From positions 1 through 64,000 of IMG/VR virus record IMGVR_UViG_3300020385_000006: DNA of 64,000 nucleotides; one strand, written 5' to 3'. The position numbers and the translations under genes are program-made. Origin of the DNA: a virus. The notes under the pieces were generated by a model, which saw only the letters and a list, made by a program, of their open reading frames with translations, was not told the origin of the DNA and made no database searches. Positions 1 to 64,000 of the stretch are shown one piece after another. How positions within the stretch are numbered: position 1 is the first letter of the stretch; every line of letters begins with the position of its first letter.

Positions 1-20
1 AAATAATTCTCTTTGGTCAT
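1..20 (-). CDS. start of a gene running off the left edge
   Basis: Only the first codons are visible: an ATG followed by codons for T-K-E-N-Y-F. It is supported by its place about 30 bases downstream of a strong promoter match and by an AGAGAT stretch just before the ATG, the same pre-start sequence as several other genes here. Product unknown. Confidence 0.5.
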
Positions 21-49
21 ATCTCTAACTTCTAATAATTAATAATACT

Positions 50-81
50 TAAATATAAGAAGAATATTTCAATCTACCAAA
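50..81 (-). promoter_or_regulatory. Bacteroidota-type promoter, TTTG-N20-TATATTTA
   Basis: Minus-strand TTTGGTAGA at the -33 side, a 20-bp spacer and TATATTTA at -7, with TTCTTATATT over the -7 box. It drives the gene leaving the window on the left. Same geometry as ten other sites in the window. Confidence 0.75.
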
Positions 82-379
82 GCTTTTTACAGCTTTTTTA
101 CAACTTTTTTCCGGGAAAGGTTATATAGAAAATACTTTGCCTTTCGGGATATATTTATATACACTCCCAACCTATCCTCCTATATACTAGCTCTGCATCG
201 ATCCGCTAACAAACCCTATGCGTTATCCTGGATCTATATTATAGGACGAAAGGCATATGCGGTTCGTATACAAGGGTGGTATAGGATGAATGCTCTATTA
301 ATAGGATACTATGTACTAGGTGCAAATGGTCTCTTTGTTCGGTTTATTAGGGTGATTGAGCGTAGCGATACTCATCGAG
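82..379. other. intergenic region without a recognised gene
   Basis: About 300 bases with no convincing ORF, tRNA or CRISPR repeat. It holds short T-runs (82-110), an inverted repeat pairing GAAAGG near 115-120 with CCTTTC near 140-145, and loose copies of a TATAGGAT/TATAGGAC word near 235-310. A 25-codon GTG-start frame with an AGGAGG-like site is present on the minus strand but is not credible as a gene. The region may be an untranslated leader or trailer. Confidence 0.4.
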
Positions 380-655
380 TTAATCCAGCTTAATAAGTAT
401 AGCATCTATCAGATCCTTAATGCTATCCATATCTGCTTTGGTTACTGCATCTATGCGGTATAGCGAATCCATCTTTCTCTGCTCCAAGGGTGTAGGTGTC
501 CATTCATATGCGTACTCGTGCATAGCGGTTGGTGGTATAGCCTCTTCTGGTATACTGCTCTTTCCTATAGCTATGCTTATGGTTAGGCTTACCACCATAG
601 CTATCAATGCTATCATAGCTATTCGAGCTGATGTTTCATATTGTTGCTTTCTCAT
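380..655 (-). CDS. small single-pass membrane protein
   Basis: 91 residues. A short basic N-terminus is followed by one hydrophobic segment at about residues 12-31 and then a soluble, charged C-terminal part. The topology suggests an inner-membrane anchored protein with its C-terminal domain in the periplasm, or an uncleaved signal anchor. I do not recognise the family. It lies at the end of a run of small accessory genes and is followed by the intergenic stretch at the left edge. Confidence 0.6.
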   Translation of the reverse strand: MRKQQYETSARIAMIALIAMVVSLTISIAIGKSSIPEEAIPPTAMHEYAYEWTPTPLEQRKMDSLYRIDAVTKADMDSIKDLIDAILIKLD

Positions 656-675
656 ATGCTTGCTTCTCTTATATA

Positions 676-1068
676 TTATTGTTCTTCTTTATTCCGTTTA
701 CCAATATTCAAATTAGGAAAGCATTTGGCTTGCCATTCTTCATTCAATGGTTCCTCCGTAGGAGTCGTTAATATGTCTGCTACTTCCGATATCGGTACAT
801 ACCATTTACCATTCAAGTTAATCTTACGTTCCGATTGCCATAGCGTACGCATTGCAAGTGCCGTATCCTCTGGCGGGGTTGCCCACTTCTTCTCATGTTC
901 ACTACGGAACGATGGTGGTAGTGGCTGTTCTTCCGGCGCATCCGTTACGCGTGGAGCTACTTCGTTTCGCAAAAGAAACTGGCTCGCATGCATTTCTTGC
1001 ATTGTGCGCGCATCTTTATCACTTACTTCTCGCATACTTCTCCATGCTGCTGATTTCTCTTTACTCAT
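676..1068 (-). CDS. hypothetical phage protein
   Basis: 130 residues, hydrophilic, without membrane segments. The start is supported by an AAAGGT ribosome-binding sequence ten bases before the ATG. No known domain is recognised. Base composition looks richer in G+C and CpG words (for example GCGCGC, ACGCGT) than most of the window, which may mean a separate origin for this corner of the genome. Confidence 0.6.
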   Translation of the reverse strand: MSKEKSAAWRSMREVSDKDARTMQEMHASQFLLRNEVAPRVTDAPEEQPLPPSFRSEHEKKWATPPEDTALAMRTLWQSERKINLNGKWYVPISEVADILTTPTEEPLNEEWQAKCFPNLNIGKRNKEEQ

Positions 1069-1240
1069 CTTCGACCTTTTCTAATTGTGTTTCATTAAAT
1101 ATATGTAACAACCCATACTCCGTCATTTCACCTACCACTCGCGTATTGCCGGCAAGTGTTTCAAATACTCCTACTATGGTGCATGGAAATGCATAACCTT
1201 TCGGTTTAATGGCTTTATCGCCTACTTCGAATTTACTCAT
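1061..1240 (-). CDS. small SH3/KOW-like phage protein
   Basis: 59 residues from the chosen start at 1240; a longer frame to 1318 exists, but the ATG at 1240 has an AAAGGT site and the ATGAGTAA overlap with the small gene upstream. The N-terminal FEVGDKAIKPKGYAFPC and the later LLHIFNETQLE fit a small beta-barrel family seen in many tailed phages, of unknown role. It overlaps the next gene by eight bases. Confidence 0.6.
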   Translation of the reverse strand: MSKFEVGDKAIKPKGYAFPCTIVGVFETLAGNTRVVGEMTEYGLLHIFNETQLEKVEDE

Positions 1241-1355
1241 CTGTAACCTTTTTTTGTTTATGTTTGCTTTTGCGTGTATACTTTTTTCTGTTCCGTTCAA
1301 TGGTAGGACGCGAGGCATCCCATATGTCTTGTTGTTCTATCTTAACTTTCTTCAT
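1233..1355 (-). CDS. very small basic protein
   Basis: A 40-codon frame too short for routine calling: MKKVKIEQQDIW at the start and a very basic middle (RNRKKYTRKSKHKQKK). It has an AAGAGA site before the ATG, and its stop codon overlaps the next gene in the arrangement ATGAGTAA, typical of translational coupling. It fills a gap that is otherwise empty. Function unknown. Confidence 0.5.
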   Translation of the reverse strand: MKKVKIEQQDIWDASRPTIERNRKKYTRKSKHKQKKVTDE

Positions 1356-1401
1356 AATCTCTTCATGCGAGCTTTTCGCGAGCTCAAACCGGAGGCCACA
1401 C

Positions 1402-1884
1402 TTATAACCGCCTCACTCTCCATAACCGCCTCACGTAACTCAAATGGAACACACTAATCAATACGGCCTGGATCGCTTCAAACCAGAACACTCCTCCTGG
1501 TATTACTAATAATATGTACCATGTCACTGATATATCTCCTAACCAATCAAACCTTTTATCCGTACGCATTAGATACGTAGATGATAAGAAGAATATGATT
1601 GCCAATATATTATGCAGCATCCAATAGTCTACACAATCAAATAATGCTACACCTACCAATGCATATGCAGGTACACTCCATTTAATATCTCTATGCAACC
1701 ACATTGCCCAGGCCATCATTGATGTTGCTAATGTGAAATATATTCCTCCAAACACATAGTAATTACTATAGGCAGGAAGTATACCGTATACTAATGGCCA
1801 TATTAGCACATATGCTATTGGATAAATACATGCTATAAATCTGAGCCTTAATTGGCTTTTGCTTGCTGTTGTAATTTTTTCCAT
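1402..1884 (-). CDS. multi-pass membrane protein
   Basis: 160 residues with about five hydrophobic helices spread from residue 15 to residue 150 and a basic C-terminus (YVRRLWRVRRL), which should lie in the cytoplasm. No family is recognised; a holin is possible but five segments is more than usual. It follows the small gene at 1886-2161 with one base between them. Confidence 0.65.
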   Translation of the reverse strand: MEKITTASKSQLRLRFIACIYPIAYVLIWPLVYGILPAYSNYYVFGGIYFTLATSMMAWAMWLHRDIKWSVPAYALVGVALFDCVDYWMLHNILAIIFFLSSTYLMRTDKRFDWLGDISVTWYILLVIPGGVFWFEAIQAVLISVFHLSYVRRLWRVRRL

Positions 1885-1885
1885 G

Positions 1886-2161
1886 CTAATCCTCTACTCC
1901 ATAACCTTCGTCATATGATTTTGGCGTATCACTAGTGTAATAATTATCATCTTGCATTCCGGAGTAGTTAATAAACCTCATATGGTCTCTTGTAACGTAA
2001 TGTTCAGGCTGATTATCCCTTAATCGTATGAAGTTATCATATGATATTTGTATTTGCACTACATCTAATGCATTAGCTGGTTCTCTTAACCAGTACTGAA
2101 TAATTTCTCCTCGTTCAAGTAACTCTACATTAGTCTGCGTTACCCATACCATTACTTTCAT
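1886..2161 (-). CDS. hypothetical phage protein
   Basis: 91 residues, soluble, rich in aromatic and acidic residues toward the C-terminus. Its ATG overlaps the stop of the gene at 2158-2379 (ATGA), so the two are probably translationally coupled. No recognised domain. Confidence 0.6.
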   Translation of the reverse strand: MKVMVWVTQTNVELLERGEIIQYWLREPANALDVVQIQISYDNFIRLRDNQPEHYVTRDHMRFINYSGMQDDNYYTSDTPKSYDEGYGVED

Positions 2162-2379
2162 GAAAACTTCTCCTTAATTAATTTGCTTATCTTTTTTTCA
2201 ATAGCATTACTTTGATTACATTTACGCCAATTTTTATATCCATTATCGGCAAATTCAACTGCAATCTTTTTTGAATTATTACTGTACATAACTAGATACA
2301 TTTCACTATCGTATATTACTTCACAACATACATAATGTGTTCTATGATCTTTGTATTCTTTTTTTTCTGTTATGATCAT
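2158..2379 (-). CDS. hypothetical phage protein
   Basis: 73 residues, basic, beginning MIITEKKEYKDHRTHYVCC. It overlaps both neighbours by four bases, so it sits inside one operon from 3411 down to at least 1402. Predicted beta-strands near the start and a lysine-rich helix at the end; family unknown. Confidence 0.6.
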   Translation of the reverse strand: MIITEKKEYKDHRTHYVCCEVIYDSEMYLVMYSNNSKKIAVEFADNGYKNWRKCNQSNAIEKKISKLIKEKFS

Positions 2380-2900
2380 TTCTTATCCTCCATATGCAAA
2401 TACTTTAAGTAACGTTTATTCATATTATCATAGTACTTAGTCTTTGCTAATACTTTATGTGCTGTATTTAATGCCTCTCTAGTAGCTATATTAATTAAGA
2501 AGTAAGGAGCATGACTTCTAGCATTGAATCCGTTTATATCTAATTCATCATTAGGATTGAAACAAATACATTTCAAATGCGGATATCCATGTTCTTTCAT
2601 TGTCTTATTAATATAATCTTGATAGCCTACTGTATCAAATTTTGATAATTGGTCATTAGATACCTGTACAAATAATGCGCTATCATATTCTGATTCATCA
2701 TAGGCCTTCACCTTGTCTAGTAATGTATCTGCATTAGGATCAAACTTATCAATCATCAACTTACCTTTATCTAATTCAGATCCAGCAAATGGACATGCTG
2801 GCATGCCTCCATATTCTTCTCTAGGCATTCTTATAAAATCAATGTACTTTAAAACCTTTTCTTTGAAATTTGTATAAGGGCATTTACTCATACTATTCAA
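2376..2900 (-). CDS. hypothetical Cys-containing phage protein
   Basis: 174 residues, soluble. Cysteines appear in the words CPYTN near the start, CPFAG near residue 36 and a CIC pair near residue 112, which could bind a metal, but I do not recognise the family. The start overlaps the lipoprotein gene upstream by eight bases. A second ATG three codons in (MSKCPYTN) is an alternative start. Confidence 0.6.
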   Translation of the reverse strand: MNSMSKCPYTNFKEKVLKYIDFIRMPREEYGGMPACPFAGSELDKGKLMIDKFDPNADTLLDKVKAYDESEYDSALFVQVSNDQLSKFDTVGYQDYINKTMKEHGYPHLKCICFNPNDELDINGFNARSHAPYFLINIATREALNTAHKVLAKTKYYDNMNKRYLKYLHMEDKK

Positions 2901-3411
2901 TAATAAATTTTAAAGTTTTTACTTCACTAACATGGCCATCTACAAATCTAGCTAGAGCTGAAACGGTAACAGTATCGCCTTCCATACTTTGTACTGGAGC
3001 AAACATTGTATTAATCTCACCATCCATTGTACTATAACTTGCACCATTCACTGTCGGTACTTCAGCTCCATTGAACCAGGTAACATAACTAGTATCGTTA
3101 TTCATATATAAATATCCGTTATCATTCAATGTCCAGTTCTGGTGAACGATATAACCTAATGTATCACCTATCAACCAGTAATGAGAACTTGACCATTCAA
3201 TCTTAGCCAACTCATATTCATTTTCTACTGCAGATACTTGACCTGATATACGATGTAATGTTTGCCAATCATATCCTAACTCCAAATGATAATAACCATT
3301 CTCATCAGCTGGTAGTTGAGCATCTAACTCGAACTCATGTCCTATAGGTATGATCTGCTCCTCAGAGCATGACGCTAATATGATACAACTTATAAACAAC
3401 AACTTTTTCAT
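2893..3411 (-). CDS. predicted lipoprotein
   Basis: 172 residues. The N-terminus MKKLLFISCIILASCSEEQ is a lipoprotein signal peptide with a lipobox LASC at residues 12-15; acylation at Cys15 would place the mature protein on the envelope, and in Bacteroidota often on the outer membrane. The mature part is rich in Trp, Tyr and beta-strand pattern. It is the first gene after the promoter at 3437-3468. A role in superinfection exclusion or host envelope change is possible but not shown. Confidence 0.7.
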   Translation of the reverse strand: MKKLLFISCIILASCSEEQIIPIGHEFELDAQLPADENGYYHLELGYDWQTLHRISGQVSAVENEYELAKIEWSSSHYWLIGDTLGYIVHQNWTLNDNGYLYMNNDTSYVTWFNGAEVPTVNGASYSTMDGEINTMFAPVQSMEGDTVTVSALARFVDGHVSEVKTLKFIIE

Positions 3412-3436
3412 AACTTCAAGCTTTAATTAATATACT

Positions 3437-3468
3437 TAAATTTAAGAAAAATATATCAATTTACCAAA
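3437..3468 (-). promoter_or_regulatory. Bacteroidota-type promoter, TTTG-N20-TAAATTTA
   Basis: Minus-strand TTTGGTAAATTGATAT, 20-bp spacer, -7 box TAAATTTA. The -7 box ends 26 bases before the lipoprotein ATG at 3411. Confidence 0.75.
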
Positions 3469-3472
3469 TGAT

Positions 3473-3574
3473 CTACTGGTTATTTTTCTTATGCTCATAC
3501 CTTATCGCTTCTACCATAACATAGGCTATTACAACCAATGGTACTGCTACTGCAAATATTATTTCCATATTCAT
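3473..3574 (-). CDS. 33-residue single-pass membrane peptide
   Basis: Found by reading the gap between 3469 and 3576. The frame starts at an ATG four bases after the stop of the 3577-3786 gene, with AAGAAGAG just before it. Residues 4-22 (IIFAVAVPLVVIAYVMV) form one hydrophobic helix followed by a basic tail (YEHKKNNQ). Small phage membrane peptides of this kind can be holin or lysis regulators, but no family is recognised. Confidence 0.5.
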   Translation of the reverse strand: MNMEIIFAVAVPLVVIAYVMVEAIRYEHKKNNQ

Positions 3575-3576
3575 AA

Positions 3577-3786
3577 CTAACTCTTCTTATTATTTTTAGT
3601 ATATTTAAGATGTAATCCAGATAACTGTGCCGTTTGTTTAGCACCGATCACATCTCCTTTCATTTTAAAATACTCATCTATACCATCAGCGGTACTGATT
3701 AAGTTTTGATAATACTCTTGTCGAAGGACTGCTTCCTTACGACGCTCTTCTCTACGAGCTGGATTGTCTGGTTTCCATCTTGCCAT
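3577..3786 (-). CDS. hypothetical small basic protein
   Basis: 69 residues with an Arg-rich N-terminal third (RWKPDNPARREERRKEA), likely helical. No domain is recognised. It follows the gene at 3793-4059 with six bases between, in an operon that starts at the promoter near 6498. Confidence 0.6.
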   Translation of the reverse strand: MARWKPDNPARREERRKEAVLRQEYYQNLISTADGIDEYFKMKGDVIGAKQTAQLSGLHLKYTKNNKKS

Positions 3787-3792
3787 AACTAC

Positions 3793-4059
3793 TTATTTTA
3801 TATTACTTACTTGAATAAATTCTTTATCAACTTTAGATACTTTATGCTGTCCTGCAATACCTTTAAGGATTGTATACTTAGTCCGGATCTCTCCTAAACG
3901 TTTTGCTACCTCCGTACGGTCTTTGCAGTTATAAGATATCACATTGTGTATCTTTTGCTTTACTTCTTCAACCCATTTACCGCTAGCGTTCTTAATCTTT
4001 CTACCGGTTCTTACCTCTGCACGAGGCACATCTGTTACATGTACTGTAAGTCTATACAT
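3793..4059 (-). CDS. hypothetical basic protein
   Basis: 88 residues, basic, soluble, beginning MYRLTVHVTDVPRAEVRTGRK. The pattern suggests an alpha/beta fold that might bind nucleic acid, but nothing specific is recognised. It lies 19 bases downstream of the gene at 4079-4420. Confidence 0.6.
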   Translation of the reverse strand: MYRLTVHVTDVPRAEVRTGRKIKNASGKWVEEVKQKIHNVISYNCKDRTEVAKRLGEIRTKYTILKGIAGQHKVSKVDKEFIQVSNIK

Positions 4060-4078
4060 ACTCTTTATCTTTATTTAA

Positions 4079-4420
4079 TTAACTACTTATTCTGTCTTCT
4101 GATTCAAATAACATAACATCGAATATCATATCAAGCCATGGCCTAGGATATCTACAAGTCCCACCACCACTATTTCCTTTGGCATGCCAATCCGAATTGT
4201 GTCCCGGAGGATGAATATATCTCTTTACTTGTACTCCATGACGCCTAGCTTCATTGTAAACATGTTTAGATACTTTCATTGTAGCCGGCTTTCCATCCAA
4301 GTACTCGTATAAGCTGAGATACTCTACTGTACCGGTCCACCATCCTTTATCACTATACACATCGTATATCATTTTAGGATTATCTGTATTTACTTTTTTA
4401 CCTTCCTTAGTTACAAACAT
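4079..4420 (-). CDS. hypothetical phage protein
   Basis: 113 residues, soluble, with a Gly/Cys stretch (GNSGGGTCRYPRPW) near residue 83. It begins one base after the stop of the VWA gene, so it is in the same transcript and may be expressed with the MoxR/VWA pair. Family unknown. Confidence 0.6.
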   Translation of the reverse strand: MFVTKEGKKVNTDNPKMIYDVYSDKGWWTGTVEYLSLYEYLDGKPATMKVSKHVYNEARRHGVQVKRYIHPPGHNSDWHAKGNSGGGTCRYPRPWLDMIFDVMLFESEDRISS

Positions 4421-4421
4421 A

Positions 4422-6476
4422 TTATGCTACTTCTAAAAATTTACTATTCATTGTCTTAGCCACTTCCGCAATCTTCGAAGTATCAATAAATTGAGCTTCT
4501 TTACCATACATCTTCTGGAAGTTTTCTTTATCACTACCATATGGAGAACCGGAACAAATGAAGTATGATATAACTTTGATACCTTCTCTAACCATTTTCT
4601 TCACTTGCGCTCTTGTATGATTATAAGCTCCTTCTCCATAGTAACCTTCAAAGTATGGACAACCATCACTCATGTTTACAAAATATGCATCCTTACCACG
4701 GCTGGCATCTAATATATCTTTCATGATAGCATCAAAACATAATCCTTCTGGAGTACTACCTGATACGCATAACATTGGAAAACATGTTTTGATTTGCGTC
4801 ATACCATGCTTTCTACTATCATATGCAACTAACATAACTGCCTTACCATATCCTCTAGTATCACCAAATGATGATCCGGCTCTCAAGCTAATCACACAAT
4901 CCATATTCTCAATCATATCACATGCCTTCGCAATTGCAATTGCGGTCGTCATTGCATTCTGGAAATTACCTCCGCTCATGGATCCACTATTGTCAATTGA
5001 TATATGAATGATACCAGGATTATAAGCAAATGATTCTATCTTTTCAAATATAGCTTCTGCACCAAAACCTGCATTGGCAATCATTCGTTTATCAATTCTA
5101 CCAGATCGAAGACGATTGAACTTTGTATTACGCTCTTCAGATCTAACTTTAAGCTTCTTACCTAACATGATACCTTTACGCATACCATCCTTAACGGCTT
5201 TGCTATTATCTTTCCAAGATGACCACATTCCACTTTCAACTGTTTCCATTAATCTTTTAGTAAGATTCTTAATAACAGTTACACTAGCTGTCTTACGATA
5301 ATATGTACCTGCATATCTTTCTTGTTCATACTCAACATCTTTAACTTCAACACCACTCTCTTCCATGGCCTGGATCTGTTCTAACAACTTTCTACTAACA
5401 CCTGTCTTCTTAACTTCTCCTTTCTGGAACTTCTTTTGCTTCTCAATAGCCTTTTCTAATTGAGACTTTAAACGATCGCTTAACAAATCTAAGTCCTGAG
5501 GCATTTCATTGTTACCTTCTTCATCACCTTGGCCTTTCATAGCCTCATCTCCTTCTGCTATAGATCCATCATCTTCTTGCATGCTACCGCCATCATCAAA
5601 CTTCTCACCTTTCTTCTCACGCTTGTTTTTAGAAACAATATCTTCTGGAGATCCTTCACCATCTTCTGCTTTAGGTTCATTAACTTCTGGCTTCTTCATA
5701 GCCGGAATATGTTGCTCGCAACAATTAAATAAATCCCAAGCTAATTCTAAGGCGTCTTGAGTACTTTTAAGACGACTAATATTCTTAAGATCGATTAACT
5801 TCCATATGAAAGCCATATTCATTACATCTAATCTACGATTTGGATTAGTTAAGTTAACAATACGGAACATATATGAATCCCAATCATATGAAGTATACTC
5901 ATCAGACTTCAAACCTTTATCAATAACTTTAGCATTGAAATACTTATCATACAATGATGCATAATAACCTTGGTAACCTGGAGCATTTTTATATACCCAA
6001 GCATCTATTCTACGATCCTCTATCACATTCAAAAGATCTTTTAAGATAGGCTTAACATAATCACTTGCTTGCCATCTAGATTCGATGGTCTCATGCTTCT
6101 CAGCCAATGTCTCCATTACCTGGTCATGTCGTTGAATCCAATTATCTAATTGGTGCAACACTTCAAAATCAGTTAACTTAACATGCGATCCTTCATGTAA
6201 TGCTAATCCTACAGCTGGATCAAAATCTTTATCCTTAAGGCTGGCTGATATAGTAACTACATCACCATCCGTATAACTATCACCGGATTGGGTGTAACGA
6301 ACTGGAATGTCTTTACCAGTTACAATTCTTACAAAGTTACCAATAGCTCTACGGTAACCTGCTAACTTCATTGGATCTTTACCTTTAGGTTTAAAAGGTA
6401 ACAAACCCGTTAGGATATCACGATCATCATCGTAAAAATCTTCTCCTAACCAATAACTCGAATTATTATGCTTCAT
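4422..6476 (-). CDS. VWA protein with HExxH metallopeptidase-like domain
   Basis: 684 residues. An HEGSH motif at residues 94-98 (HExxH, zinc-peptidase type) lies in the N-terminal domain, with a conserved-looking IEDRRID stretch near 152. A long acidic linker covers about 265-335. The C-terminal part is a von Willebrand A domain with a metal-site motif DNSGS at 495-499. This architecture matches the putative metallopeptidase plus VWA-like family (DUF2201 type), which normally works with MoxR AAA+ ATPases to assemble or activate protein complexes. The partner ATPase gene lies just upstream at 6640-7809. It has its own promoter at 6498-6529. Confidence 0.8.
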   Translation of the reverse strand: MKHNNSSYWLGEDFYDDDRDILTGLLPFKPKGKDPMKLAGYRRAIGNFVRIVTGKDIPVRYTQSGDSYTDGDVVTISASLKDKDFDPAVGLALHEGSHVKLTDFEVLHQLDNWIQRHDQVMETLAEKHETIESRWQASDYVKPILKDLLNVIEDRRIDAWVYKNAPGYQGYYASLYDKYFNAKVIDKGLKSDEYTSYDWDSYMFRIVNLTNPNRRLDVMNMAFIWKLIDLKNISRLKSTQDALELAWDLFNCCEQHIPAMKKPEVNEPKAEDGEGSPEDIVSKNKREKKGEKFDDGGSMQEDDGSIAEGDEAMKGQGDEEGNNEMPQDLDLLSDRLKSQLEKAIEKQKKFQKGEVKKTGVSRKLLEQIQAMEESGVEVKDVEYEQERYAGTYYRKTASVTVIKNLTKRLMETVESGMWSSWKDNSKAVKDGMRKGIMLGKKLKVRSEERNTKFNRLRSGRIDKRMIANAGFGAEAIFEKIESFAYNPGIIHISIDNSGSMSGGNFQNAMTTAIAIAKACDMIENMDCVISLRAGSSFGDTRGYGKAVMLVAYDSRKHGMTQIKTCFPMLCVSGSTPEGLCFDAIMKDILDASRGKDAYFVNMSDGCPYFEGYYGEGAYNHTRAQVKKMVREGIKVISYFICSGSPYGSDKENFQKMYGKEAQFIDTSKIAEVAKTMNSKFLEVA

Positions 6477-6497
6477 ATCTAACTTTTTAATTATAAT

Positions 6498-6529
6498 TAA
6501 AAATAAGTAAAAAATCTCATTCTACCAAA
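6498..6529 (-). promoter_or_regulatory. Bacteroidota-type promoter, TTTG-N20-TATTTTTA
   Basis: Minus-strand TTTGGTAGAATGAGAT, 20-bp spacer, -7 box TATTTTTA, 21 bases before the VWA gene ATG. The -33 box also forms one arm of an imperfect hairpin (6522-6540). Confidence 0.75.
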
Positions 6530-6547
6530 TCTTTTGGCAGCTTTTTT
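6522..6547. terminator. hairpin with T-run, overlapping a -33 box
   Basis: CTACCAAA and TTTGGCAG can pair around a TCT loop with one mismatch, followed on the plus strand by seven T. It lies downstream of the MoxR gene and overlaps the promoter of the VWA gene. The T-run is on the wrong side for a classical minus-strand terminator, so the role is uncertain. Confidence 0.3.
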
Positions 6548-6639
6548 TAAAAAAGTTTACGGAGGACTTATATCTATTGCATGCGGTTTAATTAAAATCC
6601 GGTCATGAACGCCTCCCTAAACTCTACCAAAGAATATTA

Positions 6640-7809
6640 TTATGCCATTTCATCTACATCAACACCTTCTGTATTGAATTGGTCTTCTGATTCGGTACTA
6701 CCAACAAACTTTTGTACCACTTGCTTCATAAAGGTTCTTTCAGAATCAACGCCACCATCTTCATCAAAGAATGGATAGATACAAACTTCGGCTGCTTCAG
6801 CTAATGTAAAACCATCTTCTAACAATCCGGCTAACTCTACACTGATACGAGTACTAATTGCATTTGATACTCTAGGTGCATCATTCTTAACTTCTGATCT
6901 GGTCATGGAAGCTATCTCTGCAATTGCATCTACCTGCTCTTGCGTTACACCTGGATGAAGATCCTTAAGCAATGCTGCCTCTTGGTCTTTATTCAATGTA
7001 TCCATTTCAACAATAATGAAACGATCAACTAATGCTCTATCCATTGCTCTAGTCGCTGTATACTCATTACCAATATTAGCAGTGGCAACAAACGTTACAC
7101 CTTCGGCCACATCAATGGTTGGTGCATCTTCATGTTCATCTAGTCTCAAATATCTTTGACCTTGATCTAATACGGTCATCAATATATTCCAAGCTTCTGG
7201 ATGCGCTCTAGATATCTCATCTAACAATATAATAGAATCCTTAGTCTGGATCGCTTTAACAAATAACGATTCACTAAAGGTTGTACCTTCATCTTTCTTG
7301 AAATGCGTATTACCAATCAATGTACCTCTTGGATCTTGAGTAGCACCTAAATTGAAATAGAAATGCGGACGATCCAAAGCCTCTACCAATTTCTTAGCGG
7401 CCATCGTCTTACCACAACCGGCGGCTCCAGTCATCATAATGTTCTTACCACGCATAGCTGATCGAATCAAATACTTCCATTTAAGGTCTGGCATTACCAA
7501 TGTCTTAGGACGAAGGTCTACAGACTCATTATGGATAAAATTCAATACTGGATCAGCATTGATCATTTCAGAAGCTTTAACTTCTGGTTCAGATGGAGTA
7601 GGATTCACATCTGAAAATTCACTTAATGGTTTTCTCATACATCGACCAGTTTCGGTATCATACTTAAGACATTGACCATTAGCTAATGCTAAATCAACCA
7701 TGTCCTCTCTAACATAAATATCTGTTCTAACTGAATCTTCAACATCTCTTAACTCTGTAAATCCGTTAGAGTTTTTAACTGGCTTAAGGTAAACAAATTC
7801 TTTTTTCAT
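6640..7809 (-). CDS. MoxR-type AAA+ ATPase
   Basis: 389 residues. Walker A GAAGCGKT at 128-135, Walker B IILLDE at 193-198, and an ATAN sensor-1 stretch near 242-245 place it in the AAA+ MoxR/CbbQ group. The first 90 residues are a separate N-terminal region not typical of MoxR. These ATPases act with VWA-domain partners, and the matching VWA gene is immediately downstream at 4422-6476. It has its own promoter at 7847-7878, so the two genes can be expressed at different levels. The substrate cannot be told from sequence. Confidence 0.85.
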   Translation of the reverse strand: MKKEFVYLKPVKNSNGFTELRDVEDSVRTDIYVREDMVDLALANGQCLKYDTETGRCMRKPLSEFSDVNPTPSEPEVKASEMINADPVLNFIHNESVDLRPKTLVMPDLKWKYLIRSAMRGKNIMMTGAAGCGKTMAAKKLVEALDRPHFYFNLGATQDPRGTLIGNTHFKKDEGTTFSESLFVKAIQTKDSIILLDEISRAHPEAWNILMTVLDQGQRYLRLDEHEDAPTIDVAEGVTFVATANIGNEYTATRAMDRALVDRFIIVEMDTLNKDQEAALLKDLHPGVTQEQVDAIAEIASMTRSEVKNDAPRVSNAISTRISVELAGLLEDGFTLAEAAEVCIYPFFDEDGGVDSERTFMKQVVQKFVGSTESEDQFNTEGVDVDEMA

Positions 7810-7846
7810 CTTTGGTATTTAATTAATAATCTTTTTATCTTCTATA

Positions 7847-7878
7847 TAAAAATAAGTAAAATAAGTCACGCTACCAAA
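7847..7878 (-). promoter_or_regulatory. Bacteroidota-type promoter, TTTG-N20-TATTTTTA
   Basis: Minus-strand TTTGGTAGCGTGACTT, 20-bp spacer, -7 box TATTTTTA, 38 bases before the MoxR ATG. The -33 box is embedded in a perfect hairpin (7870-7890). Confidence 0.75.
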
Positions 7879-7897
7879 TCTTTTGGTAGCTTTTTTT
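7870..7897. terminator. perfect 9-bp hairpin with T-run
   Basis: GCTACCAAA (7870-7878) pairs exactly with TTTGGTAGC (7882-7890) around a 3-base loop, followed by seven T on the plus strand. It lies three bases past the stop codon of the gene ending at 7901. On the transcribed minus strand the A-run comes first, so it is not a textbook terminator in that direction; it may be bidirectional, or an operator at the promoter it overlaps. Confidence 0.4.
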
Positions 7898-7900
7898 CAA

Positions 7901-8305
7901 CTATTTTACTTCCCAATATGGTACTAAATGAGGATCTGGTTGGTATCCTATTAACCCCATTGCCTGAGTCTTAACATATCCTTTATGGTGTAAATAATAC
8001 ATAGACTCATGTAATTGGAATCCAGGCATATTTACTATTGCTTTAATGGTTTCTTCTTTAATATCATCTATAGAAAACCCTTCACCATATCTGTAACCAG
8101 CTATCTCATGGGCCATATCACGGAGGCCATCTTCATCCATTGGTATTGCCATATTTGCATATGTCTTCTGGAATGCTGCTAATATTTGATCTTTAAGGTG
8201 TTCTTCGGTACGTTCATTATGATCATACATTTCCTTTGACCAAGGCTTAGTAATCTCAATTCCGTAAATAAATGTTTTTGGTTTTTGGTTCTTAGCTTTA
8301 AGCAT
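7901..8305 (-). CDS. hypothetical phage protein
   Basis: 134 residues, soluble, mixed alpha/beta pattern, beginning MLKAKNQKPKTFIYGIEITK. No known domain is recognised. It is the only gene between two strong promoters (8337-8368 upstream and 7847-7878 downstream), so it is probably a single-gene transcription unit. Confidence 0.65.
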   Translation of the reverse strand: MLKAKNQKPKTFIYGIEITKPWSKEMYDHNERTEEHLKDQILAAFQKTYANMAIPMDEDGLRDMAHEIAGYRYGEGFSIDDIKEETIKAIVNMPGFQLHESMYYLHHKGYVKTQAMGLIGYQPDPHLVPYWEVK

Positions 8306-8336
8306 ATCTCTCTATCTTTTAATTAATTAATATAAT

Positions 8337-8368
8337 TAAAGATAAGGAATATATTTCAATTAACCAAA
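8337..8368 (-). promoter_or_regulatory. Bacteroidota-type promoter, TTTG-N20-TATCTTTA
   Basis: Minus-strand TTTGGTTAATTGAAAT, 20-bp spacer, -7 box TATCTTTA. The -33 box overlaps the last codons (D-L-V-N-stop) of the gene ending at 8356. Confidence 0.75.
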
Positions 8369-8661
8369 TCTTTTCCTAGGAAAGTTTTAACTTTGTTTGT
8401 CAATGTTACTACTTTTTTACACATGTCATACTCTTCTGTAGCTTCGAAGTATTCGCGGACGCGGTCTAAATTGGTAAGCCATTCTTTTGATTCTATACGT
8501 AGTTCATAATCATCGTTAAGATGTGCAATGACTGGATCTGGTTCATATGTTAACATGGCCATTTCAATTGCTTCCATCGTGCTTATATTGATTGCATGCG
8601 CATGTTCATACATTTGTTCAATAAATTCTTGTTCTGATTCAAATTGTATATTTGGTACCAT
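8356..8661 (-). CDS. hypothetical protein with UVR-like C-terminal helix
   Basis: 101 residues from the start chosen at 8661, where the ATG overlaps the upstream stop codon (TAATG) with a GAGGA stretch before it; a longer frame to 8727 would run into the upstream gene. The region EYFEATEEYDMCKKVVTL resembles the UVR motif (two short helices) and matches the small gene at 10927-11142, so the two may be paralogues. Role unknown. Confidence 0.6.
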   Translation of the reverse strand: MVPNIQFESEQEFIEQMYEHAHAINISTMEAIEMAMLTYEPDPVIAHLNDDYELRIESKEWLTNLDRVREYFEATEEYDMCKKVVTLTNKVKTFLGKDLVN

Positions 8662-9182
8662 TAATAATTGTTCCTCATTCGACCGCCTAATGGATTGCCT
8701 ACCTCTTGGTAGTAACAATTGTAACATAGTAGTCTTAAGTTTTCTCTTTTATGATTAGTACGATCCCCATCTATCCAATCTAGCAATAAAGGTACTGTAT
8801 AATCATTTACACGTCTTTCACAGTATCCGCAAGAGTCGCATTGCTCTTCCATAACAGCATTTTTAAGTAGACGTGGTTTCAATTTACTGTAAGGATAGTT
8901 AGGATATTTACCGTCTAGTATATCTAGTAAACCATAATGGCCACGCATGCGTGGCTTATGAGCACGTGATATTCCTTTACCAGCTTTATTCTTATGTAGT
9001 TCAAATAATGTTTTACCAGATTCTTCATCTTTATAAAGCTTTGCATACTTACGAAATGCTTCATATGATACTTTAAGGAAGCGAGCTGCCCCTGCACAGG
9101 ATTGAGTGTTCTCCATTGCATACCGAATCTCAGATTCTGATATGTTCATTGGTGGCCGGCCTTCTCCTGCTTTGTAAGGCAT
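8661..9182 (-). CDS. HTH plus HNH-like zinc-finger protein
   Basis: 173 residues. Residues about 14-50 read as a helix-turn-helix (AMENTQSCAGAARFLKVS). The C-terminal part has an HNH-type zinc frame: CDSCGYCERR, then LDWIDGDRTNHKRENLRLLC and CYNC. The position that holds the first catalytic His in typical HNH enzymes (DHIDGD) is Trp here (DWIDGD). It may therefore be a DNA-binding protein or an inactive relative of homing-type endonucleases rather than an active nuclease. Confidence 0.7.
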   Translation of the reverse strand: MPYKAGEGRPPMNISESEIRYAMENTQSCAGAARFLKVSYEAFRKYAKLYKDEESGKTLFELHKNKAGKGISRAHKPRMRGHYGLLDILDGKYPNYPYSKLKPRLLKNAVMEEQCDSCGYCERRVNDYTVPLLLDWIDGDRTNHKRENLRLLCYNCYYQEVGNPLGGRMRNNY

Positions 9183-9183
9183 A

Positions 9184-9489
9184 TTATCCTTTTAAAAGAG
9201 CTTTAGTATCTATCGATTGGTTTCGAGCAGATGCATTTTTTTGTCGTTGTCCATCAAACTCCTTCTTCTGTACTTCTGATAACGAATCGTACCAACTTGC
9301 GAATCGACCACCAGGAATAGTTAAAAATTCGTCCCATAGATTACGTGGTTCATAATTTGGTTTAAATTCATAATTTGCTAATACCATTCCTAACAATGTA
9401 GATGCCTTTGGTTGAACTGATACATTGTTAGTTGCCATCGATTCATACCATTCATCCATTATCTGTGCTACATAATCTTTCTTGTCCAT
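9184..9489 (-). CDS. hypothetical phage protein
   Basis: 101 residues, soluble, beginning MDKKDYVAQIMDEWYESM; mostly helical. An AAAGGAATAAG stretch precedes the ATG. It is followed by the HNH-like gene after one base. No domain is recognised. Confidence 0.6.
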   Translation of the reverse strand: MDKKDYVAQIMDEWYESMATNNVSVQPKASTLLGMVLANYEFKPNYEPRNLWDEFLTIPGGRFASWYDSLSEVQKKEFDGQRQKNASARNQSIDTKALLKG

Positions 9490-9506
9490 AACTTATTCCT
9501 TTATTT

Positions 9507-9863
9507 TTATAAATATACTTCTGCGCCATTCTCATCATCTTCGAATACTGATACGTATACACAGTCAAATTCTAGTAAGATTTCTCTAGCTAACATTTCA
9601 CATGACTTGGCTCCAAATTCATGAGTTCTTGAATCTGCGTTATAATATTGATTACCTAAATATTCTAGAATATCTCGTTTAAACATTATAAACTCTACAT
9701 CGCGGTCATCATGATGCACACGTTTCTTTGCAGTGATATACCATTTATGTCGATGCATATTTGATAAGAATCCTACTTCTGGAAATACTCCTTGAGCAGC
9801 TGGCCAATTATGTAGACCTTCTAACTCTAATTTTGCTATTACGTTTGTTTTAAATACACTCAT
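9507..9863 (-). CDS. conserved phage protein, T-fold (QueD-like) candidate
   Basis: 118 residues. The pattern LHNWPA, MHRHKWYITAKKRV, HHDDRDVEFIMFK, FGAKSCEMLA and a late acidic strand VYVSVFEDDENGAEV resembles a small phage family whose strand-helix order looks like the 6-pyruvoyl-tetrahydropterin synthase/QueD T-fold. The His-X-His and DDRD-EF words are where QueD has its metal ligands and DF.LK motif. This is pattern resemblance only. The real QueD of this phage lies at 56137, so a separate pterin or structural role is possible. Confidence 0.55.
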   Translation of the reverse strand: MSVFKTNVIAKLELEGLHNWPAAQGVFPEVGFLSNMHRHKWYITAKKRVHHDDRDVEFIMFKRDILEYLGNQYYNADSRTHEFGAKSCEMLAREILLEFDCVYVSVFEDDENGAEVYL

Positions 9864-9886
9864 ACTATCAATATATAAAATTTATT

Positions 9887-10438
9887 TCATGAATCCAAAT
9901 GATTTTTAACTTTATTCCAATATGCAACTGTTGCTGGTTTGTAGATACCTTTTGGTCCACCATTCCAACATCTTGCAATTTCTTCAGGTGTTACTAAATT
10001 ATAGTAATCTCGATAAATGTTAAACATTTCTATAGATCTTTGTCTACACCATCGGTCTTTGTATTCATATCTTTTTTCGGAACCTTGACGTTTAAGGATC
10101 CTATTAACATCTCGTACCATTGTGCGTCGTATTTGTAAAGCCCCAACAGCATCTTCTTCAACACAGTAAGCATCGTCATTTCCTCCACTTTCTATTTGTA
10201 TTAATGCATTAATAATTCTATCATCTGGTTCTTGGTTAAAATGATATCTAGGACGTTCTAAATCATTTATGATTGATTTTAAACTATCCATTTGATATTG
10301 ATAATATATCTTATCTCGTATAATTTGATTTTCTAAATCAAGTATTTGATCTTCATAACTTATTAATCCTAATGCTGCTGGGCATGCTAATAATATTGTG
10401 ATCATACAAATTTTAATCTCGCAAGGTAACTTTTTCAT
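9887..10438 (-). CDS. lytic transglycosylase with signal anchor
   Basis: 183 residues. The N-terminal hydrophobic segment (about 10-26) is a signal peptide or anchor, followed by a coiled region. The SLT fold starts near residue 75: NALIQIESGGNDDA carries the catalytic Glu, then VGALQIRRTMVRDV, and IARCWNGGPKG with ATVAYWNKVKNHL near the end match the later SLT motifs. It would cut peptidoglycan glycan strands during lysis or entry. Its ATG overlaps the ClpS-like gene upstream. Confidence 0.85.
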   Translation of the reverse strand: MKKLPCEIKICMITILLACPAALGLISYEDQILDLENQIIRDKIYYQYQMDSLKSIINDLERPRYHFNQEPDDRIINALIQIESGGNDDAYCVEEDAVGALQIRRTMVRDVNRILKRQGSEKRYEYKDRWCRQRSIEMFNIYRDYYNLVTPEEIARCWNGGPKGIYKPATVAYWNKVKNHLDS

Positions 10439-10710
10439 TTTGTTCTAATATCTACGTTTAAACCTAATTTTTGTAACTGAGCATATTTAATGTACACATC
10501 ATTTCCAAATCCAGAATAAAGTTCTGCTTCGCCGGCGTTATGTGTTATCATAGCCATCTGCTCTGCTAGTAATGAATTACAGTCTGGTAATACAGATTGC
10601 AGCGCATACATTACATTATCAAATGAATTGAAATCATCGTCTATTAAATACAAATATAATCGCTTTCTACGCTTCCTGCGTGTACTCCCAAATGATCCTG
10701 ATGTCTCCAT
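10435..10710 (-). CDS. clpS: ClpS-like N-degron adaptor
   Basis: 91 residues, the usual length of bacterial ClpS. After a basic N-terminus (STRRKRRKR) the sequence LYLIDDDFNSFDNVMYALQ aligns with the ClpS core (VVLYNDDVNTFDHV in Bacteroidota), then LAEQMAMITHNAGEAEL aligns with the helix and conserved His of the N-degron pocket (HYKG in relatives). The first acidic pocket residue, usually Asn, is Asp here. ClpS feeds N-end-rule substrates to ClpAP. A phage copy could redirect host proteolysis or block it. It overlaps the lysis gene downstream. Confidence 0.75.
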   Translation of the reverse strand: METSGSFGSTRRKRRKRLYLYLIDDDFNSFDNVMYALQSVLPDCNSLLAEQMAMITHNAGEAELYSGFGNDVYIKYAQLQKLGLNVDIRTK

Positions 10711-10736
10711 ATGTTGTTGATGTAACCCAATCCATG

Positions 10737-10949
10737 TTAATGCTCCTGATGTTCTATTTTAACTATACCATATTCCTGATATTCGTTGATGAGCTCTTTT
10801 GTAACCTTTGTCCGATCCGCTATACCATACGCTTCTTTTGCTGCAATATTAACTCCTGCATCATCTTGTACATATACTATATACGAGTTTTGAGCCCCAT
10901 CCTGGAAATCGTAAGTATCTGTAATCTTACTCACTATCTTCCATGACAT
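10737..10949 (-). CDS. hypothetical small phage protein
   Basis: 70 residues from the start chosen at 10949 (MSWKIVSKI), which has an AAAGG site eight bases before it; a longer frame to 11000 lacks one and would lie deeper in the upstream gene. Predicted beta-rich fold with a later helix. No domain is recognised. Confidence 0.55.
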   Translation of the reverse strand: MSWKIVSKITDTYDFQDGAQNSYIVYVQDDAGVNIAAKEAYGIADRTKVTKELINEYQEYGIVKIEHQEH

Positions 10950-11142
10950 GGATGAGCCTTTGTAATTTAGCACATTTTTCATATTCTTCTTTCTTTTCAA
11001 AATACGTTATCATATGATTCATAAAAGCAATTTTTTTAGATGTATCAAATGTCTGAGGCCATATATTAATGCTAGTAATAACATCATAGACTTCGTCGAT
11101 TGTAAGATCTAAATAGTTTTCTGTCATTGTCATTGTTTCCAT
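10927..11142 (-). CDS. small UVR-like helical protein
   Basis: 71 residues. The C-terminal half (TYFEKKEEYEKCAKLQRLI) resembles the UVR helix-turn-helix of UvrB/UvrC and ClpA-type proteins and the C-terminus of the gene at 8356-8661. It is the first gene after the promoter at 11159-11190 and overlaps the next gene. UVR-like motifs mediate protein contacts, so an adaptor role is possible; this is inference. Confidence 0.6.
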   Translation of the reverse strand: METMTMTENYLDLTIDEVYDVITSINIWPQTFDTSKKIAFMNHMITYFEKKEEYEKCAKLQRLIHVMEDSE

Positions 11143-11158
11143 ATTTGCTTATTTTATC

Positions 11159-11190
11159 TTAATATAAGAAATATATGTCACGTTACCAAA
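11159..11190 (-). promoter_or_regulatory. Bacteroidota-type promoter, TTTG-N20-TATATTAA
   Basis: Minus-strand TTTGGTAACGTGACAT, 20-bp spacer, -7 box TATATTAA with TTTCTTATATT. The -7 box ends 17 bases before the ATG at 11142, so the leader would be about 12 bases. Confidence 0.75.
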
Positions 11191-11206
11191 TGTTTAATAT
11201 GATTTG

Positions 11207-11638
11207 TTACCACTTTCTACAAGACCAATATCCTGCAGTTGTACGATCTTTTTTCTGGTCACACTTATGTCGTGCTCTAAATGATTTTCTGGCACCTGGA
11301 TTATCTTTTTTGATAACCATACCTTTCTGGCCAAAGTTAACTTTTTTAACGTTACCTGTCTTAGGATCTTTAACATATACCTTAAACTTTTTAACATCGC
11401 CTTGCATAGGTTTACCTAACTTAACTTTACGTCCTTGGTACTCTGCTTCTTGGAATATTACAGGTTCATCATGTTCTAATATTTCTAATCCTAATGCTTC
11501 ATTTCTAAATAACACAGTCTCTGATACTTTAACACATTTGTCTTTACCATCTTCGGTACCTGCATATCGGTATCCTTTCCAACATGCTTTACCATCAGCG
11601 CCTTTTACTTTTTCACCTAATATATCTTTTAGTTTCAT
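11207..11638 (-). CDS. conserved phage protein with MKLKDIL N-terminus
   Basis: 143 residues. The C-terminal part (KKVNFGQKGMVIKK, RKSFRARHKC, YWSCRKW) is a Cys/basic module that I have seen in many marine phage proteins and is often virion-linked. The N-terminus MKLKDILGE is shared with the gene at 11856-12047 and looks like a T4-type capsid targeting sequence ending in a possible prohead-protease site (ILGE). Its start overlaps the membrane protein gene upstream. Confidence 0.65.
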   Translation of the reverse strand: MKLKDILGEKVKGADGKACWKGYRYAGTEDGKDKCVKVSETVLFRNEALGLEILEHDEPVIFQEAEYQGRKVKLGKPMQGDVKKFKVYVKDPKTGNVKKVNFGQKGMVIKKDNPGARKSFRARHKCDQKKDRTTAGYWSCRKW

Positions 11639-11856
11639 TTTTTAGCTCCTGCAAATTTTTCTAGGCCAGCTATACCAAAACATCCTAACACTACAAGTGT
11701 GAATGAATCATATATGAATTCATTGATAATTAGATCTTTACCTACGTACCCGGTAACTAAGTCTAACACGGCGAATACTACCATTACTAGGAATGCAATA
11801 AAACCTACCACATTCTTTTCATTCCAATCGTTATTGTCTTTAAATATATTCCACAT
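11635..11856 (-). CDS. small two-helix membrane protein, holin candidate
   Basis: 73 residues with two hydrophobic segments at about 16-38 and 48-66, charged ends and a Lys-rich tail (FAGAKK). This is the size and layout of class II holins, and a lytic transglycosylase lies 1.2 kb downstream, but many unrelated small phage proteins look the same. It overlaps both neighbours by one to four bases. Confidence 0.6.
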   Translation of the reverse strand: MWNIFKDNNDWNEKNVVGFIAFLVMVVFAVLDLVTGYVGKDLIINEFIYDSFTLVVLGCFGIAGLEKFAGAKK

Positions 11857-12047
11857 TACTTAGACTCCTCTGCTTCCATAGCCGTTTTTATAAGTGGCCA
11901 CATCTTACTGAATACTTTCTCTGCATCACGTTTCTCCTTACCGGAAAGCATTTTTATTAATTTGTTTAACTGTATAAATGTTTGGTTTCCTTGAGCTGTT
12001 ATAGGATGTCCATATCTATCTTCTTTAAGAATATCTTTTAATTTCAT
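11856..12047 (-). CDS. small protein with MKLKDIL N-terminus
   Basis: 63 residues, mostly helical and charged. The first nine residues MKLKDILKE match those of the gene at 11207-11638, while the rest is unrelated, as expected for a shared targeting tag. Function unknown. Confidence 0.6.
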   Translation of the reverse strand: MKLKDILKEDRYGHPITAQGNQTFIQLNKLIKMLSGKEKRDAEKVFSKMWPLIKTAMEAEESK

Positions 12048-12238
12048 AGTCCCATACCTCTTCGGTTATACTTTGTTCTTTGATCCTTATCCACATACTC
12101 AACAGCATCATACGCGCCACAATGAGGACATCTAAGTTTATCTAATCTAGATGCTTCATTTATTTTCCATTCTTCTCCACATCCTTTATCAGAACATTTG
12201 TAAATGTATGTATGTCGTATGAATACTTTATGTGCCAT
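12044..12238 (-). CDS. zinc-ribbon protein
   Basis: 64 residues. Two Cys pairs, YKCSDKGC and CPHCGAYD, form a zinc-ribbon frame of the kind found in small phage regulators and Sf-type proteins. The C-terminus is basic. It overlaps both neighbours. The partner is unknown. Confidence 0.65.
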   Translation of the reverse strand: MAHKVFIRHTYIYKCSDKGCGEEWKINEASRLDKLRCPHCGAYDAVEYVDKDQRTKYNRRGMGL

Positions 12239-12528
12239 TATCTTTGCATCTTTTTTCGATATATCTTATACAATCTAACTTCTACTTCTAACGCACTTAC
12301 AATATCATCTAATAAATCATACCCACCTGATTGCATTGATGCTTCAACCCATTGTCTCAAATCATTTTTCATATCATCTGAGTCAGACCATTTCTGGTCA
12401 ATGTTTGATTGTAATCGCATAGTTGAATAATCTTCACCTAGGTTAGATTGGTCTACTTCTCTCGAAGCTTGGGCATATTGAGCCTCTTTAAATTCTCGAG
12501 TCCATTTATGTGAATCAAATTGTGCCAT
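12238..12528 (-). CDS. hypothetical helical protein
   Basis: 96 residues, charged and helical, beginning MAQFDSHKWTREFKEAQ and ending in a basic stretch (KIYRKKMQR). An AAAGGAAAA site precedes the ATG. No domain is recognised; a virion or scaffold role would fit the neighbourhood but is inference. Confidence 0.6.
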   Translation of the reverse strand: MAQFDSHKWTREFKEAQYAQASREVDQSNLGEDYSTMRLQSNIDQKWSDSDDMKNDLRQWVEASMQSGGYDLLDDIVSALEVEVRLYKIYRKKMQR

Positions 12529-12551
12529 TTCATTTTCCTTTTATATAAATA

Positions 12552-12893
12552 TTAGAATGCTTCCATAACAATCTCGTCAATTGCATCTTGAACTTCTTTT
12601 CTTGTAGCTTCCATAGTCATCATAATATTGGCCTGGAATCGCTTAGCTTCCTCATTGTTATTGAAGATAACTAATGTAGGCACGACTACTATTTTATATT
12701 CACTAGCCCATCTTGAATCCGCAGTTATATCCACTCTTTGAGTTTCACAATCCGTTAGTTTGCTTAGCCATGTGACATCATTTGTTTTATTGAAACTAGC
12801 GTTAAATTCTACTACTACCATACCTTCTGGAAAGTCTTGGCTCAATGCAAACGTGGACACGAATAGCAATATTATTAGTAATAACTTTTTCAT
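12552..12893 (-). CDS. secreted thioredoxin-fold protein without CxxC
   Basis: 113 residues. Residues 1-18 (MKKLLLIILLFVSTFALS) are a signal peptide, so the protein acts in the periplasm. The rest follows the thioredoxin order: a strand VVVEFNASF, a helix where CxxC is normally found, then VDITADSRWASEYKI and VVPTLVIFNN with the cis-Pro. The redox Cys pair is missing (NASFNKTND); only one Cys is left. It is probably a binding or chaperone-like relative and not a reductase. Confidence 0.7.
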   Translation of the reverse strand: MKKLLLIILLFVSTFALSQDFPEGMVVVEFNASFNKTNDVTWLSKLTDCETQRVDITADSRWASEYKIVVVPTLVIFNNNEEAKRFQANIMMTMEATRKEVQDAIDEIVMEAF

Positions 12894-12901
12894 AATGATT
12901 C

Positions 12902-13186
12902 CTATTTTAAATTATCAATTTTATCTTCCATTCGAATCATCTGCTCTTTGATCTCCTTCACATCCTCTTGGGTGGTCATGATAGTTTGTCGTATCAATTG
13001 ATCTTTCATATCATATTCCATACGAGTAATTTCTGGAGCAGATGGTAATGGAAGGGCTTTGGCTTCTTCAATATCTGCCTGTAATGCAAACCACATACCA
13101 ACTACAGTTGCAATACCTACTGCAATACCTGCTAACGTCTTTATACTTATTTGAAACGACGTATCTTCATTTAATTCTTTAGCCAT
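12902..13186 (-). CDS. membrane-anchored coiled-coil protein
   Basis: 94 residues. One membrane segment at about 17-37 (TLAGIAVGIATVVGMWFAL) is followed by a Pro-rich turn (ALPLPSAP) and a charged coiled coil at about 55-94. This layout is common in small proteins of T4-like marine phages and could be a spanin-like or virion protein. It directly follows the outer-membrane barrel gene. Confidence 0.6.
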   Translation of the reverse strand: MAKELNEDTSFQISIKTLAGIAVGIATVVGMWFALQADIEEAKALPLPSAPEITRMEYDMKDQLIRQTIMTTQEDVKEIKEQMIRMEDKIDNLK

Positions 13187-13195
13187 GATTATCTC

Positions 13196-14233
13196 CTAAA
13201 ATATTACGTAATTGACACCTACGCTAAAGTTGTGCCAATCCCTGTTCCAGTATTTATTATATCTTCCTTCTACAAATACTCCTAAACTCTTATTAAATCT
13301 ATACCCAAATATAAGTCCTGCGGAATAATCTAACCATTGACCATTATTATATTTATGATATGAATATTCGCTATCTGTATCAATATGATAAGGCATTACG
13401 TTACCCCATGAATGAAACCAGAAGTCTTTTGTAAAATGATAATAATCAAAACCTAACACAGCAGAATACTCTACTGTATTAGATAATGCATTTCTTTGAT
13501 CTTCAACGTAATCGTTAATCACTTCTGGTACAACAACTTCTTCCCATACTTCTTGACTATTAGCAACCACATTACCATCCGGATCTAAATAAGTCCCATC
13601 TAATGTTATATTGTATCCCTCTTGAAGTGCCAGATATGTATAATGTAAACTTCCATTGGCCAACACCCAGTCTACCAGGGGGTCAAATCCATATGGTTCA
13701 GCAAGTCTTTGCACCGCCCCTATATTGAACGATAACTTACCTAATTCGCCTATTTGAAACCTGAATCTTTCAGAGGCTTCAAAGTATTTTATATCGGCAA
13801 ATCCATCTTCCAAGTACTCAACCTTACTCACCCATTTATCTGCAACATACCTTACAAAGTGATGCTGATTGATATAATCTATACCTAATCGTCTCACAAA
13901 ATCAGTTTCAAACAAATATTCAAAACCATCTACCCGGCCTAATGTTGCTGCATCTGAATAAGATCTTTCTGTACCATTATAGAATGTATTCGCTCTATTC
14001 TCATATCCAAATCGTTTTATCTTTCTGATACCAATTGATATACTGTAATCGAAAGGTGTTTCAATAACTTGCTCTTCTAATGTTCCAGACGTAACTGACC
14101 ATACTTGAGCATCTCCTAATGATGTACCACCATTAACTGCTGCATAAAATGTTGAATATTTAAATATATTCTTAACGCCTTGCGCATTACTTAGTAACGG
14201 TAAACATAAAAATAATACTAATAACTTTCTCAT
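13196..14233 (-). CDS. predicted outer-membrane beta-barrel protein
   Basis: 345 residues. Residues 1-17 (MRKLLVLFLCLPLLSNA) are a signal peptide. The mature part alternates short amphipathic strands and turns, and ends VGVNYVIF with the C-terminal Phe typical of barrel proteins inserted by the BAM complex. It therefore should sit in the host outer membrane. It overlaps the T9SS cargo gene upstream (ATGA), so the two are co-translated. A phage-coded outer-membrane protein suggests receptor masking, superinfection exclusion or a partner for the T9SS protein. No exact family is recognised. Confidence 0.7.
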   Translation of the reverse strand: MRKLLVLFLCLPLLSNAQGVKNIFKYSTFYAAVNGGTSLGDAQVWSVTSGTLEEQVIETPFDYSISIGIRKIKRFGYENRANTFYNGTERSYSDAATLGRVDGFEYLFETDFVRRLGIDYINQHHFVRYVADKWVSKVEYLEDGFADIKYFEASERFRFQIGELGKLSFNIGAVQRLAEPYGFDPLVDWVLANGSLHYTYLALQEGYNITLDGTYLDPDGNVVANSQEVWEEVVVPEVINDYVEDQRNALSNTVEYSAVLGFDYYHFTKDFWFHSWGNVMPYHIDTDSEYSYHKYNNGQWLDYSAGLIFGYRFNKSLGVFVEGRYNKYWNRDWHNFSVGVNYVIF

Positions 14234-17175
14234 TGCTTAATTACCTTTTTATTGATTGATTTGCCATCATATGTTATAACAAAATTATATAAACCTGATG
14301 CCAATTGAGATACATCTAATTGATTTATTTTTGATTTTAATTGATCTTCTTTAACTCGTATTACAAGTTTACCAGTTATATCATATACATCTATACTTGC
14401 TTGAACATTTGTTGCAATGGTAATCATATCATTAGTTGGATTAGGATATATAATAATATCAGCTTGTTCTAACAATTCATCAATATCTAATCCATTTTGC
14501 TCTTGGCAATAATCATATAAGCCTTCACATTTGATATCCCATTCGAGATCACAACAAGAAGGATCGACATTTATTACCCATGCATAACAAGAATCATTTA
14601 ACCAATATGGATCACCTGGTCCCATCCCTGCTCCACCACAACCTGCATCATATAGACAGCTACCATTATCTTGATTTGCTATAGGATCATAGTTATAAGC
14701 TTCACTATCCATACAACCTTCTAATACATCGACACAAGAAAAGTCTTCTGTGTTTGCTTCTGAATCATAATTTAATGCCGATGGATCAGTACAACCTAAA
14801 ACAACATCAACGCATGAAAAGTCTTCTGTGTTAGCTAAAGGATCAAAATTAAATGCTGAAGGATCTGTACAGCCATATAATACTGGAATGCAAGATTCGT
14901 TATCTGTATTAGCTACTGGGTCATAATTAAATGCTGTTGTGTCAGTACAACCAAATATATAAGGAATGCAGTTATCACTTGGCATATTAGCTAATTCATT
15001 ATAATTCCACATTGTTGGATCCATACAACCATAAACTTCAGGTATACATGATTCATCATCGACATTTGCATCTACATTATAATTAAATGCCATTGGATTT
15101 GTACAACCATAAATAGGATAAATACAATTATCATTATTTACATTTGCTGTAGGATCAAAATTTAAAGCCAATTCATCTATACATCCAAAATATAAACATG
15201 ATTCATTATCATTTAAGTTAGCTAATGGCTGGTAATTCCATGCTTCTTCATCCGTACAGCCTATAATCCATGGTTGACAAGAACCATCATCAGTGTTAGC
15301 TGGGTTCATATAATTATACCCATAAAGAGAAGGATCGGTACATCCATACACTACTGGTTCACATGCTATAATATCTGGGTCATATGTGTTAGCTTCAGGA
15401 TCATAATTAAACATTACAATGTCTGGATTAGATAAATTAGTAGGGTAAATACATCCATATACTATAGGCTCGCAAATATCACCACAATAAGGCATTGCTG
15501 AATAAACGTTCCAAAATGGTGGTTGGAATGGCTGTAATGCACCCGCTCCATTGCCTTCAAAAGGATTAACCCCTCCTGACAATAATTCAACTCCATCATC
15601 TCTTACAATTGTAAAAGAATTATGCATTGTTTGAAATAAAACTTCTTGAATTGGTTGCTGAGGAGCTTGTACTTGAAAATAATATACTTCAACAGACTTA
15701 TCAGATTCTAATACTATGTCCCATGATTGTTCTTCTATGCCAGGCCCCAATGTATATATCCATTCTTGTTCTCCGTGGAATACAGCTAAATAAGAATCGC
15801 CCCAACCGTCAGATGCATCATCTTCAATTGTAATAGTGTAATTGCAAGGAGATATAAGTTCTAATGAATTAGCATTGGGATCATAATTAAATTGACTATC
15901 ATCAGTACATCCATATATTTTTTCTGTTTGGCAATCTTCCAGAACATTGACATTAGCTGCTAAATCATATTCTAAGAAGTTATTATCCATACAACCATAG
16001 ATAGGTGGTATTTCACAATAAGGTAACCAAATAGGACCTGAATAAGTAGCACTACCAAATCCTGCTTCTGGTAAAGTCCATACTGTGTCTAATCCATCAC
16101 CACATGGTTCTGTATCTGCTAATATTACGAAATTACCATCTGTTCCACCATTATACAAAGATCCTTGCATTCCATCACCGTAGTCATCACTTAATATAAG
16201 TTCAACACCTGAAGTAGGAACACATAGTTCATATGGTATAGTTGTATTAGCTTGCGAATAATCATATTCTCCTCCTACAACATTGGCTACTGGTTGACCG
16301 TTACTAATATCTGTAAGTATCCATCCTGTTTCTCCTGGAAATTGATCCAATGTAATTTGAAGTATCATTTTTGCTTCACCATCAGAACATACTCCGTTAA
16401 CACAAGAACCATTATCAGCTTCTGCTAAAGGATTATAATTAGGCGATCCCGGATCAGTACATCCAAATATAGGAAATTCACATGTAAAGTTTTCTACATT
16501 AGCTTCCGGATCGAAGTTTAATGCTGTATCATTTGTACAACCTTCTACAACTGGTAGGCATGAACCATCGTCTGTATTGGCAGTATCATTAAAATTAAAA
16601 GCAGAAGAGTCTGTACAACCTAAAATTTCTGCATTAGGATCGGGACAATCACCTTCATCCCAATTAAATTCTTCACAATCAAAATAAACAGGATTTCCTA
16701 GATAAGAATAAATTCCATTGTCACAATAACCATCACCAATCCAACTAGTAATATTAGTTACATCAGAACCATTACAATCAAGTAAAGGATATTGACAAGA
16801 ATCATTATCAACATTTGCATTTTCATTATAATTTAATGCTAAACTATCTGTACAACCTTCTATGTCTACAGAACTACAGTCTCCCAATAAAAATGAACCT
16901 GCACCACCTTGTAAATCTCCTATGGCCCAAGAAATTTCTCCTGGGTAAGATCCGCCACCTACTTCAATATTATTACATTCATTTAAATTAACACATATTG
17001 TATCAACTGCTTCTGCTCCGCTTGCAAGTGTTATGGAATTATAACCTACTGTTAAAGTGTTACCGTTCCATCCATCGCCATATGAATCGTACATATTAAC
17101 TACTAAATTGCTACAGTCTTGACCATAGATAGTAGTTGTAAATAATAATATAAATAATAAAAATAATTTTCTCAT
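14230..17175 (-). CDS. T9SS-targeted Cys-rich repeat surface protein
   Basis: 981 residues. A signal peptide (1-18, ending TTTIYGQ) is followed by beta-sandwich segments with DSYGDGWNG, DDYGDGMQG and DASDGWGDS motifs, one Notch-type (LNR-like) segment with WIGDGYCD and DEGDCPD near residue 160, and 16 copies of a GCTD-x2-AxNYDPxANxDDxSC repeat. A late block has the CCDLEWDIKC motif. Residues about 901-981 are a type A T9SS sorting domain (IIIYPNPTNDMITI, VYDITGKLV, LASGLYNFVI). Such proteins are exported by the type IX system of Bacteroidota and shown on the surface. Acidic repeats probably bind calcium. The gene is inside the phage operon, overlapping genes on both sides. Confidence 0.85.
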   Translation of the reverse strand: MRKLFLLFILLFTTTIYGQDCSNLVVNMYDSYGDGWNGNTLTVGYNSITLASGAEAVDTICVNLNECNNIEVGGGSYPGEISWAIGDLQGGAGSFLLGDCSSVDIEGCTDSLALNYNENANVDNDSCQYPLLDCNGSDVTNITSWIGDGYCDNGIYSYLGNPVYFDCEEFNWDEGDCPDPNAEILGCTDSSAFNFNDTANTDDGSCLPVVEGCTNDTALNFDPEANVENFTCEFPIFGCTDPGSPNYNPLAEADNGSCVNGVCSDGEAKMILQITLDQFPGETGWILTDISNGQPVANVVGGEYDYSQANTTIPYELCVPTSGVELILSDDYGDGMQGSLYNGGTDGNFVILADTEPCGDGLDTVWTLPEAGFGSATYSGPIWLPYCEIPPIYGCMDNNFLEYDLAANVNVLEDCQTEKIYGCTDDSQFNYDPNANSLELISPCNYTITIEDDASDGWGDSYLAVFHGEQEWIYTLGPGIEEQSWDIVLESDKSVEVYYFQVQAPQQPIQEVLFQTMHNSFTIVRDDGVELLSGGVNPFEGNGAGALQPFQPPFWNVYSAMPYCGDICEPIVYGCIYPTNLSNPDIVMFNYDPEANTYDPDIIACEPVVYGCTDPSLYGYNYMNPANTDDGSCQPWIIGCTDEEAWNYQPLANLNDNESCLYFGCIDELALNFDPTANVNNDNCIYPIYGCTNPMAFNYNVDANVDDESCIPEVYGCMDPTMWNYNELANMPSDNCIPYIFGCTDTTAFNYDPVANTDNESCIPVLYGCTDPSAFNFDPLANTEDFSCVDVVLGCTDPSALNYDSEANTEDFSCVDVLEGCMDSEAYNYDPIANQDNGSCLYDAGCGGAGMGPGDPYWLNDSCYAWVINVDPSCCDLEWDIKCEGLYDYCQEQNGLDIDELLEQADIIIYPNPTNDMITIATNVQASIDVYDITGKLVIRVKEDQLKSKINQLDVSQLASGLYNFVITYDGKSINKKVIKQ

Positions 17176-17459
17176 AATTCTATTCCAAAATTAAATAACA
17201 TTAATCGGAATCGTTTGCAGCCATTACGGTCGCATGGACAATAGTATGACTCGAATAATGTAAATGTTCCTATTCGTATTGTTACATCATACCGCTCTTT
17301 CTTGTTACCATACTTCCAAGAATTAATAAAGTTCCAACTTCTTTTTTGAATAGATTTTTTGGCCTTTGCGGCAGTAACTGCTTTTTTATACTTACGCTTC
17401 TTTGCTACTTTCTTCACTTCTGATGCACTCTTTCTTACTTTTTTCTCTGCTGTTGCCAT
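17172..17459 (-). CDS. hypothetical protein with Lys-rich N-terminus
   Basis: 95 residues. Residues 1-45 are very rich in Lys and Ala (KKVAKKRKYKKAVTAAKAKK), like histone-H1 tails, and could bind DNA. The second half has Cys residues (YYCPCDRNGCKRF) that could hold a metal. It overlaps the T9SS gene by four bases. No family is recognised. Confidence 0.6.
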   Translation of the reverse strand: MATAEKKVRKSASEVKKVAKKRKYKKAVTAAKAKKSIQKRSWNFINSWKYGNKKERYDVTIRIGTFTLFESYYCPCDRNGCKRFRLMLFNFGIEL

Positions 17460-17464
17460 AACTT

Positions 17465-17854
17465 TTATCCTTTAAATATTTGTTTTTTACCACCAAAGTA
17501 CTCATATGCATGGCCTTCGGCTTTTAATGTTTCATTTATATTATATTGTTTACCGGTTTCATCCTGTATAAAGATCTCTCCAAGTACTCTACCATACTTA
17601 CCTACGCCATGAGACTTTAATCTAAAGTAACCTGATTTAGAACTAACCTTTTCTAATAGCTCTTTGTTACGTTCTTTGGCCGCCAAACCTTTGGCCTTCT
17701 CATCCAAATCTCTTGTTCTGCTTTCCCACGTGTCAATTCCCATATACCGGATTCGTTTCTTAACCCATATATCAAAACCAACATCAATAAGTGCATCGAT
17801 AGTATCGCCGTCAACAACTCTTTCAAGTTTTGCTCTGTAAATATATTTGTCCAT
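17465..17854 (-). CDS. staphylococcal-nuclease-like protein
   Basis: 129 residues. The SNase fold is clear: VVDGDTIDALIDVGF gives the calcium Asp, RIRYMGIDTWESR gives the Arg, Asp and Glu of the active site, and GKYGRVLGE gives the second Arg. All main catalytic residues of thermonuclease are present. There is no signal peptide, so it acts in the cytoplasm or within the virion; it may help host DNA degradation. It is located among structural genes. Confidence 0.85.
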   Translation of the reverse strand: MDKYIYRAKLERVVDGDTIDALIDVGFDIWVKKRIRYMGIDTWESRTRDLDEKAKGLAAKERNKELLEKVSSKSGYFRLKSHGVGKYGRVLGEIFIQDETGKQYNINETLKAEGHAYEYFGGKKQIFKG

Positions 17855-17868
17855 AACTAATTCCTTGT

Positions 17869-18240
17869 TTATTTATCATCAGGTTCATAATGATATTTTA
17901 ATACTGCCTTTTTAACAGACTTACCTTTTGATGTACCATCTGCTAATAACTCTGATGGTACTATGTTGTCTGGAGTTCCATACCAATACTGTATTTCATA
18001 TCCTTTACCATCTGTCCATTTAACAATTAACCCGCGTTCATCTTGTGCATCTGCTTTAAGAACTATTTCTTTTTTTGCTGGCAATACCATATCAATAGAT
18101 TTCTTGCCACCTTTTTCAGAGTCACCTGTTTCTGGATCAAATATCTTTTTAGGAATTTCTTCAAACCCAGAACCTTTAAGTAAGTCCTTTAATTTAGGTA
18201 TTTTGTATTTCAATGAATTTTTATTTAAATTTTCAGCCAT
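17869..18240 (-). CDS. hypothetical phage protein
   Basis: 123 residues. Residues 14-22 (IPKLKDLLK) recall the MKLKDIL tag of two other genes but are internal here. The rest is beta-rich and lysine-rich. It overlaps the upstream gene by eight bases. Probably virion-associated from position only. Confidence 0.6.
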   Translation of the reverse strand: MAENLNKNSLKYKIPKLKDLLKGSGFEEIPKKIFDPETGDSEKGGKKSIDMVLPAKKEIVLKADAQDERGLIVKWTDGKGYEIQYWYGTPDNIVPSELLADGTSKGKSVKKAVLKYHYEPDDK

Positions 18241-19366
18241 TATATTTCTCCAATTGATCTAATGTTTTTGTTAACCCCATTCCAGGTTTAAATGTTGAGC
18301 CAGAATTGCCTACTGTGTATACTGCGGCCTTTCCCATTCCATTTGGTAAGTCTATTATCTTTTTAATAACACCTATAGAACCAAAATGTTCACAATTTGG
18401 ATTGATATTTTTTACAATATCTCCGGTACCGAATGTATATTCTTGTATTGATTCTTCAACACCTATAGGTCGTTGTACACCTCTATCATTATGGTTCTTA
18501 TCTAACCAAATTTGTAATTCTCTGTTCATTGAAAAATCATTTCCAAGCTCTTTACTACTTGCCTGACTCATTATGAATTTCTCAATATCTTTTAGAAAAT
18601 TATCTTCTACTGTATCATCTACTATGTCTTGGATATCATCATCTACATCTAACTGTCCAATGAATCCACCATCTTTGGAGTTTGCATCAGGCTGGCTCAT
18701 AGCTTTCTTAAGAAAGTCTAAACCATCTTTGGCAGTAAATATCCATTCTGCTGCAGTTCCGACCAAAGGTGCTAACGTTACCGCCTTTTTACCAACTGCC
18801 TTTGCTCCTTGTTTAATAGCAGCATTTCTTTTATCTTTCTTTATATTTTTAATACGAGTCTGTAAATCACCGTAAGTTTGAAGGTCACCCCAACCCCTTC
18901 CTTCTATCTCTTCTTCATCTTCACGGATGACACTATCATCGATTGGTAAAGCCTGTAATTCTTTTTTTTTGTCTTTAAGTGCCTTGGTTTCTAAATCATT
19001 TGCTTTTAATTTAGCTTTAAGAACATCTCTACTTATTTCAGACATTTGAATAGACTCTTCCTTCTTTGGTTCTTCTTCCTCTGGTTCTTCTTTTGCAGAC
19101 TCTTCTTCACCGCCATCTGCTCCCATGGCTTTGTTGTATGTATCTAAATCTACCACATTGCCTCCTACAGATAATTGTAGTATCATACGATAATCAAATC
19201 GATGCATTTGACCATCTTCGTCCATTCCAAAACCTATTAAAGGATCTTGTATATCATCTGTACTGGTTATGGTAAGATATCTACCATTTACATATACTTT
19301 AATTGGAATTCGTGTTAATACAAATTGGCCTATAACCACATTACTAAATGCTTTGATTGGTTCCAT
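18233..19366 (-). CDS. conserved phage structural-type protein with KOW-like end
   Basis: 377 residues in several parts: an N-terminal beta domain (1-80), an acidic linker (EEESAKEEPEEEEPKKEE), a helical region, a GRGWGDLQTYGDL motif near residue 155, a hydrophobic segment near 190-215, DIVDDTVEDNFLKD near 250, and a C-terminal KOW/SH3-like part (GTGDIVKNINPN). The IVDD-VE-xFL word occurs in proteins of T4-like marine phages of unknown role. An AAAGG site supports the start. Confidence 0.6.
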   Translation of the reverse strand: MEPIKAFSNVVIGQFVLTRIPIKVYVNGRYLTITSTDDIQDPLIGFGMDEDGQMHRFDYRMILQLSVGGNVVDLDTYNKAMGADGGEEESAKEEPEEEEPKKEESIQMSEISRDVLKAKLKANDLETKALKDKKKELQALPIDDSVIREDEEEIEGRGWGDLQTYGDLQTRIKNIKKDKRNAAIKQGAKAVGKKAVTLAPLVGTAAEWIFTAKDGLDFLKKAMSQPDANSKDGGFIGQLDVDDDIQDIVDDTVEDNFLKDIEKFIMSQASSKELGNDFSMNRELQIWLDKNHNDRGVQRPIGVEESIQEYTFGTGDIVKNINPNCEHFGSIGVIKKIIDLPNGMGKAAVYTVGNSGSTFKPGMGLTKTLDQLEKYNG

Positions 19367-19408
19367 ACGTTAACCTTTTTCGATTTAATATAAATATGCA
19401 GTTGTAAC

Positions 19409-19756
19409 TTATTTCCAGAGAATTTGAATAAGAACTAATGCCGTTGCTAATAATAAAGATACCATTGTTTTATGATTTATTCCTTCACCCATAATAGCTG
19501 AAGTACAAATACCAAAAACAAATACACCGGTTGCAAATCCTATGAACCGACCTGGCCATAATGAACCATCAAAATAAGTAACAATAAGTTCTGTGGCTTT
19601 GATAAACATGACAGAAATTGGGGTACTAAATAGTAAGGCCATTAAGAACGGGTGATCTTTTGCCCACTTCCAAAAGAATTGGCCATTTGTCTGGAACCAG
19701 ATCATAACTTGACCTACAGTAAATAAAGCAATTGCATACAAAAAATGTTTCATCAT
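19409..19756 (-). CDS. four-helix membrane protein
   Basis: 115 residues with four hydrophobic helices at about 4-20, 37-56, 70-88 and 96-113, little else. The layout is like small transporter or holin-like proteins, and WPGRFIGFATG lies between helices 2 and 3. It has its own promoter (19766-19797), so it may be timed separately from its neighbours. Family unknown. Confidence 0.65.
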   Translation of the reverse strand: MMKHFLYAIALFTVGQVMIWFQTNGQFFWKWAKDHPFLMALLFSTPISVMFIKATELIVTYFDGSLWPGRFIGFATGVFVFGICTSAIMGEGINHKTMVSLLLATALVLIQILWK

Positions 19757-19765
19757 ATTTTTATT

Positions 19766-19797
19766 TTAATATAATGAAACATTTTCAATTATCCTAA
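19766..19797 (-). promoter_or_regulatory. variant promoter, TTAG-N20-TATATTAA
   Basis: Minus-strand TTAGGATAATTGAAAA at the -33 side, 20-bp spacer and -7 box TATATTAA. The same TTAGGATAATTGAAAA word recurs upstream of 63922. It differs from the main class only at the -33 side. Confidence 0.6.
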
Positions 19798-19804
19798 TAA
19801 TTTA

Positions 19805-20422
19805 TTAAGGTCTTTGGAATACAAATAAACTAGCTGATATACTACCATCCATTATAAATCCGGATGTCCAAGCTGATGAGCTAAATATCTGAGATCCGCT
19901 TAATGTATATAAGTCTCCGGATTGGCCTTGGCTGATACCGTTAAGGGGAGATGATCTATGTGGTATGCCGGCTAAGTTCGTCGCGCCTCCAACTACTAAT
20001 CCATGGGTTGATATACCTGATGCTGTTACACCACCGGAGGCTGATATAGCAGAGGTTCCAATATTACCGACTGTTAATGTGTCACCGACTGTTAAATTAT
20101 CCTCTATAAATGCATCATCTGTTGAATATAAATGCTCTGCTCTCACCGTCATCGAAGATGTTATATGACCAGAAACATATGTATGTCCTCCAACAATAAA
20201 AGGTTTTAAAAGTTGAACTGTATCACCAAGAACAATATAAGTAGTGGTACCTGTCGTGTTTTGTATATATTCAGTTCCTACTGCTTGCGTTCCATATACT
20301 CTTTGAGCAGTCACATTACCAGCTAATGTGATAGATCCGGTTAGGTCCAATGAACCTGATACTCCAATTGTTCCACCCACGCCGGCTAATGGAGTTAAAT
20401 TGTTTACATTAAGATTACTCAT
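19805..20422 (-). CDS. tail-fibre-like protein
   Basis: 205 residues, low in charge and rich in Gly, Thr, Ser and Val, with repeated short strands (SGSLDLTGSITLAGNVTA, NLTVGDTLTVGNIGTSAI). This is the composition of trimeric beta-helical fibre or adhesin shafts. It is shorter than the neighbouring fibre protein and may form part of the same appendage. There is no chaperone domain at the C-terminus. Confidence 0.65.
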   Translation of the reverse strand: MSNLNVNNLTPLAGVGGTIGVSGSLDLTGSITLAGNVTAQRVYGTQAVGTEYIQNTTGTTTYIVLGDTVQLLKPFIVGGHTYVSGHITSSMTVRAEHLYSTDDAFIEDNLTVGDTLTVGNIGTSAISASGGVTASGISTHGLVVGGATNLAGIPHRSSPLNGISQGQSGDLYTLSGSQIFSSSAWTSGFIMDGSISASLFVFQRP

Positions 20423-20448
20423 ATCGGTATTCCCGTTTTTCTATTTTA

Positions 20449-20459
20449 TTATAAATATA
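20449..20459 (-). promoter_or_regulatory. possible late-type element, TATATTTATAA
   Basis: Minus-strand TATATTTATAA 27 bases before the fibre gene ATG, without a recognisable -33 box. The same word is found before several other genes and may be a late promoter recognised by a phage factor. Confidence 0.35.
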
Positions 20460-20497
20460 CATTTGTATCATTTAAACTACGTTTGTTTTTACTTTTT

Positions 20498-22192
20498 TTA
20501 TGGCTCATCTGTCCATGGACCATTCATGTTTATAATACTCCAACTAGCTTCATTTTGACATGTTACATGTAAACGAGCATTACTCTGCATTGATTGTGAT
20601 ACTAGTTGGATACCTTTTCCATTTGTCCCAATATCTCCCGCAGAATTAAATATAAATTTTCCACTATCATTTGGAGTTACAAGTATAGTAGGTGCAAATG
20701 TTGTATGATTAGCATGTGCATATCGCTGTTTACTTCTAATATCAAATGACATTCCTACTGATGCAGAAGGTAATTCTAATCTTATTATCCCAGCTGGATT
20801 ATCTAAATATCGACCATTAGCGGTTGGTAAACCATACCATGGATGACTAGGAGATAATGAAGGAGCAAACTCTACACCATATAATGGATTTGATCCACTA
20901 CAAACAAGTACTTGTCTTCCCATTCCATGAGCTGCATTTGATAATGTTAATGATGCAGTTATTGGTATATCATTATCCCAACCAACTGAAATTTGATCAA
21001 CAACTAATTCACCAGATCCAGAAGGACCAGAAATTTCTACAGTTGCCCCAGATGATGACTCTGATGATGATAAGTCTCCTACAAAGGTAGTAACCGAACT
21101 AATTGATGCTGATGGATCTGCGGATTCATTTCCTTCAAATACGTTTGATCCGTTAGTAAATACACTATCACCTGACTGAGTCAATTCTGAATTAATGACT
21201 GTGCTATCACCTGATAATGTTGTATCTCCAGTTACAGCTATATCTGTTACTGTACCACCTGTAAATTGTTGATTAGAATTAATTATTGTTACATTGGAAC
21301 CGTTTGGTATTGTATAATTAATACCTTCATTAATTGTTATGGATAAATTTTCATCGGTGACATTTAAAGTGGTTACGCCGGCGCCAGCAATAGTATTTGT
21401 TGATATTATCTGAGTGAATGCTACACCACCTGTTCCTACCGTGGTATCAGGTCCTACAACAACTTCTTCTTCAAGTATTTCAACTCCTGTATCTCCTACA
21501 TCTCCACCTGTAAATGTTTGATCTGTATTTATTATTGTTACATCGGCGCCTACCGATATCGTATAATTAATTCCGGATGCAATTGTATAACTAGGATTCT
21601 CATCTGATACATTAATGATAGTTGTTGTATTTGGTTGTATGGTAATGTCTTGAGATGTTTCTGCGGTATTACCAGTACCACCTACTGTACCTAATGCTCC
21701 GTATATTAAACTTGTACCAGGTGCAACACTCAATGCATTATCTGCTGTTATTATTCCGGTTGTTATTAGTCCATTATCAAGTATGAATCCATAGTTATCT
21801 TGATCAAACCCAGTGAATCCGTTTAAGAATGCTGACGTTTGAGTCACTCCATTAGTCTGCGTTGATATTGATCCAGTTAATTGCAGATCAATAGTTGCCT
21901 TAGGGCCTATAGATACTAAAAATGGATCGATATGAAGAGCTTCGTAATTGTCTCTAACAAATACATCTAAAGTTTCGCCTTTTTTCAGCGTACCGTATTT
22001 GGTCCTTTGCCGGCCGGCGGTTCTGTTCATGTCAATAAAGGTGGAAGAACTTTCAAATGCTCGTATACGTTTAACAGGAATACCAGTATCTGATTTTCTT
22101 CTTAATTCAAAGTCTTTTGATGCAGTTACATCTCCTTTCTTAAACTCTACTCCGTCAAATGAAAGTTTATCACCAGTTATTTCAATTGCCAT
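20498..22192 (-). CDS. tail-fibre protein
   Basis: 564 residues. The N-terminal 100 residues are a more charged attachment domain (VKRIRAFESSSTFIDMNR); the middle is repetitive Thr/Val/Ile/Gly strand sequence, including two related blocks with INYTISVGADVTIIN and INYTIPNGSNVTIIN; the C-terminal 130 residues (LHVTCQNEASWSIINMNGPW) look like a globular receptor-binding tip. It should be a long virion fibre that contacts the host surface. An AAAGGA site precedes the start. Confidence 0.7.
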   Translation of the reverse strand: MAIEITGDKLSFDGVEFKKGDVTASKDFELRRKSDTGIPVKRIRAFESSSTFIDMNRTAGRQRTKYGTLKKGETLDVFVRDNYEALHIDPFLVSIGPKATIDLQLTGSISTQTNGVTQTSAFLNGFTGFDQDNYGFILDNGLITTGIITADNALSVAPGTSLIYGALGTVGGTGNTAETSQDITIQPNTTTIINVSDENPSYTIASGINYTISVGADVTIINTDQTFTGGDVGDTGVEILEEEVVVGPDTTVGTGGVAFTQIISTNTIAGAGVTTLNVTDENLSITINEGINYTIPNGSNVTIINSNQQFTGGTVTDIAVTGDTTLSGDSTVINSELTQSGDSVFTNGSNVFEGNESADPSASISSVTTFVGDLSSSESSSGATVEISGPSGSGELVVDQISVGWDNDIPITASLTLSNAAHGMGRQVLVCSGSNPLYGVEFAPSLSPSHPWYGLPTANGRYLDNPAGIIRLELPSASVGMSFDIRSKQRYAHANHTTFAPTILVTPNDSGKFIFNSAGDIGTNGKGIQLVSQSMQSNARLHVTCQNEASWSIINMNGPWTDEP

Positions 22193-22207
22193 GACTCATA
22201 TCCTTTG

Positions 22208-22217
22208 TTATAAATAT
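22208..22217 (-). promoter_or_regulatory. possible late-type element, ATATTTATAA
   Basis: Minus-strand ATATTTATAACAAAGGA lies directly between two structural genes, 16 bases before the ATG at 22192. The AAAGGA part serves as ribosome-binding site. Confidence 0.3.
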
Positions 22218-23054
22218 CTACGGAACAATTAAAGTTCCATTAGTATTATCAATATTTCCTTCATTAATTATAATTCCTTGCGATGCATTAATTGTACCAT
22301 TATTTGTTATAACTGCATTGACTGTCACAACACCTTGTATTATCAAAGTTACGCCGGCGTTTATAGTTAACGGTATGTTAACATCGACGCTGTTAGGCCA
22401 TGTCACAGACTCAGATATTTCTGATATCCCATCTGCGTGATTAATTACACCATCACTCCATGGATATTGTATACCAGCTGATCCTAAACTATTTTGCACA
22501 GAATGTAAATTAGCATAATAATTAGTACGATCTGTTTGTCGTTGTTCGGCTAATTTATATAAACGCACTTTTTCAGACATTGGTAAATCGATTACATCTG
22601 GGTGAGTTGAAAATGACTTCCATGTTAATTTCCAGGTACTAGGTGCATTTATCGGAGCACCTTCATTAATACCTCTTTTCTTTTTAACTTTTGGCTTTTG
22701 TTTTGATTGGGCTATATATCGTTCTGCATCCGCGATCTTTCCTTCTGCAATAAGTTTTTTACTAAGTTCTGCTTTTGCTAATTCATCGGCTTTCCAAGCT
22801 TCGAACTCTTCGATACGTCTTTGATTTTTTTCGTCTTGTATACGTTTTTGGTTTAAATATTCTTGCTCTTGTCGAGCTGCTTCTTCTTCCAATACTCGTT
22901 GTACATGTGCTTGTTTAGCGTTTTGTTCGTGGTCAAACTCTTCCCATTCACGTTTAATACGATCTTGTTCTACCTGTTCAGCTAACATTTGTTGCTTAGC
23001 TTCCCATGCTTCTTGTTTCTTTTTTACTTTATCTTTAAATGGACGTGGAATCAT
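22218..23054 (-). CDS. coiled-coil protein with beta-repeat C-terminus
   Basis: 278 residues. Residues 1-125 form a long charged coiled coil rich in Glu, Gln and Lys; 140-180 holds a Trp-rich segment with FSTHPDVIDLPMSEKVRLYK; the last 60 residues are short hydrophobic strands (GVTLIIQGVVTVNAVITNN) of beta-helix type. The order suggests a fibre hinge or tail-fibre connector. It overlaps the DUF5675 gene upstream by 20 bases. Confidence 0.65.
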   Translation of the reverse strand: MIPRPFKDKVKKKQEAWEAKQQMLAEQVEQDRIKREWEEFDHEQNAKQAHVQRVLEEEAARQEQEYLNQKRIQDEKNQRRIEEFEAWKADELAKAELSKKLIAEGKIADAERYIAQSKQKPKVKKKRGINEGAPINAPSTWKLTWKSFSTHPDVIDLPMSEKVRLYKLAEQRQTDRTNYYANLHSVQNSLGSAGIQYPWSDGVINHADGISEISESVTWPNSVDVNIPLTINAGVTLIIQGVVTVNAVITNNGTINASQGIIINEGNIDNTNGTLIVP

Positions 23055-23511
23055 AGTCTGTATATGTTATAGTTACTTCTTCTCCATTTTCTAGAGCTTC
23101 GGCTATGGGTACATATATTCTTTTATATGCTTGAACTGACTTACCGATGAAGCCATTTTTTATTAATTGGTTATTTTCTTGAGAATCACCTACAATTAAA
23201 CAACCACTAGTATGTTCATCTGTATTACCTGTATGAATTAAAATGTATTCAAATCCTGGTACATCTTGAACATGTAACATTCCTTTATGGAAGTCGCCAT
23301 ATTTTTTAGTATATCTAGCATTAAAACCACCTACTTTTCTTAATTGAATTTGATATGTACCGGCAGGTACACGTGTTTCATGCATTACTTTTTCATTACG
23401 ATATTCGTCTTCTAGACAATAACATAAAAATTTTCTTCCTGTTGTAATGTCAAATACTAAACCTGATGATGAATCGGATTCTGAACTAATCCTTAAAACT
23501 TCTAATTTCAT
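23035..23511 (-). CDS. DUF5675 family protein
   Basis: 158 residues. The family features are visible: LCYCLEDEYR, VPAGTYQIQLRKVGG, MLHVQDVPGFEYILIHTGN and TSGCLIVGD. DUF5675 proteins occur in phage structural and lysis regions, and the His-x-GN and SGC positions look like an active site, possibly acting on peptidoglycan; the biochemical activity is not established. It lies upstream of the fibre genes. Confidence 0.75.
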   Translation of the reverse strand: MKLEVLRISSESDSSSGLVFDITTGRKFLCYCLEDEYRNEKVMHETRVPAGTYQIQLRKVGGFNARYTKKYGDFHKGMLHVQDVPGFEYILIHTGNTDEHTSGCLIVGDSQENNQLIKNGFIGKSVQAYKRIYVPIAEALENGEEVTITYTDYDSTSI

Positions 23512-23527
23512 AAGTAAACTCCATTTG

Positions 23528-23538
23528 TTATAAATATA
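23528..23538 (-). promoter_or_regulatory. possible late-type element, TATATTTATAA
   Basis: Minus-strand TATATTTATAACAAA, 17 bases before the ATG at 23511, with a TGGAG site between. No -33 box at 19-21 bp. Confidence 0.35.
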
Positions 23539-23540
23539 AG

Positions 23541-23663
23541 TTACTTACGCTTATCTGTTGTTTTAGATTCTTGATCTTTTAATTTTCGTTTTTTACGAAT
23601 CTTCTGTGTTGGTTGATGTGTTTCCACATACTTGTCCAAATCATTCAAATTAATTTTTGACAT
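23541..23663 (-). CDS. 40-residue basic protein
   Basis: Found by reading the gap between 23512 and 23664. The ATG follows the upstream stop codon by one base (TAATATG) with AGGAA before it. The product starts MSKINLNDLDKYVE and becomes very basic (KIRKKRKLKDQESK). It may bind DNA or be a small structural protein; no family is recognised. Confidence 0.5.
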   Translation of the reverse strand: MSKINLNDLDKYVETHQPTQKIRKKRKLKDQESKTTDKRK

Positions 23664-23664
23664 A

Positions 23665-23913
23665 TTATTCCTGTACTCTTACTTTAAGTGATTTAATTTT
23701 ATCTAGGAATTCCTCGATAGAATAACTTTTACCACGCTCACATTTTATTACAAGCTCTTCAGTAATTGAATGTTGTTGATCAACTGCATTCATTAAAACA
23801 TTTAATCCTCTGTTTGCCCAGAATACGCCAAAACCATTATCATCTCCTAATTGATTGATATCATTGATAGTATCGGCTTCTGTATTACCGGGGTATAAAA
23901 TATAGTATCGCAT
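23665..23913 (-). CDS. hypothetical phage protein
   Basis: 82 residues, beginning MRYYILYPGNTEADTIND, with an alternating strand-helix pattern and a C-terminal basic helix (IEEFLDKIKSLKVRV). It is a small alpha/beta protein of a kind often found next to fibre genes. No name can be given. Confidence 0.6.
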   Translation of the reverse strand: MRYYILYPGNTEADTINDINQLGDDNGFGVFWANRGLNVLMNAVDQQHSITEELVIKCERGKSYSIEEFLDKIKSLKVRVQE

Positions 23914-23933
23914 TTGTTATAAATATGTATTAA

Positions 23934-24851
23934 TTAAGAATTTCCATTTGCAGTTATATGTTGTAGCTTTGCATCAGTTGATGCAGGATCTTGATCAAAC
24001 CATTTTTCTGTTTTAGTTTTTTTAACTACTGCACGTCCTTCTAATTTATTCCAATCCTGTTCTGGCCGTACATTTAAATTGGTTGACCATGCTCCTTCAA
24101 TAGTTGGAACTTTAACTCCTAGCTCATCGGCCATACTTATAAATGCATTTATATCTTTAGGAAAACATGAACCTCCAAAACCTAATTTTCCATCAGGCCC
24201 AGGGACATTTAAATGAGAATCGCCAATACGTTGATCTGCTGTAAAGCCGGCTAGAGCTTGTTTCCAATTGGCTCCTACTGCATCGCTTACTTGTTTCATT
24301 TCATTCATGATTGAAACTTTACTAGCAAAAAATACATTATTCATATATTTTATCAATTCCGCGGTTATAGTATCTGTCTCTATAATGTAACAATGTTCAA
24401 ATCGTTCGCGAAATAACTTTGCTACACGCTTAGTTAATCGTTTTGCACCACCTAAGATTATACGAGATTGTGTTAAGAAATCTAATTTTGCTGTACGTTC
24501 AGTCAAGAATTCCGGATTAAAGATTATGTTGAGTTTTGGAAATTGTTTTATAAAATTATTAACAGATCCCGGTACCATTGTAGATTTTAAAATGATAACG
24601 TTATTACGATTTTTATTTTTATAAGATATTTCCTTTAAAGCCTTTTCTACTATATCTAAACTTATAGATCCATCTTCTTGCATAGGAGTTGGTACTGCTA
24701 CAAATATACAATCACATTCTAATACTTCTTCAATCGTATTAAGATTACGCTTAGGATCTTTATCATGAATTCGAATCTCATGAGTAGGAGAAAATCCGAA
24801 TGCAACAGAATTACCTACAAATCCATTACCTATAATTCCAATTTTATTCAT
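23934..24851 (-). CDS. UDP-sugar/GDP-mannose 6-dehydrogenase family protein
   Basis: 305 residues. The Rossmann motif GIIGNGFVGNSVAFG opens the protein, FVAVPTPMQEDGSI follows near residue 52, and GFGGSCFPKDINAF near residue 222 holds the catalytic Cys and the Lys. The family oxidises the C6 alcohol of a nucleotide sugar to a uronic acid. It is shorter than usual (about 400 or more); the C-terminal sugar-binding domain is missing or replaced by a charged tail, so its activity is uncertain. First biosynthetic gene at this end of the sugar locus. Confidence 0.8.
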   Translation of the reverse strand: MNKIGIIGNGFVGNSVAFGFSPTHEIRIHDKDPKRNLNTIEEVLECDCIFVAVPTPMQEDGSISLDIVEKALKEISYKNKNRNNVIILKSTMVPGSVNNFIKQFPKLNIIFNPEFLTERTAKLDFLTQSRIILGGAKRLTKRVAKLFRERFEHCYIIETDTITAELIKYMNNVFFASKVSIMNEMKQVSDAVGANWKQALAGFTADQRIGDSHLNVPGPDGKLGFGGSCFPKDINAFISMADELGVKVPTIEGAWSTNLNVRPEQDWNKLEGRAVVKKTKTEKWFDQDPASTDAKLQHITANGNS

Positions 24852-24858
24852 TTGCTTC

Positions 24859-25719
24859 CTAATTATTTTTTAAAAATTCTTCTATATACTCATTTAAGAG
24901 TTCTTTTGGCTCATATCCAACTTCTTGAGTTTTTGATATATCCGCTTTTGTAGTCCATGCTTCACCTAATCGAGCTGGAATATAAGTTGTTTTACATTTA
25001 AACATATCTGCTAGTTCATTTATTGAATGGTTCCTGCTAGTTCCTAAATTATAAATTTCACCTTTATATTCACCTTTGCTAAGACAAATCATACCATTAG
25101 ATATATCAAACACATGCGTAAAGTCTCTTCGTTGATCACCAGTTCCGGTAATTGTCAATGGTTCATTAGCATTATACTGTCTTTCAAATATACCAATAAC
25201 TGTTGCATATGTTCCTTCCCATGGTTGTCTAGGACCGTATACATTGAAAAATCTAGTAGATACTGTAGACATGTTATAAATATCTGAATACATTTTTAAT
25301 ATTTCTTCACCTGACCATTTAGTAAATGCATATGGATTAAGGTGAGGGCCAGCTTCGGCAGAACTACTAGCTGCATATATTATTTTTGCTCCACACCGTT
25401 TTGCTAATTCACATACTTGTACAGTTCCTAATGTATTTGCTTTAAAATATGATACTGGATCTAGAAAACTAGGCTGTATTCTAGACAATCCAGCGAGGTG
25501 GAATATCAAATCAAAATTTAGATTTTGATATTTAATTTTATCTAGATTATTAATATCATCAATAATATACTCAACTCCTTCTTCTTGATAATCACGATTA
25601 CTCGAATTTGAACATAAATTATCAATTACTGTAATATTGTAATTACCTTCTTTCTTAAGAATTTTTACTAGATTAGATCCTACAAATCCTAATCCGCCGG
25701 TGACTAACACGTTTTGCAT
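24859..25719 (-). CDS. NAD-dependent sugar epimerase/dehydratase
   Basis: 286 residues. Extended SDR fold with GGLGFVGSNLVKIL at the start, FHLAGLSRIQ, AASSSAEAG and the YxxxK pair in NPYAFTKWSGEE. Most like UDP-glucose 4-epimerases and related UDP-sugar epimerases. It works on nucleotide sugars made elsewhere in the locus or the host. The usual Ser before the YxxxK motif is present. Confidence 0.8.
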   Translation of the reverse strand: MQNVLVTGGLGFVGSNLVKILKKEGNYNITVIDNLCSNSSNRDYQEEGVEYIIDDINNLDKIKYQNLNFDLIFHLAGLSRIQPSFLDPVSYFKANTLGTVQVCELAKRCGAKIIYAASSSAEAGPHLNPYAFTKWSGEEILKMYSDIYNMSTVSTRFFNVYGPRQPWEGTYATVIGIFERQYNANEPLTITGTGDQRRDFTHVFDISNGMICLSKGEYKGEIYNLGTSRNHSINELADMFKCKTTYIPARLGEAWTTKADISKTQEVGYEPKELLNEYIEEFLKNN

Positions 25720-25730
25720 TTTATTTCCTT

Positions 25731-26954
25731 TTAATTGTTATGTATTAAATTATTTTCATATGTTTCTAAACTATGAATTGTTACTTGTAAATTTTCTATT
25801 TCAAAATGAGTTGGTTCAATTAATATTGCTTCCCATAGTTGTTCATCATTGGCAAGTATTTCTGATAATGTTTGTATAATTCTAAAATCGTTATTGCTGA
25901 ATCGATTACCATCTATTTCAACTAAGATATCATTCTGTTTTTCATTATCAAAAGGTTTTATTTTATCTAACAGATCATAATGGGTATTTATTTGTTCTCG
26001 CTTTATATATGAATTATAATCACAATCAACATATATTGTACTACACCATGGTTCTAGCGTCTCTAACAACTGATCATTACAATTCTTAATTATGAATCCT
26101 ATATCATACTTAGGAGGAACAATAGGTTTCATTAACGCATCATGTTTACAAAAATGTCCCCATTTACGAATAAACTCTCTAGTTGATTTTTGATTTTGTT
26201 TTAACCATTCATCCGTTTCTCTGTTCTTCATAAACACTTCTCCATCCGGATTTCTTTTAGCGCCATCCGCAAATCGGCTACCTCTACATGTCATATGATA
26301 TACACAACCTTCCCATGTTTGAATAAATTTAATTCCATTTAATTGAAACCGGTTAAATATATCTGTATCTTCTTTTGATTGTGGAGCAAATATAGGATCG
26401 TGGCCGCCTATCTTTTGAAAGTCCTTTTTCCAAAATGCCCATGGGGCAAATATACCTTCCGTTGTTTTATTTACTCGATCAGCTTTTGTGTCACGCATAT
26501 ACCGAAGTAATTTATCTTCATCAAATTCTTCAGGCTCTATACCAAAATCAACAAGTATCTTTTCAGGACCGTCCGGATGTAAAGGCGGTTCGATTCTAGT
26601 TAAAGATACAATAATATTTTCTTTAAGATGCCATTCAATTGAATCAATAGCTCCTGGACATAAATACATATCTGCATGATATATCATACATATGTCATGT
26701 GAAGCAACTTCATTAACTAATCTATCATATAAAATGGTATGTCCTAATCTAGTCGGTCCTTCATTTCGTATCGCCTTAAAATTAGAATCTGTTTGCATCA
26801 TTTCTTGACACCAATCCCATGTACCATCATTTGAAAAATCATCTGCTACACATATTTCTACTGTATGATTGCCTTGGTTTTTTCTTATAGAATCGTAAGA
26901 CCATTTAAGATACTTAAGATTATTTCTACCTGGTTGTATTAAACTAATTTTCAT
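25731..26954 (-). CDS. family 2 glycosyltransferase with extra C-terminal domain
   Basis: 407 residues. The GT-A start SLIQPGRNNLKYLKWS, ICVADDFSNDGTWDW and IYHADMYLCPGAI (DxD type) identify a GT2 enzyme in about the first 270 residues. The last 130 residues are extra and not recognised. It overlaps the GT gene upstream (ATGA). Acceptor and donor are unknown. Confidence 0.8.
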   Translation of the reverse strand: MKISLIQPGRNNLKYLKWSYDSIRKNQGNHTVEICVADDFSNDGTWDWCQEMMQTDSNFKAIRNEGPTRLGHTILYDRLVNEVASHDICMIYHADMYLCPGAIDSIEWHLKENIIVSLTRIEPPLHPDGPEKILVDFGIEPEEFDEDKLLRYMRDTKADRVNKTTEGIFAPWAFWKKDFQKIGGHDPIFAPQSKEDTDIFNRFQLNGIKFIQTWEGCVYHMTCRGSRFADGAKRNPDGEVFMKNRETDEWLKQNQKSTREFIRKWGHFCKHDALMKPIVPPKYDIGFIIKNCNDQLLETLEPWCSTIYVDCDYNSYIKREQINTHYDLLDKIKPFDNEKQNDILVEIDGNRFSNNDFRIIQTLSEILANDEQLWEAILIEPTHFEIENLQVTIHSLETYENNLIHNN

Positions 26955-27829
26955 TGTAACCTTGTTTTTACGTTTGTACCATGTATCGGCTTAACAAATG
27001 TAGATTCATCATCTTCTGGTAATCTCCCCCATTTCTCAATAAATTTTCTTGTACTTTCTTGTTCAATACGTGCTAAGCGGTCCGGACGTTTATTGATATT
27101 ATCATCAGGAAATCTAGATGCTCTTGACGAAAAATGCCATTGTACTGATTTAGTAATCATTTTAAATTCATATCCTTCTAATTGCATTCGTATAAATAAA
27201 TCTTTGTCTTCCCAATATGCTGGTGCAAATAATGGATCATTTCCTCCTATCCATTCATAATCAGCTTTACGACAAAAGAATCCGGCACCGCCTGCCTTTC
27301 TTACAATTGAATCGTTTTCAGCTGAAAATTGAGTTGCCCATTCATCAAAATACTTACTATTAAAATTATGATGGAATTCTCCAAATTCATCTATTGGTAC
27401 AAATACTGTACCAGGTCTATACCATGGATCATTTGGAAATATTTTTGGTTGTATTCTAAATGACGATGCTATAAGTCTAACTCCTGGTTCTATATCATCG
27501 TATAATTTTAACAACTCAATGTCTTGGTTAGGTGCTATCCACATATCAGCATGAATTATATTTACAAATTCAGTATTTGATTGATGTACACAAATATCCA
27601 TACCTCCGCCAATTCCGCGTGGCACTTTATTCGATTCTATTATAGGTGTAAGATTTAATTTAGCTTTATTTTCTTCTAACCATTCATTAGTACCATCTGT
27701 ACAATTCTCGGCATGTACGATTATAGGCATATCATTGTAATATGCATTCTGCCTTACTGAGTCAATTGCCAATCTAAGATAAGATAGATTATTAAATGAT
27801 GATATACATGTTGTTATTTTATGTTTCAT
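26951..27829 (-). CDS. family 2 glycosyltransferase
   Basis: 292 residues. TTCISSFNNLSYLRLAIDSV, VHAENCTDGTNEW and NIIHADMWIAP give the GT-A nucleotide-sugar fold and a metal-binding site. It is a relative of the next gene downstream. The ATG is four bases after the -7 box of a promoter match, so the mRNA may have no leader. Confidence 0.8.
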   Translation of the reverse strand: MKHKITTCISSFNNLSYLRLAIDSVRQNAYYNDMPIIVHAENCTDGTNEWLEENKAKLNLTPIIESNKVPRGIGGGMDICVHQSNTEFVNIIHADMWIAPNQDIELLKLYDDIEPGVRLIASSFRIQPKIFPNDPWYRPGTVFVPIDEFGEFHHNFNSKYFDEWATQFSAENDSIVRKAGGAGFFCRKADYEWIGGNDPLFAPAYWEDKDLFIRMQLEGYEFKMITKSVQWHFSSRASRFPDDNINKRPDRLARIEQESTRKFIEKWGRLPEDDESTFVKPIHGTNVKTRLQ

Positions 27830-27832
27830 ACT

Positions 27833-27864
27833 TCAATATAACTAATTTTTTACAGACTTCCTAA
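27833..27864 (-). promoter_or_regulatory. variant promoter, TTAG-N20-TATATTGA
   Basis: Minus-strand TTAGGAAGTCTG, 20-bp spacer, -7 box TATATTGA. The box ends four bases before the ATG at 27829. Confidence 0.5.
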
Positions 27865-28847
27865 TTTTTAGTTAATTTTATCACATTATTTAATAATTTT
27901 AAATCATTATCGACCATTTTCTGTACTAGCATATTAAATGATGTTTTAGGAGACCAATCCATTTGTGTCTTAGCCTTTGTATAATCACCTCTTAAAACAT
28001 CTACTTCTGCAGGTCTCATAAATCTAGGATCTTGTTTAATATATGGTGCCCAATTATCAATACCTATATATTTAAAAGCAACATCTAAAAATTCTCTAAT
28101 AGAATGAGTTTCTCCCGTTGCTACCACATAATCATCAGCTACATCCTGTTGTAACATTAACCACATTACTTCTACATAATCAGGTGCATAGCCCCAATCG
28201 CGTTTAGCTTCTAAATTACCTAATGTAATATGATCTACCAATCCTAATTTAATGCGCGCCACACCATCAGAAATTTTTCTGGTTACAAATTCAATACCTC
28301 TACGTTCAGATTCATGATTAAATAAAATACCCGAGCATGCAAACATGTTATATGATTCTCTGTAATTTTTAGTTATCCAATGGCCATATAATTTAGCTAC
28401 ACCGTATGGACTCCTAGGATAGAATGGCGTTGATTCTTTAGCTGGATTTTCTACCATACGACCAAACATTTCTGATGAACTTGCTTGGTAAAATCTAATC
28501 TTAGGATTGTATTCACGTATTGCTTCTAATATTCGCAGTACACCTATCCCTGTTACTTCGCTAGTATGTTCTGGTGTATTCCAACTTTCGCCTACAAATG
28601 ATTGAGCTGCTAAATTATATACTTCATCGGGATCACATTCTTTTAAACATCTTAACAATGAATTCTGGTCTGTCAAATCACCATTTAATATTGTTATATC
28701 ATCTTTCAAATGTTTAGTATTCACATCATTTACATTTGATGAACGACGTTCCATTCCGTATACTTTATATCCTTTAGTTAATAATAAATCTGCTAGATGG
28801 CTTCCATCCATTCCATTAATACCTGTTATAAATGCTGTTTTTGTCAT
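27861..28847 (-). CDS. gmd: GDP-mannose 4,6-dehydratase
   Basis: 328 residues. GINGMDGSHLADLLL, the RRSS word at 34-37, AAQSFVGESW, ASSSEMFG, SPYGVAKLYGHW (YxxxK), NHESERRGIEFVTRK and LGNLEAKRDWGYAPDYVE are the typical motifs of Gmd. It converts GDP-mannose to GDP-4-keto-6-deoxymannose, the precursor of fucose, perosamine and rhamnose sugars. A DegT aminotransferase 4 kb upstream could convert this product to GDP-perosamine. Slightly shorter than cellular Gmd (about 345-370). Confidence 0.92.
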   Translation of the reverse strand: MTKTAFITGINGMDGSHLADLLLTKGYKVYGMERRSSNVNDVNTKHLKDDITILNGDLTDQNSLLRCLKECDPDEVYNLAAQSFVGESWNTPEHTSEVTGIGVLRILEAIREYNPKIRFYQASSSEMFGRMVENPAKESTPFYPRSPYGVAKLYGHWITKNYRESYNMFACSGILFNHESERRGIEFVTRKISDGVARIKLGLVDHITLGNLEAKRDWGYAPDYVEVMWLMLQQDVADDYVVATGETHSIREFLDVAFKYIGIDNWAPYIKQDPRFMRPAEVDVLRGDYTKAKTQMDWSPKTSFNMLVQKMVDNDLKLLNNVIKLTKN

Positions 28848-29827
28848 ATTGTATAGTCCTTATATTCGTAAAATTTACCTTTATTTTGTATTAAACATGA
28901 TATGTTATGTTGTGATAATTGTTTAAACTTTTTAAAATTATTATTTTTGTCTGGTGTGAATGAATGCGGATTGGTTTCATTTGCTATATATAATCTTTTC
29001 CTAGGATGGCGCCTCGCATGAACATGTAATATATTTTTACAAATAAATTGCTTGAATTGATCACCGAGTAATTTTTGCGCCATGATAGCCAAACCTTCAT
29101 CATCATTATATATTAAACATGGCGGAATATTAATTCCTGACTTGATTAAATCAGCTGATAATACTAAACATGCTCCGCTAATTTTTGGATATGGTATATA
29201 GCTAATCTCAAATGATGATTTAGCTTCAGAATTAATTTTATTCATCTTTTCTATAGACATTACCGACTTTGCTTGATTTGGGTTTAAATGACTATCAGGT
29301 CCATCTTTAAACTCATGATCTATAAATTTAGGATGTACTAACGGATCCCAAGAATTATCCCACATCTTACGATCTGCAAAGCTTAAAATATATCGATGTA
29401 TATTCTGCGTATCTGTATAATTAGCTAATGTTTCAATTACTTCAAATGCTTCTTTTGGAAATAAGCTATCTGTTTCTCCCCACATCACATAATCTACATG
29501 TTTACAGTAATTGTAATTTAAATCACGACGATAATCAGCATGGTAATAAACTCCATCTATAGTATCATGATATTTAATATTCGTATTGTATTTATGTAAT
29601 CGAGCTACTTGTGTTTTAAACTTTGAAATTAATTCTGATTTAGATATTTGTTCTACATCAATTTTTTCTATATGTTCAGATGTATTAAAACAAATATCAA
29701 GAATAACATTTTCATGATTATCAACGTCGGACATTAGATTTAAAATACCATCCACATATGTTTTGAAAATTTCAATTTCAAAATACATGACATGTACTCC
29801 AATTACATATTGTTTATTCAACTGCAT
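28844..29827 (-). CDS. GT-A type glycosyltransferase-like protein
   Basis: 327 residues from the start chosen at 29827 (MQLNKQYVIG), where GGAGAG precedes the ATG and the overlap with the upstream stop is short; a start four codons earlier is possible. YVMWGETDSLFPKEAFEV gives a DxD-like site, YNDDEGLAIMAQ a second acidic motif and HVHARRHPRKR a basic end. No exact family. It overlaps gmd by four bases. Confidence 0.6.
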   Translation of the reverse strand: MQLNKQYVIGVHVMYFEIEIFKTYVDGILNLMSDVDNHENVILDICFNTSEHIEKIDVEQISKSELISKFKTQVARLHKYNTNIKYHDTIDGVYYHADYRRDLNYNYCKHVDYVMWGETDSLFPKEAFEVIETLANYTDTQNIHRYILSFADRKMWDNSWDPLVHPKFIDHEFKDGPDSHLNPNQAKSVMSIEKMNKINSEAKSSFEISYIPYPKISGACLVLSADLIKSGINIPPCLIYNDDEGLAIMAQKLLGDQFKQFICKNILHVHARRHPRKRLYIANETNPHSFTPDKNNNFKKFKQLSQHNISCLIQNKGKFYEYKDYTI

Positions 29828-30561
29828 AATGCTCTCCATGTTTTTTCCATAAAATAATCTCTTTTTTCGTCCGGCATGCCGTTAAATTGGTAAATACCTT
29901 TGAAACACTTAGCAAATGTCAAATCATCGTCTAATATTTCAAATCGTGGCAAATCTACTGCACAAAATTCATACGGCAGATATGTTAACGACTCATCTGA
30001 AGCATGAGTGAGATGATTAATAATTGGCTGATCTGTTCCTACTCCATATGTTGTCTGCATATATTGTATTTGGTCTTTATGTTCCAAATAAAAATCTAAA
30101 TATCCTTTCCATATATGTTTTTGATTTTTATTAGTTATCTGAAATCCTCCACAGAAGTATTTGAAAATATCAAATGTCTTTCCATTAAACATATGTGTTG
30201 AATAATTTTCCATACTACGGCAAATCCAGTCCATGCTCCCGAAAGCTCTTGCAACTGTATATTTATCATCAGTCATATCAAAGAAATTTGGTGTATCCGG
30301 ATGAATTATACAATCAGCATCTGTTATTAATACTTGATCATATTCAATGCCACTATGATCTAAAATATCCATAGCATAATACCGTTGCCATGTTATTTTC
30401 ATTTCATCTGAAGAACATGCTAACTTATCCATGACAACCAACTCGGCATTATTTTTTTTACACCATTGTTTCCAACTATCAATGCCATAACGATAACATT
30501 GACTTCTAGTTTCTTCGCCCGGAATTGTTACCGCGGCCATAAATACTACATTTTTACTCAT
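29818..30561 (-). CDS. GT8-like glycosyltransferase
   Basis: 247 residues. VLITDADCIIHPDTPNFF carries the DxD motif in a GT8-like context; GVGTDQPIINHL and FNGMPDEKRDYF follow. It has the same layout as the next upstream gene (30554-31339), which suggests a tandem duplication. It is likely to transfer a hexose onto a phage-directed glycan. Confidence 0.7.
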   Translation of the reverse strand: MSKNVVFMAAVTIPGEETRSQCYRYGIDSWKQWCKKNNAELVVMDKLACSSDEMKITWQRYYAMDILDHSGIEYDQVLITDADCIIHPDTPNFFDMTDDKYTVARAFGSMDWICRSMENYSTHMFNGKTFDIFKYFCGGFQITNKNQKHIWKGYLDFYLEHKDQIQYMQTTYGVGTDQPIINHLTHASDESLTYLPYEFCAVDLPRFEILDDDLTFAKCFKGIYQFNGMPDEKRDYFMEKTWRALCS

Positions 30562-31339
30562 AATTATGTTTTATTAAATCCCATGTCTGTTTCATTAAGG
30601 GATATCGTTGAGTTCTATCAAATCCACTAAATTTCCAAATATATCCATACTTTATAAAAAATGGAGTGGTATTAGTTTTCAATTGCCAGTTATACGAAAA
30701 CCAATCAAATCGGTTTAAATGATTTAACATAAAAGCCGGAGATAATCCTAAATGAATATCAATATCATGGATTTGTAATAAAAAGTTATATATTGGTTGA
30801 TCAGTACCTCTTTTAATCGTATCCTGACATTCCATTATTGTATTAAAATTATCATCATGGTATTTTTCTAATATATCTAGGAAAGGTTTATGTGATTTAT
30901 CAAATACTTGGAATCCGCAATCTATATATTTAGTTATATCAAAATCAAAATTATCGAAAACAGTTTTATATCCTTGTACACACTCATAGACCCATTTTAA
31001 ATTTTCTAATGACCTATATATAGTAACCTTATCATTAGGACATTCTTTAAAGAAGTTAGGTGCATCCCATTTAATCATAGTACTACCATCTACTACACAT
31101 ATTTTATCAAAATTAATATTCGCAGTTTCTAGACAAGGAAATACATCAAACCAACGAGTCCAAGTAGTTCCATTTTTTTCACTGAGAGGGGTATTATATT
31201 CGTAAAATATAATATCATTTTTCTTGCACCAATATTCCCAACATTTTTTCGAATATTGGAAATATTCAAAACCTCCATGTTTTTTATTAAGCAAGGCATT
31301 GGAACTTTTAACTCCGACCCAAAATAATACATTTTTCAT
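30554..31339 (-). CDS. GT8-like glycosyltransferase, paralogue
   Basis: 261 residues. KICVVDGSTMIKWDAPNFF is in the place of the DxD motif (DGS here), CGFQVF and GTDQPIYNFL match the paralogue at 29818. The DxD motif is altered, so metal binding may differ or activity may be lost. It overlaps the downstream paralogue by eight bases. Confidence 0.7.
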   Translation of the reverse strand: MKNVLFWVGVKSSNALLNKKHGGFEYFQYSKKCWEYWCKKNDIIFYEYNTPLSEKNGTTWTRWFDVFPCLETANINFDKICVVDGSTMIKWDAPNFFKECPNDKVTIYRSLENLKWVYECVQGYKTVFDNFDFDITKYIDCGFQVFDKSHKPFLDILEKYHDDNFNTIMECQDTIKRGTDQPIYNFLLQIHDIDIHLGLSPAFMLNHLNRFDWFSYNWQLKTNTTPFFIKYGYIWKFSGFDRTQRYPLMKQTWDLIKHNYE

Positions 31340-31342
31340 ATT

Positions 31343-32200
31343 CTACCTTCCTAAATATTTTGTTACTACCTTGACCCAATTATAATAATAATCATCAGCT
31401 CTAACTGCTCCGCGGCCACCATGATGTATAAATGGCTTACCATTAATAAATCCTTCATCGCCATGGCTTATATTTAATGCATGTTGTGCTTTTAAAGATC
31501 GGTCTTCTGTGCTATTTTTACAAATATAAAATGGTTGGTTAGTTTCGCGTGCCCATAACGAGATCAAACCATATGTATCTTTATAATGACAATTAGGATA
31601 TAGATCACCCTCTTCTTTAAAATAGTTATTTTCTATAGTAGACCGTTCCATCAATCCAAATTGAGGTGTAAGTGCTTGATCTATATCATGTCTCCATCGA
31701 TATGATACAAATACATTTTCTTTAAGCAATGGCAATAATTCATCTACCCATGTATTTAAAAATACACAATCATGTTCAACATGACATATATATTTGCCAT
31801 TACCTTGTTTAACTCCAATTGTCATACCTGTTGATTGTAACCAACTATTAAAGCCTAATTCTCTTCTATCATATTTTGAGTAGCCATCCCAACCATAATT
31901 ATCAATAAAATATTGTTGAGAATATTTTCCATGCATACCATCTGTTCTTGCAGGAACTATAGATCCATCATCGTCATTAACTTGATTAACTCCTTTTATA
32001 ACTTTCACATGTGGTTCATCTTTAAACATGTCATGCAACTTTATTAGGTCAGGACTATCATCTGAGTTATTACCATTATTGACAACATAATATGTATAAG
32101 GATACTTAACATACTTTTTAATGCTCTCATGGATTAGCTTTACATAATCTAATCGTTTATAAGTAACGGTTACAAAATCTATACTATCAATCATTTTCAT
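31343..32200 (-). CDS. family 2 glycosyltransferase-like protein
   Basis: 285 residues from the start chosen at 32200 (MKMIDSIDFVTVTYKR), preceded by GGGAG; the longer frame to 32254 overlaps the methyltransferase gene. The fold begins with DFVTVTYKRLDYVKLI, has VVNNGNNSDDSPD and HVEHDCVFLNTWVDELLP (a DxD-like site). The C-terminus is rich in His and Gly (FIHHGGRGAV). Confidence 0.7.
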   Translation of the reverse strand: MKMIDSIDFVTVTYKRLDYVKLIHESIKKYVKYPYTYYVVNNGNNSDDSPDLIKLHDMFKDEPHVKVIKGVNQVNDDDGSIVPARTDGMHGKYSQQYFIDNYGWDGYSKYDRRELGFNSWLQSTGMTIGVKQGNGKYICHVEHDCVFLNTWVDELLPLLKENVFVSYRWRHDIDQALTPQFGLMERSTIENNYFKEEGDLYPNCHYKDTYGLISLWARETNQPFYICKNSTEDRSLKAQHALNISHGDEGFINGKPFIHHGGRGAVRADDYYYNWVKVVTKYLGR

Positions 32201-32801
32201 AAATTTTATCTCCCATGGGGTCAGATTGTTTCCATGTAGCAAATACATTTTCACCTTCCACTGGTATATCTGCTTTACGACCTTCTAAATTTAATGAAAT
32301 AGGGATTTCCCACGTCTCTGCTTGAGAATAATCCCATATATCACCATGTGATACTCTCCTAGGCGTCCATGGATGTACTGCTGTCAATCCAACCTTTTCT
32401 AATAATTTAGTTAACGATCTTTTATCATAAATTAAATAATGACATTCATATTCATATGATTGGCCGCCCATGACTAGACCTAATATATTTTCTATACGTT
32501 TTCCACATTTCTGATACACCTCAATTGCCTTTTCAAAATCTGGCGTTGCTATACGTAACATACCTCCTGGTTTCAGAACTCGAACCCATTCCTTTAATAC
32601 TTGTTCTATTTCATCACGCTTCACATGTTCTATTACGTGTGATGCATAAACTATATCAAATGTATTATCTGGAAAATTTAATATATCTATTCCGGAAATA
32701 TGGTCTACTCCAGGCATATCTCTTCCATCTAAATTCTCCCATGGAGATGGAAATATAGTACTACCACATCCAATATTTAAATATCTCACTTCTTTTGTCA
32801 T
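32187..32801 (-). CDS. SAM-dependent methyltransferase
   Basis: 204 residues. Motif I YLNIGCGST, DILNFPDNTFDIVYASHV and VLKPGGMLRIATPDFE are the class I (Methyltransf_11) signatures. In this setting it probably methylates a sugar or lipid carrier, though a small-molecule or protein target cannot be excluded. Overlaps both neighbouring genes. Confidence 0.8.
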   Translation of the reverse strand: MTKEVRYLNIGCGSTIFPSPWENLDGRDMPGVDHISGIDILNFPDNTFDIVYASHVIEHVKRDEIEQVLKEWVRVLKPGGMLRIATPDFEKAIEVYQKCGKRIENILGLVMGGQSYEYECHYLIYDKRSLTKLLEKVGLTAVHPWTPRRVSHGDIWDYSQAETWEIPISLNLEGRKADIPVEGENVFATWKQSDPMGDKIYEND

Positions 32802-33949
32802 TTAAAATCCTTAATTGTTTTAATAATATACGATACATCTTCATCACTTAATGATTGATGTAATGGAATACATAATGTATGATTAGCCGCATATTCTGTA
32901 CCTGGTAGTTTATTACCAGATGTCTGAAAATATTTTACCCAATGCAATGGATAATATCTAAATGTAGTATATATACCATTTTTTCGTAAATATTTAGCTA
33001 ATCTATCTCTATGTTCTGTCTGTATATGATACATATAATATGAACTGGTTACACTACGTGGCAAATTATTTGGCACATCTAACCAATCTATATCTTTAAA
33101 CATTTCTGTATATATATCATGTATTAATTTACGACGGTCTAATTGCGAATCAATTTTTTTTAATTGTTCAATGCCTATCGCTGCTTGTATATCATTTGTA
33201 ATACATCTTCTTCCTGGCACTGATATATCATATTCCCACCATTTCTGATCTACACTGTTAGAAAATCCACTATTTGTTTTTAAACCTAAATATGTGGCAT
33301 GTGTCAATCGTTGTATATCTTTTTTATCATTACAATAAATCATACCGCCATCACCCATTACTAATTGTTTCATAGAATCAAATGACCATAAACCAATATC
33401 ACCAAATGTACCAGTTGATTTACCGTAAACTTTACTAAATGGGCTATTAGCATTATCCTCTATTAATTTGATATTACGTTGACTACAAAGGTTTGTTATA
33501 CGTTCGATATCACATGGTACGCCGGCGAAATGTAACACTATAACAGCTTTTGTTTTATCAGTAATTTTACTTTCGATATGATCAAGCTCTACATTCAATG
33601 TCCTAGAGTTTACATCACAAAATACCGGCGTTGCATTTTTTGCAACAATTGCATTAGCTGCTCCTATAAAACTAACAGATGGTAATATTACTTCATCACC
33701 TTCATTTACATATAAGTCTATTGATTGGAATAATCCTTCTGTGCAACTTGATATTGTTAACAAATTCTCTGGCGATGCAGGTGTACATGCAACGCCATGA
33801 TAACAATTAGTTATTAATTTTCTGGCAAAGTCTTCTTTAAACTGATCTGTTTTAGGGCCTTTGCCTAACCAATTTGAATCAAATACTTCTTTTATCGCAT
33901 TTAATTCTTCATTGCCTAAAGATGGTTGATATATATTAATTGGTTTCAT
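32798..33949 (-). CDS. DegT/DnrJ/EryC1/StrS aminotransferase
   Basis: 383 residues, normal for the family. VILPSVSFIGAANAIV, LIEDNANSPFS (the PLP-contacting Asp), and WSFDSMKQLVMGDGGMI, where the Lys should form the Schiff base, are all present; GRRCITNDIQAAIGIEQL matches the family dimer region. It transfers an amino group to a keto sugar. With Gmd in the same locus the likely product is GDP-perosamine; this is inference. It is the first gene after the promoter match at 33957-33987. Confidence 0.88.
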   Translation of the reverse strand: MKPINIYQPSLGNEELNAIKEVFDSNWLGKGPKTDQFKEDFARKLITNCYHGVACTPASPENLLTISSCTEGLFQSIDLYVNEGDEVILPSVSFIGAANAIVAKNATPVFCDVNSRTLNVELDHIESKITDKTKAVIVLHFAGVPCDIERITNLCSQRNIKLIEDNANSPFSKVYGKSTGTFGDIGLWSFDSMKQLVMGDGGMIYCNDKKDIQRLTHATYLGLKTNSGFSNSVDQKWWEYDISVPGRRCITNDIQAAIGIEQLKKIDSQLDRRKLIHDIYTEMFKDIDWLDVPNNLPRSVTSSYYMYHIQTEHRDRLAKYLRKNGIYTTFRYYPLHWVKYFQTSGNKLPGTEYAANHTLCIPLHQSLSDEDVSYIIKTIKDFK

Positions 33950-33956
33950 ATTATAC

Positions 33957-33987
33957 TTAATATAACAAATTATTTTTAATTATCAAA
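33957..33987 (-). promoter_or_regulatory. promoter match, TTTG-N19-TATATTAA
   Basis: Minus-strand TTTGATAATTAAAAAT, 19-bp spacer, -7 box TATATTAA; the box ends eight bases before the ATG at 33949. It overlaps no other gene. Confidence 0.5.
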
Positions 33988-33988
33988 A

Positions 33989-34213
33989 TTAATCTTCTGA
34001 AAAAACTTCTATACATAATACTTTCTCATCATTAATGAATAGCCACCGGCCATCTCTTAATTTAAATTTAGTAAACTGACCTTGTTTTATTGAATCAGAT
34101 TGTATGCCAGTAAACGTACGTTTAGTGCCGTCTACAAAATGAATAATTTGTGTTACAAATGTTCCTACATCATTTACTGTGGATTGTAGATCTTTTATTT
34201 TATTTGGGCTCAT
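33989..34213 (-). CDS. hypothetical small phage protein
   Basis: 74 residues, beta-rich pattern (TQIIHFVDGTKRTFTGI, FKLRDGRWLFINDEKVL), like a small SH3-type barrel. It overlaps the oxidoreductase gene upstream by four bases and ends just before the promoter for the aminotransferase operon. Function unknown. Confidence 0.55.
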   Translation of the reverse strand: MSPNKIKDLQSTVNDVGTFVTQIIHFVDGTKRTFTGIQSDSIKQGQFTKFKLRDGRWLFINDEKVLCIEVFSED

Positions 34214-34875
34214 ATTGTTTTATTGTTTTTTTGTTCAGATTGTAACCTGTTAATTATTTTATTACACATCAATGATATCGTTTTATTATATTCATAATCT
34301 GGAGTACCATATAACACTTGGTCTATCATATCAGATAACGCGTCATTACTATTTTCTGTGTTAGTAAAATCTATGTCATTAATTTTATGTATTCTATTAT
34401 CTGATACGTTGTATGTAAACTTTATATCTTCGTAAGGATATTTCCAATACGGCCATAGTAAATATAAGTCGTGATATAGCAAATCATATAACGTGTTATC
34501 ACTTATCTTATTCCATCTAACGGTTATAGGTTTAGTTAAATTCTTGATATGCTTTTTTTCTGTTCTATAATTAAATACATCATCTACATATAATTTAACG
34601 CCATATTCATCTGCTAAATCAAATAATTCTTTTGATTGTTCATATGTAAGAGTCAATGGCTTTTCACAGAATACATTTTTTCTATGCATGATACATTGCT
34701 TGACTATATCATAATGTGTATTATTAGGCGTGGCAACAAATGCCCAATCAATAGAATCTAATTTAGATATATACTCATCTTTACTAGTACATATAAATAC
34801 TATATTACATATAGATTTTAATTTACGTTCAAGTATCTTACCCCAATATCCATGACCTAATAAACCTACTCGCAT
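34210..34875 (-). CDS. Gfo/Idh/MocA-like oxidoreductase, short
   Basis: 221 residues. GLLGHGYWGKILERKL is the Rossmann motif, FVATPNNTHYDIV and FCEKPLTLT (EKP) are the family hallmarks. It is much shorter than usual (about 330-350); the C-terminal beta-sheet domain is reduced. Members oxidise or reduce sugars with NAD(P). It overlaps the FAD oxidoreductase gene upstream by ten bases. Confidence 0.75.
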   Translation of the reverse strand: MRVGLLGHGYWGKILERKLKSICNIVFICTSKDEYISKLDSIDWAFVATPNNTHYDIVKQCIMHRKNVFCEKPLTLTYEQSKELFDLADEYGVKLYVDDVFNYRTEKKHIKNLTKPITVRWNKISDNTLYDLLYHDLYLLWPYWKYPYEDIKFTYNVSDNRIHKINDIDFTNTENSNDALSDMIDQVLYGTPDYEYNKTISLMCNKIINRLQSEQKNNKTI

Positions 34876-35843
34876 ACCATCCTCTTTATCTCTTGTCCTA
34901 ATTTATGACATGTTGAAACTTTACCAGATAATACATTTATGACTTTTGGATGTTCTTTATATGTAAATATTTCTGATAACCTTTCATCGTTATTATTTAT
35001 TGGCAACGCTCTTTCTGTTCTCCAATAACCTAACCGTTCTACATTTTTTAGAAATGGTAAATACTTTTCTGACTCTGAATAAATTGTATCAATATCTAAT
35101 TTTCCATTTTTCATTAATGAATGTTTAACACTGTATAATAAAAATTCGTTTGGATTATTTCCTTTTGGCATTACACTACAAAATGGCCCATCCATGATAG
35201 TTACTCCAAATGGTTTTGATTTCATTTTAAAATATGGAATAACTACATCTTGTAATTTTAATTTTAATTCAGGTACTCCTAACAATTTATTAACTTTATT
35301 TATACTTGCATATGTCGTATTTATTAAATAATCACAATCATCTATATTACCATCAAATTTAGTATTAAATTTTATATCAATATCTTTAACAAATTCTTTT
35401 ACTAATGATTTTAAAATATCATAATCAAATATACATTCGTCCGTATTAATAGATAAATCAATTAAATTGTTATTAACTAATGAATTATCTGGTATATCAT
35501 ATGTATAATCTATTTGAACATTATTACAGAAGTTAATATATTGATCCCGAGATATATGACTATCATTCTTAGCTATCATATAATAGTTTGGGAAATGAGA
35601 TACTATAGCTTCTTTATAGTTAGTAAGGAATGATACTAATCCATCTAAACTTTGTTCAGCAGTTTCCTTACTTCTAGGATAGTGATATCCCAGATGGAGC
35701 CTATTATGATTACATTTTGAAGCTCGTTGCATAATATCCGAGTCTTGTTCGATTATTACTACATTATGGCCGGCTCGTTGTAATTCATATCCGATAACAC
35801 ATCCAAATAATCCAGCTCCTATTATTTTTATTTTTTTACTCAT
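34866..35843 (-). CDS. FAD-dependent oxidoreductase (DAO-like)
   Basis: 325 residues from the start chosen at 35843 (MSKKIKIIGAGLFG), where ATGAGTAA overlaps the upstream stop. IIGAGLFGCVIGYELQRAG is the FAD motif, followed by the Glu at the end of strand 2 (VVIIEQD) and NRLHLGYHYPRS. Related proteins occur in phage and bacterial surface-sugar loci; UDP-galactopyranose mutase is a distant possibility, but the pattern fits the DAO family better. Substrate unknown. Confidence 0.7.
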   Translation of the reverse strand: MSKKIKIIGAGLFGCVIGYELQRAGHNVVIIEQDSDIMQRASKCNHNRLHLGYHYPRSKETAEQSLDGLVSFLTNYKEAIVSHFPNYYMIAKNDSHISRDQYINFCNNVQIDYTYDIPDNSLVNNNLIDLSINTDECIFDYDILKSLVKEFVKDIDIKFNTKFDGNIDDCDYLINTTYASINKVNKLLGVPELKLKLQDVVIPYFKMKSKPFGVTIMDGPFCSVMPKGNNPNEFLLYSVKHSLMKNGKLDIDTIYSESEKYLPFLKNVERLGYWRTERALPINNNDERLSEIFTYKEHPKVINVLSGKVSTCHKLGQEIKRMVCE

Positions 35844-36861
35844 TTGATATTGAATCCATATTACTAAAAATATTGTACCAGTACATGCATAATTTATGAT
35901 AATCATATTCTAATGTATATGTACTCCTCATATTATCATTAATATAAGAAAAATTATTATAATTTACTAATACTTTCTCTAATTGTTCAATTAAATTTGA
36001 ACAATCGTAATTAAATGGAATATATGTCTCATTTTCCTTCCATACATTTGAACCAAAATCGAATCGGGACATATCTTCTTTGCAAATGATAGTACCTAAC
36101 TGCATAGCTTCTCCATCACCCTGACGTATTTCTCCCATACCAAAAGGTGAGATACATATTTTTGAATTATATAAAGTTTGTATATATTCATTAAATGGTA
36201 ATTGTCCAGTAACTATACGATACTTATCTGATATTTTATCTAACTCTGTAAATATATCTTTTCTATGTGATATATACATTTCATCATTACGTACTAAATG
36301 ATCATAACTTACATCTCCATCTGCTCTAAAAATAGCACAAACGTCTATTGGTTTTTCTTTACTAGGCTCATATAAATTTCTATGACTTGGAACATTACTC
36401 ATCATGTTCCATCCAGTCAGTTTAATTCGATCCCATTTATCAACTGGAATATCATATGATAAATCTAAATCAGAGTTATTCCCAAAGTACCATTTATTAA
36501 ATGCTTTAGGTATTTTATAATCATTTTTATTTCTATGTAGTTGATTTTTAAATAAGTATATAGCATTGCTCTGATCAAATACTTCATATGCGCCCATTAG
36601 CGAATGAGAATCGGATCCATCAAATAAAAAGTAATCACCGGTAATTTTTGATAAGTTTTCTAATCCTTTATCAATGCTATCTTGTAATGAAACTCGTTTA
36701 TCAATAAAATCTGACATTCCGATAAATAAATAATCATAATCATCGGATTCGGTGATATCAATACTATAATCACGTAACATGTCTTTAACAAATAATAACG
36801 GGCGAAATGTTGGTTCATTTCTACCTACAAATGGATTTTGAATCTTTATTTTAAGACTCAT
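35836..36861 (-). CDS. GT-B-like glycosyltransferase, copy 2
   Basis: 341 residues from the start chosen at 36861 (MSLKIKIQNP), with GGAG seven bases before. It is a paralogue of the next gene upstream: shared words include NSDLDLSYDI/GSKLDKGYDI, DVCAIFRADG/DICAVWQTYH, SKICISPFGMGE/SKIGISPYGQCE and MYWYNIF/MYWYNMF. The C-terminal half looks like a GT-B nucleotide-sugar domain with a glycine-rich loop and conserved Glu. Probably a glycosyltransferase. Confidence 0.6.
   Translation of the reverse strand: MSLKIKIQNPFVGRNEPTFRPLLFVKDMLRDYSIDITESDDYDYLFIGMSDFIDKRVSLQDSIDKGLENLSKITGDYFLFDGSDSHSLMGAYEVFDQSNAIYLFKNQLHRNKNDYKIPKAFNKWYFGNNSDLDLSYDIPVDKWDRIKLTGWNMMSNVPSHRNLYEPSKEKPIDVCAIFRADGDVSYDHLVRNDEMYISHRKDIFTELDKISDKYRIVTGQLPFNEYIQTLYNSKICISPFGMGEIRQGDGEAMQLGTIICKEDMSRFDFGSNVWKENETYIPFNYDCSNLIEQLEKVLVNYNNFSYINDNMRSTYTLEYDYHKLCMYWYNIFSNMDSISNE
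35939..35970 (-). promoter_or_regulatory. internal promoter match, TTAG-N20-TATATTAA
   Basis: Minus-strand TTAGTAAATTATAATA, 20-bp spacer and -7 box TATATTAA with TTTCTTATATT, as in the main class, but within the 3' part of a coding region. It could serve the FAD oxidoreductase gene at 35843; chance is possible in AT-rich coding DNA. Confidence 0.35.
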
Positions 36862-37867
36862 TTTCAACTCCATTTAAGTTCGCGAACATGTTATACCAAT
36901 ACATGCATACATTTTCATATGAGTACATCTCTACTAATTTTTTTCTAGCATTTTCTAAAATATGTAAATAATCGTTATAATTTCCTAATACCTTTTCAAT
37001 TGTTTCATTTAAATCTGACCAATCAGGTTTTACTGGAATATACGTTTCCCATGGTTTATAAAAATCTGGTTTTGTTATTACTTTACTCATATCTGGCTTT
37101 ATTAATAATGAACCGTGTTGAATGATTTCTAAATCACGGTAACAAACTTCGCATTGACCATATGGTGATATTCCTATTTTAGATCGACTCATTATGTCAG
37201 TCGTTACCTGTGGATGTAACTTTTCAGCTACTATTTTATATTTATTTGATATTTTATTTAACTCATTCCATGCACCTAATCTATGATTAGTATATAATGC
37301 ACCACTCTCAACAGCGTCAAACTCCCATGCTTCACCTGGATGATAAGTTTGCCATACAGCGCAGATATCTAAATCTTTTTCTTTGATAGGCCGCAACTGT
37401 TGCATTTGTGGCCAATTATGACATACCGTATATCCTAATAAATTAATACGGGCATATTCTTCATCGGATATATCATAACCTTTATCTAATTTAGATCCAT
37501 TTCCAAAAAACCATTTACCAGCCGCAGTCGGTTCTTTATAATCTTGTTGTGATAGCATAGATTTTTTAAGCAACGATATCGCATTCGATTCTTTAAGAAC
37601 TTCATAGGCACCTACTATATCAGTCGCGCCGCCGCCATGGACTAGAAAATAATCTCCAGATTTATTAGCTAATGCATTTATCCCTAACTCTATACTCTCT
37701 TCTAATGGTTTCCTTTTAAACATCCATTGATTCATATCAATTAATTCATAATCATAATCATTAGAATTAGTTAATTGTATACTGTATTGAGGTAACATGT
37801 TTTGTGCAATTAGTAATGCACCAAAACATTTAATGTTTTTTGGGTCTGATAATTTTACTTTAATCAT
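36851..37867 (-). CDS. GT-B-like glycosyltransferase, copy 1
   Basis: 338 residues. Paralogue of the gene at 35836; both start with a short KVKLSDP/KIKIQNP strand and share GDYFL, GAYEV and the C-terminal KIGISPYGQCEVCYRDLE region, where an acidic residue would contact the nucleotide. The copies are divergent, so the duplication is old or they act on different sugars. Confidence 0.6.
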   Translation of the reverse strand: MIKVKLSDPKNIKCFGALLIAQNMLPQYSIQLTNSNDYDYELIDMNQWMFKRKPLEESIELGINALANKSGDYFLVHGGGATDIVGAYEVLKESNAISLLKKSMLSQQDYKEPTAAGKWFFGNGSKLDKGYDISDEEYARINLLGYTVCHNWPQMQQLRPIKEKDLDICAVWQTYHPGEAWEFDAVESGALYTNHRLGAWNELNKISNKYKIVAEKLHPQVTTDIMSRSKIGISPYGQCEVCYRDLEIIQHGSLLIKPDMSKVITKPDFYKPWETYIPVKPDWSDLNETIEKVLGNYNDYLHILENARKKLVEMYSYENVCMYWYNMFANLNGVENES

Positions 37868-37880
37868 TAACTATACTTTT

Positions 37881-38513
37881 TTATATTGTATCATAAAATT
37901 TATTCTGCTCTTCTTGCCTTCCTATATCCTTTGCATGGTATAACGCATATTTTTCCTCGGCTGGTAAGTTAGCAAATTTAGTATATCCTTTCAATTGTTC
38001 ATGTACGGGCTTTATCCAATATATATGTTCTGAATTTTTATATAATCGCATTTGCCAGTCCGGAAAGTTTACCCAATTGTTCTCATCTACGCGCCAGCCC
38101 CATTTTTGTATATGAGAATCTGTGATGCCTGCTACTGTATTCACTCTTGGTATCCAATAAGCCTCTGTATCTGGATTAGCTTCTAAAATAAATGGGAGTG
38201 CTTCAATGAGGTATTCGTTTGGTAGTTCATCTGCATCAATTTGAAATATCCAATCTCCTTTACAATTTGAATTCAATTTATTTTTATATTGAGCAAAGTT
38301 TTTATTTAATGCATATGAATAATGATGATAACCGGCGTATTGAACCTTGCTTTCATGACTTTCTAATACATCATAAACTTCTACTGTAGTTTTACCGTTA
38401 TCTGTCTGTACTACAATTTCATCCTGTTCTCGTTTATGTTTTATCAGAAATTGTAATAATTTATCTAACTCTTTATGTTCATTCCAAGCAGTAATTGCAT
38501 AACTAATCTTCAT
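37881..38513 (-). CDS. family 2 glycosyltransferase
   Basis: 210 residues. ISYAITAWNEHKELDKLL opens a GT-A fold, and GDWIFQIDADELPNEYL gives the DxD motif (DAD) typical of GT2. It is short but complete to the acceptor loop (KPVHEQLKG). It overlaps the gene upstream by eleven bases. Confidence 0.8.
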   Translation of the reverse strand: MKISYAITAWNEHKELDKLLQFLIKHKREQDEIVVQTDNGKTTVEVYDVLESHESKVQYAGYHHYSYALNKNFAQYKNKLNSNCKGDWIFQIDADELPNEYLIEALPFILEANPDTEAYWIPRVNTVAGITDSHIQKWGWRVDENNWVNFPDWQMRLYKNSEHIYWIKPVHEQLKGYTKFANLPAEEKYALYHAKDIGRQEEQNKFYDTI

Positions 38514-38982
38514 TATTTACCTCCAATACTATCGAATACAGTTCATCTAATGCGGCTTTAAAGTTATACTTGCCATATGTCTTAGCATTATCAACATCTA
38601 GCCTTGAAGGAAAATATTCACCAGGTTTATTTGGTATTGGATATTTTAATTGTTCTTCTTCATTCATGTCAATAACAGATGCTATTTTCCATACAAGTTC
38701 ATTATCCTTAGGCTCGCAGTATATCATACCACCGGGTAAATTTATAAAAGTAGGATACCATACACATCCCAATTCTATATCAACATGTTTCATTTCACTC
38801 ATATACTCGGTAATAGTTGATTCAAATTTTGTAATATGATCAGAATTAATTTTTAGATAATCATTAGTTGTATATCCAGATTCCATGCATATACGCGATT
38901 CAATATTTGTATTTTCATCAGCCTCTATTAATACACATTTATTACCTGTGATAGGTGATATTTCATCGTAATTTAAATTCAT
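38503..38982 (-). CDS. conserved phage protein of unknown function
   Basis: 159 residues, acidic. N-terminal ISPITGNKCVLIEADENTN and a Cys-containing RICMESGYTTND resemble a family found next to phage glycosyltransferases and base-modification genes, but no activity is known. ATG overlaps the stop of the GT gene upstream. Confidence 0.55.
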   Translation of the reverse strand: MNLNYDEISPITGNKCVLIEADENTNIESRICMESGYTTNDYLKINSDHITKFESTITEYMSEMKHVDIELGCVWYPTFINLPGGMIYCEPKDNELVWKIASVIDMNEEEQLKYPIPNKPGEYFPSRLDVDNAKTYGKYNFKAALDELYSIVLEVNNED

Positions 38983-40301
38983 GCTTCTACCTTTTTAAGT
39001 TTTGGTAAATTTATTTTTGGTGACCCTACCTTTTTAAGTTTTGGTAAATTTAAAGACATTTGTTGAGGTACTGTCTGTAATCCGGTATCTACAATCTCGC
39101 AAAATTTTTCTGACATTAAATCTAGATTAAAATTAGTTTTTACATGATGAGATTGTTTTCTAGCTTTAGTTAAATATTGCTTGTAATCAGATACACAGTC
39201 TTGTAATACACGAACTGCATAACCATAATCAACAGTAAACCACGTCGAATCTTTCAATATAAAATTATCTATAACAGAATTATGTACTGGAGTTTGTTCA
39301 CCTGGTAATAATGTACAATAATCTTTATGTAAAAAATCTAAATGACCTGACCAATTACTAGCAATAATTGGCTTACCAGTAATACCAAATTCTAATAAAG
39401 GTCGACCAAATCCTTCACCTTTAGTAAATGAAATCATTGCATTAATCTTTGGATGATTGTATAATGAATTCATTTCTTCATCGGTTAAGTCTCCATGCAG
39501 TAAATAAATGTTTGGAGCTTTATTACCATATGGCTCCATAATCTGCTGAACTTTTTTCATTATCTCATCACGATCAATAATTGAAAATGTTGCATGCGAT
39601 GTTTTTAAAATTAATGCTGGTCTATTTTTAGGCATTTTATTTTTAAATGACTCACAGAACGTTTTGATCATCATTCCAACATCTTTTCGATCCTGCCCCA
39701 TAGCACCTTTTAACCAATGCCCGGTATATAAAAAACAAAAGTCATCTTTAATATCCTTTAATTCGGATAACACTGTATCATGAATTTTAGTTGTTTTCTT
39801 GTATACGTTTAAATCTAATCCTTCAAATAAAACTTGAATAGGCTTATTTAATCGTAATTCACCAGTTTTTTGCTTTGTTTTTTCATCAATTGCATCATAT
39901 ACAGTGTTTACAAATCCATCTTTAGAATGTTCAGATGTTACAATATTCATATCCATACGGTTACATCCTTCAATCCATTCATGTGCTACTCTGTTTGTTT
40001 CTATACCAGCTGTTATGCCTATGTTATATTTTCCAAGAGCTTGAAATTCATTTGGTACAGAAATTTGTATAAATACATCTGGCTTCCTATTAATATTTTG
40101 TGTTGCAATTCTATCAATTATTGCTTTATGATTAGGATCTTCTACAAGTAATGCATTAGTGGGACATGATCCCCATGGCAATGATACAATTTGAATATCA
40201 TATTTATTTGCTTTAATTAAAGCTGTTACTAAATCTCTTGTATGGTTTCCATAACCTGACCGAGTTGAAACTGGTCCTTGTACTACTATAAATGGTTTCA
40301 T
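38979..40301 (-). CDS. family 4-type glycosyltransferase with repeated C-terminal tag
   Basis: 440 residues from the start chosen at 40301 (MKPFIVVQGPVSTRSGYG), where TAATG overlaps the upstream stop and GGAG precedes it. GPVSTRSGYGNHTRDLV is the N-terminal glycine loop and ISFTKGEGFGRPLLEFGI the GT-B Glu-x7-Glu region of GT4. The last 25 residues hold two copies of NLPKLKKV, written by a perfect 27-base direct repeat. The next gene upstream starts with the related IKLPKLRKI. Confidence 0.8.
   Translation of the reverse strand: MKPFIVVQGPVSTRSGYGNHTRDLVTALIKANKYDIQIVSLPWGSCPTNALLVEDPNHKAIIDRIATQNINRKPDVFIQISVPNEFQALGKYNIGITAGIETNRVAHEWIEGCNRMDMNIVTSEHSKDGFVNTVYDAIDEKTKQKTGELRLNKPIQVLFEGLDLNVYKKTTKIHDTVLSELKDIKDDFCFLYTGHWLKGAMGQDRKDVGMMIKTFCESFKNKMPKNRPALILKTSHATFSIIDRDEIMKKVQQIMEPYGNKAPNIYLLHGDLTDEEMNSLYNHPKINAMISFTKGEGFGRPLLEFGITGKPIIASNWSGHLDFLHKDYCTLLPGEQTPVHNSVIDNFILKDSTWFTVDYGYAVRVLQDCVSDYKQYLTKARKQSHHVKTNFNLDLMSEKFCEIVDTGLQTVPQQMSLNLPKLKKVGSPKINLPKLKKVEA
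38987..39052. repeat. perfect 27-base direct repeat, 39-base period
   Basis: Two identical 27-base copies (38987-39013 and 39026-39052) encode the repeated LPKLKKV tag at the end of the glycosyltransferase. The 39-base period keeps the reading frame (13 codons). Confidence 0.85.
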
Positions 40302-41758
40302 TATACTACAACTCCTGGATTTTCTATTTTCTTTTCTTGTTCTATTTTGTACATGGTAAATCGCTTTCTTGGCGTCCATTTTTCTAAACATGTATTAATA
40401 CAATTGGCCATTAATTTACTCATACCAGTCGCTGACATGTTTGATTCATCTCCGCAAACCCAATCATGACCTACTCGACCATTAGACTCACGGTCTGCTT
40501 TTTCCATATCATACCAATAATACATTGCATCTGCAACATCGCGGAAATCAACTCTATCATCAAATATATAAGGAGTCATAGGCGATCCTTGTAATGACCG
40601 ATTAGTCGGGAATACTGGCTTTACCCACTCAGCATGCACTTTATATGTTCCGTCATGATTAGAAGGAAAATGAGTATCAAATTCAATCCAATCACCTGTT
40701 GCATTTTCAAATCTACAACCATCTTGCAATCCACCGGTTACATTATTAATAATCGGAGTGCCGGCATGTAATGATTCACACCAAGATATCCCAAAACCTT
40801 CATTGGATGCAATATTAACAGTTACATCGGCCATGTTATAATAATAATTTAAGACACGAGTATCCACTGCCTTATCGCTAAAGATTATTTTATAGTCTGG
40901 GCATAATGCTTTCTTAACTGCAAATAAATCAGTACCATTATCATCTCTTATCTGAGTATGCATGAACAATGCACATTTACTAGACTTTTCTTTTGGTAAT
41001 TTATCACAAAATTCTTTATAAGCGATAATTAAATCACCTGGCTGTTTTCTTCTAATATTTCTATTGTTCCAGAAAAATATAAAATCAACATCATTAGTCT
41101 TTTTAAATTCATTTGAAAATTTTTCAAATTCATTATATTCTTTATGTAATGATGTAATTGGAAAAAATTTGTTAACATTTACTCCATGTGGTACCCATTG
41201 TACAGCCCAGTCTGGTTTTGGGAATTTTTGTAATACATTTTTTACAATATTATTTGTTTGTCTGGAAATGTTCATTAACAGATCACATGATTCATAAAAA
41301 GGTTCATTCCAATGTGGATATGGAAGATCATCCCAAATATTGTAATACATGATTGGAACATGTTGCCGAATTTGATGTTCTATTTGATATAACCAGCCCC
41401 AAAACCTAGGATCGGTAAAATGTAGAATAGCATCAGGCTTCTCTATGTTCATTATCTGTTGCAATATATTTGCATTACCATAACCATCACATGGATATAT
41501 TTTTAAGTACGCATCATCAACGCCAATTTCTTTACGAACGTCATTAGATAAATCTAAAACTTTACCAGATTCTGGATGTTTAATTGCCGCGCCAAGTTGA
41601 CACCAATCATATTGGTCTAATGTGCCCATTACAAATTCACGAGACATTGTACCAATTCCGGAATGCATTCGTAAATCATCTGATAATAATAATATTTTTT
41701 TCTTTTTTTGTTTGTTAGGATCTATCTTCCTAAGCTTAGGTAACTTTATTGGTTCCAT
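40301..41758 (-). CDS. family 4-type glycosyltransferase
   Basis: 485 residues. The start IKLPKLRKIDPNKQKKKK is a basic tag related to the C-terminal repeats of the next gene. KILLLSDDLRMHSGIGTMSR opens a GT-B fold and IASNEGFGISWCESLHAGTP is the family motif with its two Glu. It is the first gene of the glycosyltransferase operon; a late-like element lies 22 bases before the ATG. Confidence 0.82.
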   Translation of the reverse strand: MEPIKLPKLRKIDPNKQKKKKILLLSDDLRMHSGIGTMSREFVMGTLDQYDWCQLGAAIKHPESGKVLDLSNDVRKEIGVDDAYLKIYPCDGYGNANILQQIMNIEKPDAILHFTDPRFWGWLYQIEHQIRQHVPIMYYNIWDDLPYPHWNEPFYESCDLLMNISRQTNNIVKNVLQKFPKPDWAVQWVPHGVNVNKFFPITSLHKEYNEFEKFSNEFKKTNDVDFIFFWNNRNIRRKQPGDLIIAYKEFCDKLPKEKSSKCALFMHTQIRDDNGTDLFAVKKALCPDYKIIFSDKAVDTRVLNYYYNMADVTVNIASNEGFGISWCESLHAGTPIINNVTGGLQDGCRFENATGDWIEFDTHFPSNHDGTYKVHAEWVKPVFPTNRSLQGSPMTPYIFDDRVDFRDVADAMYYWYDMEKADRESNGRVGHDWVCGDESNMSATGMSKLMANCINTCLEKWTPRKRFTMYKIEQEKKIENPGVVV

Positions 41759-41779
41759 TAAATTCTCCGAATAACTTTA

Positions 41780-41790
41780 TTATAAATATA
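41780..41790 (-). promoter_or_regulatory. possible late-type element, TATATTTATAA
   Basis: Minus-strand GTATATTTATAATAAAG, 22 bases before the ATG at 41758, without a -33 box. Confidence 0.35.
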
Positions 41791-41817
41791 CAAAAAGCGT
41801 TCTTAACCACCTTTTTA

Positions 41818-42036
41818 TTATTGCTTTTTTAAGTTAATTATCCCATATACGTTTATTGCAATTATCACTAAACTTAATACTAAATGGCTAAAATTAGTAA
41901 TGTAGAAGTCATATGTAATCCAACCAATATCACCAACTATCCATGTTATCATAGCATAATGAAATTTACCTTTGGCATTAAGACCAAATCCTATTAACAC
42001 TAACGCTGTACTTATCCAACCTAAAATTTCTATCAT
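41818..42036 (-). CDS. small three-helix membrane protein
   Basis: 72 residues with hydrophobic segments at about 2-17, 27-46 and 49-68. ILGWISTALVLIGF and WIVGDIGWITYDFY recall YgjV/PnuC-like membrane proteins (nicotinamide transport relatives), although it is half as long. It overlaps the SLOG gene (42033) by four bases, so the two are probably made together. Confidence 0.6.
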   Translation of the reverse strand: MIEILGWISTALVLIGFGLNAKGKFHYAMITWIVGDIGWITYDFYITNFSHLVLSLVIIAINVYGIINLKKQ

Positions 42037-42434
42037 ACAATAATTGTTACTGGTTTATTTAATTTTTTAGCTTTTTTAATTGCACTCATCGATCCATTAG
42101 ATGATTCTTGTTCACTAATAAATGCTATCATGACATCACAATCTCGCGCAATCAACATGTTGCGATGATGAAATTGTGATACATGATATGGTTTACCGTA
42201 ATAATCATCTGACATAGCAGAGTATAAATTTTTAGTAGTATGTGCTGGATTAAATTCTTTATATCGAATTCCAAATTCTAATGCATACTTTCTTGCAAAT
42301 TTATCTGCTCCGTATTTAGCACCACCAGATATTATTATTAAATCTGAGCCAAACTTTTGTTTTAATTGAAATAAAGTATCCTTTATACGACGTATATTTG
42401 CATAATCTCTACTTCCAATTAACGCAACTTTCAT
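42033..42434 (-). CDS. SLOG-domain (YspA/DUF2493-like) protein
   Basis: 133 residues. VALIGSRDYANIRRI, IIISGGAKYGADKFARKYA and a late MIAFISEQESSNGSM are the typical nucleotide-binding loops of the YspA/DprA-like SLOG group. These proteins bind or process nucleotide-derived ligands; in phages they are of unknown role. Coupled to a small membrane protein. An activity in nucleotide-signal defence or counter-defence is possible, not shown. Confidence 0.75.
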   Translation of the reverse strand: MKVALIGSRDYANIRRIKDTLFQLKQKFGSDLIIISGGAKYGADKFARKYALEFGIRYKEFNPAHTTKNLYSAMSDDYYGKPYHVSQFHHRNMLIARDCDVMIAFISEQESSNGSMSAIKKAKKLNKPVTIIV

Positions 42435-42688
42435 TATTTTTTAGGGGTAGGCTGCGGTACTTCTACTTCTGACGTTGCTGGAGTTGCTGGTTGCATCATA
42501 TTTTGCAACGTTGTTAAATAACCATCTGCATCGGATATTTGTTTTAACAACTTATCACATTCCGCTACAATATCTGGATGTTCACCAATACCAGCTGGGT
42601 TTGTTAAATAATTTTGTAAATTGGCAGCTGCTTCTAATTTACTAGCCATGTACTTTGCGTTTAACGCTTGAACAATTTGTTGTGTCAT
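42434..42688 (-). CDS. hypothetical helical protein
   Basis: 84 residues, helical with an unstructured Pro-rich tail (PATPATSEVEVPQPTPKK). Stop overlaps the SLOG gene start. No domain is recognised; it begins two bases after the nuclease gene. Confidence 0.6.
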   Translation of the reverse strand: MTQQIVQALNAKYMASKLEAAANLQNYLTNPAGIGEHPDIVAECDKLLKQISDADGYLTTLQNMMQPATPATSEVEVPQPTPKK

Positions 42689-42690
42689 TT

Positions 42691-43626
42691 TTAACCTTTT
42701 ATTCTATTTGACATTGGACATAGATCTTCACGATCTTTGAATTCGCAATATTTGCAATTCTTCTTATTTTTACCTGCCATTGCAGGATACTCTTTATTTA
42801 AATTATAATTGCCTTCACTATCAAAACTAGATTCTACAAAACCTTTTATAGAACGAGCTAATTTATTTCTAGTTGGTTTACCACTTGCTGGCATAAATTC
42901 TGTTATACGTTTTTGAGGAAACATTGCACCGTCAATCAATTTACGTTTAAGAATCATATACTTGATATCAATATTTTCTACATCATATCCATATTGTTCA
43001 GCAAAATATTTTTTATACAATACTAATTGAGATGTCTTTGTCTTATCAGCTTTCTGATATTTATTCCATCCCATTGTACTAGTTTTAAGATCGATGATAG
43101 TTATTTTACCATCTCGTTTATCGCGAATAACAATATCTAGATAACCTAACATCATTATGTTATCATTATCTTCATCAACTGGATGATAAATTTTAACTTC
43201 AATGCCTATCAATTCTTCATTCTTACGACTAAAATATGCTCCACGTTTTTTCTTGAACCAATCAATAATTGCGACGCCGTCGTCATAAAATTCGTTCATT
43301 TCAAATTTATCAGAAAAATGATCATCCATCTTTGAAACAGCTTCTTTATAAAGATCCACCATTTGTTGTTTCAACATACCGTTAAGATCTAATGCATCTG
43401 CTTCTTTTACCGACTTTTCATACATTACAGTTAAATAATGTTGTAATGTTTCATGCATAGCTGTACCAAATATGGTATGTATACTTTGACTAAATGTACG
43501 TAAACCTTTGGCATATGCCAATTCCCAATGCTTAGGACATGTTTCATACATAGCGTATTGTGAATATGATATTCTACGCTCTCCAGGTATCGGCTCTCTC
43601 GCTCCGTATTTTAAAAATTTATTCAT
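42691..43626 (-). CDS. PD-(D/E)XK nuclease, Cas4/AddB-like
   Basis: 311 residues. SYSQYAMYETCPKHWELAY is the first Cys region, MLGYLDIVIRDKR and ITIIDLKTS are the D and D-x-K of the PD-(D/E)XK active site, and NCKYCEFKDREDLCP gives three more Cys for a [4Fe-4S] cluster. It fits the phage PDDEXK_1 family that processes DNA ends in replication or recombination. The ATG is five bases after a -7 box, so the mRNA may be leaderless. Confidence 0.85.
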   Translation of the reverse strand: MNKFLKYGAREPIPGERRISYSQYAMYETCPKHWELAYAKGLRTFSQSIHTIFGTAMHETLQHYLTVMYEKSVKEADALDLNGMLKQQMVDLYKEAVSKMDDHFSDKFEMNEFYDDGVAIIDWFKKKRGAYFSRKNEELIGIEVKIYHPVDEDNDNIMMLGYLDIVIRDKRDGKITIIDLKTSTMGWNKYQKADKTKTSQLVLYKKYFAEQYGYDVENIDIKYMILKRKLIDGAMFPQKRITEFMPASGKPTRNKLARSIKGFVESSFDSEGNYNLNKEYPAMAGKNKKNCKYCEFKDREDLCPMSNRIKG

Positions 43627-43630
43627 ATAC

Positions 43631-43662
43631 TAAATATAAGAAATATTTTTCAAAGTACCAAA
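43631..43662 (-). promoter_or_regulatory. Bacteroidota-type promoter, TTTG-N20-TATATTTA
   Basis: Minus-strand TTTGGTACTTTGAAAA, 20-bp spacer, -7 box TATATTTA with TTTCTTATATT. It drives the PD-(D/E)XK nuclease operon. Confidence 0.78.
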
Positions 43663-44058
43663 TTATTTACCCCAAATCTTTTTGGAAACTATTTGTGCTA
43701 TCACTCCGTATATAGATAAATCTTGAAATGTATCTGTCTCGGCTTCTCCTACTTCGTCGCGATGTCCTAGCACAATTAACTGTTTCAGTCGTTGAACTTT
43801 ATCATTAACTCTAAACCATAACCCTGTCAATGATAATTTAACATCATCATTAGTTTCTAAATTTGTACCTACAGATATATTACCAGGTCCATAATTTTTT
43901 TGTTTTTTGCAAAATAATACATATTGCTCATTCTGTATACGTTTAAATTCTGTACACGTCTTTGGATATTGGAGTTCACAATACTTAACTGCATCGGGTG
44001 TTTCAATTTCAATCGATTCTTTAAAATCTACACGAGGTCTATCTTTAATTGTTTTCAT
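43663..44058 (-). CDS. DUF1599/NMAD1-like nucleotide-modification protein
   Basis: 131 residues. FCKKQKNYGPGNISVG, WFRVNDKVQRLKQL, and DTFQDLSIYGVIAQI give a MazG-like helical frame similar to the DUF1599 family (nucleotide modification associated domain 1), often found near modified-base or nucleotide-pool genes in phages. Its role may be in control of dNTP precursors. It overlaps the gp62-like gene (44055) by four bases. Confidence 0.6.
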   Translation of the reverse strand: MKTIKDRPRVDFKESIEIETPDAVKYCELQYPKTCTEFKRIQNEQYVLFCKKQKNYGPGNISVGTNLETNDDVKLSLTGLWFRVNDKVQRLKQLIVLGHRDEVGEAETDTFQDLSIYGVIAQIVSKKIWGK

Positions 44059-44501
44059 TTCAATAACTTTTTTATTTCTTTATCAGTATGACCATATGTT
44101 TTAAGTAACTTAATTAAGTTATCACGACCGGATACAGTAGGCAATAATATACCGATAAATTCTTCAGCATCTGTTTTACCACATTGCAGGCAATTTGCTA
44201 AAAATTTAACTAACTCAGGATTATATTTGTCCACTTTTTTTCCTTTTATGTATTTAGCAAACATACGTTGTTTAGGTAGTATGTCATGATATAATTGATA
44301 TACATGTTTCTTACTTAATGGACCTATTGTATATTGCTGAAACATATCTACAATTTCTATTAAGTCTGGATGCATGGATAGCCACCTATTAATTAAATAT
44401 GGAGAAAACGATTTACGATCTAATTCAGACAACGTACTCCATGGAGTTTTCTTATTAGTTATATTAGCTAAATGATCAAATATAGTAGCTGGTTTCTTCA
44501 T
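44055..44501 (-). CDS. clamp-loader small subunit, gp62-like
   Basis: 148 residues. NKKTPWSTLSELDRKSFSPY, LINRWLSMHPDLIEIVD and YQLYHDILPKQR fit gp62-like clamp-loader subunits of T4-type phages. With the gp44-like ATPase it loads the sliding clamp. GroEL separates it from the gp44 gene, an unusual gene order. Confidence 0.75.
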   Translation of the reverse strand: MKKPATIFDHLANITNKKTPWSTLSELDRKSFSPYLINRWLSMHPDLIEIVDMFQQYTIGPLSKKHVYQLYHDILPKQRMFAKYIKGKKVDKYNPELVKFLANCLQCGKTDAEEFIGILLPTVSGRDNLIKLLKTYGHTDKEIKKLLK

Positions 44502-46148
<1,647 letters not shown>

Positions 46149-46153
46149 TTATT

Positions 46154-46185
46154 TAAATATAAGAAAAATATTTCATTGTACCAAA
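46154..46185 (-). promoter_or_regulatory. Bacteroidota-type promoter, TTTG-N20-TATATTTA
   Basis: Minus-strand TTTGGTACAATGAAAT, 20-bp spacer, -7 box TATATTTA, 27 bases before the GroEL ATG. Confidence 0.8.
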
Positions 46186-46425
46186 TTATTCTTCTTTATT
46201 GTTTGTAGATATTTTTGTGTATCGGATTCCTAATTCTTTTATCTCGTAATGAAATCCTTGATTGCTATTCATATTAAGTATGTTTACCATTTCCTCTGCC
46301 GATTCTAATCTATCAAATTCTAATGGATGGTCTTCATTATCCATCATTAAAACAGGGAGAGCTTTATTTGAATTACCATCAGGATTTCGATGATATTTAA
46401 TTAGTATGAATATCCGGTCTTTCAT
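46186..46425 (-). CDS. hypothetical phage protein
   Basis: 79 residues, soluble, alpha/beta pattern with FILIKYHRNPDGN at the start. The ATG touches the stop codon of the clamp-loader gene, so it is part of the replisome operon. Function unknown. Confidence 0.55.
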   Translation of the reverse strand: MKDRIFILIKYHRNPDGNSNKALPVLMMDNEDHPLEFDRLESAEEMVNILNMNSNQGFHYEIKELGIRYTKISTNNKEE

Positions 46426-47354
46426 TATTTTAACTCATTTAACATTTTTACAATTGTAGACATGACATGTAATTCCTTATCAACTGCAAATGAATCCTGG
46501 TATTGGGATTCTGCTAATATTAAAATAATACTTGCAATATGCCCAGTTGCATAATTGTCTATTTCATCAAACAAATATTTATGTAAAGCTGTAAAATCTT
46601 TGACTTTACTATCTGCAATTAATTTTCTAATGTCTTTAAATGCAGTCTTCTTATCACTTCCAGATTTTAAAATATCTAACAACTTGGTCATATAATTTGC
46701 TTGTATAACACTAGTTGCATCTATCTTTAATTCATTATCTATTACTTGTCTCTGACAGCTATTTAATACCCGTCTTATATCCGGATAGCCGGCGTTTATA
46801 ATAGTAACAAGGTCTTTGTTATCATATTTAACTTGTAATTCGTTAAGGATTTCAACTATACGTTTAGCGACTTCTTTTTTATTAGGCGGCGTTATACCAA
46901 AGACCTGACAACGTGATTGTATAGGGTCTATAATCTTTTCAACGTAATTACATGTTAAAATGAATCTTGTAGTCTTAGAAAATGTTTCCATTAAATTACG
47001 TAATGCAGCCTGACCATTAGGAGTCATGTAATCTGCTTCATCTAATATAACAATCTTCCATTTTTTAAATCCAATAGTACTAGCATAATTCTTTATCTTA
47101 GTACGTACTGTTTCCACATTGTTTTCATCTGATGCATTAATATACATGATATCAGCATCTAACCCATTTGCTATAATCTTTGCAAGAGTGGTCTTACCAG
47201 TTCCTGCCTGACCATAAAATAATAGATGTGGTACATCACCATTTTCCAAATATAACTTAACTTTATCTATGATATGTTCATTACCCACATATCCTTCTAA
47301 CGTACCAGGTCGAAACTTTTCAACCCATAATGTATTTTCTTGATTTCCAAACAT
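46425..47354 (-). CDS. clamp-loader ATPase, gp44-like
   Basis: 309 residues. Walker A LFYGQAGTGKTTLAKI, Walker B ILDEADYM, sensor RFILTCNYVEK and the SRC motif (QSRCQVFG) define the AAA+ clamp-loader large subunit. It is of T4 gp44 size. It acts with gp62 to open and load the clamp encoded at 47800. Confidence 0.92.
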   Translation of the reverse strand: MFGNQENTLWVEKFRPGTLEGYVGNEHIIDKVKLYLENGDVPHLLFYGQAGTGKTTLAKIIANGLDADIMYINASDENNVETVRTKIKNYASTIGFKKWKIVILDEADYMTPNGQAALRNLMETFSKTTRFILTCNYVEKIIDPIQSRCQVFGITPPNKKEVAKRIVEILNELQVKYDNKDLVTIINAGYPDIRRVLNSCQRQVIDNELKIDATSVIQANYMTKLLDILKSGSDKKTAFKDIRKLIADSKVKDFTALHKYLFDEIDNYATGHIASIILILAESQYQDSFAVDKELHVMSTIVKMLNELK

Positions 47355-47360
47355 ACTTAT

Positions 47361-47798
47361 TTAATTACCTGTTGAACCATAACCACCTTCTCCTCTAGAA
47401 CTATCAGCTAAATTATCAGCTTCTTCTAATTCTATATTTGGATATGGCATTATAACTAATTGACCGACTCTATCACCATCTTGATATCGTTTAACATTCG
47501 CGAAATAACTATCGCTATCAAATTTATACCTGAAAGTTATTTCTCCTCTATATCCAGAATCAACAACTCCTACACAATTTGCTAAACTCACATCTTTTTT
47601 TGATACGGATGATCTTGGAAATAATAATCCTACATGACCTTCCGGAACTTCAAATGCTAGACCGGTATGGTATTCTATAAAATTATGCTCTGTATTTATT
47701 TTATGAGCAATTGCAGTTATATCCATTCCAGCGTCTCCTGGTTTAGCATAACTAGGAGTAATTGCTGTATCAACTAATTTTTTAAATTTTACTTTCAT
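47361..47798 (-). CDS. dut: dUTPase
   Basis: 145 residues. The five dUTPase motifs are present: PGDAGMDI, FPRSSVSKK, CVGVVDSGYRGEI, DRVGQLVIMP, and SRGEGGYGSTGN at the end. It converts dUTP to dUMP, keeping uracil out of phage DNA and feeding thymidylate synthesis. It lies between the clamp and clamp loader genes. Confidence 0.95.
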   Translation of the reverse strand: MKVKFKKLVDTAITPSYAKPGDAGMDITAIAHKINTEHNFIEYHTGLAFEVPEGHVGLLFPRSSVSKKDVSLANCVGVVDSGYRGEITFRYKFDSDSYFANVKRYQDGDRVGQLVIMPYPNIELEEADNLADSSRGEGGYGSTGN

Positions 47799-47799
47799 G

Positions 47800-48516
47800 T
47801 TATGCAGCTTGTAATTGTACTAAATAATATGTAGATGAATATGCACTTCCTTTAAAGGTTACTCTGGCTAAACCTGCTTGAGATACTTCGATATAACCTT
47901 CTTCTGCATCTTTATTTGCAGATAAAATTTCTTTAAACAAATTAGCAGAAAAACATGTTGCACTTAACTCTTCAGATTTATCAGGTGTTACTGCCCATGT
48001 AATTCTATTGGTATTCAAAGTAGAATAATTTAAAATCATTTTAGTTCCTGCCTCTCCACTTTCAACTGCAAAGTTTTCGGTTTCTGGCAATGCATTTTTT
48101 GATTTGATAAATTTATCTGCAAAATCTTTAGTTAATTTAATTTTAACACCAAAATCAGGAAGACCTTTCATTTGAGGAACTTGTCTAATCACAGACATGT
48201 CTGCTAACATAAACGTTACCTTTGTTGATATATCTGATATGTTAATTGAAAATGCGGCATCGTCTGCTCTATTAACTTTGATATCAATTTTATCATCTAA
48301 AGCCGTTAACAGTTTTGTTAATTGAGATGTATTATATACACCCAATCTAACGTCTTCAATATCAAAATCTTGCATTGTAACTCTACCTACAACGTTTTGA
48401 TCATCTGTAATAAATTCACATGACAATACATCATCTTTAACATCTAAACCTACCGAATTAGCATTCCCTGCTAAATGATATTTTTCAATAAAATTAGTTA
48501 GTTTTCTCTTTTCCAT
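47800..48516 (-). CDS. sliding clamp, gp45-like
   Basis: 238 residues from the start chosen at 48516 (MEKRKLTNFIEKYHL), which follows the DpdA stop by ten bases with AAGAG before it; a frame to 48555 overlaps that gene. Two similar beta-domain halves (LTKLLTALDDKIDIKV, LFKEILSANKDAEEGYIEV) and the gene order with gp44 support a T4-type trimeric clamp for polymerase processivity. Confidence 0.8.
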   Translation of the reverse strand: MEKRKLTNFIEKYHLAGNANSVGLDVKDDVLSCEFITDDQNVVGRVTMQDFDIEDVRLGVYNTSQLTKLLTALDDKIDIKVNRADDAAFSINISDISTKVTFMLADMSVIRQVPQMKGLPDFGVKIKLTKDFADKFIKSKNALPETENFAVESGEAGTKMILNYSTLNTNRITWAVTPDKSEELSATCFSANLFKEILSANKDAEEGYIEVSQAGLARVTFKGSAYSSTYYLVQLQAA

Positions 48517-48526
48517 TTGTTCTCTT

Positions 48527-49711
48527 TTATTCGAAGAATTGATTAAATACTTCATTATTTACTAAATCTCTTGTACTACCACCAAACCTATCATATAATT
48601 GTCTATTTTTATTATAGATATGAATAGCTTTATCTGGATCTTTAAACATTTCTTCCATACTCATTAATATTGAATAGAAATCTCTAGGGACCACTGTTTG
48701 TAACAATTCGTTATGACATTTCACAATTTCTTCTACTTGTTTAACAGTATCATTAAATACAAATAAATTGTTCAACGTCATCTTCATTGTAACATCACCT
48801 TTATAATTAGACACATCTCCAAAAGTAAATCCTTCTGATACTGGATGTCCTAATGGGTTAGGAACTAAATCATCTGCGTTATAAGGTAGATTTTCTCCTT
48901 TAGGAAAATATAAATCCGTAAAGGTCATTTTACTTAATTGAGGAGAATGAAGATAAGTTCCATATACAGGATATAAACCTGGTGATGATGAATCTGTTGA
49001 TATCTGTATACGACCTCCATGATATTTGTTTACCATTTTCTGGAAGAAACTTAACATAAAGAAATCGGATATCTTAGATATACCTAATACATGAATAAAT
49101 TGGTTACGAGCTTTTTCAAATTCTCTATTTTTAATCATAGGAACTAATGCAGACATAAACATTGTAACACGCTTTTGAGCACCACCAATACACCATCCAT
49201 TAAATTCAAAGTCTTTCATTTTCTGATACCATGCTTCATATTCTTCAACATTATTACCTTGAATAACATTTAAGAACTTACATTTACCAGTTTGGTTATC
49301 TGCAAAGTATTTGAAATTATCATAGCTAATATCCATACATTCGTAAAACTTTCCATCATACTTTGCACGTGGTGGAATATCTAAATTTACTCCTAAATCA
49401 CAATTGGCTTCTAACCAATCAAATATAGTTTTCTTGAATGATGGATCCCATTTAATGGCACCGGTAGCTAACTGGAATCCTCCAGAATCTCCTAATACTA
49501 ATACATCATCTTCTAATCCATATCTATCTCTAGCATCCATCCATTTGTAATGATGTCCTGCCGTAATTAGGAAATATGGGTGTCTCCATGGTTCTGGAAA
49601 CTCTTTATCATAAAATCTACATGTAAGTCCAGGCTTAACTTCTTTGTTCTTCTTGAAGTCTCCTGCACATCCTCCTGCAGATAATGATGGGTAATAAATT
49701 AAATCTTTCAT
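48527..49711 (-). CDS. dpdA: DpdA-like DNA guanine transglycosylase
   Basis: 394 residues, TGT fold. LGDSGGFQLATG at 73-84, LNVIQGNNVEEY at 147-158, GWCIGGAQKR at 172-181 and FIHVLGIS at 206-212 match the substrate loops of tRNA-guanine transglycosylases. In the usual place of the nucleophile, ISTDSS offers Asp240. The classic Zn-Cys motif of tRNA TGT is absent, as expected for the phage DNA-acting DpdA group, which exchanges guanine for a 7-deazaguanine in DNA. FolE, QueE and QueD are in the same region; a glycosyltransferase is coupled upstream (TAATG). Confidence 0.82.
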   Translation of the reverse strand: MKDLIYYPSLSAGGCAGDFKKNKEVKPGLTCRFYDKEFPEPWRHPYFLITAGHHYKWMDARDRYGLEDDVLVLGDSGGFQLATGAIKWDPSFKKTIFDWLEANCDLGVNLDIPPRAKYDGKFYECMDISYDNFKYFADNQTGKCKFLNVIQGNNVEEYEAWYQKMKDFEFNGWCIGGAQKRVTMFMSALVPMIKNREFEKARNQFIHVLGISKISDFFMLSFFQKMVNKYHGGRIQISTDSSSPGLYPVYGTYLHSPQLSKMTFTDLYFPKGENLPYNADDLVPNPLGHPVSEGFTFGDVSNYKGDVTMKMTLNNLFVFNDTVKQVEEIVKCHNELLQTVVPRDFYSILMSMEEMFKDPDKAIHIYNKNRQLYDRFGGSTRDLVNNEVFNQFFE

Positions 49712-50931
49712 TAAAATAATTCCAATTGAGGTGTTCGTTCTTTTATTTTATTATCAACGTCTTGATATAATAATTCTTCGCAATATTCTTTTTCATGCCA
49801 TACATTGATCTCTTTATCATAGTCACGCGCTATAATATATCCTTCCATTTTTCTACCTAGGTCAGATGTTTCACTGATATCAAAATGTCTTCTAGGATTA
49901 GCAATTGCCGTTTCCAATGTATCTACTGCTGATTGTAAATCAAATGGTTTATACAATCTATCTTGATCGATAAATTCTGGGAAACTTCTAAAATCTGGGA
50001 ACACTATATCAGCACCAAACATAGTCGATTCAATTACTGTCCATGATACATAATCTTGTAGTGATGAATTAAACTGCACTCTACAAGTTGACAATTCTAT
50101 ATAATATTCTTCTTTAGTTAATCCAGATAACAATTTGAATCTAGGCTGTTCTTTTGCCATTTCATTTAACGCATCCATAACACCGGGTAACATACTTCTA
50201 AATGATTTACCAGATGTAGTAACATGCCATTCATAATCTGGATTTTCATTTAGAAATTCTTCAGCTACACGCATCATGAAGAAAGGATTCTTTTCTTTAT
50301 CTAATCGAGATGAATATACAATTACATTTTTCTTTTCTACTTCATCGCCATTAGCTGTATACCAATCCTTTAGTACGCCACATGCTTGTTTTAAATGTAT
50401 TGGCAATGATACAACATGTATAGGAGCTTCAAATCCTGCTTCACGAAGTTGTTCTTTATGAACCGTACTTCCAACAAATATACCAGTTAATCGTTTATCT
50501 AATCCTAATTCATAAGGTCGCATCCAATCACGCATTGGATAAGTGAAATCATATTCATCAACTGATTGTGCATGACACATTGTATATACTTTTATATCTT
50601 TATAGCCATACAGGTCTAATGCATACCATATGGCTTCGACTCCTGGTGTCCAATAGTCTTGCAAGAATATTATATCACCGTCTTGTACTTTATCGTTATA
50701 CAGTAGATTTAAGAAGTTTTGGCATTGAGATAAACTGTATTTACCTCTACCAATTGCATCTAATACCGCGCCAACTTTGATTTCACAATCTGGGTCAAAG
50801 TCTCCTTCAATATCTACAAAGTTAAGATCAGGATATTCTGCAAATGTTTTTGGCATCCATTCTTTACATAACTGATATGTATATCTAGCCTTTAAAGGTT
50901 CAAGGCCAAAATAAAATAAATTTCTTTTCAT
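49711..50931 (-). CDS. GT-B glycosyltransferase coupled to dpdA
   Basis: 406 residues from the start chosen at 50931 (MKRNLFYFGLEPLKAR), two bases after the upstream stop; AGAAGAG precedes it. IIFLQDYWTPGVEAIWY, VIVYSSRLDKEKNPFF and WTVIESTMFGADIVFPDFRS fit a GT-B enzyme with the sugar-nucleotide Glu/Ser region. It lies outside the sugar locus, between an unknown gene and dpdA, with a 1-base overlap to dpdA. A base-modifying glycosyltransferase is plausible by position. Confidence 0.72.
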   Translation of the reverse strand: MKRNLFYFGLEPLKARYTYQLCKEWMPKTFAEYPDLNFVDIEGDFDPDCEIKVGAVLDAIGRGKYSLSQCQNFLNLLYNDKVQDGDIIFLQDYWTPGVEAIWYALDLYGYKDIKVYTMCHAQSVDEYDFTYPMRDWMRPYELGLDKRLTGIFVGSTVHKEQLREAGFEAPIHVVSLPIHLKQACGVLKDWYTANGDEVEKKNVIVYSSRLDKEKNPFFMMRVAEEFLNENPDYEWHVTTSGKSFRSMLPGVMDALNEMAKEQPRFKLLSGLTKEEYYIELSTCRVQFNSSLQDYVSWTVIESTMFGADIVFPDFRSFPEFIDQDRLYKPFDLQSAVDTLETAIANPRRHFDISETSDLGRKMEGYIIARDYDKEINVWHEKEYCEELLYQDVDNKIKERTPQLELF

Positions 50932-50932
50932 A

Positions 50933-51352
50933 TTACTCTTCTGTTCTATCAAATTTATAATCATCTGGATTAATTTCCATCATATTGCATTTTGTAATCT
51001 GATGCACTCTATACCATCCAGCATCAATTGATAATGTATCTGTATTCTTTAATTTGGCAACAAATTCATCTTGTATTCTATATATAACATGTGCTCTATT
51101 AAAGATAGACATTGGAATCTTAGCCATAGTTTTTGAATTGGCTTCAACAGTTACATATTGCCGCGTCTCTAAAATATTATGAATATCATCCCAATTACCA
51201 TGGGTACAACACATTTCAATATATTCAATTGTAAAATATACATGAGGATATTCTTTATAATTTTTAGGTAATTGACCTCTAACAAAAACCGTTTCGATAT
51301 CAGACAATCTGCCTTCTACCTCTTTACCATACCAGTAACTTTTTCCGTACAT
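50933..51352 (-). CDS. conserved unknown protein leading the dpdA operon
   Basis: 139 residues, no known domain. FTIEYIEMCCTHGNWDDI and AGWYRVHQITKCNMMEIN have three Cys that could bind metal. First gene after the promoter 51370-51401; the GT and dpdA follow with TAATATG and TAATG junctions. Its conserved place suggests it acts with them, perhaps in modification or recognition. This is inference only. Confidence 0.6.
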   Translation of the reverse strand: MYGKSYWYGKEVEGRLSDIETVFVRGQLPKNYKEYPHVYFTIEYIEMCCTHGNWDDIHNILETRQYVTVEANSKTMAKIPMSIFNRAHVIYRIQDEFVAKLKNTDTLSIDAGWYRVHQITKCNMMEINPDDYKFDRTEE

Positions 51353-51369
51353 ATCTTTTTTATTTTTAT

Positions 51370-51401
51370 TTAATATAAGAAATCTTTTTTAGATAACCAA
51401 A
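51370..51401 (-). promoter_or_regulatory. Bacteroidota-type promoter, TTTG-N20-TATATTAA
   Basis: Minus-strand TTTGGTTATCTAAAAA, 20-bp spacer, -7 box TATATTAA with TTTCTTATATT. It directly follows the DNA polymerase stop codon and drives the unknown gene, GT and dpdA. Confidence 0.75.
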
Positions 51402-53879
51402 TTAAAATGAGAAAAACTTTCCTAAATTATTATTTTCTGGAATCAATCCCCAATTCATAGCACTATAAAAATCATTTAACTTATTTGCAAACGCCGATTT
51501 AAATACTTTGTCATAATCTATATGACCTTGTACAAAATCTGCCAATGGTTTAGGATCATCATAACCTTTTAATGCCATTGTATCTAATCCCATAGGATTG
51601 TTTTTAAGATATGTCCACTTAATTTTTTCTCCATTTATAATACCACGTATAGTTTTAACTTTATGATGTTTCAACATATCATTATAATTTAATGCAGACT
51701 TCACATGGACCGGAGTTCCTTTCATACGTACTGCAAATGGTTTATCGCCCTTACGTATATACTTTTTAATATTTTTAACTCCTATAGGAAACATAACATC
51801 TATCAATTCCAACGTCTTCATATGTTCTTTAAAGTCTAATATTTTTTGATCTAATGCAGGCTTATCAATATCATTCAACATATCTTCTAATACCTCAGCC
51901 ATAAACTTTCTAAATGAAGGCGGAAATGATGATCGCACCACATCTAAGCCTTTGACATCTAGTTTTGATACTGTATGGCCTTCAACATTAATTATCCATT
52001 GAGCGTATCGTTTTTTGGCTATCCATAGACCTGCCTTTGCAACATTCTCTTTCTTGATATCAAAACGATGTTTATCAACATTATGAAATTTCTTACCATA
52101 TATATCATATGATTTATTCATAAAGCTTTGAACCTCATCTGCAATTTCAATAGTTTTATCAGACATCCATTTTTCATCAGTAATATCATAACCCGGATAC
52201 CGTTTTTCTATTAATGGTAATGATGAAAAGAATACAGAATCTGTATCAATGTATATATTATAATCTTTCTTTTTGCCTAACTCTTTAAAATAAAACTGGT
52301 TGCCTATATCAGCTGTGAACTTAATTAATTGCTGCCCAGTACTTGTAATTGCAATTGCATTATCTGGATCGAAGAATCGGAAACTAGGGTTACCTAATAC
52401 TCCATAGAATGAATTCAAAAGAATTTTAGTTACCAACTGCATTCTATCAAAATATTCTGCCTTAGCATCATCTCCTTCCTTTTCATACTTCTTACGAAGA
52501 TTTTTATATTCAACACGTTCATTGAACCATTTATCTAGTATAGATGGTAAAAATCCTTTTATCTGCGTATCATATACAACTCCATTAGCTGCTACAGAAT
52601 ATTTATTTGATTCCAAATAATTTCTTAGATCTTGAGATGTTTCCCAACCATTCCAGCCATCCGAATAATGAGTACCAGTATTCTTAACGTAACCTTTAGG
52701 ATCAAATTTTTCTAACTTAGTTACTTTGGTTTCTGGTGATATGTTAAGTGTCATGATGATACTAGGATATAGTGATGTTAAATCAAGGTCATATACCCAT
52801 TTATAACGACCTGCATTTGGTGGTTTAACATATGCCCCTAATAAATTTAATTCTTCATTAGATCTAGGAGGACGGCTAGGTGATACAATATTCATACGTT
52901 TCATATATGTCAATGCCGCACCATCTAAGTATCTAGTTGGAAATAAGAAGTCTTCGTAAGGAACATGCCCTTTATGACATATACCACGAGCCAAATCAAT
53001 CAGCTTCATTTTTTGATCAATTTCCCAAACCAAATCCACATCATTCATGTTATAATCAATGTAACCTTGAATATCATTACGCATAAGATCATCTAAAGTA
53101 CCTTCATACTTCATTTTACCTTTACCTAATTCTTTTTGAGATATAGCTTCTAATGAATAACTAGATTCTTGAGAATATGTAAAGTTCTTATACAATGCCA
53201 TATAATCTAAACATGATACTCCAGATATACGGTATCTATTTCTATGCTTTAGCCAAATAACGTCTTTGATAGGAGATAATGATCTTGCTTGTTCTTCACC
53301 TAATATCTGAACCATACGATTATAAAGATAAGGAATATCAAAGAAATCAATGTTCCATCCAGTTATAATAGTAGGTTGTATTTCATAATATTTGTATAAG
53401 AATTTTTGTAATAAAGTATGTTCATTGCTACATGATACTACTTCATACCCAGGCTTAGATACATTTTCAACTACCTGATCTTTATCCAATATCCATACAT
53501 ACCTTTGGTCACCAGCTTCATCATATATTGCAATTGAAGTTACTTCATTCTGAGCCTCTTCTGGAGTTGGAAATCCATTTGCAATATCTACCTCAATATC
53601 AATGAACAATGTTCTATGACCTACTGATGATTCATCTGAATCTGTATACGTATCAATTAAAGTGCGCATTTCCGGATTGATATCAGCCTCATATAATCCA
53701 GTTTCTTCGCGATCCGGATTATCAACGCGTTGCACAGTTTGCCCATCTAACGCAACCATATTTCCATATGTAGCTTTACGATATGCATATGGTTTATAAT
53801 TAATAGTGAAATGACCTTTCTTATCATCCCAAATATGTACCTTATTAGTACGTTTATGATATGCTACTGCTTGATACAT
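51402..53879 (-). CDS. family B DNA polymerase, gp43-like
   Basis: 825 residues. Exonuclease motifs: FIDIEVDIA (Exo I, about 92-100), GWNIDFFDIPYLY (Exo II, near 175), YNMNDVDLVWEID (Exo III). Polymerase motifs: DLDLTSLYPSIIM (A), KILLNSFYGVLGN (B), YIDTDSVFFS (C) with both catalytic Asp. All 3'-5' exonuclease and polymerase residues are present, so the replicative enzyme should be complete. Start overlaps the HPRT stop. Confidence 0.96.
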   Translation of the reverse strand: MYQAVAYHKRTNKVHIWDDKKGHFTINYKPYAYRKATYGNMVALDGQTVQRVDNPDREETGLYEADINPEMRTLIDTYTDSDESSVGHRTLFIDIEVDIANGFPTPEEAQNEVTSIAIYDEAGDQRYVWILDKDQVVENVSKPGYEVVSCSNEHTLLQKFLYKYYEIQPTIITGWNIDFFDIPYLYNRMVQILGEEQARSLSPIKDVIWLKHRNRYRISGVSCLDYMALYKNFTYSQESSYSLEAISQKELGKGKMKYEGTLDDLMRNDIQGYIDYNMNDVDLVWEIDQKMKLIDLARGICHKGHVPYEDFLFPTRYLDGAALTYMKRMNIVSPSRPPRSNEELNLLGAYVKPPNAGRYKWVYDLDLTSLYPSIIMTLNISPETKVTKLEKFDPKGYVKNTGTHYSDGWNGWETSQDLRNYLESNKYSVAANGVVYDTQIKGFLPSILDKWFNERVEYKNLRKKYEKEGDDAKAEYFDRMQLVTKILLNSFYGVLGNPSFRFFDPDNAIAITSTGQQLIKFTADIGNQFYFKELGKKKDYNIYIDTDSVFFSSLPLIEKRYPGYDITDEKWMSDKTIEIADEVQSFMNKSYDIYGKKFHNVDKHRFDIKKENVAKAGLWIAKKRYAQWIINVEGHTVSKLDVKGLDVVRSSFPPSFRKFMAEVLEDMLNDIDKPALDQKILDFKEHMKTLELIDVMFPIGVKNIKKYIRKGDKPFAVRMKGTPVHVKSALNYNDMLKHHKVKTIRGIINGEKIKWTYLKNNPMGLDTMALKGYDDPKPLADFVQGHIDYDKVFKSAFANKLNDFYSAMNWGLIPENNNLGKFFSF

Positions 53880-54385
53880 TAATTAATCTTATATATATTT
53901 CTATAATTTCTTTTCAACGAATTATCATCTAATCCGTACCCTACTACCCATTCTTTATCAATTTCAAAACAAAAATGATCTACTGGTGGGCTATCTTCTT
54001 TACGTTTGAGTAATGTAACTACCTTTACCTCATCAGGTGTCATATCATCGACACGTCTTAATATTTCTGCCATAGTTGCGCCGGTATCTACAATGTCATC
54101 GATAATATAAACACGTTTACCTTTACAATGAATTTCTAAATCTTTAGTGATATTAACTCCTCCAGAATTATCTTGACCTTCATATGATTTAGCTCGAATA
54201 AAATCCATTTGCACATCAATACCCATATCTTTCATTAGGTCTGCAAAAAATGCATAACCGCCATTTAGTACACATATCATTACAGGTGGATATGAATTTC
54301 CAGAAGCTTTATGTTCTTCCGATATTGCATGTGCTAAAGCACGAACACGACGTTCTATTTTATATTCTGGTATTAGAATTTCCAT
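53879..54385 (-). CDS. hpt: hypoxanthine-guanine phosphoribosyltransferase-like
   Basis: 168 residues. YIIDDIVDTGATMAEIL is the PRPP motif, VLNGGYAFFADLM the Hood/loop region, and WVVGYGLDDNSLKRNYRNI the purine-base end of HPRT. It makes GMP or IMP from free guanine or hypoxanthine. In a phage that swaps guanine out of DNA through DpdA, salvage of the released guanine would be useful; this is inference. It overlaps folE by one base. Confidence 0.9.
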   Translation of the reverse strand: MEILIPEYKIERRVRALAHAISEEHKASGNSYPPVMICVLNGGYAFFADLMKDMGIDVQMDFIRAKSYEGQDNSGGVNITKDLEIHCKGKRVYIIDDIVDTGATMAEILRRVDDMTPDEVKVVTLLKRKEDSPPVDHFCFEIDKEWVVGYGLDDNSLKRNYRNIYKIN

Positions 54386-55044
54386 TAATATCCTTTTATA
54401 AATTCATAATACTCTGCTCTTGTAGAAGGATCATTTTTAAATGCACCAGTTAACTTACTAGTCTTCATACTTGCACCGCCATGTTTAACACCTCTACATT
54501 GTACACAATTATGAGATGCATCAATCATTACTGCTACACCTGCATTATCTTCGATAATAGTATTCACTGCATGATGAATTGCAACTGTCAATTGTTCTTG
54601 TATAGCACCTCTTCTACCAAAATGTTCTACCAATCTATTTAATTTAGATAAACCAATCACATGACTATCTTTACCAGGAATATATGCAACATGTACTATA
54701 CCCATAATAGTTTGATGATGATGAGAACACATCGAAGTTAATGGAATGCCACCTTCAAATACCATACCATCATATCCATCACTTGGAAATGTTGTTATTG
54801 CAGGAGGAGCTTCATATCTTCCTGCCCATAAATCATTTACATATGCTTTTGCAACTCTATAAGGAGTTTTATCTGAATTAGGATCTTCTCTCCAATTCAC
54901 TTTCAATGCATCTAAAAATTGTCCAAATGCTAATTCAGCATCGGCAATCATTGCTTGTTTTTCACTCTCTGTTAAAGGACGTCCTTCAGCTGCTCCATTT
55001 GCATATCCGGCCTTTACTAGTTCTATATTTATCGAGTTTTTCAT
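54385..55044 (-). CDS. folE: GTP cyclohydrolase I
   Basis: 219 residues. The active-site zinc ligands are seen in TSMCSHHHQTIMG and NCVQCRGVKHGG; KDSHVIGLSKLNRLVEHFGRR is the family signature. It converts GTP to dihydroneopterin triphosphate, the first step toward folate and toward 7-deazaguanine (QueD, QueE next). One base separates it from groES. Confidence 0.94.
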   Translation of the reverse strand: MKNSINIELVKAGYANGAAEGRPLTESEKQAMIADAELAFGQFLDALKVNWREDPNSDKTPYRVAKAYVNDLWAGRYEAPPAITTFPSDGYDGMVFEGGIPLTSMCSHHHQTIMGIVHVAYIPGKDSHVIGLSKLNRLVEHFGRRGAIQEQLTVAIHHAVNTIIEDNAGVAVMIDASHNCVQCRGVKHGGASMKTSKLTGAFKNDPSTRAEYYEFIKGY

Positions 55045-55045
55045 T

Positions 55046-55348
55046 CTAAACCTTTTCTGTTGATACCATTACTATTTCTGATTCTCTGAGAAGTACATAT
55101 GTATCTTCTTCTAATTTAATCTGATTATGCTGTTTAGCAGATTGATTAGTTACCATAACCGTATCACCTACTTTTACCGTTACTGGAATACGATCACCCG
55201 TCTGCGTAAATAATCCAGGTCCGGCAGCAACTACATCTGCTTGAACATGATTTGTAGTATTACTAGTTAAAATAATACCACCTTTGGTCGTTTCTTGACC
55301 TTCATGAGTTTTTAGGAGTACAAAATCTCCCATTGGTTTCATTTTCAT
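55046..55348 (-). CDS. groES: GroES co-chaperonin
   Basis: 100 residues. MGDFVLLKTHEGQETTKGGI has the GroES strand and mobile loop that contacts GroEL, and VKVGDTVMVTNQ with a late ILLRE-like end follows. GroES caps GroEL cavities. The AAAGGAAAG site supports the start at 55348. Separated from groEL by 9 kb and placed among deazaguanine genes, which is unusual. Confidence 0.85.
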   Translation of the reverse strand: MKMKPMGDFVLLKTHEGQETTKGGIILTSNTTNHVQADVVAAGPGLFTQTGDRIPVTVKVGDTVMVTNQSAKQHNQIKLEEDTYVLLRESEIVMVSTEKV

Positions 55349-55359
55349 ATAACTTTCCT

Positions 55360-56133
55360 TTAAACTGCTCGTTCTGTATCAAATGCAATGATATGATCTC
55401 TACCTGTCATGTTATAACCATGTTCGGCACATAATTCAAACACCATTGGATACATTTTAATTAATTGTTCTCGCGTATCACCCGCCGGCATAATATATGT
55501 TTTATTTTTAGGTATTCCTAATTCAACTCTATATGATTCTATTTCATGTAAATTTTCTTGAGTACCATCCCATACTGGTTTATAATGGTAATCTGAATGA
55601 AAACTAATCATTTGGTTAATGGCATCCGTATTCATTCGTCGTTTATTGTGAATATCGATAAATCGTTGGTCAACAACCGTACCACCAGGAGTAACAGCCC
55701 CAATAACAGGAACGGAATTACTAAACTTAGGACTAAGGCTAATAAGATCAATAGGATAATCGGTTTCAACAAAATGTGATCCTTCAGTTTCAATAGTAAT
55801 AATAATACCTCTTTCATGTGCAAAATGTGTTAATTCATTTACCAATGCAGGCTGCATTGTAGGAGATCCGCCGGTTAGCATCATTTCTTTTATATGTGGA
55901 TTCTCATCATATATTTTAATTATATCATTAAAAGAATATTTACCTTTTTCTGGATGTATTGAAGAATACCAGGAATCACACCAACCTCCTTCTCCAAAAT
56001 AACATCTATGAGTACAACCTGTAGTTCTGATTGCTATCGTTGGTCTACCAAATCTACTACCTTCTGATTGTACACATCTATATAATTCGTTGATAGGGAG
56101 TACCTTATCATAATTTTTTATTCGTTTATTCAT
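55360..56133 (-). CDS. queE: 7-carboxy-7-deazaguanine synthase
   Basis: 257 residues. Radical-SAM enzyme; YRCVQSEGSRFGRPTIAIR is the QueE N-terminus and TGCTHRCYFGEGGWCDSWY holds the cluster Cys at 40, 44 and 52. The spacing C-x3-C-x7-C differs from the classic C-x3-C-x2-C by a five-residue insert. MMLTGGSPTMQP is the SAM-binding GGE-like motif (GGS here). It rearranges CPH4 to CDG. Confidence 0.88.
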   Translation of the reverse strand: MNKRIKNYDKVLPINELYRCVQSEGSRFGRPTIAIRTTGCTHRCYFGEGGWCDSWYSSIHPEKGKYSFNDIIKIYDENPHIKEMMLTGGSPTMQPALVNELTHFAHERGIIITIETEGSHFVETDYPIDLISLSPKFSNSVPVIGAVTPGGTVVDQRFIDIHNKRRMNTDAINQMISFHSDYHYKPVWDGTQENLHEIESYRVELGIPKNKTYIMPAGDTREQLIKMYPMVFELCAEHGYNMTGRDHIIAFDTERAV

Positions 56134-56136
56134 AAC

Positions 56137-56625
56137 TTATTCCATGTATATTGATGAATTTCTATCAGCTTCCCAACATTCTACTTTTACTACCTTTACT
56201 CTACCACCACCTGTTAATGCCATTCGTTCGTTAAATTTATCGTAAACTAATTTAGCACAAGATTCAGCTCCCATTTTATCCATAACTCGTAAAGATAATG
56301 TACCTAATTCTTCCATCATTTGAAACGATTCTAGTTGAGGATCATCTTTCTCTATTAAACATGTATGATCCCACATATAGTTCATCCAATCTTTTAATCC
56401 ATTACCAGGAGTTGGCTCTGCATCTGTTGATTTGAATCCACCATAATCCATAATCCAATTCATTTCATCTAATTGGTTTTCTTCTAGCGGCTCATGTGAT
56501 TCAAACCATACTTTAAATTTTAAAGCATATCCATGTAATAATTCGCAATGTGAATGAGCAGCTTTATGTTGTCGCAATGCTACCGAATAATTATCGAATA
56601 CTTTAGTTGATTGATACTTTCCCAT
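56137..56625 (-). CDS. queD: 6-carboxy-5,6,7,8-tetrahydropterin synthase
   Basis: 162 residues from the start chosen at 56625 (MGKYQSTKVFDNYSVA), one base after the upstream stop; a longer frame lies inside the gene upstream. AAHSHCELLHGYALKFKVWF carries the catalytic Cys and two zinc His, but the third His of HGH is Tyr (HGY). LDEMNWIMDYGGFK and an acidic Glu near the end match QueD. It makes CPH4 from dihydroneopterin triphosphate, feeding QueE four bases downstream. Confidence 0.82.
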   Translation of the reverse strand: MGKYQSTKVFDNYSVALRQHKAAHSHCELLHGYALKFKVWFESHEPLEENQLDEMNWIMDYGGFKSTDAEPTPGNGLKDWMNYMWDHTCLIEKDDPQLESFQMMEELGTLSLRVMDKMGAESCAKLVYDKFNERMALTGGGRVKVVKVECWEADRNSSIYME

Positions 56626-56626
56626 A

Positions 56627-56923
56627 CTATTCCTTTGAATATGTCCATGCCATCCAATACTTTTTACCATGTAATAGATGAGATGCTGTTTTAGCAATAT
56701 GACCTGCAAAATCAGCCATATAATTTAATAATTCCGCTTCACTTGTAAACATAGTAAAGTTATCTGCATATGGATAATAATCTGCAAATGTAATACCGCT
56801 AAACTTTACCGATCGATCATTAACTGTTTCAAATGCCATTGTTCGTAAATACTCTTGATCGTAGTGAGCCAATTTACGAAAATCAAACGTCATTTCAACG
56901 TCTTTAAATTTAAAATTTTCCAT
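56627..56923 (-). CDS. hypothetical phage protein
   Basis: 98 residues, aromatic-rich (FADYYPYADNFTMF). No domain is recognised. It precedes queD by one base, so it is translated with the deazaguanine genes. Confidence 0.55.
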   Translation of the reverse strand: MENFKFKDVEMTFDFRKLAHYDQEYLRTMAFETVNDRSVKFSGITFADYYPYADNFTMFTSEAELLNYMADFAGHIAKTASHLLHGKKYWMAWTYSKE

Positions 56924-56927
56924 GTAA

Positions 56928-57110
56928 CTAATTGTTTTTTAAATATTCTTCTTTTGCAACTAACTCGCCGGCAGCATGGTCATATACCATTCCATCAATA
57001 ATTGATAATTCATTTAATGTTAAATCAATTTGATAATTACATTCGGTATCTGTAATTAAACCATTTGCATAACCGTTAATTAATTCTAGTACTTGATTTT
57101 CTTTTGACAT
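56928..57110 (-). CDS. hypothetical small phage protein
   Basis: 60 residues, acidic and helical. First gene after the promoter 57134-57165 and therefore the leader gene of the deazaguanine, chaperone and polymerase operon. No family is recognised. Confidence 0.55.
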   Translation of the reverse strand: MSKENQVLELINGYANGLITDTECNYQIDLTLNELSIIDGMVYDHAAGELVAKEEYLKNN

Positions 57111-57133
57111 ATCTCTTACTTTTATAATTTATA

Positions 57134-57165
57134 TAAATATAAGAAATATATTTGACTCTACCAAA
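57134..57165 (-). promoter_or_regulatory. Bacteroidota-type promoter, TTTG-N20-TATATTTA
   Basis: Minus-strand TTTGGTAGAGTCAAAT, 20-bp spacer, -7 box TATATTTA with TTTCTTATATT; the best example in the window. It drives the queD-queE-groES-folE-hpt-polymerase run. Confidence 0.82.
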
Positions 57166-57219
57166 TCTTTTTATAGCTTTTTCCAGATAAATTCTCTATA
57201 ATACAAGTCTCGAATCCAA

Positions 57220-59076
57220 TCATGTGATTTCACAACTCCCTCCAGCACATGCCAATTCACCTTTCAAATCAGTTTCATCTTCTGTTTCAATTATTTCTGT
57301 TAAATCTATAGATGTTAATGATCCCATGAGACGCTCATATTCTTCTTTGGTGATATCTTCAAATGGTGCCTGAGTATATGTTCCTCCATTATATGGTAAT
57401 ACTGATAATCCATTATATGATTCTTTATTGTCCCACATCCATTCTCCGGCTGCATCCCATTCATGATCTCGTAACGATATTGTAGCTGATACATTATGAG
57501 TATTATTACCAGATCTATGGCCAGGTTTGATCCATTCCTGTGCTACCTTTTTAACTCTTTCTAGTAATTGGAACGGGGATTCAGTTCTCATAATAGCACC
57601 ATCTGGAGATTTTTGTGGTACAGAAATAACTGCGGTATCATGAGGTCTAAAGTATTCATCCTCTACCAATTCTGGGTGATGTTCCATTAAATGTTTATAA
57701 ATAGATTCATTTTTACCAACTCGTATTCTTCTGATATAATAATCGTTATGCCATGCATGAATACCTGATGATGTTCCTAATGTTAACGAAGTTGTTCCAG
57801 CCGGTTTAACGGTAGTTGTTCTAGCCGATTTGTTTATTCCAATTAACTCAGCCACTCTTGCATTTTCTGTTTTTACAATTTTAGCGGCGGATTTCATATC
57901 ATATCCTAATACTGTACCAGAACCTATACCAGTCATTGATACGCCAATCAATGCATCTTTTTCGGTTGTTCTTTGCCATACTGGTCTTAAATAATGAAAA
58001 TCTGTATATCCGGCTTGGAGTGTTCCAATAAACGACGCTACTTTTACTCGAGCTTCAAAATCTTCTTGCGATTCAATATTGGATACATTTACTTCACATA
58101 AGTTACAAAATTGATATGGTCTTAATGCAATTTCACAACATGGGTTAGTTCCCCAATCTTTGTCATTTGATAGATATATTCCAGGTTCACCTGCACCAGA
58201 TAATTCAACACGTTTCCATAAATCTGTAAAGAACTCTTTGGTAATTTTATGACGCATTAAAACTGCGGAATTATTAGCTCTACCTCTTTGAGGATTCAAT
58301 TCCCACCAATTACCTGACTTACATGCAATCATTTCTTCGTCATGAGCACTAAACAAGCTAATCAGAGCCGCTCTACGAATTCCGCCGGCTAATACAGCAT
58401 CTGCTATATGACATACCACATCATGTGTTTCCAATGTTGATAATTTATCACCATCTGCTTTTTCTTTCAATAATCCTTCTATCTTAACTAAACATTCTTT
58501 AAGAGGTTGAGGTCCTGGAGCTTTACCACCCGAAGTTACCAATCTCGCACCTTTAGGTCGTATATCAGAATAATCAAATTTTAAATGAGAACCGCCTGTA
58601 AAATAATTTTTCATTAATGCCTTTACTGCATCAGCCCAACCTTCAATTGAATCTGCGATTAGAAATCTTCGAGTTCTTTTATAATTAGGTTTTCTAATTT
58701 CAGGTAATTCATCTACATGGTGTTTTTGAACCGAATATCCTACGCCTGTACCTCCTAATAACAGAAACATTGCTTCAGAAAATGCTCTCCAATCATCGAT
58801 AGGAACATATGCACAATTGTAAACTCTATTTGGAGATATTTCAATAGGCTTACCTGCAAATTGCATTGACCTCATCGATGGTAATACCTTTTTATCATAT
58901 ACCATTTCATACGCATCATTAATTTCTTTAGCCAATTTTGGATATTTTTTAAGATGCATTGATTTATTTCTTGTAACTAGTTCTTCCCAGGTTTCTCGTC
59001 GTTCTAGTTCTGGTATATACTTTGCATATTTCATATACACTGTAATATCTGATAAAATTTGATTTGATATTTCCAT
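57220..59076 (-). CDS. nrdJ: adenosylcobalamin-dependent ribonucleotide reductase (class II)
   Basis: 618 residues. GGTGVGYSVQKHH, NPCCEIALRPYQFCNLCEVN (active Cys and Glu) and the C-terminal CAGGSC redox pair fit the monomeric RTPR type of Lactobacillus, though it is shorter (about 740 there). RVYNCAY gives the partner Cys. It needs B12 from the host and supplies dNTPs for replication. AAGGAAAAA precedes the ATG. Confidence 0.9.
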   Translation of the reverse strand: MEISNQILSDITVYMKYAKYIPELERRETWEELVTRNKSMHLKKYPKLAKEINDAYEMVYDKKVLPSMRSMQFAGKPIEISPNRVYNCAYVPIDDWRAFSEAMFLLLGGTGVGYSVQKHHVDELPEIRKPNYKRTRRFLIADSIEGWADAVKALMKNYFTGGSHLKFDYSDIRPKGARLVTSGGKAPGPQPLKECLVKIEGLLKEKADGDKLSTLETHDVVCHIADAVLAGGIRRAALISLFSAHDEEMIACKSGNWWELNPQRGRANNSAVLMRHKITKEFFTDLWKRVELSGAGEPGIYLSNDKDWGTNPCCEIALRPYQFCNLCEVNVSNIESQEDFEARVKVASFIGTLQAGYTDFHYLRPVWQRTTEKDALIGVSMTGIGSGTVLGYDMKSAAKIVKTENARVAELIGINKSARTTTVKPAGTTSLTLGTSSGIHAWHNDYYIRRIRVGKNESIYKHLMEHHPELVEDEYFRPHDTAVISVPQKSPDGAIMRTESPFQLLERVKKVAQEWIKPGHRSGNNTHNVSATISLRDHEWDAAGEWMWDNKESYNGLSVLPYNGGTYTQAPFEDITKEEYERLMGSLTSIDLTEIIETEDETDLKGELACAGGSCEIT

Positions 59077-59111
59077 TTTTTCCTTAAAATTATTTAGTTT
59101 AGCGTAAAAAT

Positions 59112-59129
59112 GTAGTCTTTACGGACTAC
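59112..59129 (-). terminator. hairpin between helicase and RNR genes
   Basis: GTAGTC and GACTAC pair around a 6-base loop, followed on the minus strand by ATTTTTA. It may be a weak terminator for the helicase operon or a leader structure of nrdJ. Confidence 0.3.
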
Positions 59130-59146
59130 TTATTCTACGATTTCTC

Positions 59147-59157
59147 TTATAAATATA
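59147..59157 (-). promoter_or_regulatory. possible late-type element, TATATTTATAA
   Basis: Minus-strand GGTATATTTATAAGAGA, 71 bases before the nrdJ ATG, without a -33 box. No other promoter is seen before nrdJ. Confidence 0.35.
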
Positions 59158-59205
59158 CCAGTCAGCTCAATTGCGTACCGGTTTTTGACTACTTTTTTTA
59201 AACTT

Positions 59206-60561
59206 TTATTCAAAACCTGAATTTTGAGTTTCTTGGTATTTTCTAGCTAGCATTTGCCTAGCTAATTCATTACCATTATCCATTTGCTTTTGAGTATCTT
59301 TACCTTGTATTGACGTATCTGTATATATGTCAAATTGTCCATTTGATGTATTCATTTTACTTGGTAATGTTATTCCATCCGGACCAAAACGATTTTTAAT
59401 AACATGCCAGCGACCAGTTCCTGCCAATTTATCTTGTACTTTTCTTGATAATGATAATATGAAATCTGCAACCATTACTTTACCATATGATTCAGAAACT
59501 TTACTAGCATCAATAACATCTTCTTCTAATGCAGATCTATTTGCTTGAGATGCAGTCCAGACTGGTATTTCATATTCTCCGGCCATTCCTCGTAAATCTT
59601 CATAAATACCTTCAAGTTCATGACGTTTTTCTTGACCATGGCCTCGTAAAAGATCTGCATAATCAACAATTATAACATCTGGCTTTTTATCTTGCATTAT
59701 ACATTTTTCAATATGAGATCGTATACCCATTACAGATACAGATTTTGTAGGATAATGTTTAATAATTAATTCACCATTAATTTTAGTCAATTGTTCTTTA
59801 ACTTCATCCATATAATGTTTTAGGTTCTGCTGAGCTATTCCTGTTATAACAGAATCATACCGCAATCCTACATATGCTTCATTTAACTCTAATGTATAAT
59901 GCAATACAGTTTTACCTTTCTTCACTGCATTTGCTCCAATATTCATTAATGCCCAGGACTTACCAATACCTGCCGGTGCAACCATAACTCCTAACTCACC
60001 TTTACCTAATCCACCATCTGTTAATTCGTTAATTACCTCCCATGGTGTTTCTTGTACATGTCTTACTGCCTCACTATAACGTTCTTCAATATTAGTCATA
60101 TATTCATGGCCAATATCTTTATCTCCACCTGATTTTAATGCATCATCAACAGCTGCCTTTATTTCTTCATATTTACCATGTTTAAGTAATTCTACCGAAG
60201 ATAATATAGCTTTTTTAATTTCTTGATTTTTACAAAAATCTAATGCCTGTTCTTTAATGAATTCTAAATCTGGTGCATCTGTATATCGCCATGCGTCTTT
60301 AAGATGCTCTACAACTTGAGTTTTTAGAACATCATGATCTAAATCTTCCATCTTCACTTTCATTACTTCTAATGTAGGTGATGATTTATATTCTTTATGG
60401 TATTCAAGGATTATGTCAACTATCCAGTTATTAGCTTCTGATTCGAAATATTTAGGAACCATTATATCTGATATTTGTTGTAAAAAACTTTTATCAGTTA
60501 ATAAAGCCGTTATAACTTTTACTTGAAATGCATATCCGTATGAACTTAATCTATCTGTCAT
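59206..60561 (-). CDS. replicative DnaB-like helicase, gp41-like
   Basis: 451 residues. VMVAPAGIGKSWALMNIG is Walker A, VIIVDYADLLRG Walker B, and the helical N-terminal region (1-150) fits the DnaB/gp41 group. It unwinds the fork for the phage polymerase. Its ATG lies four bases after a promoter-like -7 box. Confidence 0.88.
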   Translation of the reverse strand: MTDRLSSYGYAFQVKVITALLTDKSFLQQISDIMVPKYFESEANNWIVDIILEYHKEYKSSPTLEVMKVKMEDLDHDVLKTQVVEHLKDAWRYTDAPDLEFIKEQALDFCKNQEIKKAILSSVELLKHGKYEEIKAAVDDALKSGGDKDIGHEYMTNIEERYSEAVRHVQETPWEVINELTDGGLGKGELGVMVAPAGIGKSWALMNIGANAVKKGKTVLHYTLELNEAYVGLRYDSVITGIAQQNLKHYMDEVKEQLTKINGELIIKHYPTKSVSVMGIRSHIEKCIMQDKKPDVIIVDYADLLRGHGQEKRHELEGIYEDLRGMAGEYEIPVWTASQANRSALEEDVIDASKVSESYGKVMVADFILSLSRKVQDKLAGTGRWHVIKNRFGPDGITLPSKMNTSNGQFDIYTDTSIQGKDTQKQMDNGNELARQMLARKYQETQNSGFE

Positions 60562-60564
60562 ACT

Positions 60565-60595
60565 TAATTATAATAATTTTTTTTCAATAATCAAA
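60565..60595 (-). promoter_or_regulatory. promoter match, TTTG-N19-TATAATTA
   Basis: Minus-strand TTTGATTATTGAAAAA, 19-bp spacer, -7 box TATAATTA, ending four bases before the helicase ATG. The -33 box overlaps the stop codon of the exonuclease gene. Confidence 0.45.
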
Positions 60596-61640
60596 GAGAA
60601 GTGTAAGCATTTAATGCATTGAATGAAGTATGTAACCAGGAATCTAAATCTTTTATTACCGTATACATTTTATCTGCCATGAACATTTTCTTAAACTCAT
60701 ATGTATTTGTACGATCAACTTTACCTTTAACTTTATCCAGAGTTAACATTTTCGCGCCACCATGTATATTAACTTCTTTTAATTGCATAAGGTCATAATT
60801 TAGTTGCAATGTTTCTTTATTTTGTAACACAGTTTCATGAACTTTATATTTCTTATCAACGTTATCCGCATATTCAACTATTTCATCAACTGTTATCTCT
60901 CTATCTTCACATATTATAGGAAAATGTTTAATCAAACTTTTTGTTCCTACACCCTTTATGCCAGGAATATTATCCGATTTATCACCAATAAACGTTCTGT
61001 ACAACAAGTAATTTTCAGGACTAAATCCAAATTCTTCTTTCATTAGACTTGGAGTATATAACTTCTTTTTTATAGGACTCCATACTGAAATACGATCATT
61101 TACCAATTGTAAAAAATCTCTATCCGTTGATACAATAGTTGCTCTATTTTCTTTTTCTGTATATAATTCATTGGCAATATATGCCATTATATCATCCGCT
61201 TCAACGTTATCAACTGATAATGTTGTAATTGGTAAACAATTAAGATATTGAGCCAATCTTCCAAACTGACGGCGCATACTATCTTGTTCATCTTCTAATG
61301 AAGCAAATTCTTGATATCTATTAAATGCTGTTTTATTTGCACGATTGGCTTTGTAATTTGGATAAATTGCCTTACGACGTTTTGAACCACCTTTTCCATC
61401 AAATACAATTACACATCTAGTAGGTTTTAACTGACGGATATTGGCAGCAACGGACCGTAAAAAGCCCGTTACTCCTCCAATATGTTGTCCATCATCATTT
61501 AGAGCCGGAACGGCTGAAAACACTCTAATGAATGTATTCAGTCCGTCAATGATTAAAAGATGGCTGTCTTTACTTGACCCCGTTCCTTGCTCATGCTCCC
61601 TTTCCACTTCTCGTAGTATGTTAAGATATTTAGAATCCAT
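60591..61640 (-). CDS. 5'-3' exonuclease (T4 RNase H/FEN-like)
   Basis: 349 residues. LLIIDGLNTFIRVFSA, CVIVFDGKGGSKRRK, DNVEADDIMAYIA, STDRDFLQLV and FIGDKSDNIPGIKGVG give the PIN/FEN active-site Asp set and the helix-hairpin-helix. It should remove RNA primers on the lagging strand, as T4 rnh does. Start overlaps uvsX stop. Confidence 0.9.
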   Translation of the reverse strand: MDSKYLNILREVEREHEQGTGSSKDSHLLIIDGLNTFIRVFSAVPALNDDGQHIGGVTGFLRSVAANIRQLKPTRCVIVFDGKGGSKRRKAIYPNYKANRANKTAFNRYQEFASLEDEQDSMRRQFGRLAQYLNCLPITTLSVDNVEADDIMAYIANELYTEKENRATIVSTDRDFLQLVNDRISVWSPIKKKLYTPSLMKEEFGFSPENYLLYRTFIGDKSDNIPGIKGVGTKSLIKHFPIICEDREITVDEIVEYADNVDKKYKVHETVLQNKETLQLNYDLMQLKEVNIHGGAKMLTLDKVKGKVDRTNTYEFKKMFMADKMYTVIKDLDSWLHTSFNALNAYTSL

Positions 61641-62785
61641 TAGCTTTCTTCGTTAACAAATTCTTCTGATATCGTAACATCATCTATTCCAATGTCCTCA
61701 CCCGGCTTATATTTAAGTATATATGCTTCACAGATTTGAGTATATATCTCATCTTTAAGGCCGTCAAGTTCTTCTAGTTTCTTTTCAAAATCTTTTGATA
61801 AGAATTTAACTTCAGAACCATCTGCTCTAGTAAATGTATACCATGCACCTGCTGTTGCTACTAACTTAAACTGCTTCATAATGTTTAGCCATCCACCGTA
61901 ATTATCAATACCTGATTCAAAATAGATATCATAATCAACAGTTTTTAATGGCGGTCCCATTCTGTTTTTAACCACTTGGCATCTAGTCTTGATTCCGATA
62001 GCCTGATCGACTCCATCTTTCTTAACTTTGATTTGACCAACTGATTTTAATCGTAACCGTACCGAGGCATGGAATGGAATAGCTTTACCACCAGAGGTAG
62101 TATAAGGATCACCAAATGCTACTCCTAATCTAGTCCTTAATTGATTTGTAAATATTAAACAAATCTTTTCACGGCCTATCATATTAGTAAGCTTTCGCAT
62201 ACCTTTTGATAAAATGATAGCTTTACTAGTTGCATAACCATCTTTATCAAATTCCTTTGCCATTTCAATTTTCGTAGAAGCACCCATTACAGAATCCACT
62301 ACAATTGTAACTAAACGATCTTTATTTGATTCACGTATTTTTACAACTATACTTTCAATTGCTTCAAATATATCTTCAATAGTTTCTAATGGAACATATA
62401 ACATCTTTTCAAGATCAAGTCCAATTGCTTCTAAAAACTCTCGAGAGATTGCATTTTCAGTATCAATATAAACGGCTAGGCCGCCTTCTTTTTGACAATT
62501 TGCCAATGCATGGGCTGCTAGTAACGATTTACCAGATGCTTCTAAACCTGTAATTTCAGATATTCTTCCGACTGGAAAGCCACCTTCTTTACGATTTGAA
62601 ATTGCAAGATCGAGCATTGATGATCCACTACCTACCCAGCCACGTACTTCGCTAGGAGCTTTTGTATCACCGTCTAAGAAAAATGCAGTTTGATATCCTG
62701 TATTCTTAAACTTTTTATTAAGACTATCGGCTAATTCTACAGCCAAAGAGTCTGCTAACTCGCTTTTCGTTTTTGATTTTGCCAT
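61640..62785 (-). CDS. uvsX: UvsX/RecA-like recombinase
   Basis: 381 residues. ITGLEASGKSLLAAHALA is Walker A, LVTIVVDSVMGAST the Walker B region, and TNQLRTRLGVAFGDPYTTSGGKAI resembles the L2 loop. The acidic C-terminus fits gp32-interacting UvsX. It is the strand-exchange protein for recombination-dependent replication. An AAAGG site precedes the ATG. Confidence 0.92.
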   Translation of the reverse strand: MAKSKTKSELADSLAVELADSLNKKFKNTGYQTAFFLDGDTKAPSEVRGWVGSGSSMLDLAISNRKEGGFPVGRISEITGLEASGKSLLAAHALANCQKEGGLAVYIDTENAISREFLEAIGLDLEKMLYVPLETIEDIFEAIESIVVKIRESNKDRLVTIVVDSVMGASTKIEMAKEFDKDGYATSKAIILSKGMRKLTNMIGREKICLIFTNQLRTRLGVAFGDPYTTSGGKAIPFHASVRLRLKSVGQIKVKKDGVDQAIGIKTRCQVVKNRMGPPLKTVDYDIYFESGIDNYGGWLNIMKQFKLVATAGAWYTFTRADGSEVKFLSKDFEKKLEELDGLKDEIYTQICEAYILKYKPGEDIGIDDVTISEEFVNEES

Positions 62786-62795
62786 TTATAGCCTT

Positions 62796-63569
62796 TTAGT
62801 CGTTGAATAACTCATCAAATGCAGCAGATACATCATCTACTTTATTGACACCAGCTGGAGCCGGTTCTGGAGCTTTTTGAGTTGTAACTGGTTCTGCTGT
62901 AGCCGTTTCTGTTTCTCCTTCAGGATTCAGATACGTTTCTAGAGCAGCTTTAAGATCATCATATGATGGTTCTTTAAAAATTACTGCCAAATCTGGTTGC
63001 TGTTTCGCAACACGTTCTGCAACATTTTTATCTTCTGTCATCATAGTGACATTAGGCTTTACACGAATTGATGTTTTTGGATATTGACCAGGACCATCTG
63101 CTGGAGTAAATTCTACTACAATGTCACGTCCGCCACTTGGATCTGTAATATCGCCATAATCAGGATCTGTAATAAATCCTAATAGCTCTTGATAAACAGT
63201 TTTACCAAATCCCCACATCTTAACGCCTTCAGATTCTTTACCTCTTACAATTACCGGAACATATGTTCTCATCTTAGGTTCCATCTGTTTACCTAGTTTC
63301 CATTCATCTGAATTACCAGATGCTTTTAACTTTTCACAGAACTCCACTACTGGATCTGGTTTTCCGTTTGTAACTGGAGATAAGTAATTTTTCTTACCTA
63401 AGTTGTAATGAAAATAAAGTTCTTGGAATGGATTATCTCTATCATGCTGATAAGGTACAATTCTTACTACTTGCTTGCCAGGTTCTGGCTTCCAGAGATT
63501 GTCGCGACGAGCGCCGGTTGTTTGTAATTGATTAAGTTTCGCTTTAATTGCGTCTAAATTAATTGCCAT
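62796..63569 (-). CDS. ssDNA-binding protein, gp32-like
   Basis: 257 residues. The N-terminal LAST-like basic part, the OB-fold region with aromatic strands (FQELYFHYNLGKKNYL, RTYVPVIVRGKESEGV), and the acidic C-terminal tail (VDDVSAAFDELFND) match gp32-type proteins of T4-like marine phages. The Cys-zinc motif is not evident. It is the first gene after the promoter at 63610-63641, upstream of uvsX. Confidence 0.85.
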   Translation of the reverse strand: MAINLDAIKAKLNQLQTTGARRDNLWKPEPGKQVVRIVPYQHDRDNPFQELYFHYNLGKKNYLSPVTNGKPDPVVEFCEKLKASGNSDEWKLGKQMEPKMRTYVPVIVRGKESEGVKMWGFGKTVYQELLGFITDPDYGDITDPSGGRDIVVEFTPADGPGQYPKTSIRVKPNVTMMTEDKNVAERVAKQQPDLAVIFKEPSYDDLKAALETYLNPEGETETATAEPVTTQKAPEPAPAGVNKVDDVSAAFDELFND

Positions 63570-63609
63570 TTTTTTCCTTTTTTAATTATTAATGGTTATT
63601 TATTATTTG

Positions 63610-63641
63610 TTAATATAAGAAACTTATTTCACTCTACCAAA
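63610..63641 (-). promoter_or_regulatory. Bacteroidota-type promoter, TTTG-N20-TATATTAA
   Basis: Minus-strand TTTGGTAGAGTGAAAT, 20-bp spacer, -7 box TATATTAA with TTTCTTATATT, 41 bases before the SSB ATG. Confidence 0.8.
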
Positions 63642-63665
63642 GGTTTTTTGAAAAAAGTTTAAATT

Positions 63666-63688
63666 TATTTGTTATTTGTTATTTGTTA
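63666..63688. repeat. short tandem repeat, TTATTTG x3
   Basis: Three copies of the 7-mer TTATTTG followed by TTA, overlapping the stop codon of the gene at 63686. Possibly slippage-prone. Confidence 0.6.
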
Positions 63689-63922
63689 AGCTATTGTCCA
63701 TTGTCTAACACCAGACACTACATTTACCGCAGTAACGCGCCATGGTATTTTAAATGCTTGTAAAAATTCATTTGTATCTGCGACTGTTGTTTTCATTACA
63801 AATGTTTCTGCTAAACCATATGGATAACCGAACCAAGTATCCCATTTTTCTAATGCTTGAGATTCTGTGATAATATCACCGGGATTAAATGCTTTGAAAT
63901 CTGCTGAATATACATCTGCCAT
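63686..63922 (-). CDS. hypothetical phage protein
   Basis: 78 residues, compact, with Trp and aromatic residues (WDTWFGYPYGLAETF, IPWRVTAVNVVSGV). No domain is recognised. Own promoter of the TTAG class (63944-63975), so it is timed differently from the SSB operon. Confidence 0.55.
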   Translation of the reverse strand: MADVYSADFKAFNPGDIITESQALEKWDTWFGYPYGLAETFVMKTTVADTNEFLQAFKIPWRVTAVNVVSGVRQWTIA

Positions 63923-63943
63923 AACTTACTCTTTTATTTAATA

Positions 63944-63975
63944 TAAATATAATGAATAGTTTTCAATTATCCTAA
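63944..63975 (-). promoter_or_regulatory. variant promoter, TTAG-N20-TATATTTA
   Basis: Minus-strand TTAGGATAATTGAAAA, 20-bp spacer, -7 box TATATTTA, 22 bases before the ATG at 63922. The first 16 bases match those of the site at 19766-19797. Confidence 0.65.
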
Positions 63976-64000
63976 TTAATCTACTTTGATGTTTCTACGA

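Follow-up and report, generated by a model that had tools for sequence, protein, structure and literature searches.

Why should a phage genome encode a protein addressed to the type IX secretion system (T9SS), a hallmark of the Bacteroidota? The question is raised by a gene in the 64-kb stretch of DNA analysed here (the window), which comes from a virus of marine bacteria and is part of a 127,430-base IMG/VR virus record. The phage genome carries replication hallmarks (DNA polymerase, UvsX, DnaB-type helicase, clamp loader, ribonucleotide reductase) together with a major head protein, a portal (phrog_213 in the window), a tail sheath and tail-fibre proteins, and on the basis of these structural genes it belongs to a contractile-tailed phage. 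Scans for promoters and terminators gave matches at chance level only.

The gene (14230–17175, minus strand, ATG start) encodes 981 amino acids. The product begins with a putative signal peptide (MRKLFLLFILLFTTTIYGQ, clear by inspection) and continues through N-terminal beta and Notch-like Cys modules, a series of GCTD repeats and a Cys-rich PYWLNDxCYAWVI domain at residues ~843–905 to a type A sorting domain at the C-terminus. The preliminary description of this DNA had counted 16 GCTD-type repeats, and the reading frame does contain 16 GC[T/M/I]x motifs, mostly spaced by 25–28 residues with 26 the commonest interval. At the DNA level, the motif GGNTGYACNGAY occurs nine times in the window, every time within this gene, against an expectation of 0.16. 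A crude signal-peptide pattern is present in all 121 complete relatives of the protein. Pfam and NCBIfam recognise no enzyme or adhesin domain outside the sorting domain, and the full-length AlphaFold model is poor (mean pLDDT 41), being of use only in the sorting domain and in two regions of beta structure.

The sorting domain itself (14233–14451, minus strand) is readily recognised. Residues 909–981 match TIGR04183 of NCBIfam with 46.7 bits, twice the curated cut-off of 23 (E = 2.3e-12), and the protein matches PF18962 of Pfam with 55.3 bits against a cut-off of 27 (E = 8.5e-15). These scores support the earlier proposal, which had itself suggested the TIGR04183 search, that the phage encodes a type A cargo of the T9SS within one of its own operons, next to a gene for an outer-membrane protein; only the start of the domain, previously placed at residue 895, has to be moved to 909. 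TIGR04183 is matched in all 33 diverse relatives that were scanned, and a P-x-P motif is found in 145 of 145 cargo relatives. AlphaFold predicts a seven-strand sandwich at residues 907–980, with a pLDDT of ~50–77 over the domain. Its best Foldseek matches are T9SS substrates bound to the SprA translocon, 8glk_D (NucA, TM 0.79) and 8gl6_D (RemA-CTD); mirolase and the crystallised cargo domain 5hfs are matched as well, and a PDB sequence search with the cargo also retrieved the T9SS cargo class. Judged by its profile matches and predicted fold, the 981-residue protein is a genuine type A substrate of the T9SS in a host from the Bacteroidota, and the sorting domain appears to be the sole general host-type signal in it.

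The stop of the cargo gene overlaps the start of a gene for an outer-membrane protein (OMP) by 4 bp (14230–14233), while at its other end a gene for a 95-residue basic protein is overlapped, again by 4 bp (17172–17175); both overlaps are as previously described. The OMP (13196–14233, minus strand) has 345 residues, a signal peptide and a predicted transmembrane barrel fold: in the model ~12 long strands form a beta-barrel with a helical insert (mean pLDDT 66). A structure search with this model, which is of moderate quality, retrieved 148 PDB entries at E ≤ 0.001; among the matches listed all are outer-membrane barrels, and TM-scores are low. There is no match to the OMP in Pfam or NCBIfam. 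Comparison with PorV and with PorP/SprF by hhalign gave no similarity (probability ~0.1%), a result to be read with the fact that PorV and PorP compared with each other are equally negative at such depth. Sequence and profile similarity that would identify the OMP as PorV or PorP/SprF was thus not detected, very distant kinship lying beyond the reach of hhalign.

The cargo gene is one of four that make up a conserved envelope cassette, the others encoding the OMP, a 94-residue membrane protein and a periplasmic protein with a thioredoxin fold. When the cargo was used as query, 14 viral contigs were retrieved; the OMP gene is seen in the retrieved stretch of 11, the remaining ones being cut short. 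A search with an OMP alignment found at least 528 encoding stretches, and the best 80 of these formed our first set; two more searches with divergent OMPs led to a wider set of 175 distinct OMPs from viral contigs. The OMP is present in these sets by construction of the search, whereas the other three genes are independent of it. In the first set the cargo adjoins the OMP in all 76 loci with enough sequence: upstream with an exact 4-bp overlap in 64, upstream with 9–10 bp in four, and downstream within 637–750 bp in eight. Clustering of the neighbours places the 94-residue protein in 80 of 80 loci and the thioredoxin-like protein in 79. In the wider set a T9SS-tagged reading frame lies within 3 kb of the OMP gene in 145 of 175 cases, nearly all of the other 30 being truncated by contig ends, and each of the two smaller genes lies near the OMP gene in 150 of the 175 loci, with insertions or a changed gene order in some lineages. 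The pairing of cargo and OMP, for which a search of other phage genomes had been proposed, recurs in more than 100 viral contigs. The overlap with the OMP gene is kept in relatives; the basic gene lies outside the conserved unit, and no relative of it turned up in the loci that were collected first. The operon extends farther than the preliminary description had it, two more conserved genes continuing downstream of the OMP. On the strength of this gene linkage, the OMP and the cargo are probably partners.

The first of the two downstream genes (12902–13186, minus strand) encodes the 94-residue protein, in which a single transmembrane helix is joined to a charged tail resembling a coiled coil, probably with the N-terminus inside. 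The second (12552–12893, minus strand) encodes 113 residues with a signal peptide, judged by inspection, and a thioredoxin fold predicted from sequence (thioredoxin profile match, 1.2e-7). PF00085 is found in 13 of 15 members of this family at E ≤ 0.01, the member in the window falling just under the cut-off. The CxxC redox site is absent from the mature part of the family (150 relatives), the few CxxC motifs that do occur being found ahead of, or right at, the point where the signal peptide is cleaved.

Every part of the cassette is under purifying selection. Pooled dN/dS was estimated from pairs chosen on the dS of the OMP, since the all-pairs estimate is inflated by saturation, and comes to 0.14 for the OMP, 0.135 for the 94-residue protein, 0.19 for the thioredoxin-like protein, 0.31 for the sorting domain and 0.12 for the Cys-rich domain that precedes it.

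Neither cargo nor OMP has a match among 50,697 sequenced phage records. Among ~85,000 genomes the OMP occurs in only five contigs; three of these have a tagged cargo adjacent and resemble phage contigs that were sorted into the bins of metagenome-assembled genomes (MAGs), and the other two are cut at the OMP. None of 147 other Flavobacteriales genomes has the OMP, and the Cys-rich domain of the cargo is absent from all 195 others searched. By these sequence comparisons the OMP and the body of the cargo are phage-specific. Assignment of a host from the MAG bins gave a contradictory picture (three T9SS-rich genomes stand beside one archaeal and one Maricaulis bin), and a phage nucleotide-sugar epimerase, with best matches of 62% in Bacteroidota and 58% in Pseudomonadota, was too close to call. 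One MAG holds a related phage contig, and the PorV family is present in all 13 genomes that were sampled across the family of this MAG.

Export by Sec, recognition by SprA/PorV and display or release at the surface are established behaviour of type A cargo, and for this reason we propose the same route here. Sec would carry the cargo over the inner membrane, its C-terminal domain would be recognised by the SprA/PorV translocon of the host and moved through the outer membrane, and a long, disulfide-rich repeat rod would be displayed or released at the cell surface. The phage OMP would sit in the outer membrane, where the cargo probably docks on it or is anchored by it, with the 94-residue protein and the redox-dead thioredoxin fold in the inner membrane and periplasm, and the four products would thus span the envelope from inner membrane through periplasm and outer membrane to surface. 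The surface of the infected cell would be remodelled and shielded, with competing phages and released progeny failing to adsorb.

That the cargo is exported through the host T9SS and displayed at the surface seems to us highly probable. As to purpose, we tentatively regard the shielding of receptors, or the exclusion of superinfecting phages, as the most likely; the explanation as a whole, a T9SS cargo in a four-gene cassette that is displayed at the surface and shields the cell, is the best that we can offer and has in our judgment an even chance of being right. Expression late in infection is probable because lysis genes are nearby in many of the phages. We prefer shielding because blocked re-adsorption near lysis benefits phages, and because surface features that depend on the T9SS influence how susceptible Flavobacterium is to phages: in Flavobacterium columnare, mutants in gld/spr resist phage, which indicates that such features matter for phage entry (PMC9233685). 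Many phages that carry the cassette probably refashion the surface of their host cells during infection. Several observations count against our explanation. Besides the lack of matches among sequenced phages and of similarity between the OMP and PorV or PorP/SprF, the C-terminal domain is shortened in at least three intact relatives that keep the repeat protein (L162, L277 and L280, and likewise L005 and L013), and some large phage proteins that bear no sorting tag, and may be virion proteins, have GCTD repeats as well.

Given the lysis-gene neighbours in many relatives, the strongest rival to shielding is assistance in lysis, which we nevertheless consider unlikely. The cassette would then weaken or bridge the envelope when infection comes to its end, the 94-residue protein acting in the manner of an inner-membrane spanin with the OMP as its outer partner, and the cargo loosening the surface layer or capsule. 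An M15-type peptidase lies beside the cassette in 55 of the 80 loci of the first set, and holin-like genes are found there too. In the window, a holin-like membrane protein of 73 residues (11635–11856, minus strand), whose family (F6) is often near the cassette in other phages and is associated with it rather than core, and a probable lysozyme or lytic transglycosylase (9887–10438, minus strand; weak SLT and lysozyme matches) are both encoded less than 4 kb away, the lysozyme-like gene suggesting a lysis module downstream of the cassette. The topology of the 94-residue protein is spanin-like by inspection, and one member of its family has a weak Rz-like match. However, the profile matches of this protein are weak and scattered, known spanin pathways need no long repeat protein exported by the T9SS, and in other lineages the cassette stands beside ribonucleotide reductase, exonuclease or structural genes. 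What surrounds it varies: holins with an M15 peptidase, a terminase and portal (phrog_6681, phrog_6547) whose family differs from that of the portal in the window, a 2,300-residue protein, or ribonucleotide reductase. As these genes are unrelated, the cassette seems to pass from phage to phage as one block.

Somewhat less likely than a role in lysis is that the cargo alters the behaviour of infected cells, for example by aggregation or by sticking to marine particles. The number of repeats varies among relatives, from 7 to 23 in the first set and up to ~28 overall, as is typical of surface adhesins, and the Notch-like and GCTD modules resemble, by inspection, calcium-binding extracellular modules; no adhesin domain known to Pfam or NCBIfam is recognised outside the sorting domain, however. 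It is less probable again that an abundant cargo jams secretion by competing with host cargo for SprA, which would leave fewer surface receptors and gliding proteins and so block phage entry. Such a decoy would account for the sorting domain being the only host-like part recognised, and would agree with the phage resistance that follows gld/spr loss in F. columnare (PMC9233685), but it needs neither a dedicated OMP nor a large Cys-rich body under selection as strong as that seen in the domain before the sorting signal. We are more doubtful still that the cargo ends up as an adhesin on the virion, or is carried by particles that leave through the coated cell. In other phages, large proteins with GCTD repeats but no sorting domain are encoded upstream of the cassette, and fibre-like and structural genes lie close to it, yet the signal peptide and functional-looking T9SS domain would take the cargo out of the cytoplasm, where virions are assembled, and a recognised tail-fibre gene is located elsewhere in the same genome. 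Finally, that the T9SS gene, of a domain type normally cellular, reached the phage sequence by assembly error or as stray host DNA, the refutation foreseen in the preliminary description, can be dismissed, as G+C is even across the region (32–36%), all substantial genes lie on the minus strand with the rest of the phage genome, and the same arrangement recurs in more than 100 viral contigs, which by itself refutes it.

With the cassette, phage T9SS cargo changes from a one-off curiosity into a conserved strategy of a large phage group that has no sequenced isolate in the collection searched. If our explanation is right, phages routinely make use of the T9SS to modify the surface of the cells that they infect. 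The phage module may be a dedicated add-on to the host T9SS, widespread and horizontally shared, in which the phage gives the cargo, its OMP partner and periplasmic helpers and the host only the translocon, a view to which we would give somewhat less than an even chance. The cassette could serve as a marker of the host phylum for uncultivated phages, and it defines four phage gene families whose joint function can be tested. No description of an OMP-linked cassette was found in the literature searched, which was mostly open-access with few preprints, and a conserved, dedicated T9SS-cargo cassette appears to be new.

Several known systems resemble it in part. With type A cargo of Bacteroidota (TIGR04183; RemA, NucA, mirolase) the phage protein shares a putative signal peptide, a C-terminal sorting domain and a matching predicted fold, whereas its body is phage-specific, the Cys-rich domain being found in none of the other Flavobacteriales genomes searched. 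In the SprF/PorP system an OMP barrel is encoded beside its paired T9SS cargo, as here; the cargo of the phage is, however, type A, and its OMP has no detectable kinship to PorP or PorV. Llp of phage T5 is reportedly a small lipoprotein that the phage places at the host surface for exclusion; the protein described here would likewise be a phage product at the host surface, but is large and T9SS-tagged, with a putative role in exclusion.

Closer parallels come from other phages in which T9SS tags have been reported. In crAss-like phages, BACON repeats and T9SS domains were noted near phage genes in 2019 (PMC6949934); those are gut phages with BACON domains, and the part of that account considered here describes no OMP cassette. 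Phage genes for T9SS type A cargo, and the idea of superinfection exclusion by means of the host system, were already published for Cryophage by Bellas et al. in 2020 (PMC7468147). The Cryophage cargo genes are three variable accessory genes of one phage group, encoding two glycoside-active enzymes and one PA14 protein. By contrast, the locus studied here encodes one repeat protein without a recognised enzyme domain, in a four-gene cassette that is conserved in many phages and includes a phage-specific OMP.

Five cargo relatives, at loci that hold relatives of the outer-membrane beta-barrel protein (OMP), have the C-terminal domain reduced to a tail of about 45 aa with the pattern VTDxLGRP...LLFFIYxDGxxExK (L005:7461-10205, L013:7461-10205, L162:4779-6965, L277:4420-6486 and L280:8667-10907). 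It could represent a T9SS signal in minimal form, or one that has decayed. In related phages, big GCTD-repeat proteins without a sorting domain are encoded upstream of the four-gene cassette at L031:3-3356, L032:1-3372, L036:3-4781, L037:3-3278 and L040:3-3320, each running off the locus edge and thus incomplete at the 1,091-1,592 aa seen; no large untagged protein of this kind was found in the genome to which the window belongs. Virion proteins may use the same GCTD repeats as the cargo.

The OMP gene may be present twice in some phages: L033 and L037 share one contig (3300030116_004105), as do L226 and L263 (3300030390_001081). The MAG contigs of L113 and L114, bearing the cassette or OMP, were binned with an archaeal (Nitrosopelagicus) MAG and a Maricaulis MAG, and are probably misbinned phage DNA. 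In several phages a staphylococcal-nuclease-like gene adjoins or lies close to the cassette (window 17465-17854, L113:2277-2630 and L111:17917-18255).

Elsewhere in the window lies a sugar nucleotide and glycosyltransferase island (23934-41758), with genes for UDP-glucose dehydrogenase, two epimerases, an aminotransferase and several glycosyltransferases; its products may act on either the virion or the surface of the host, modifying it. The phage also encodes a GroEL chaperonin (44502-46127; phrog_5725, E 2e-169) and a GTP cyclohydrolase-like gene (54385-55044), possibly a member of a modified-guanine DNA pathway.
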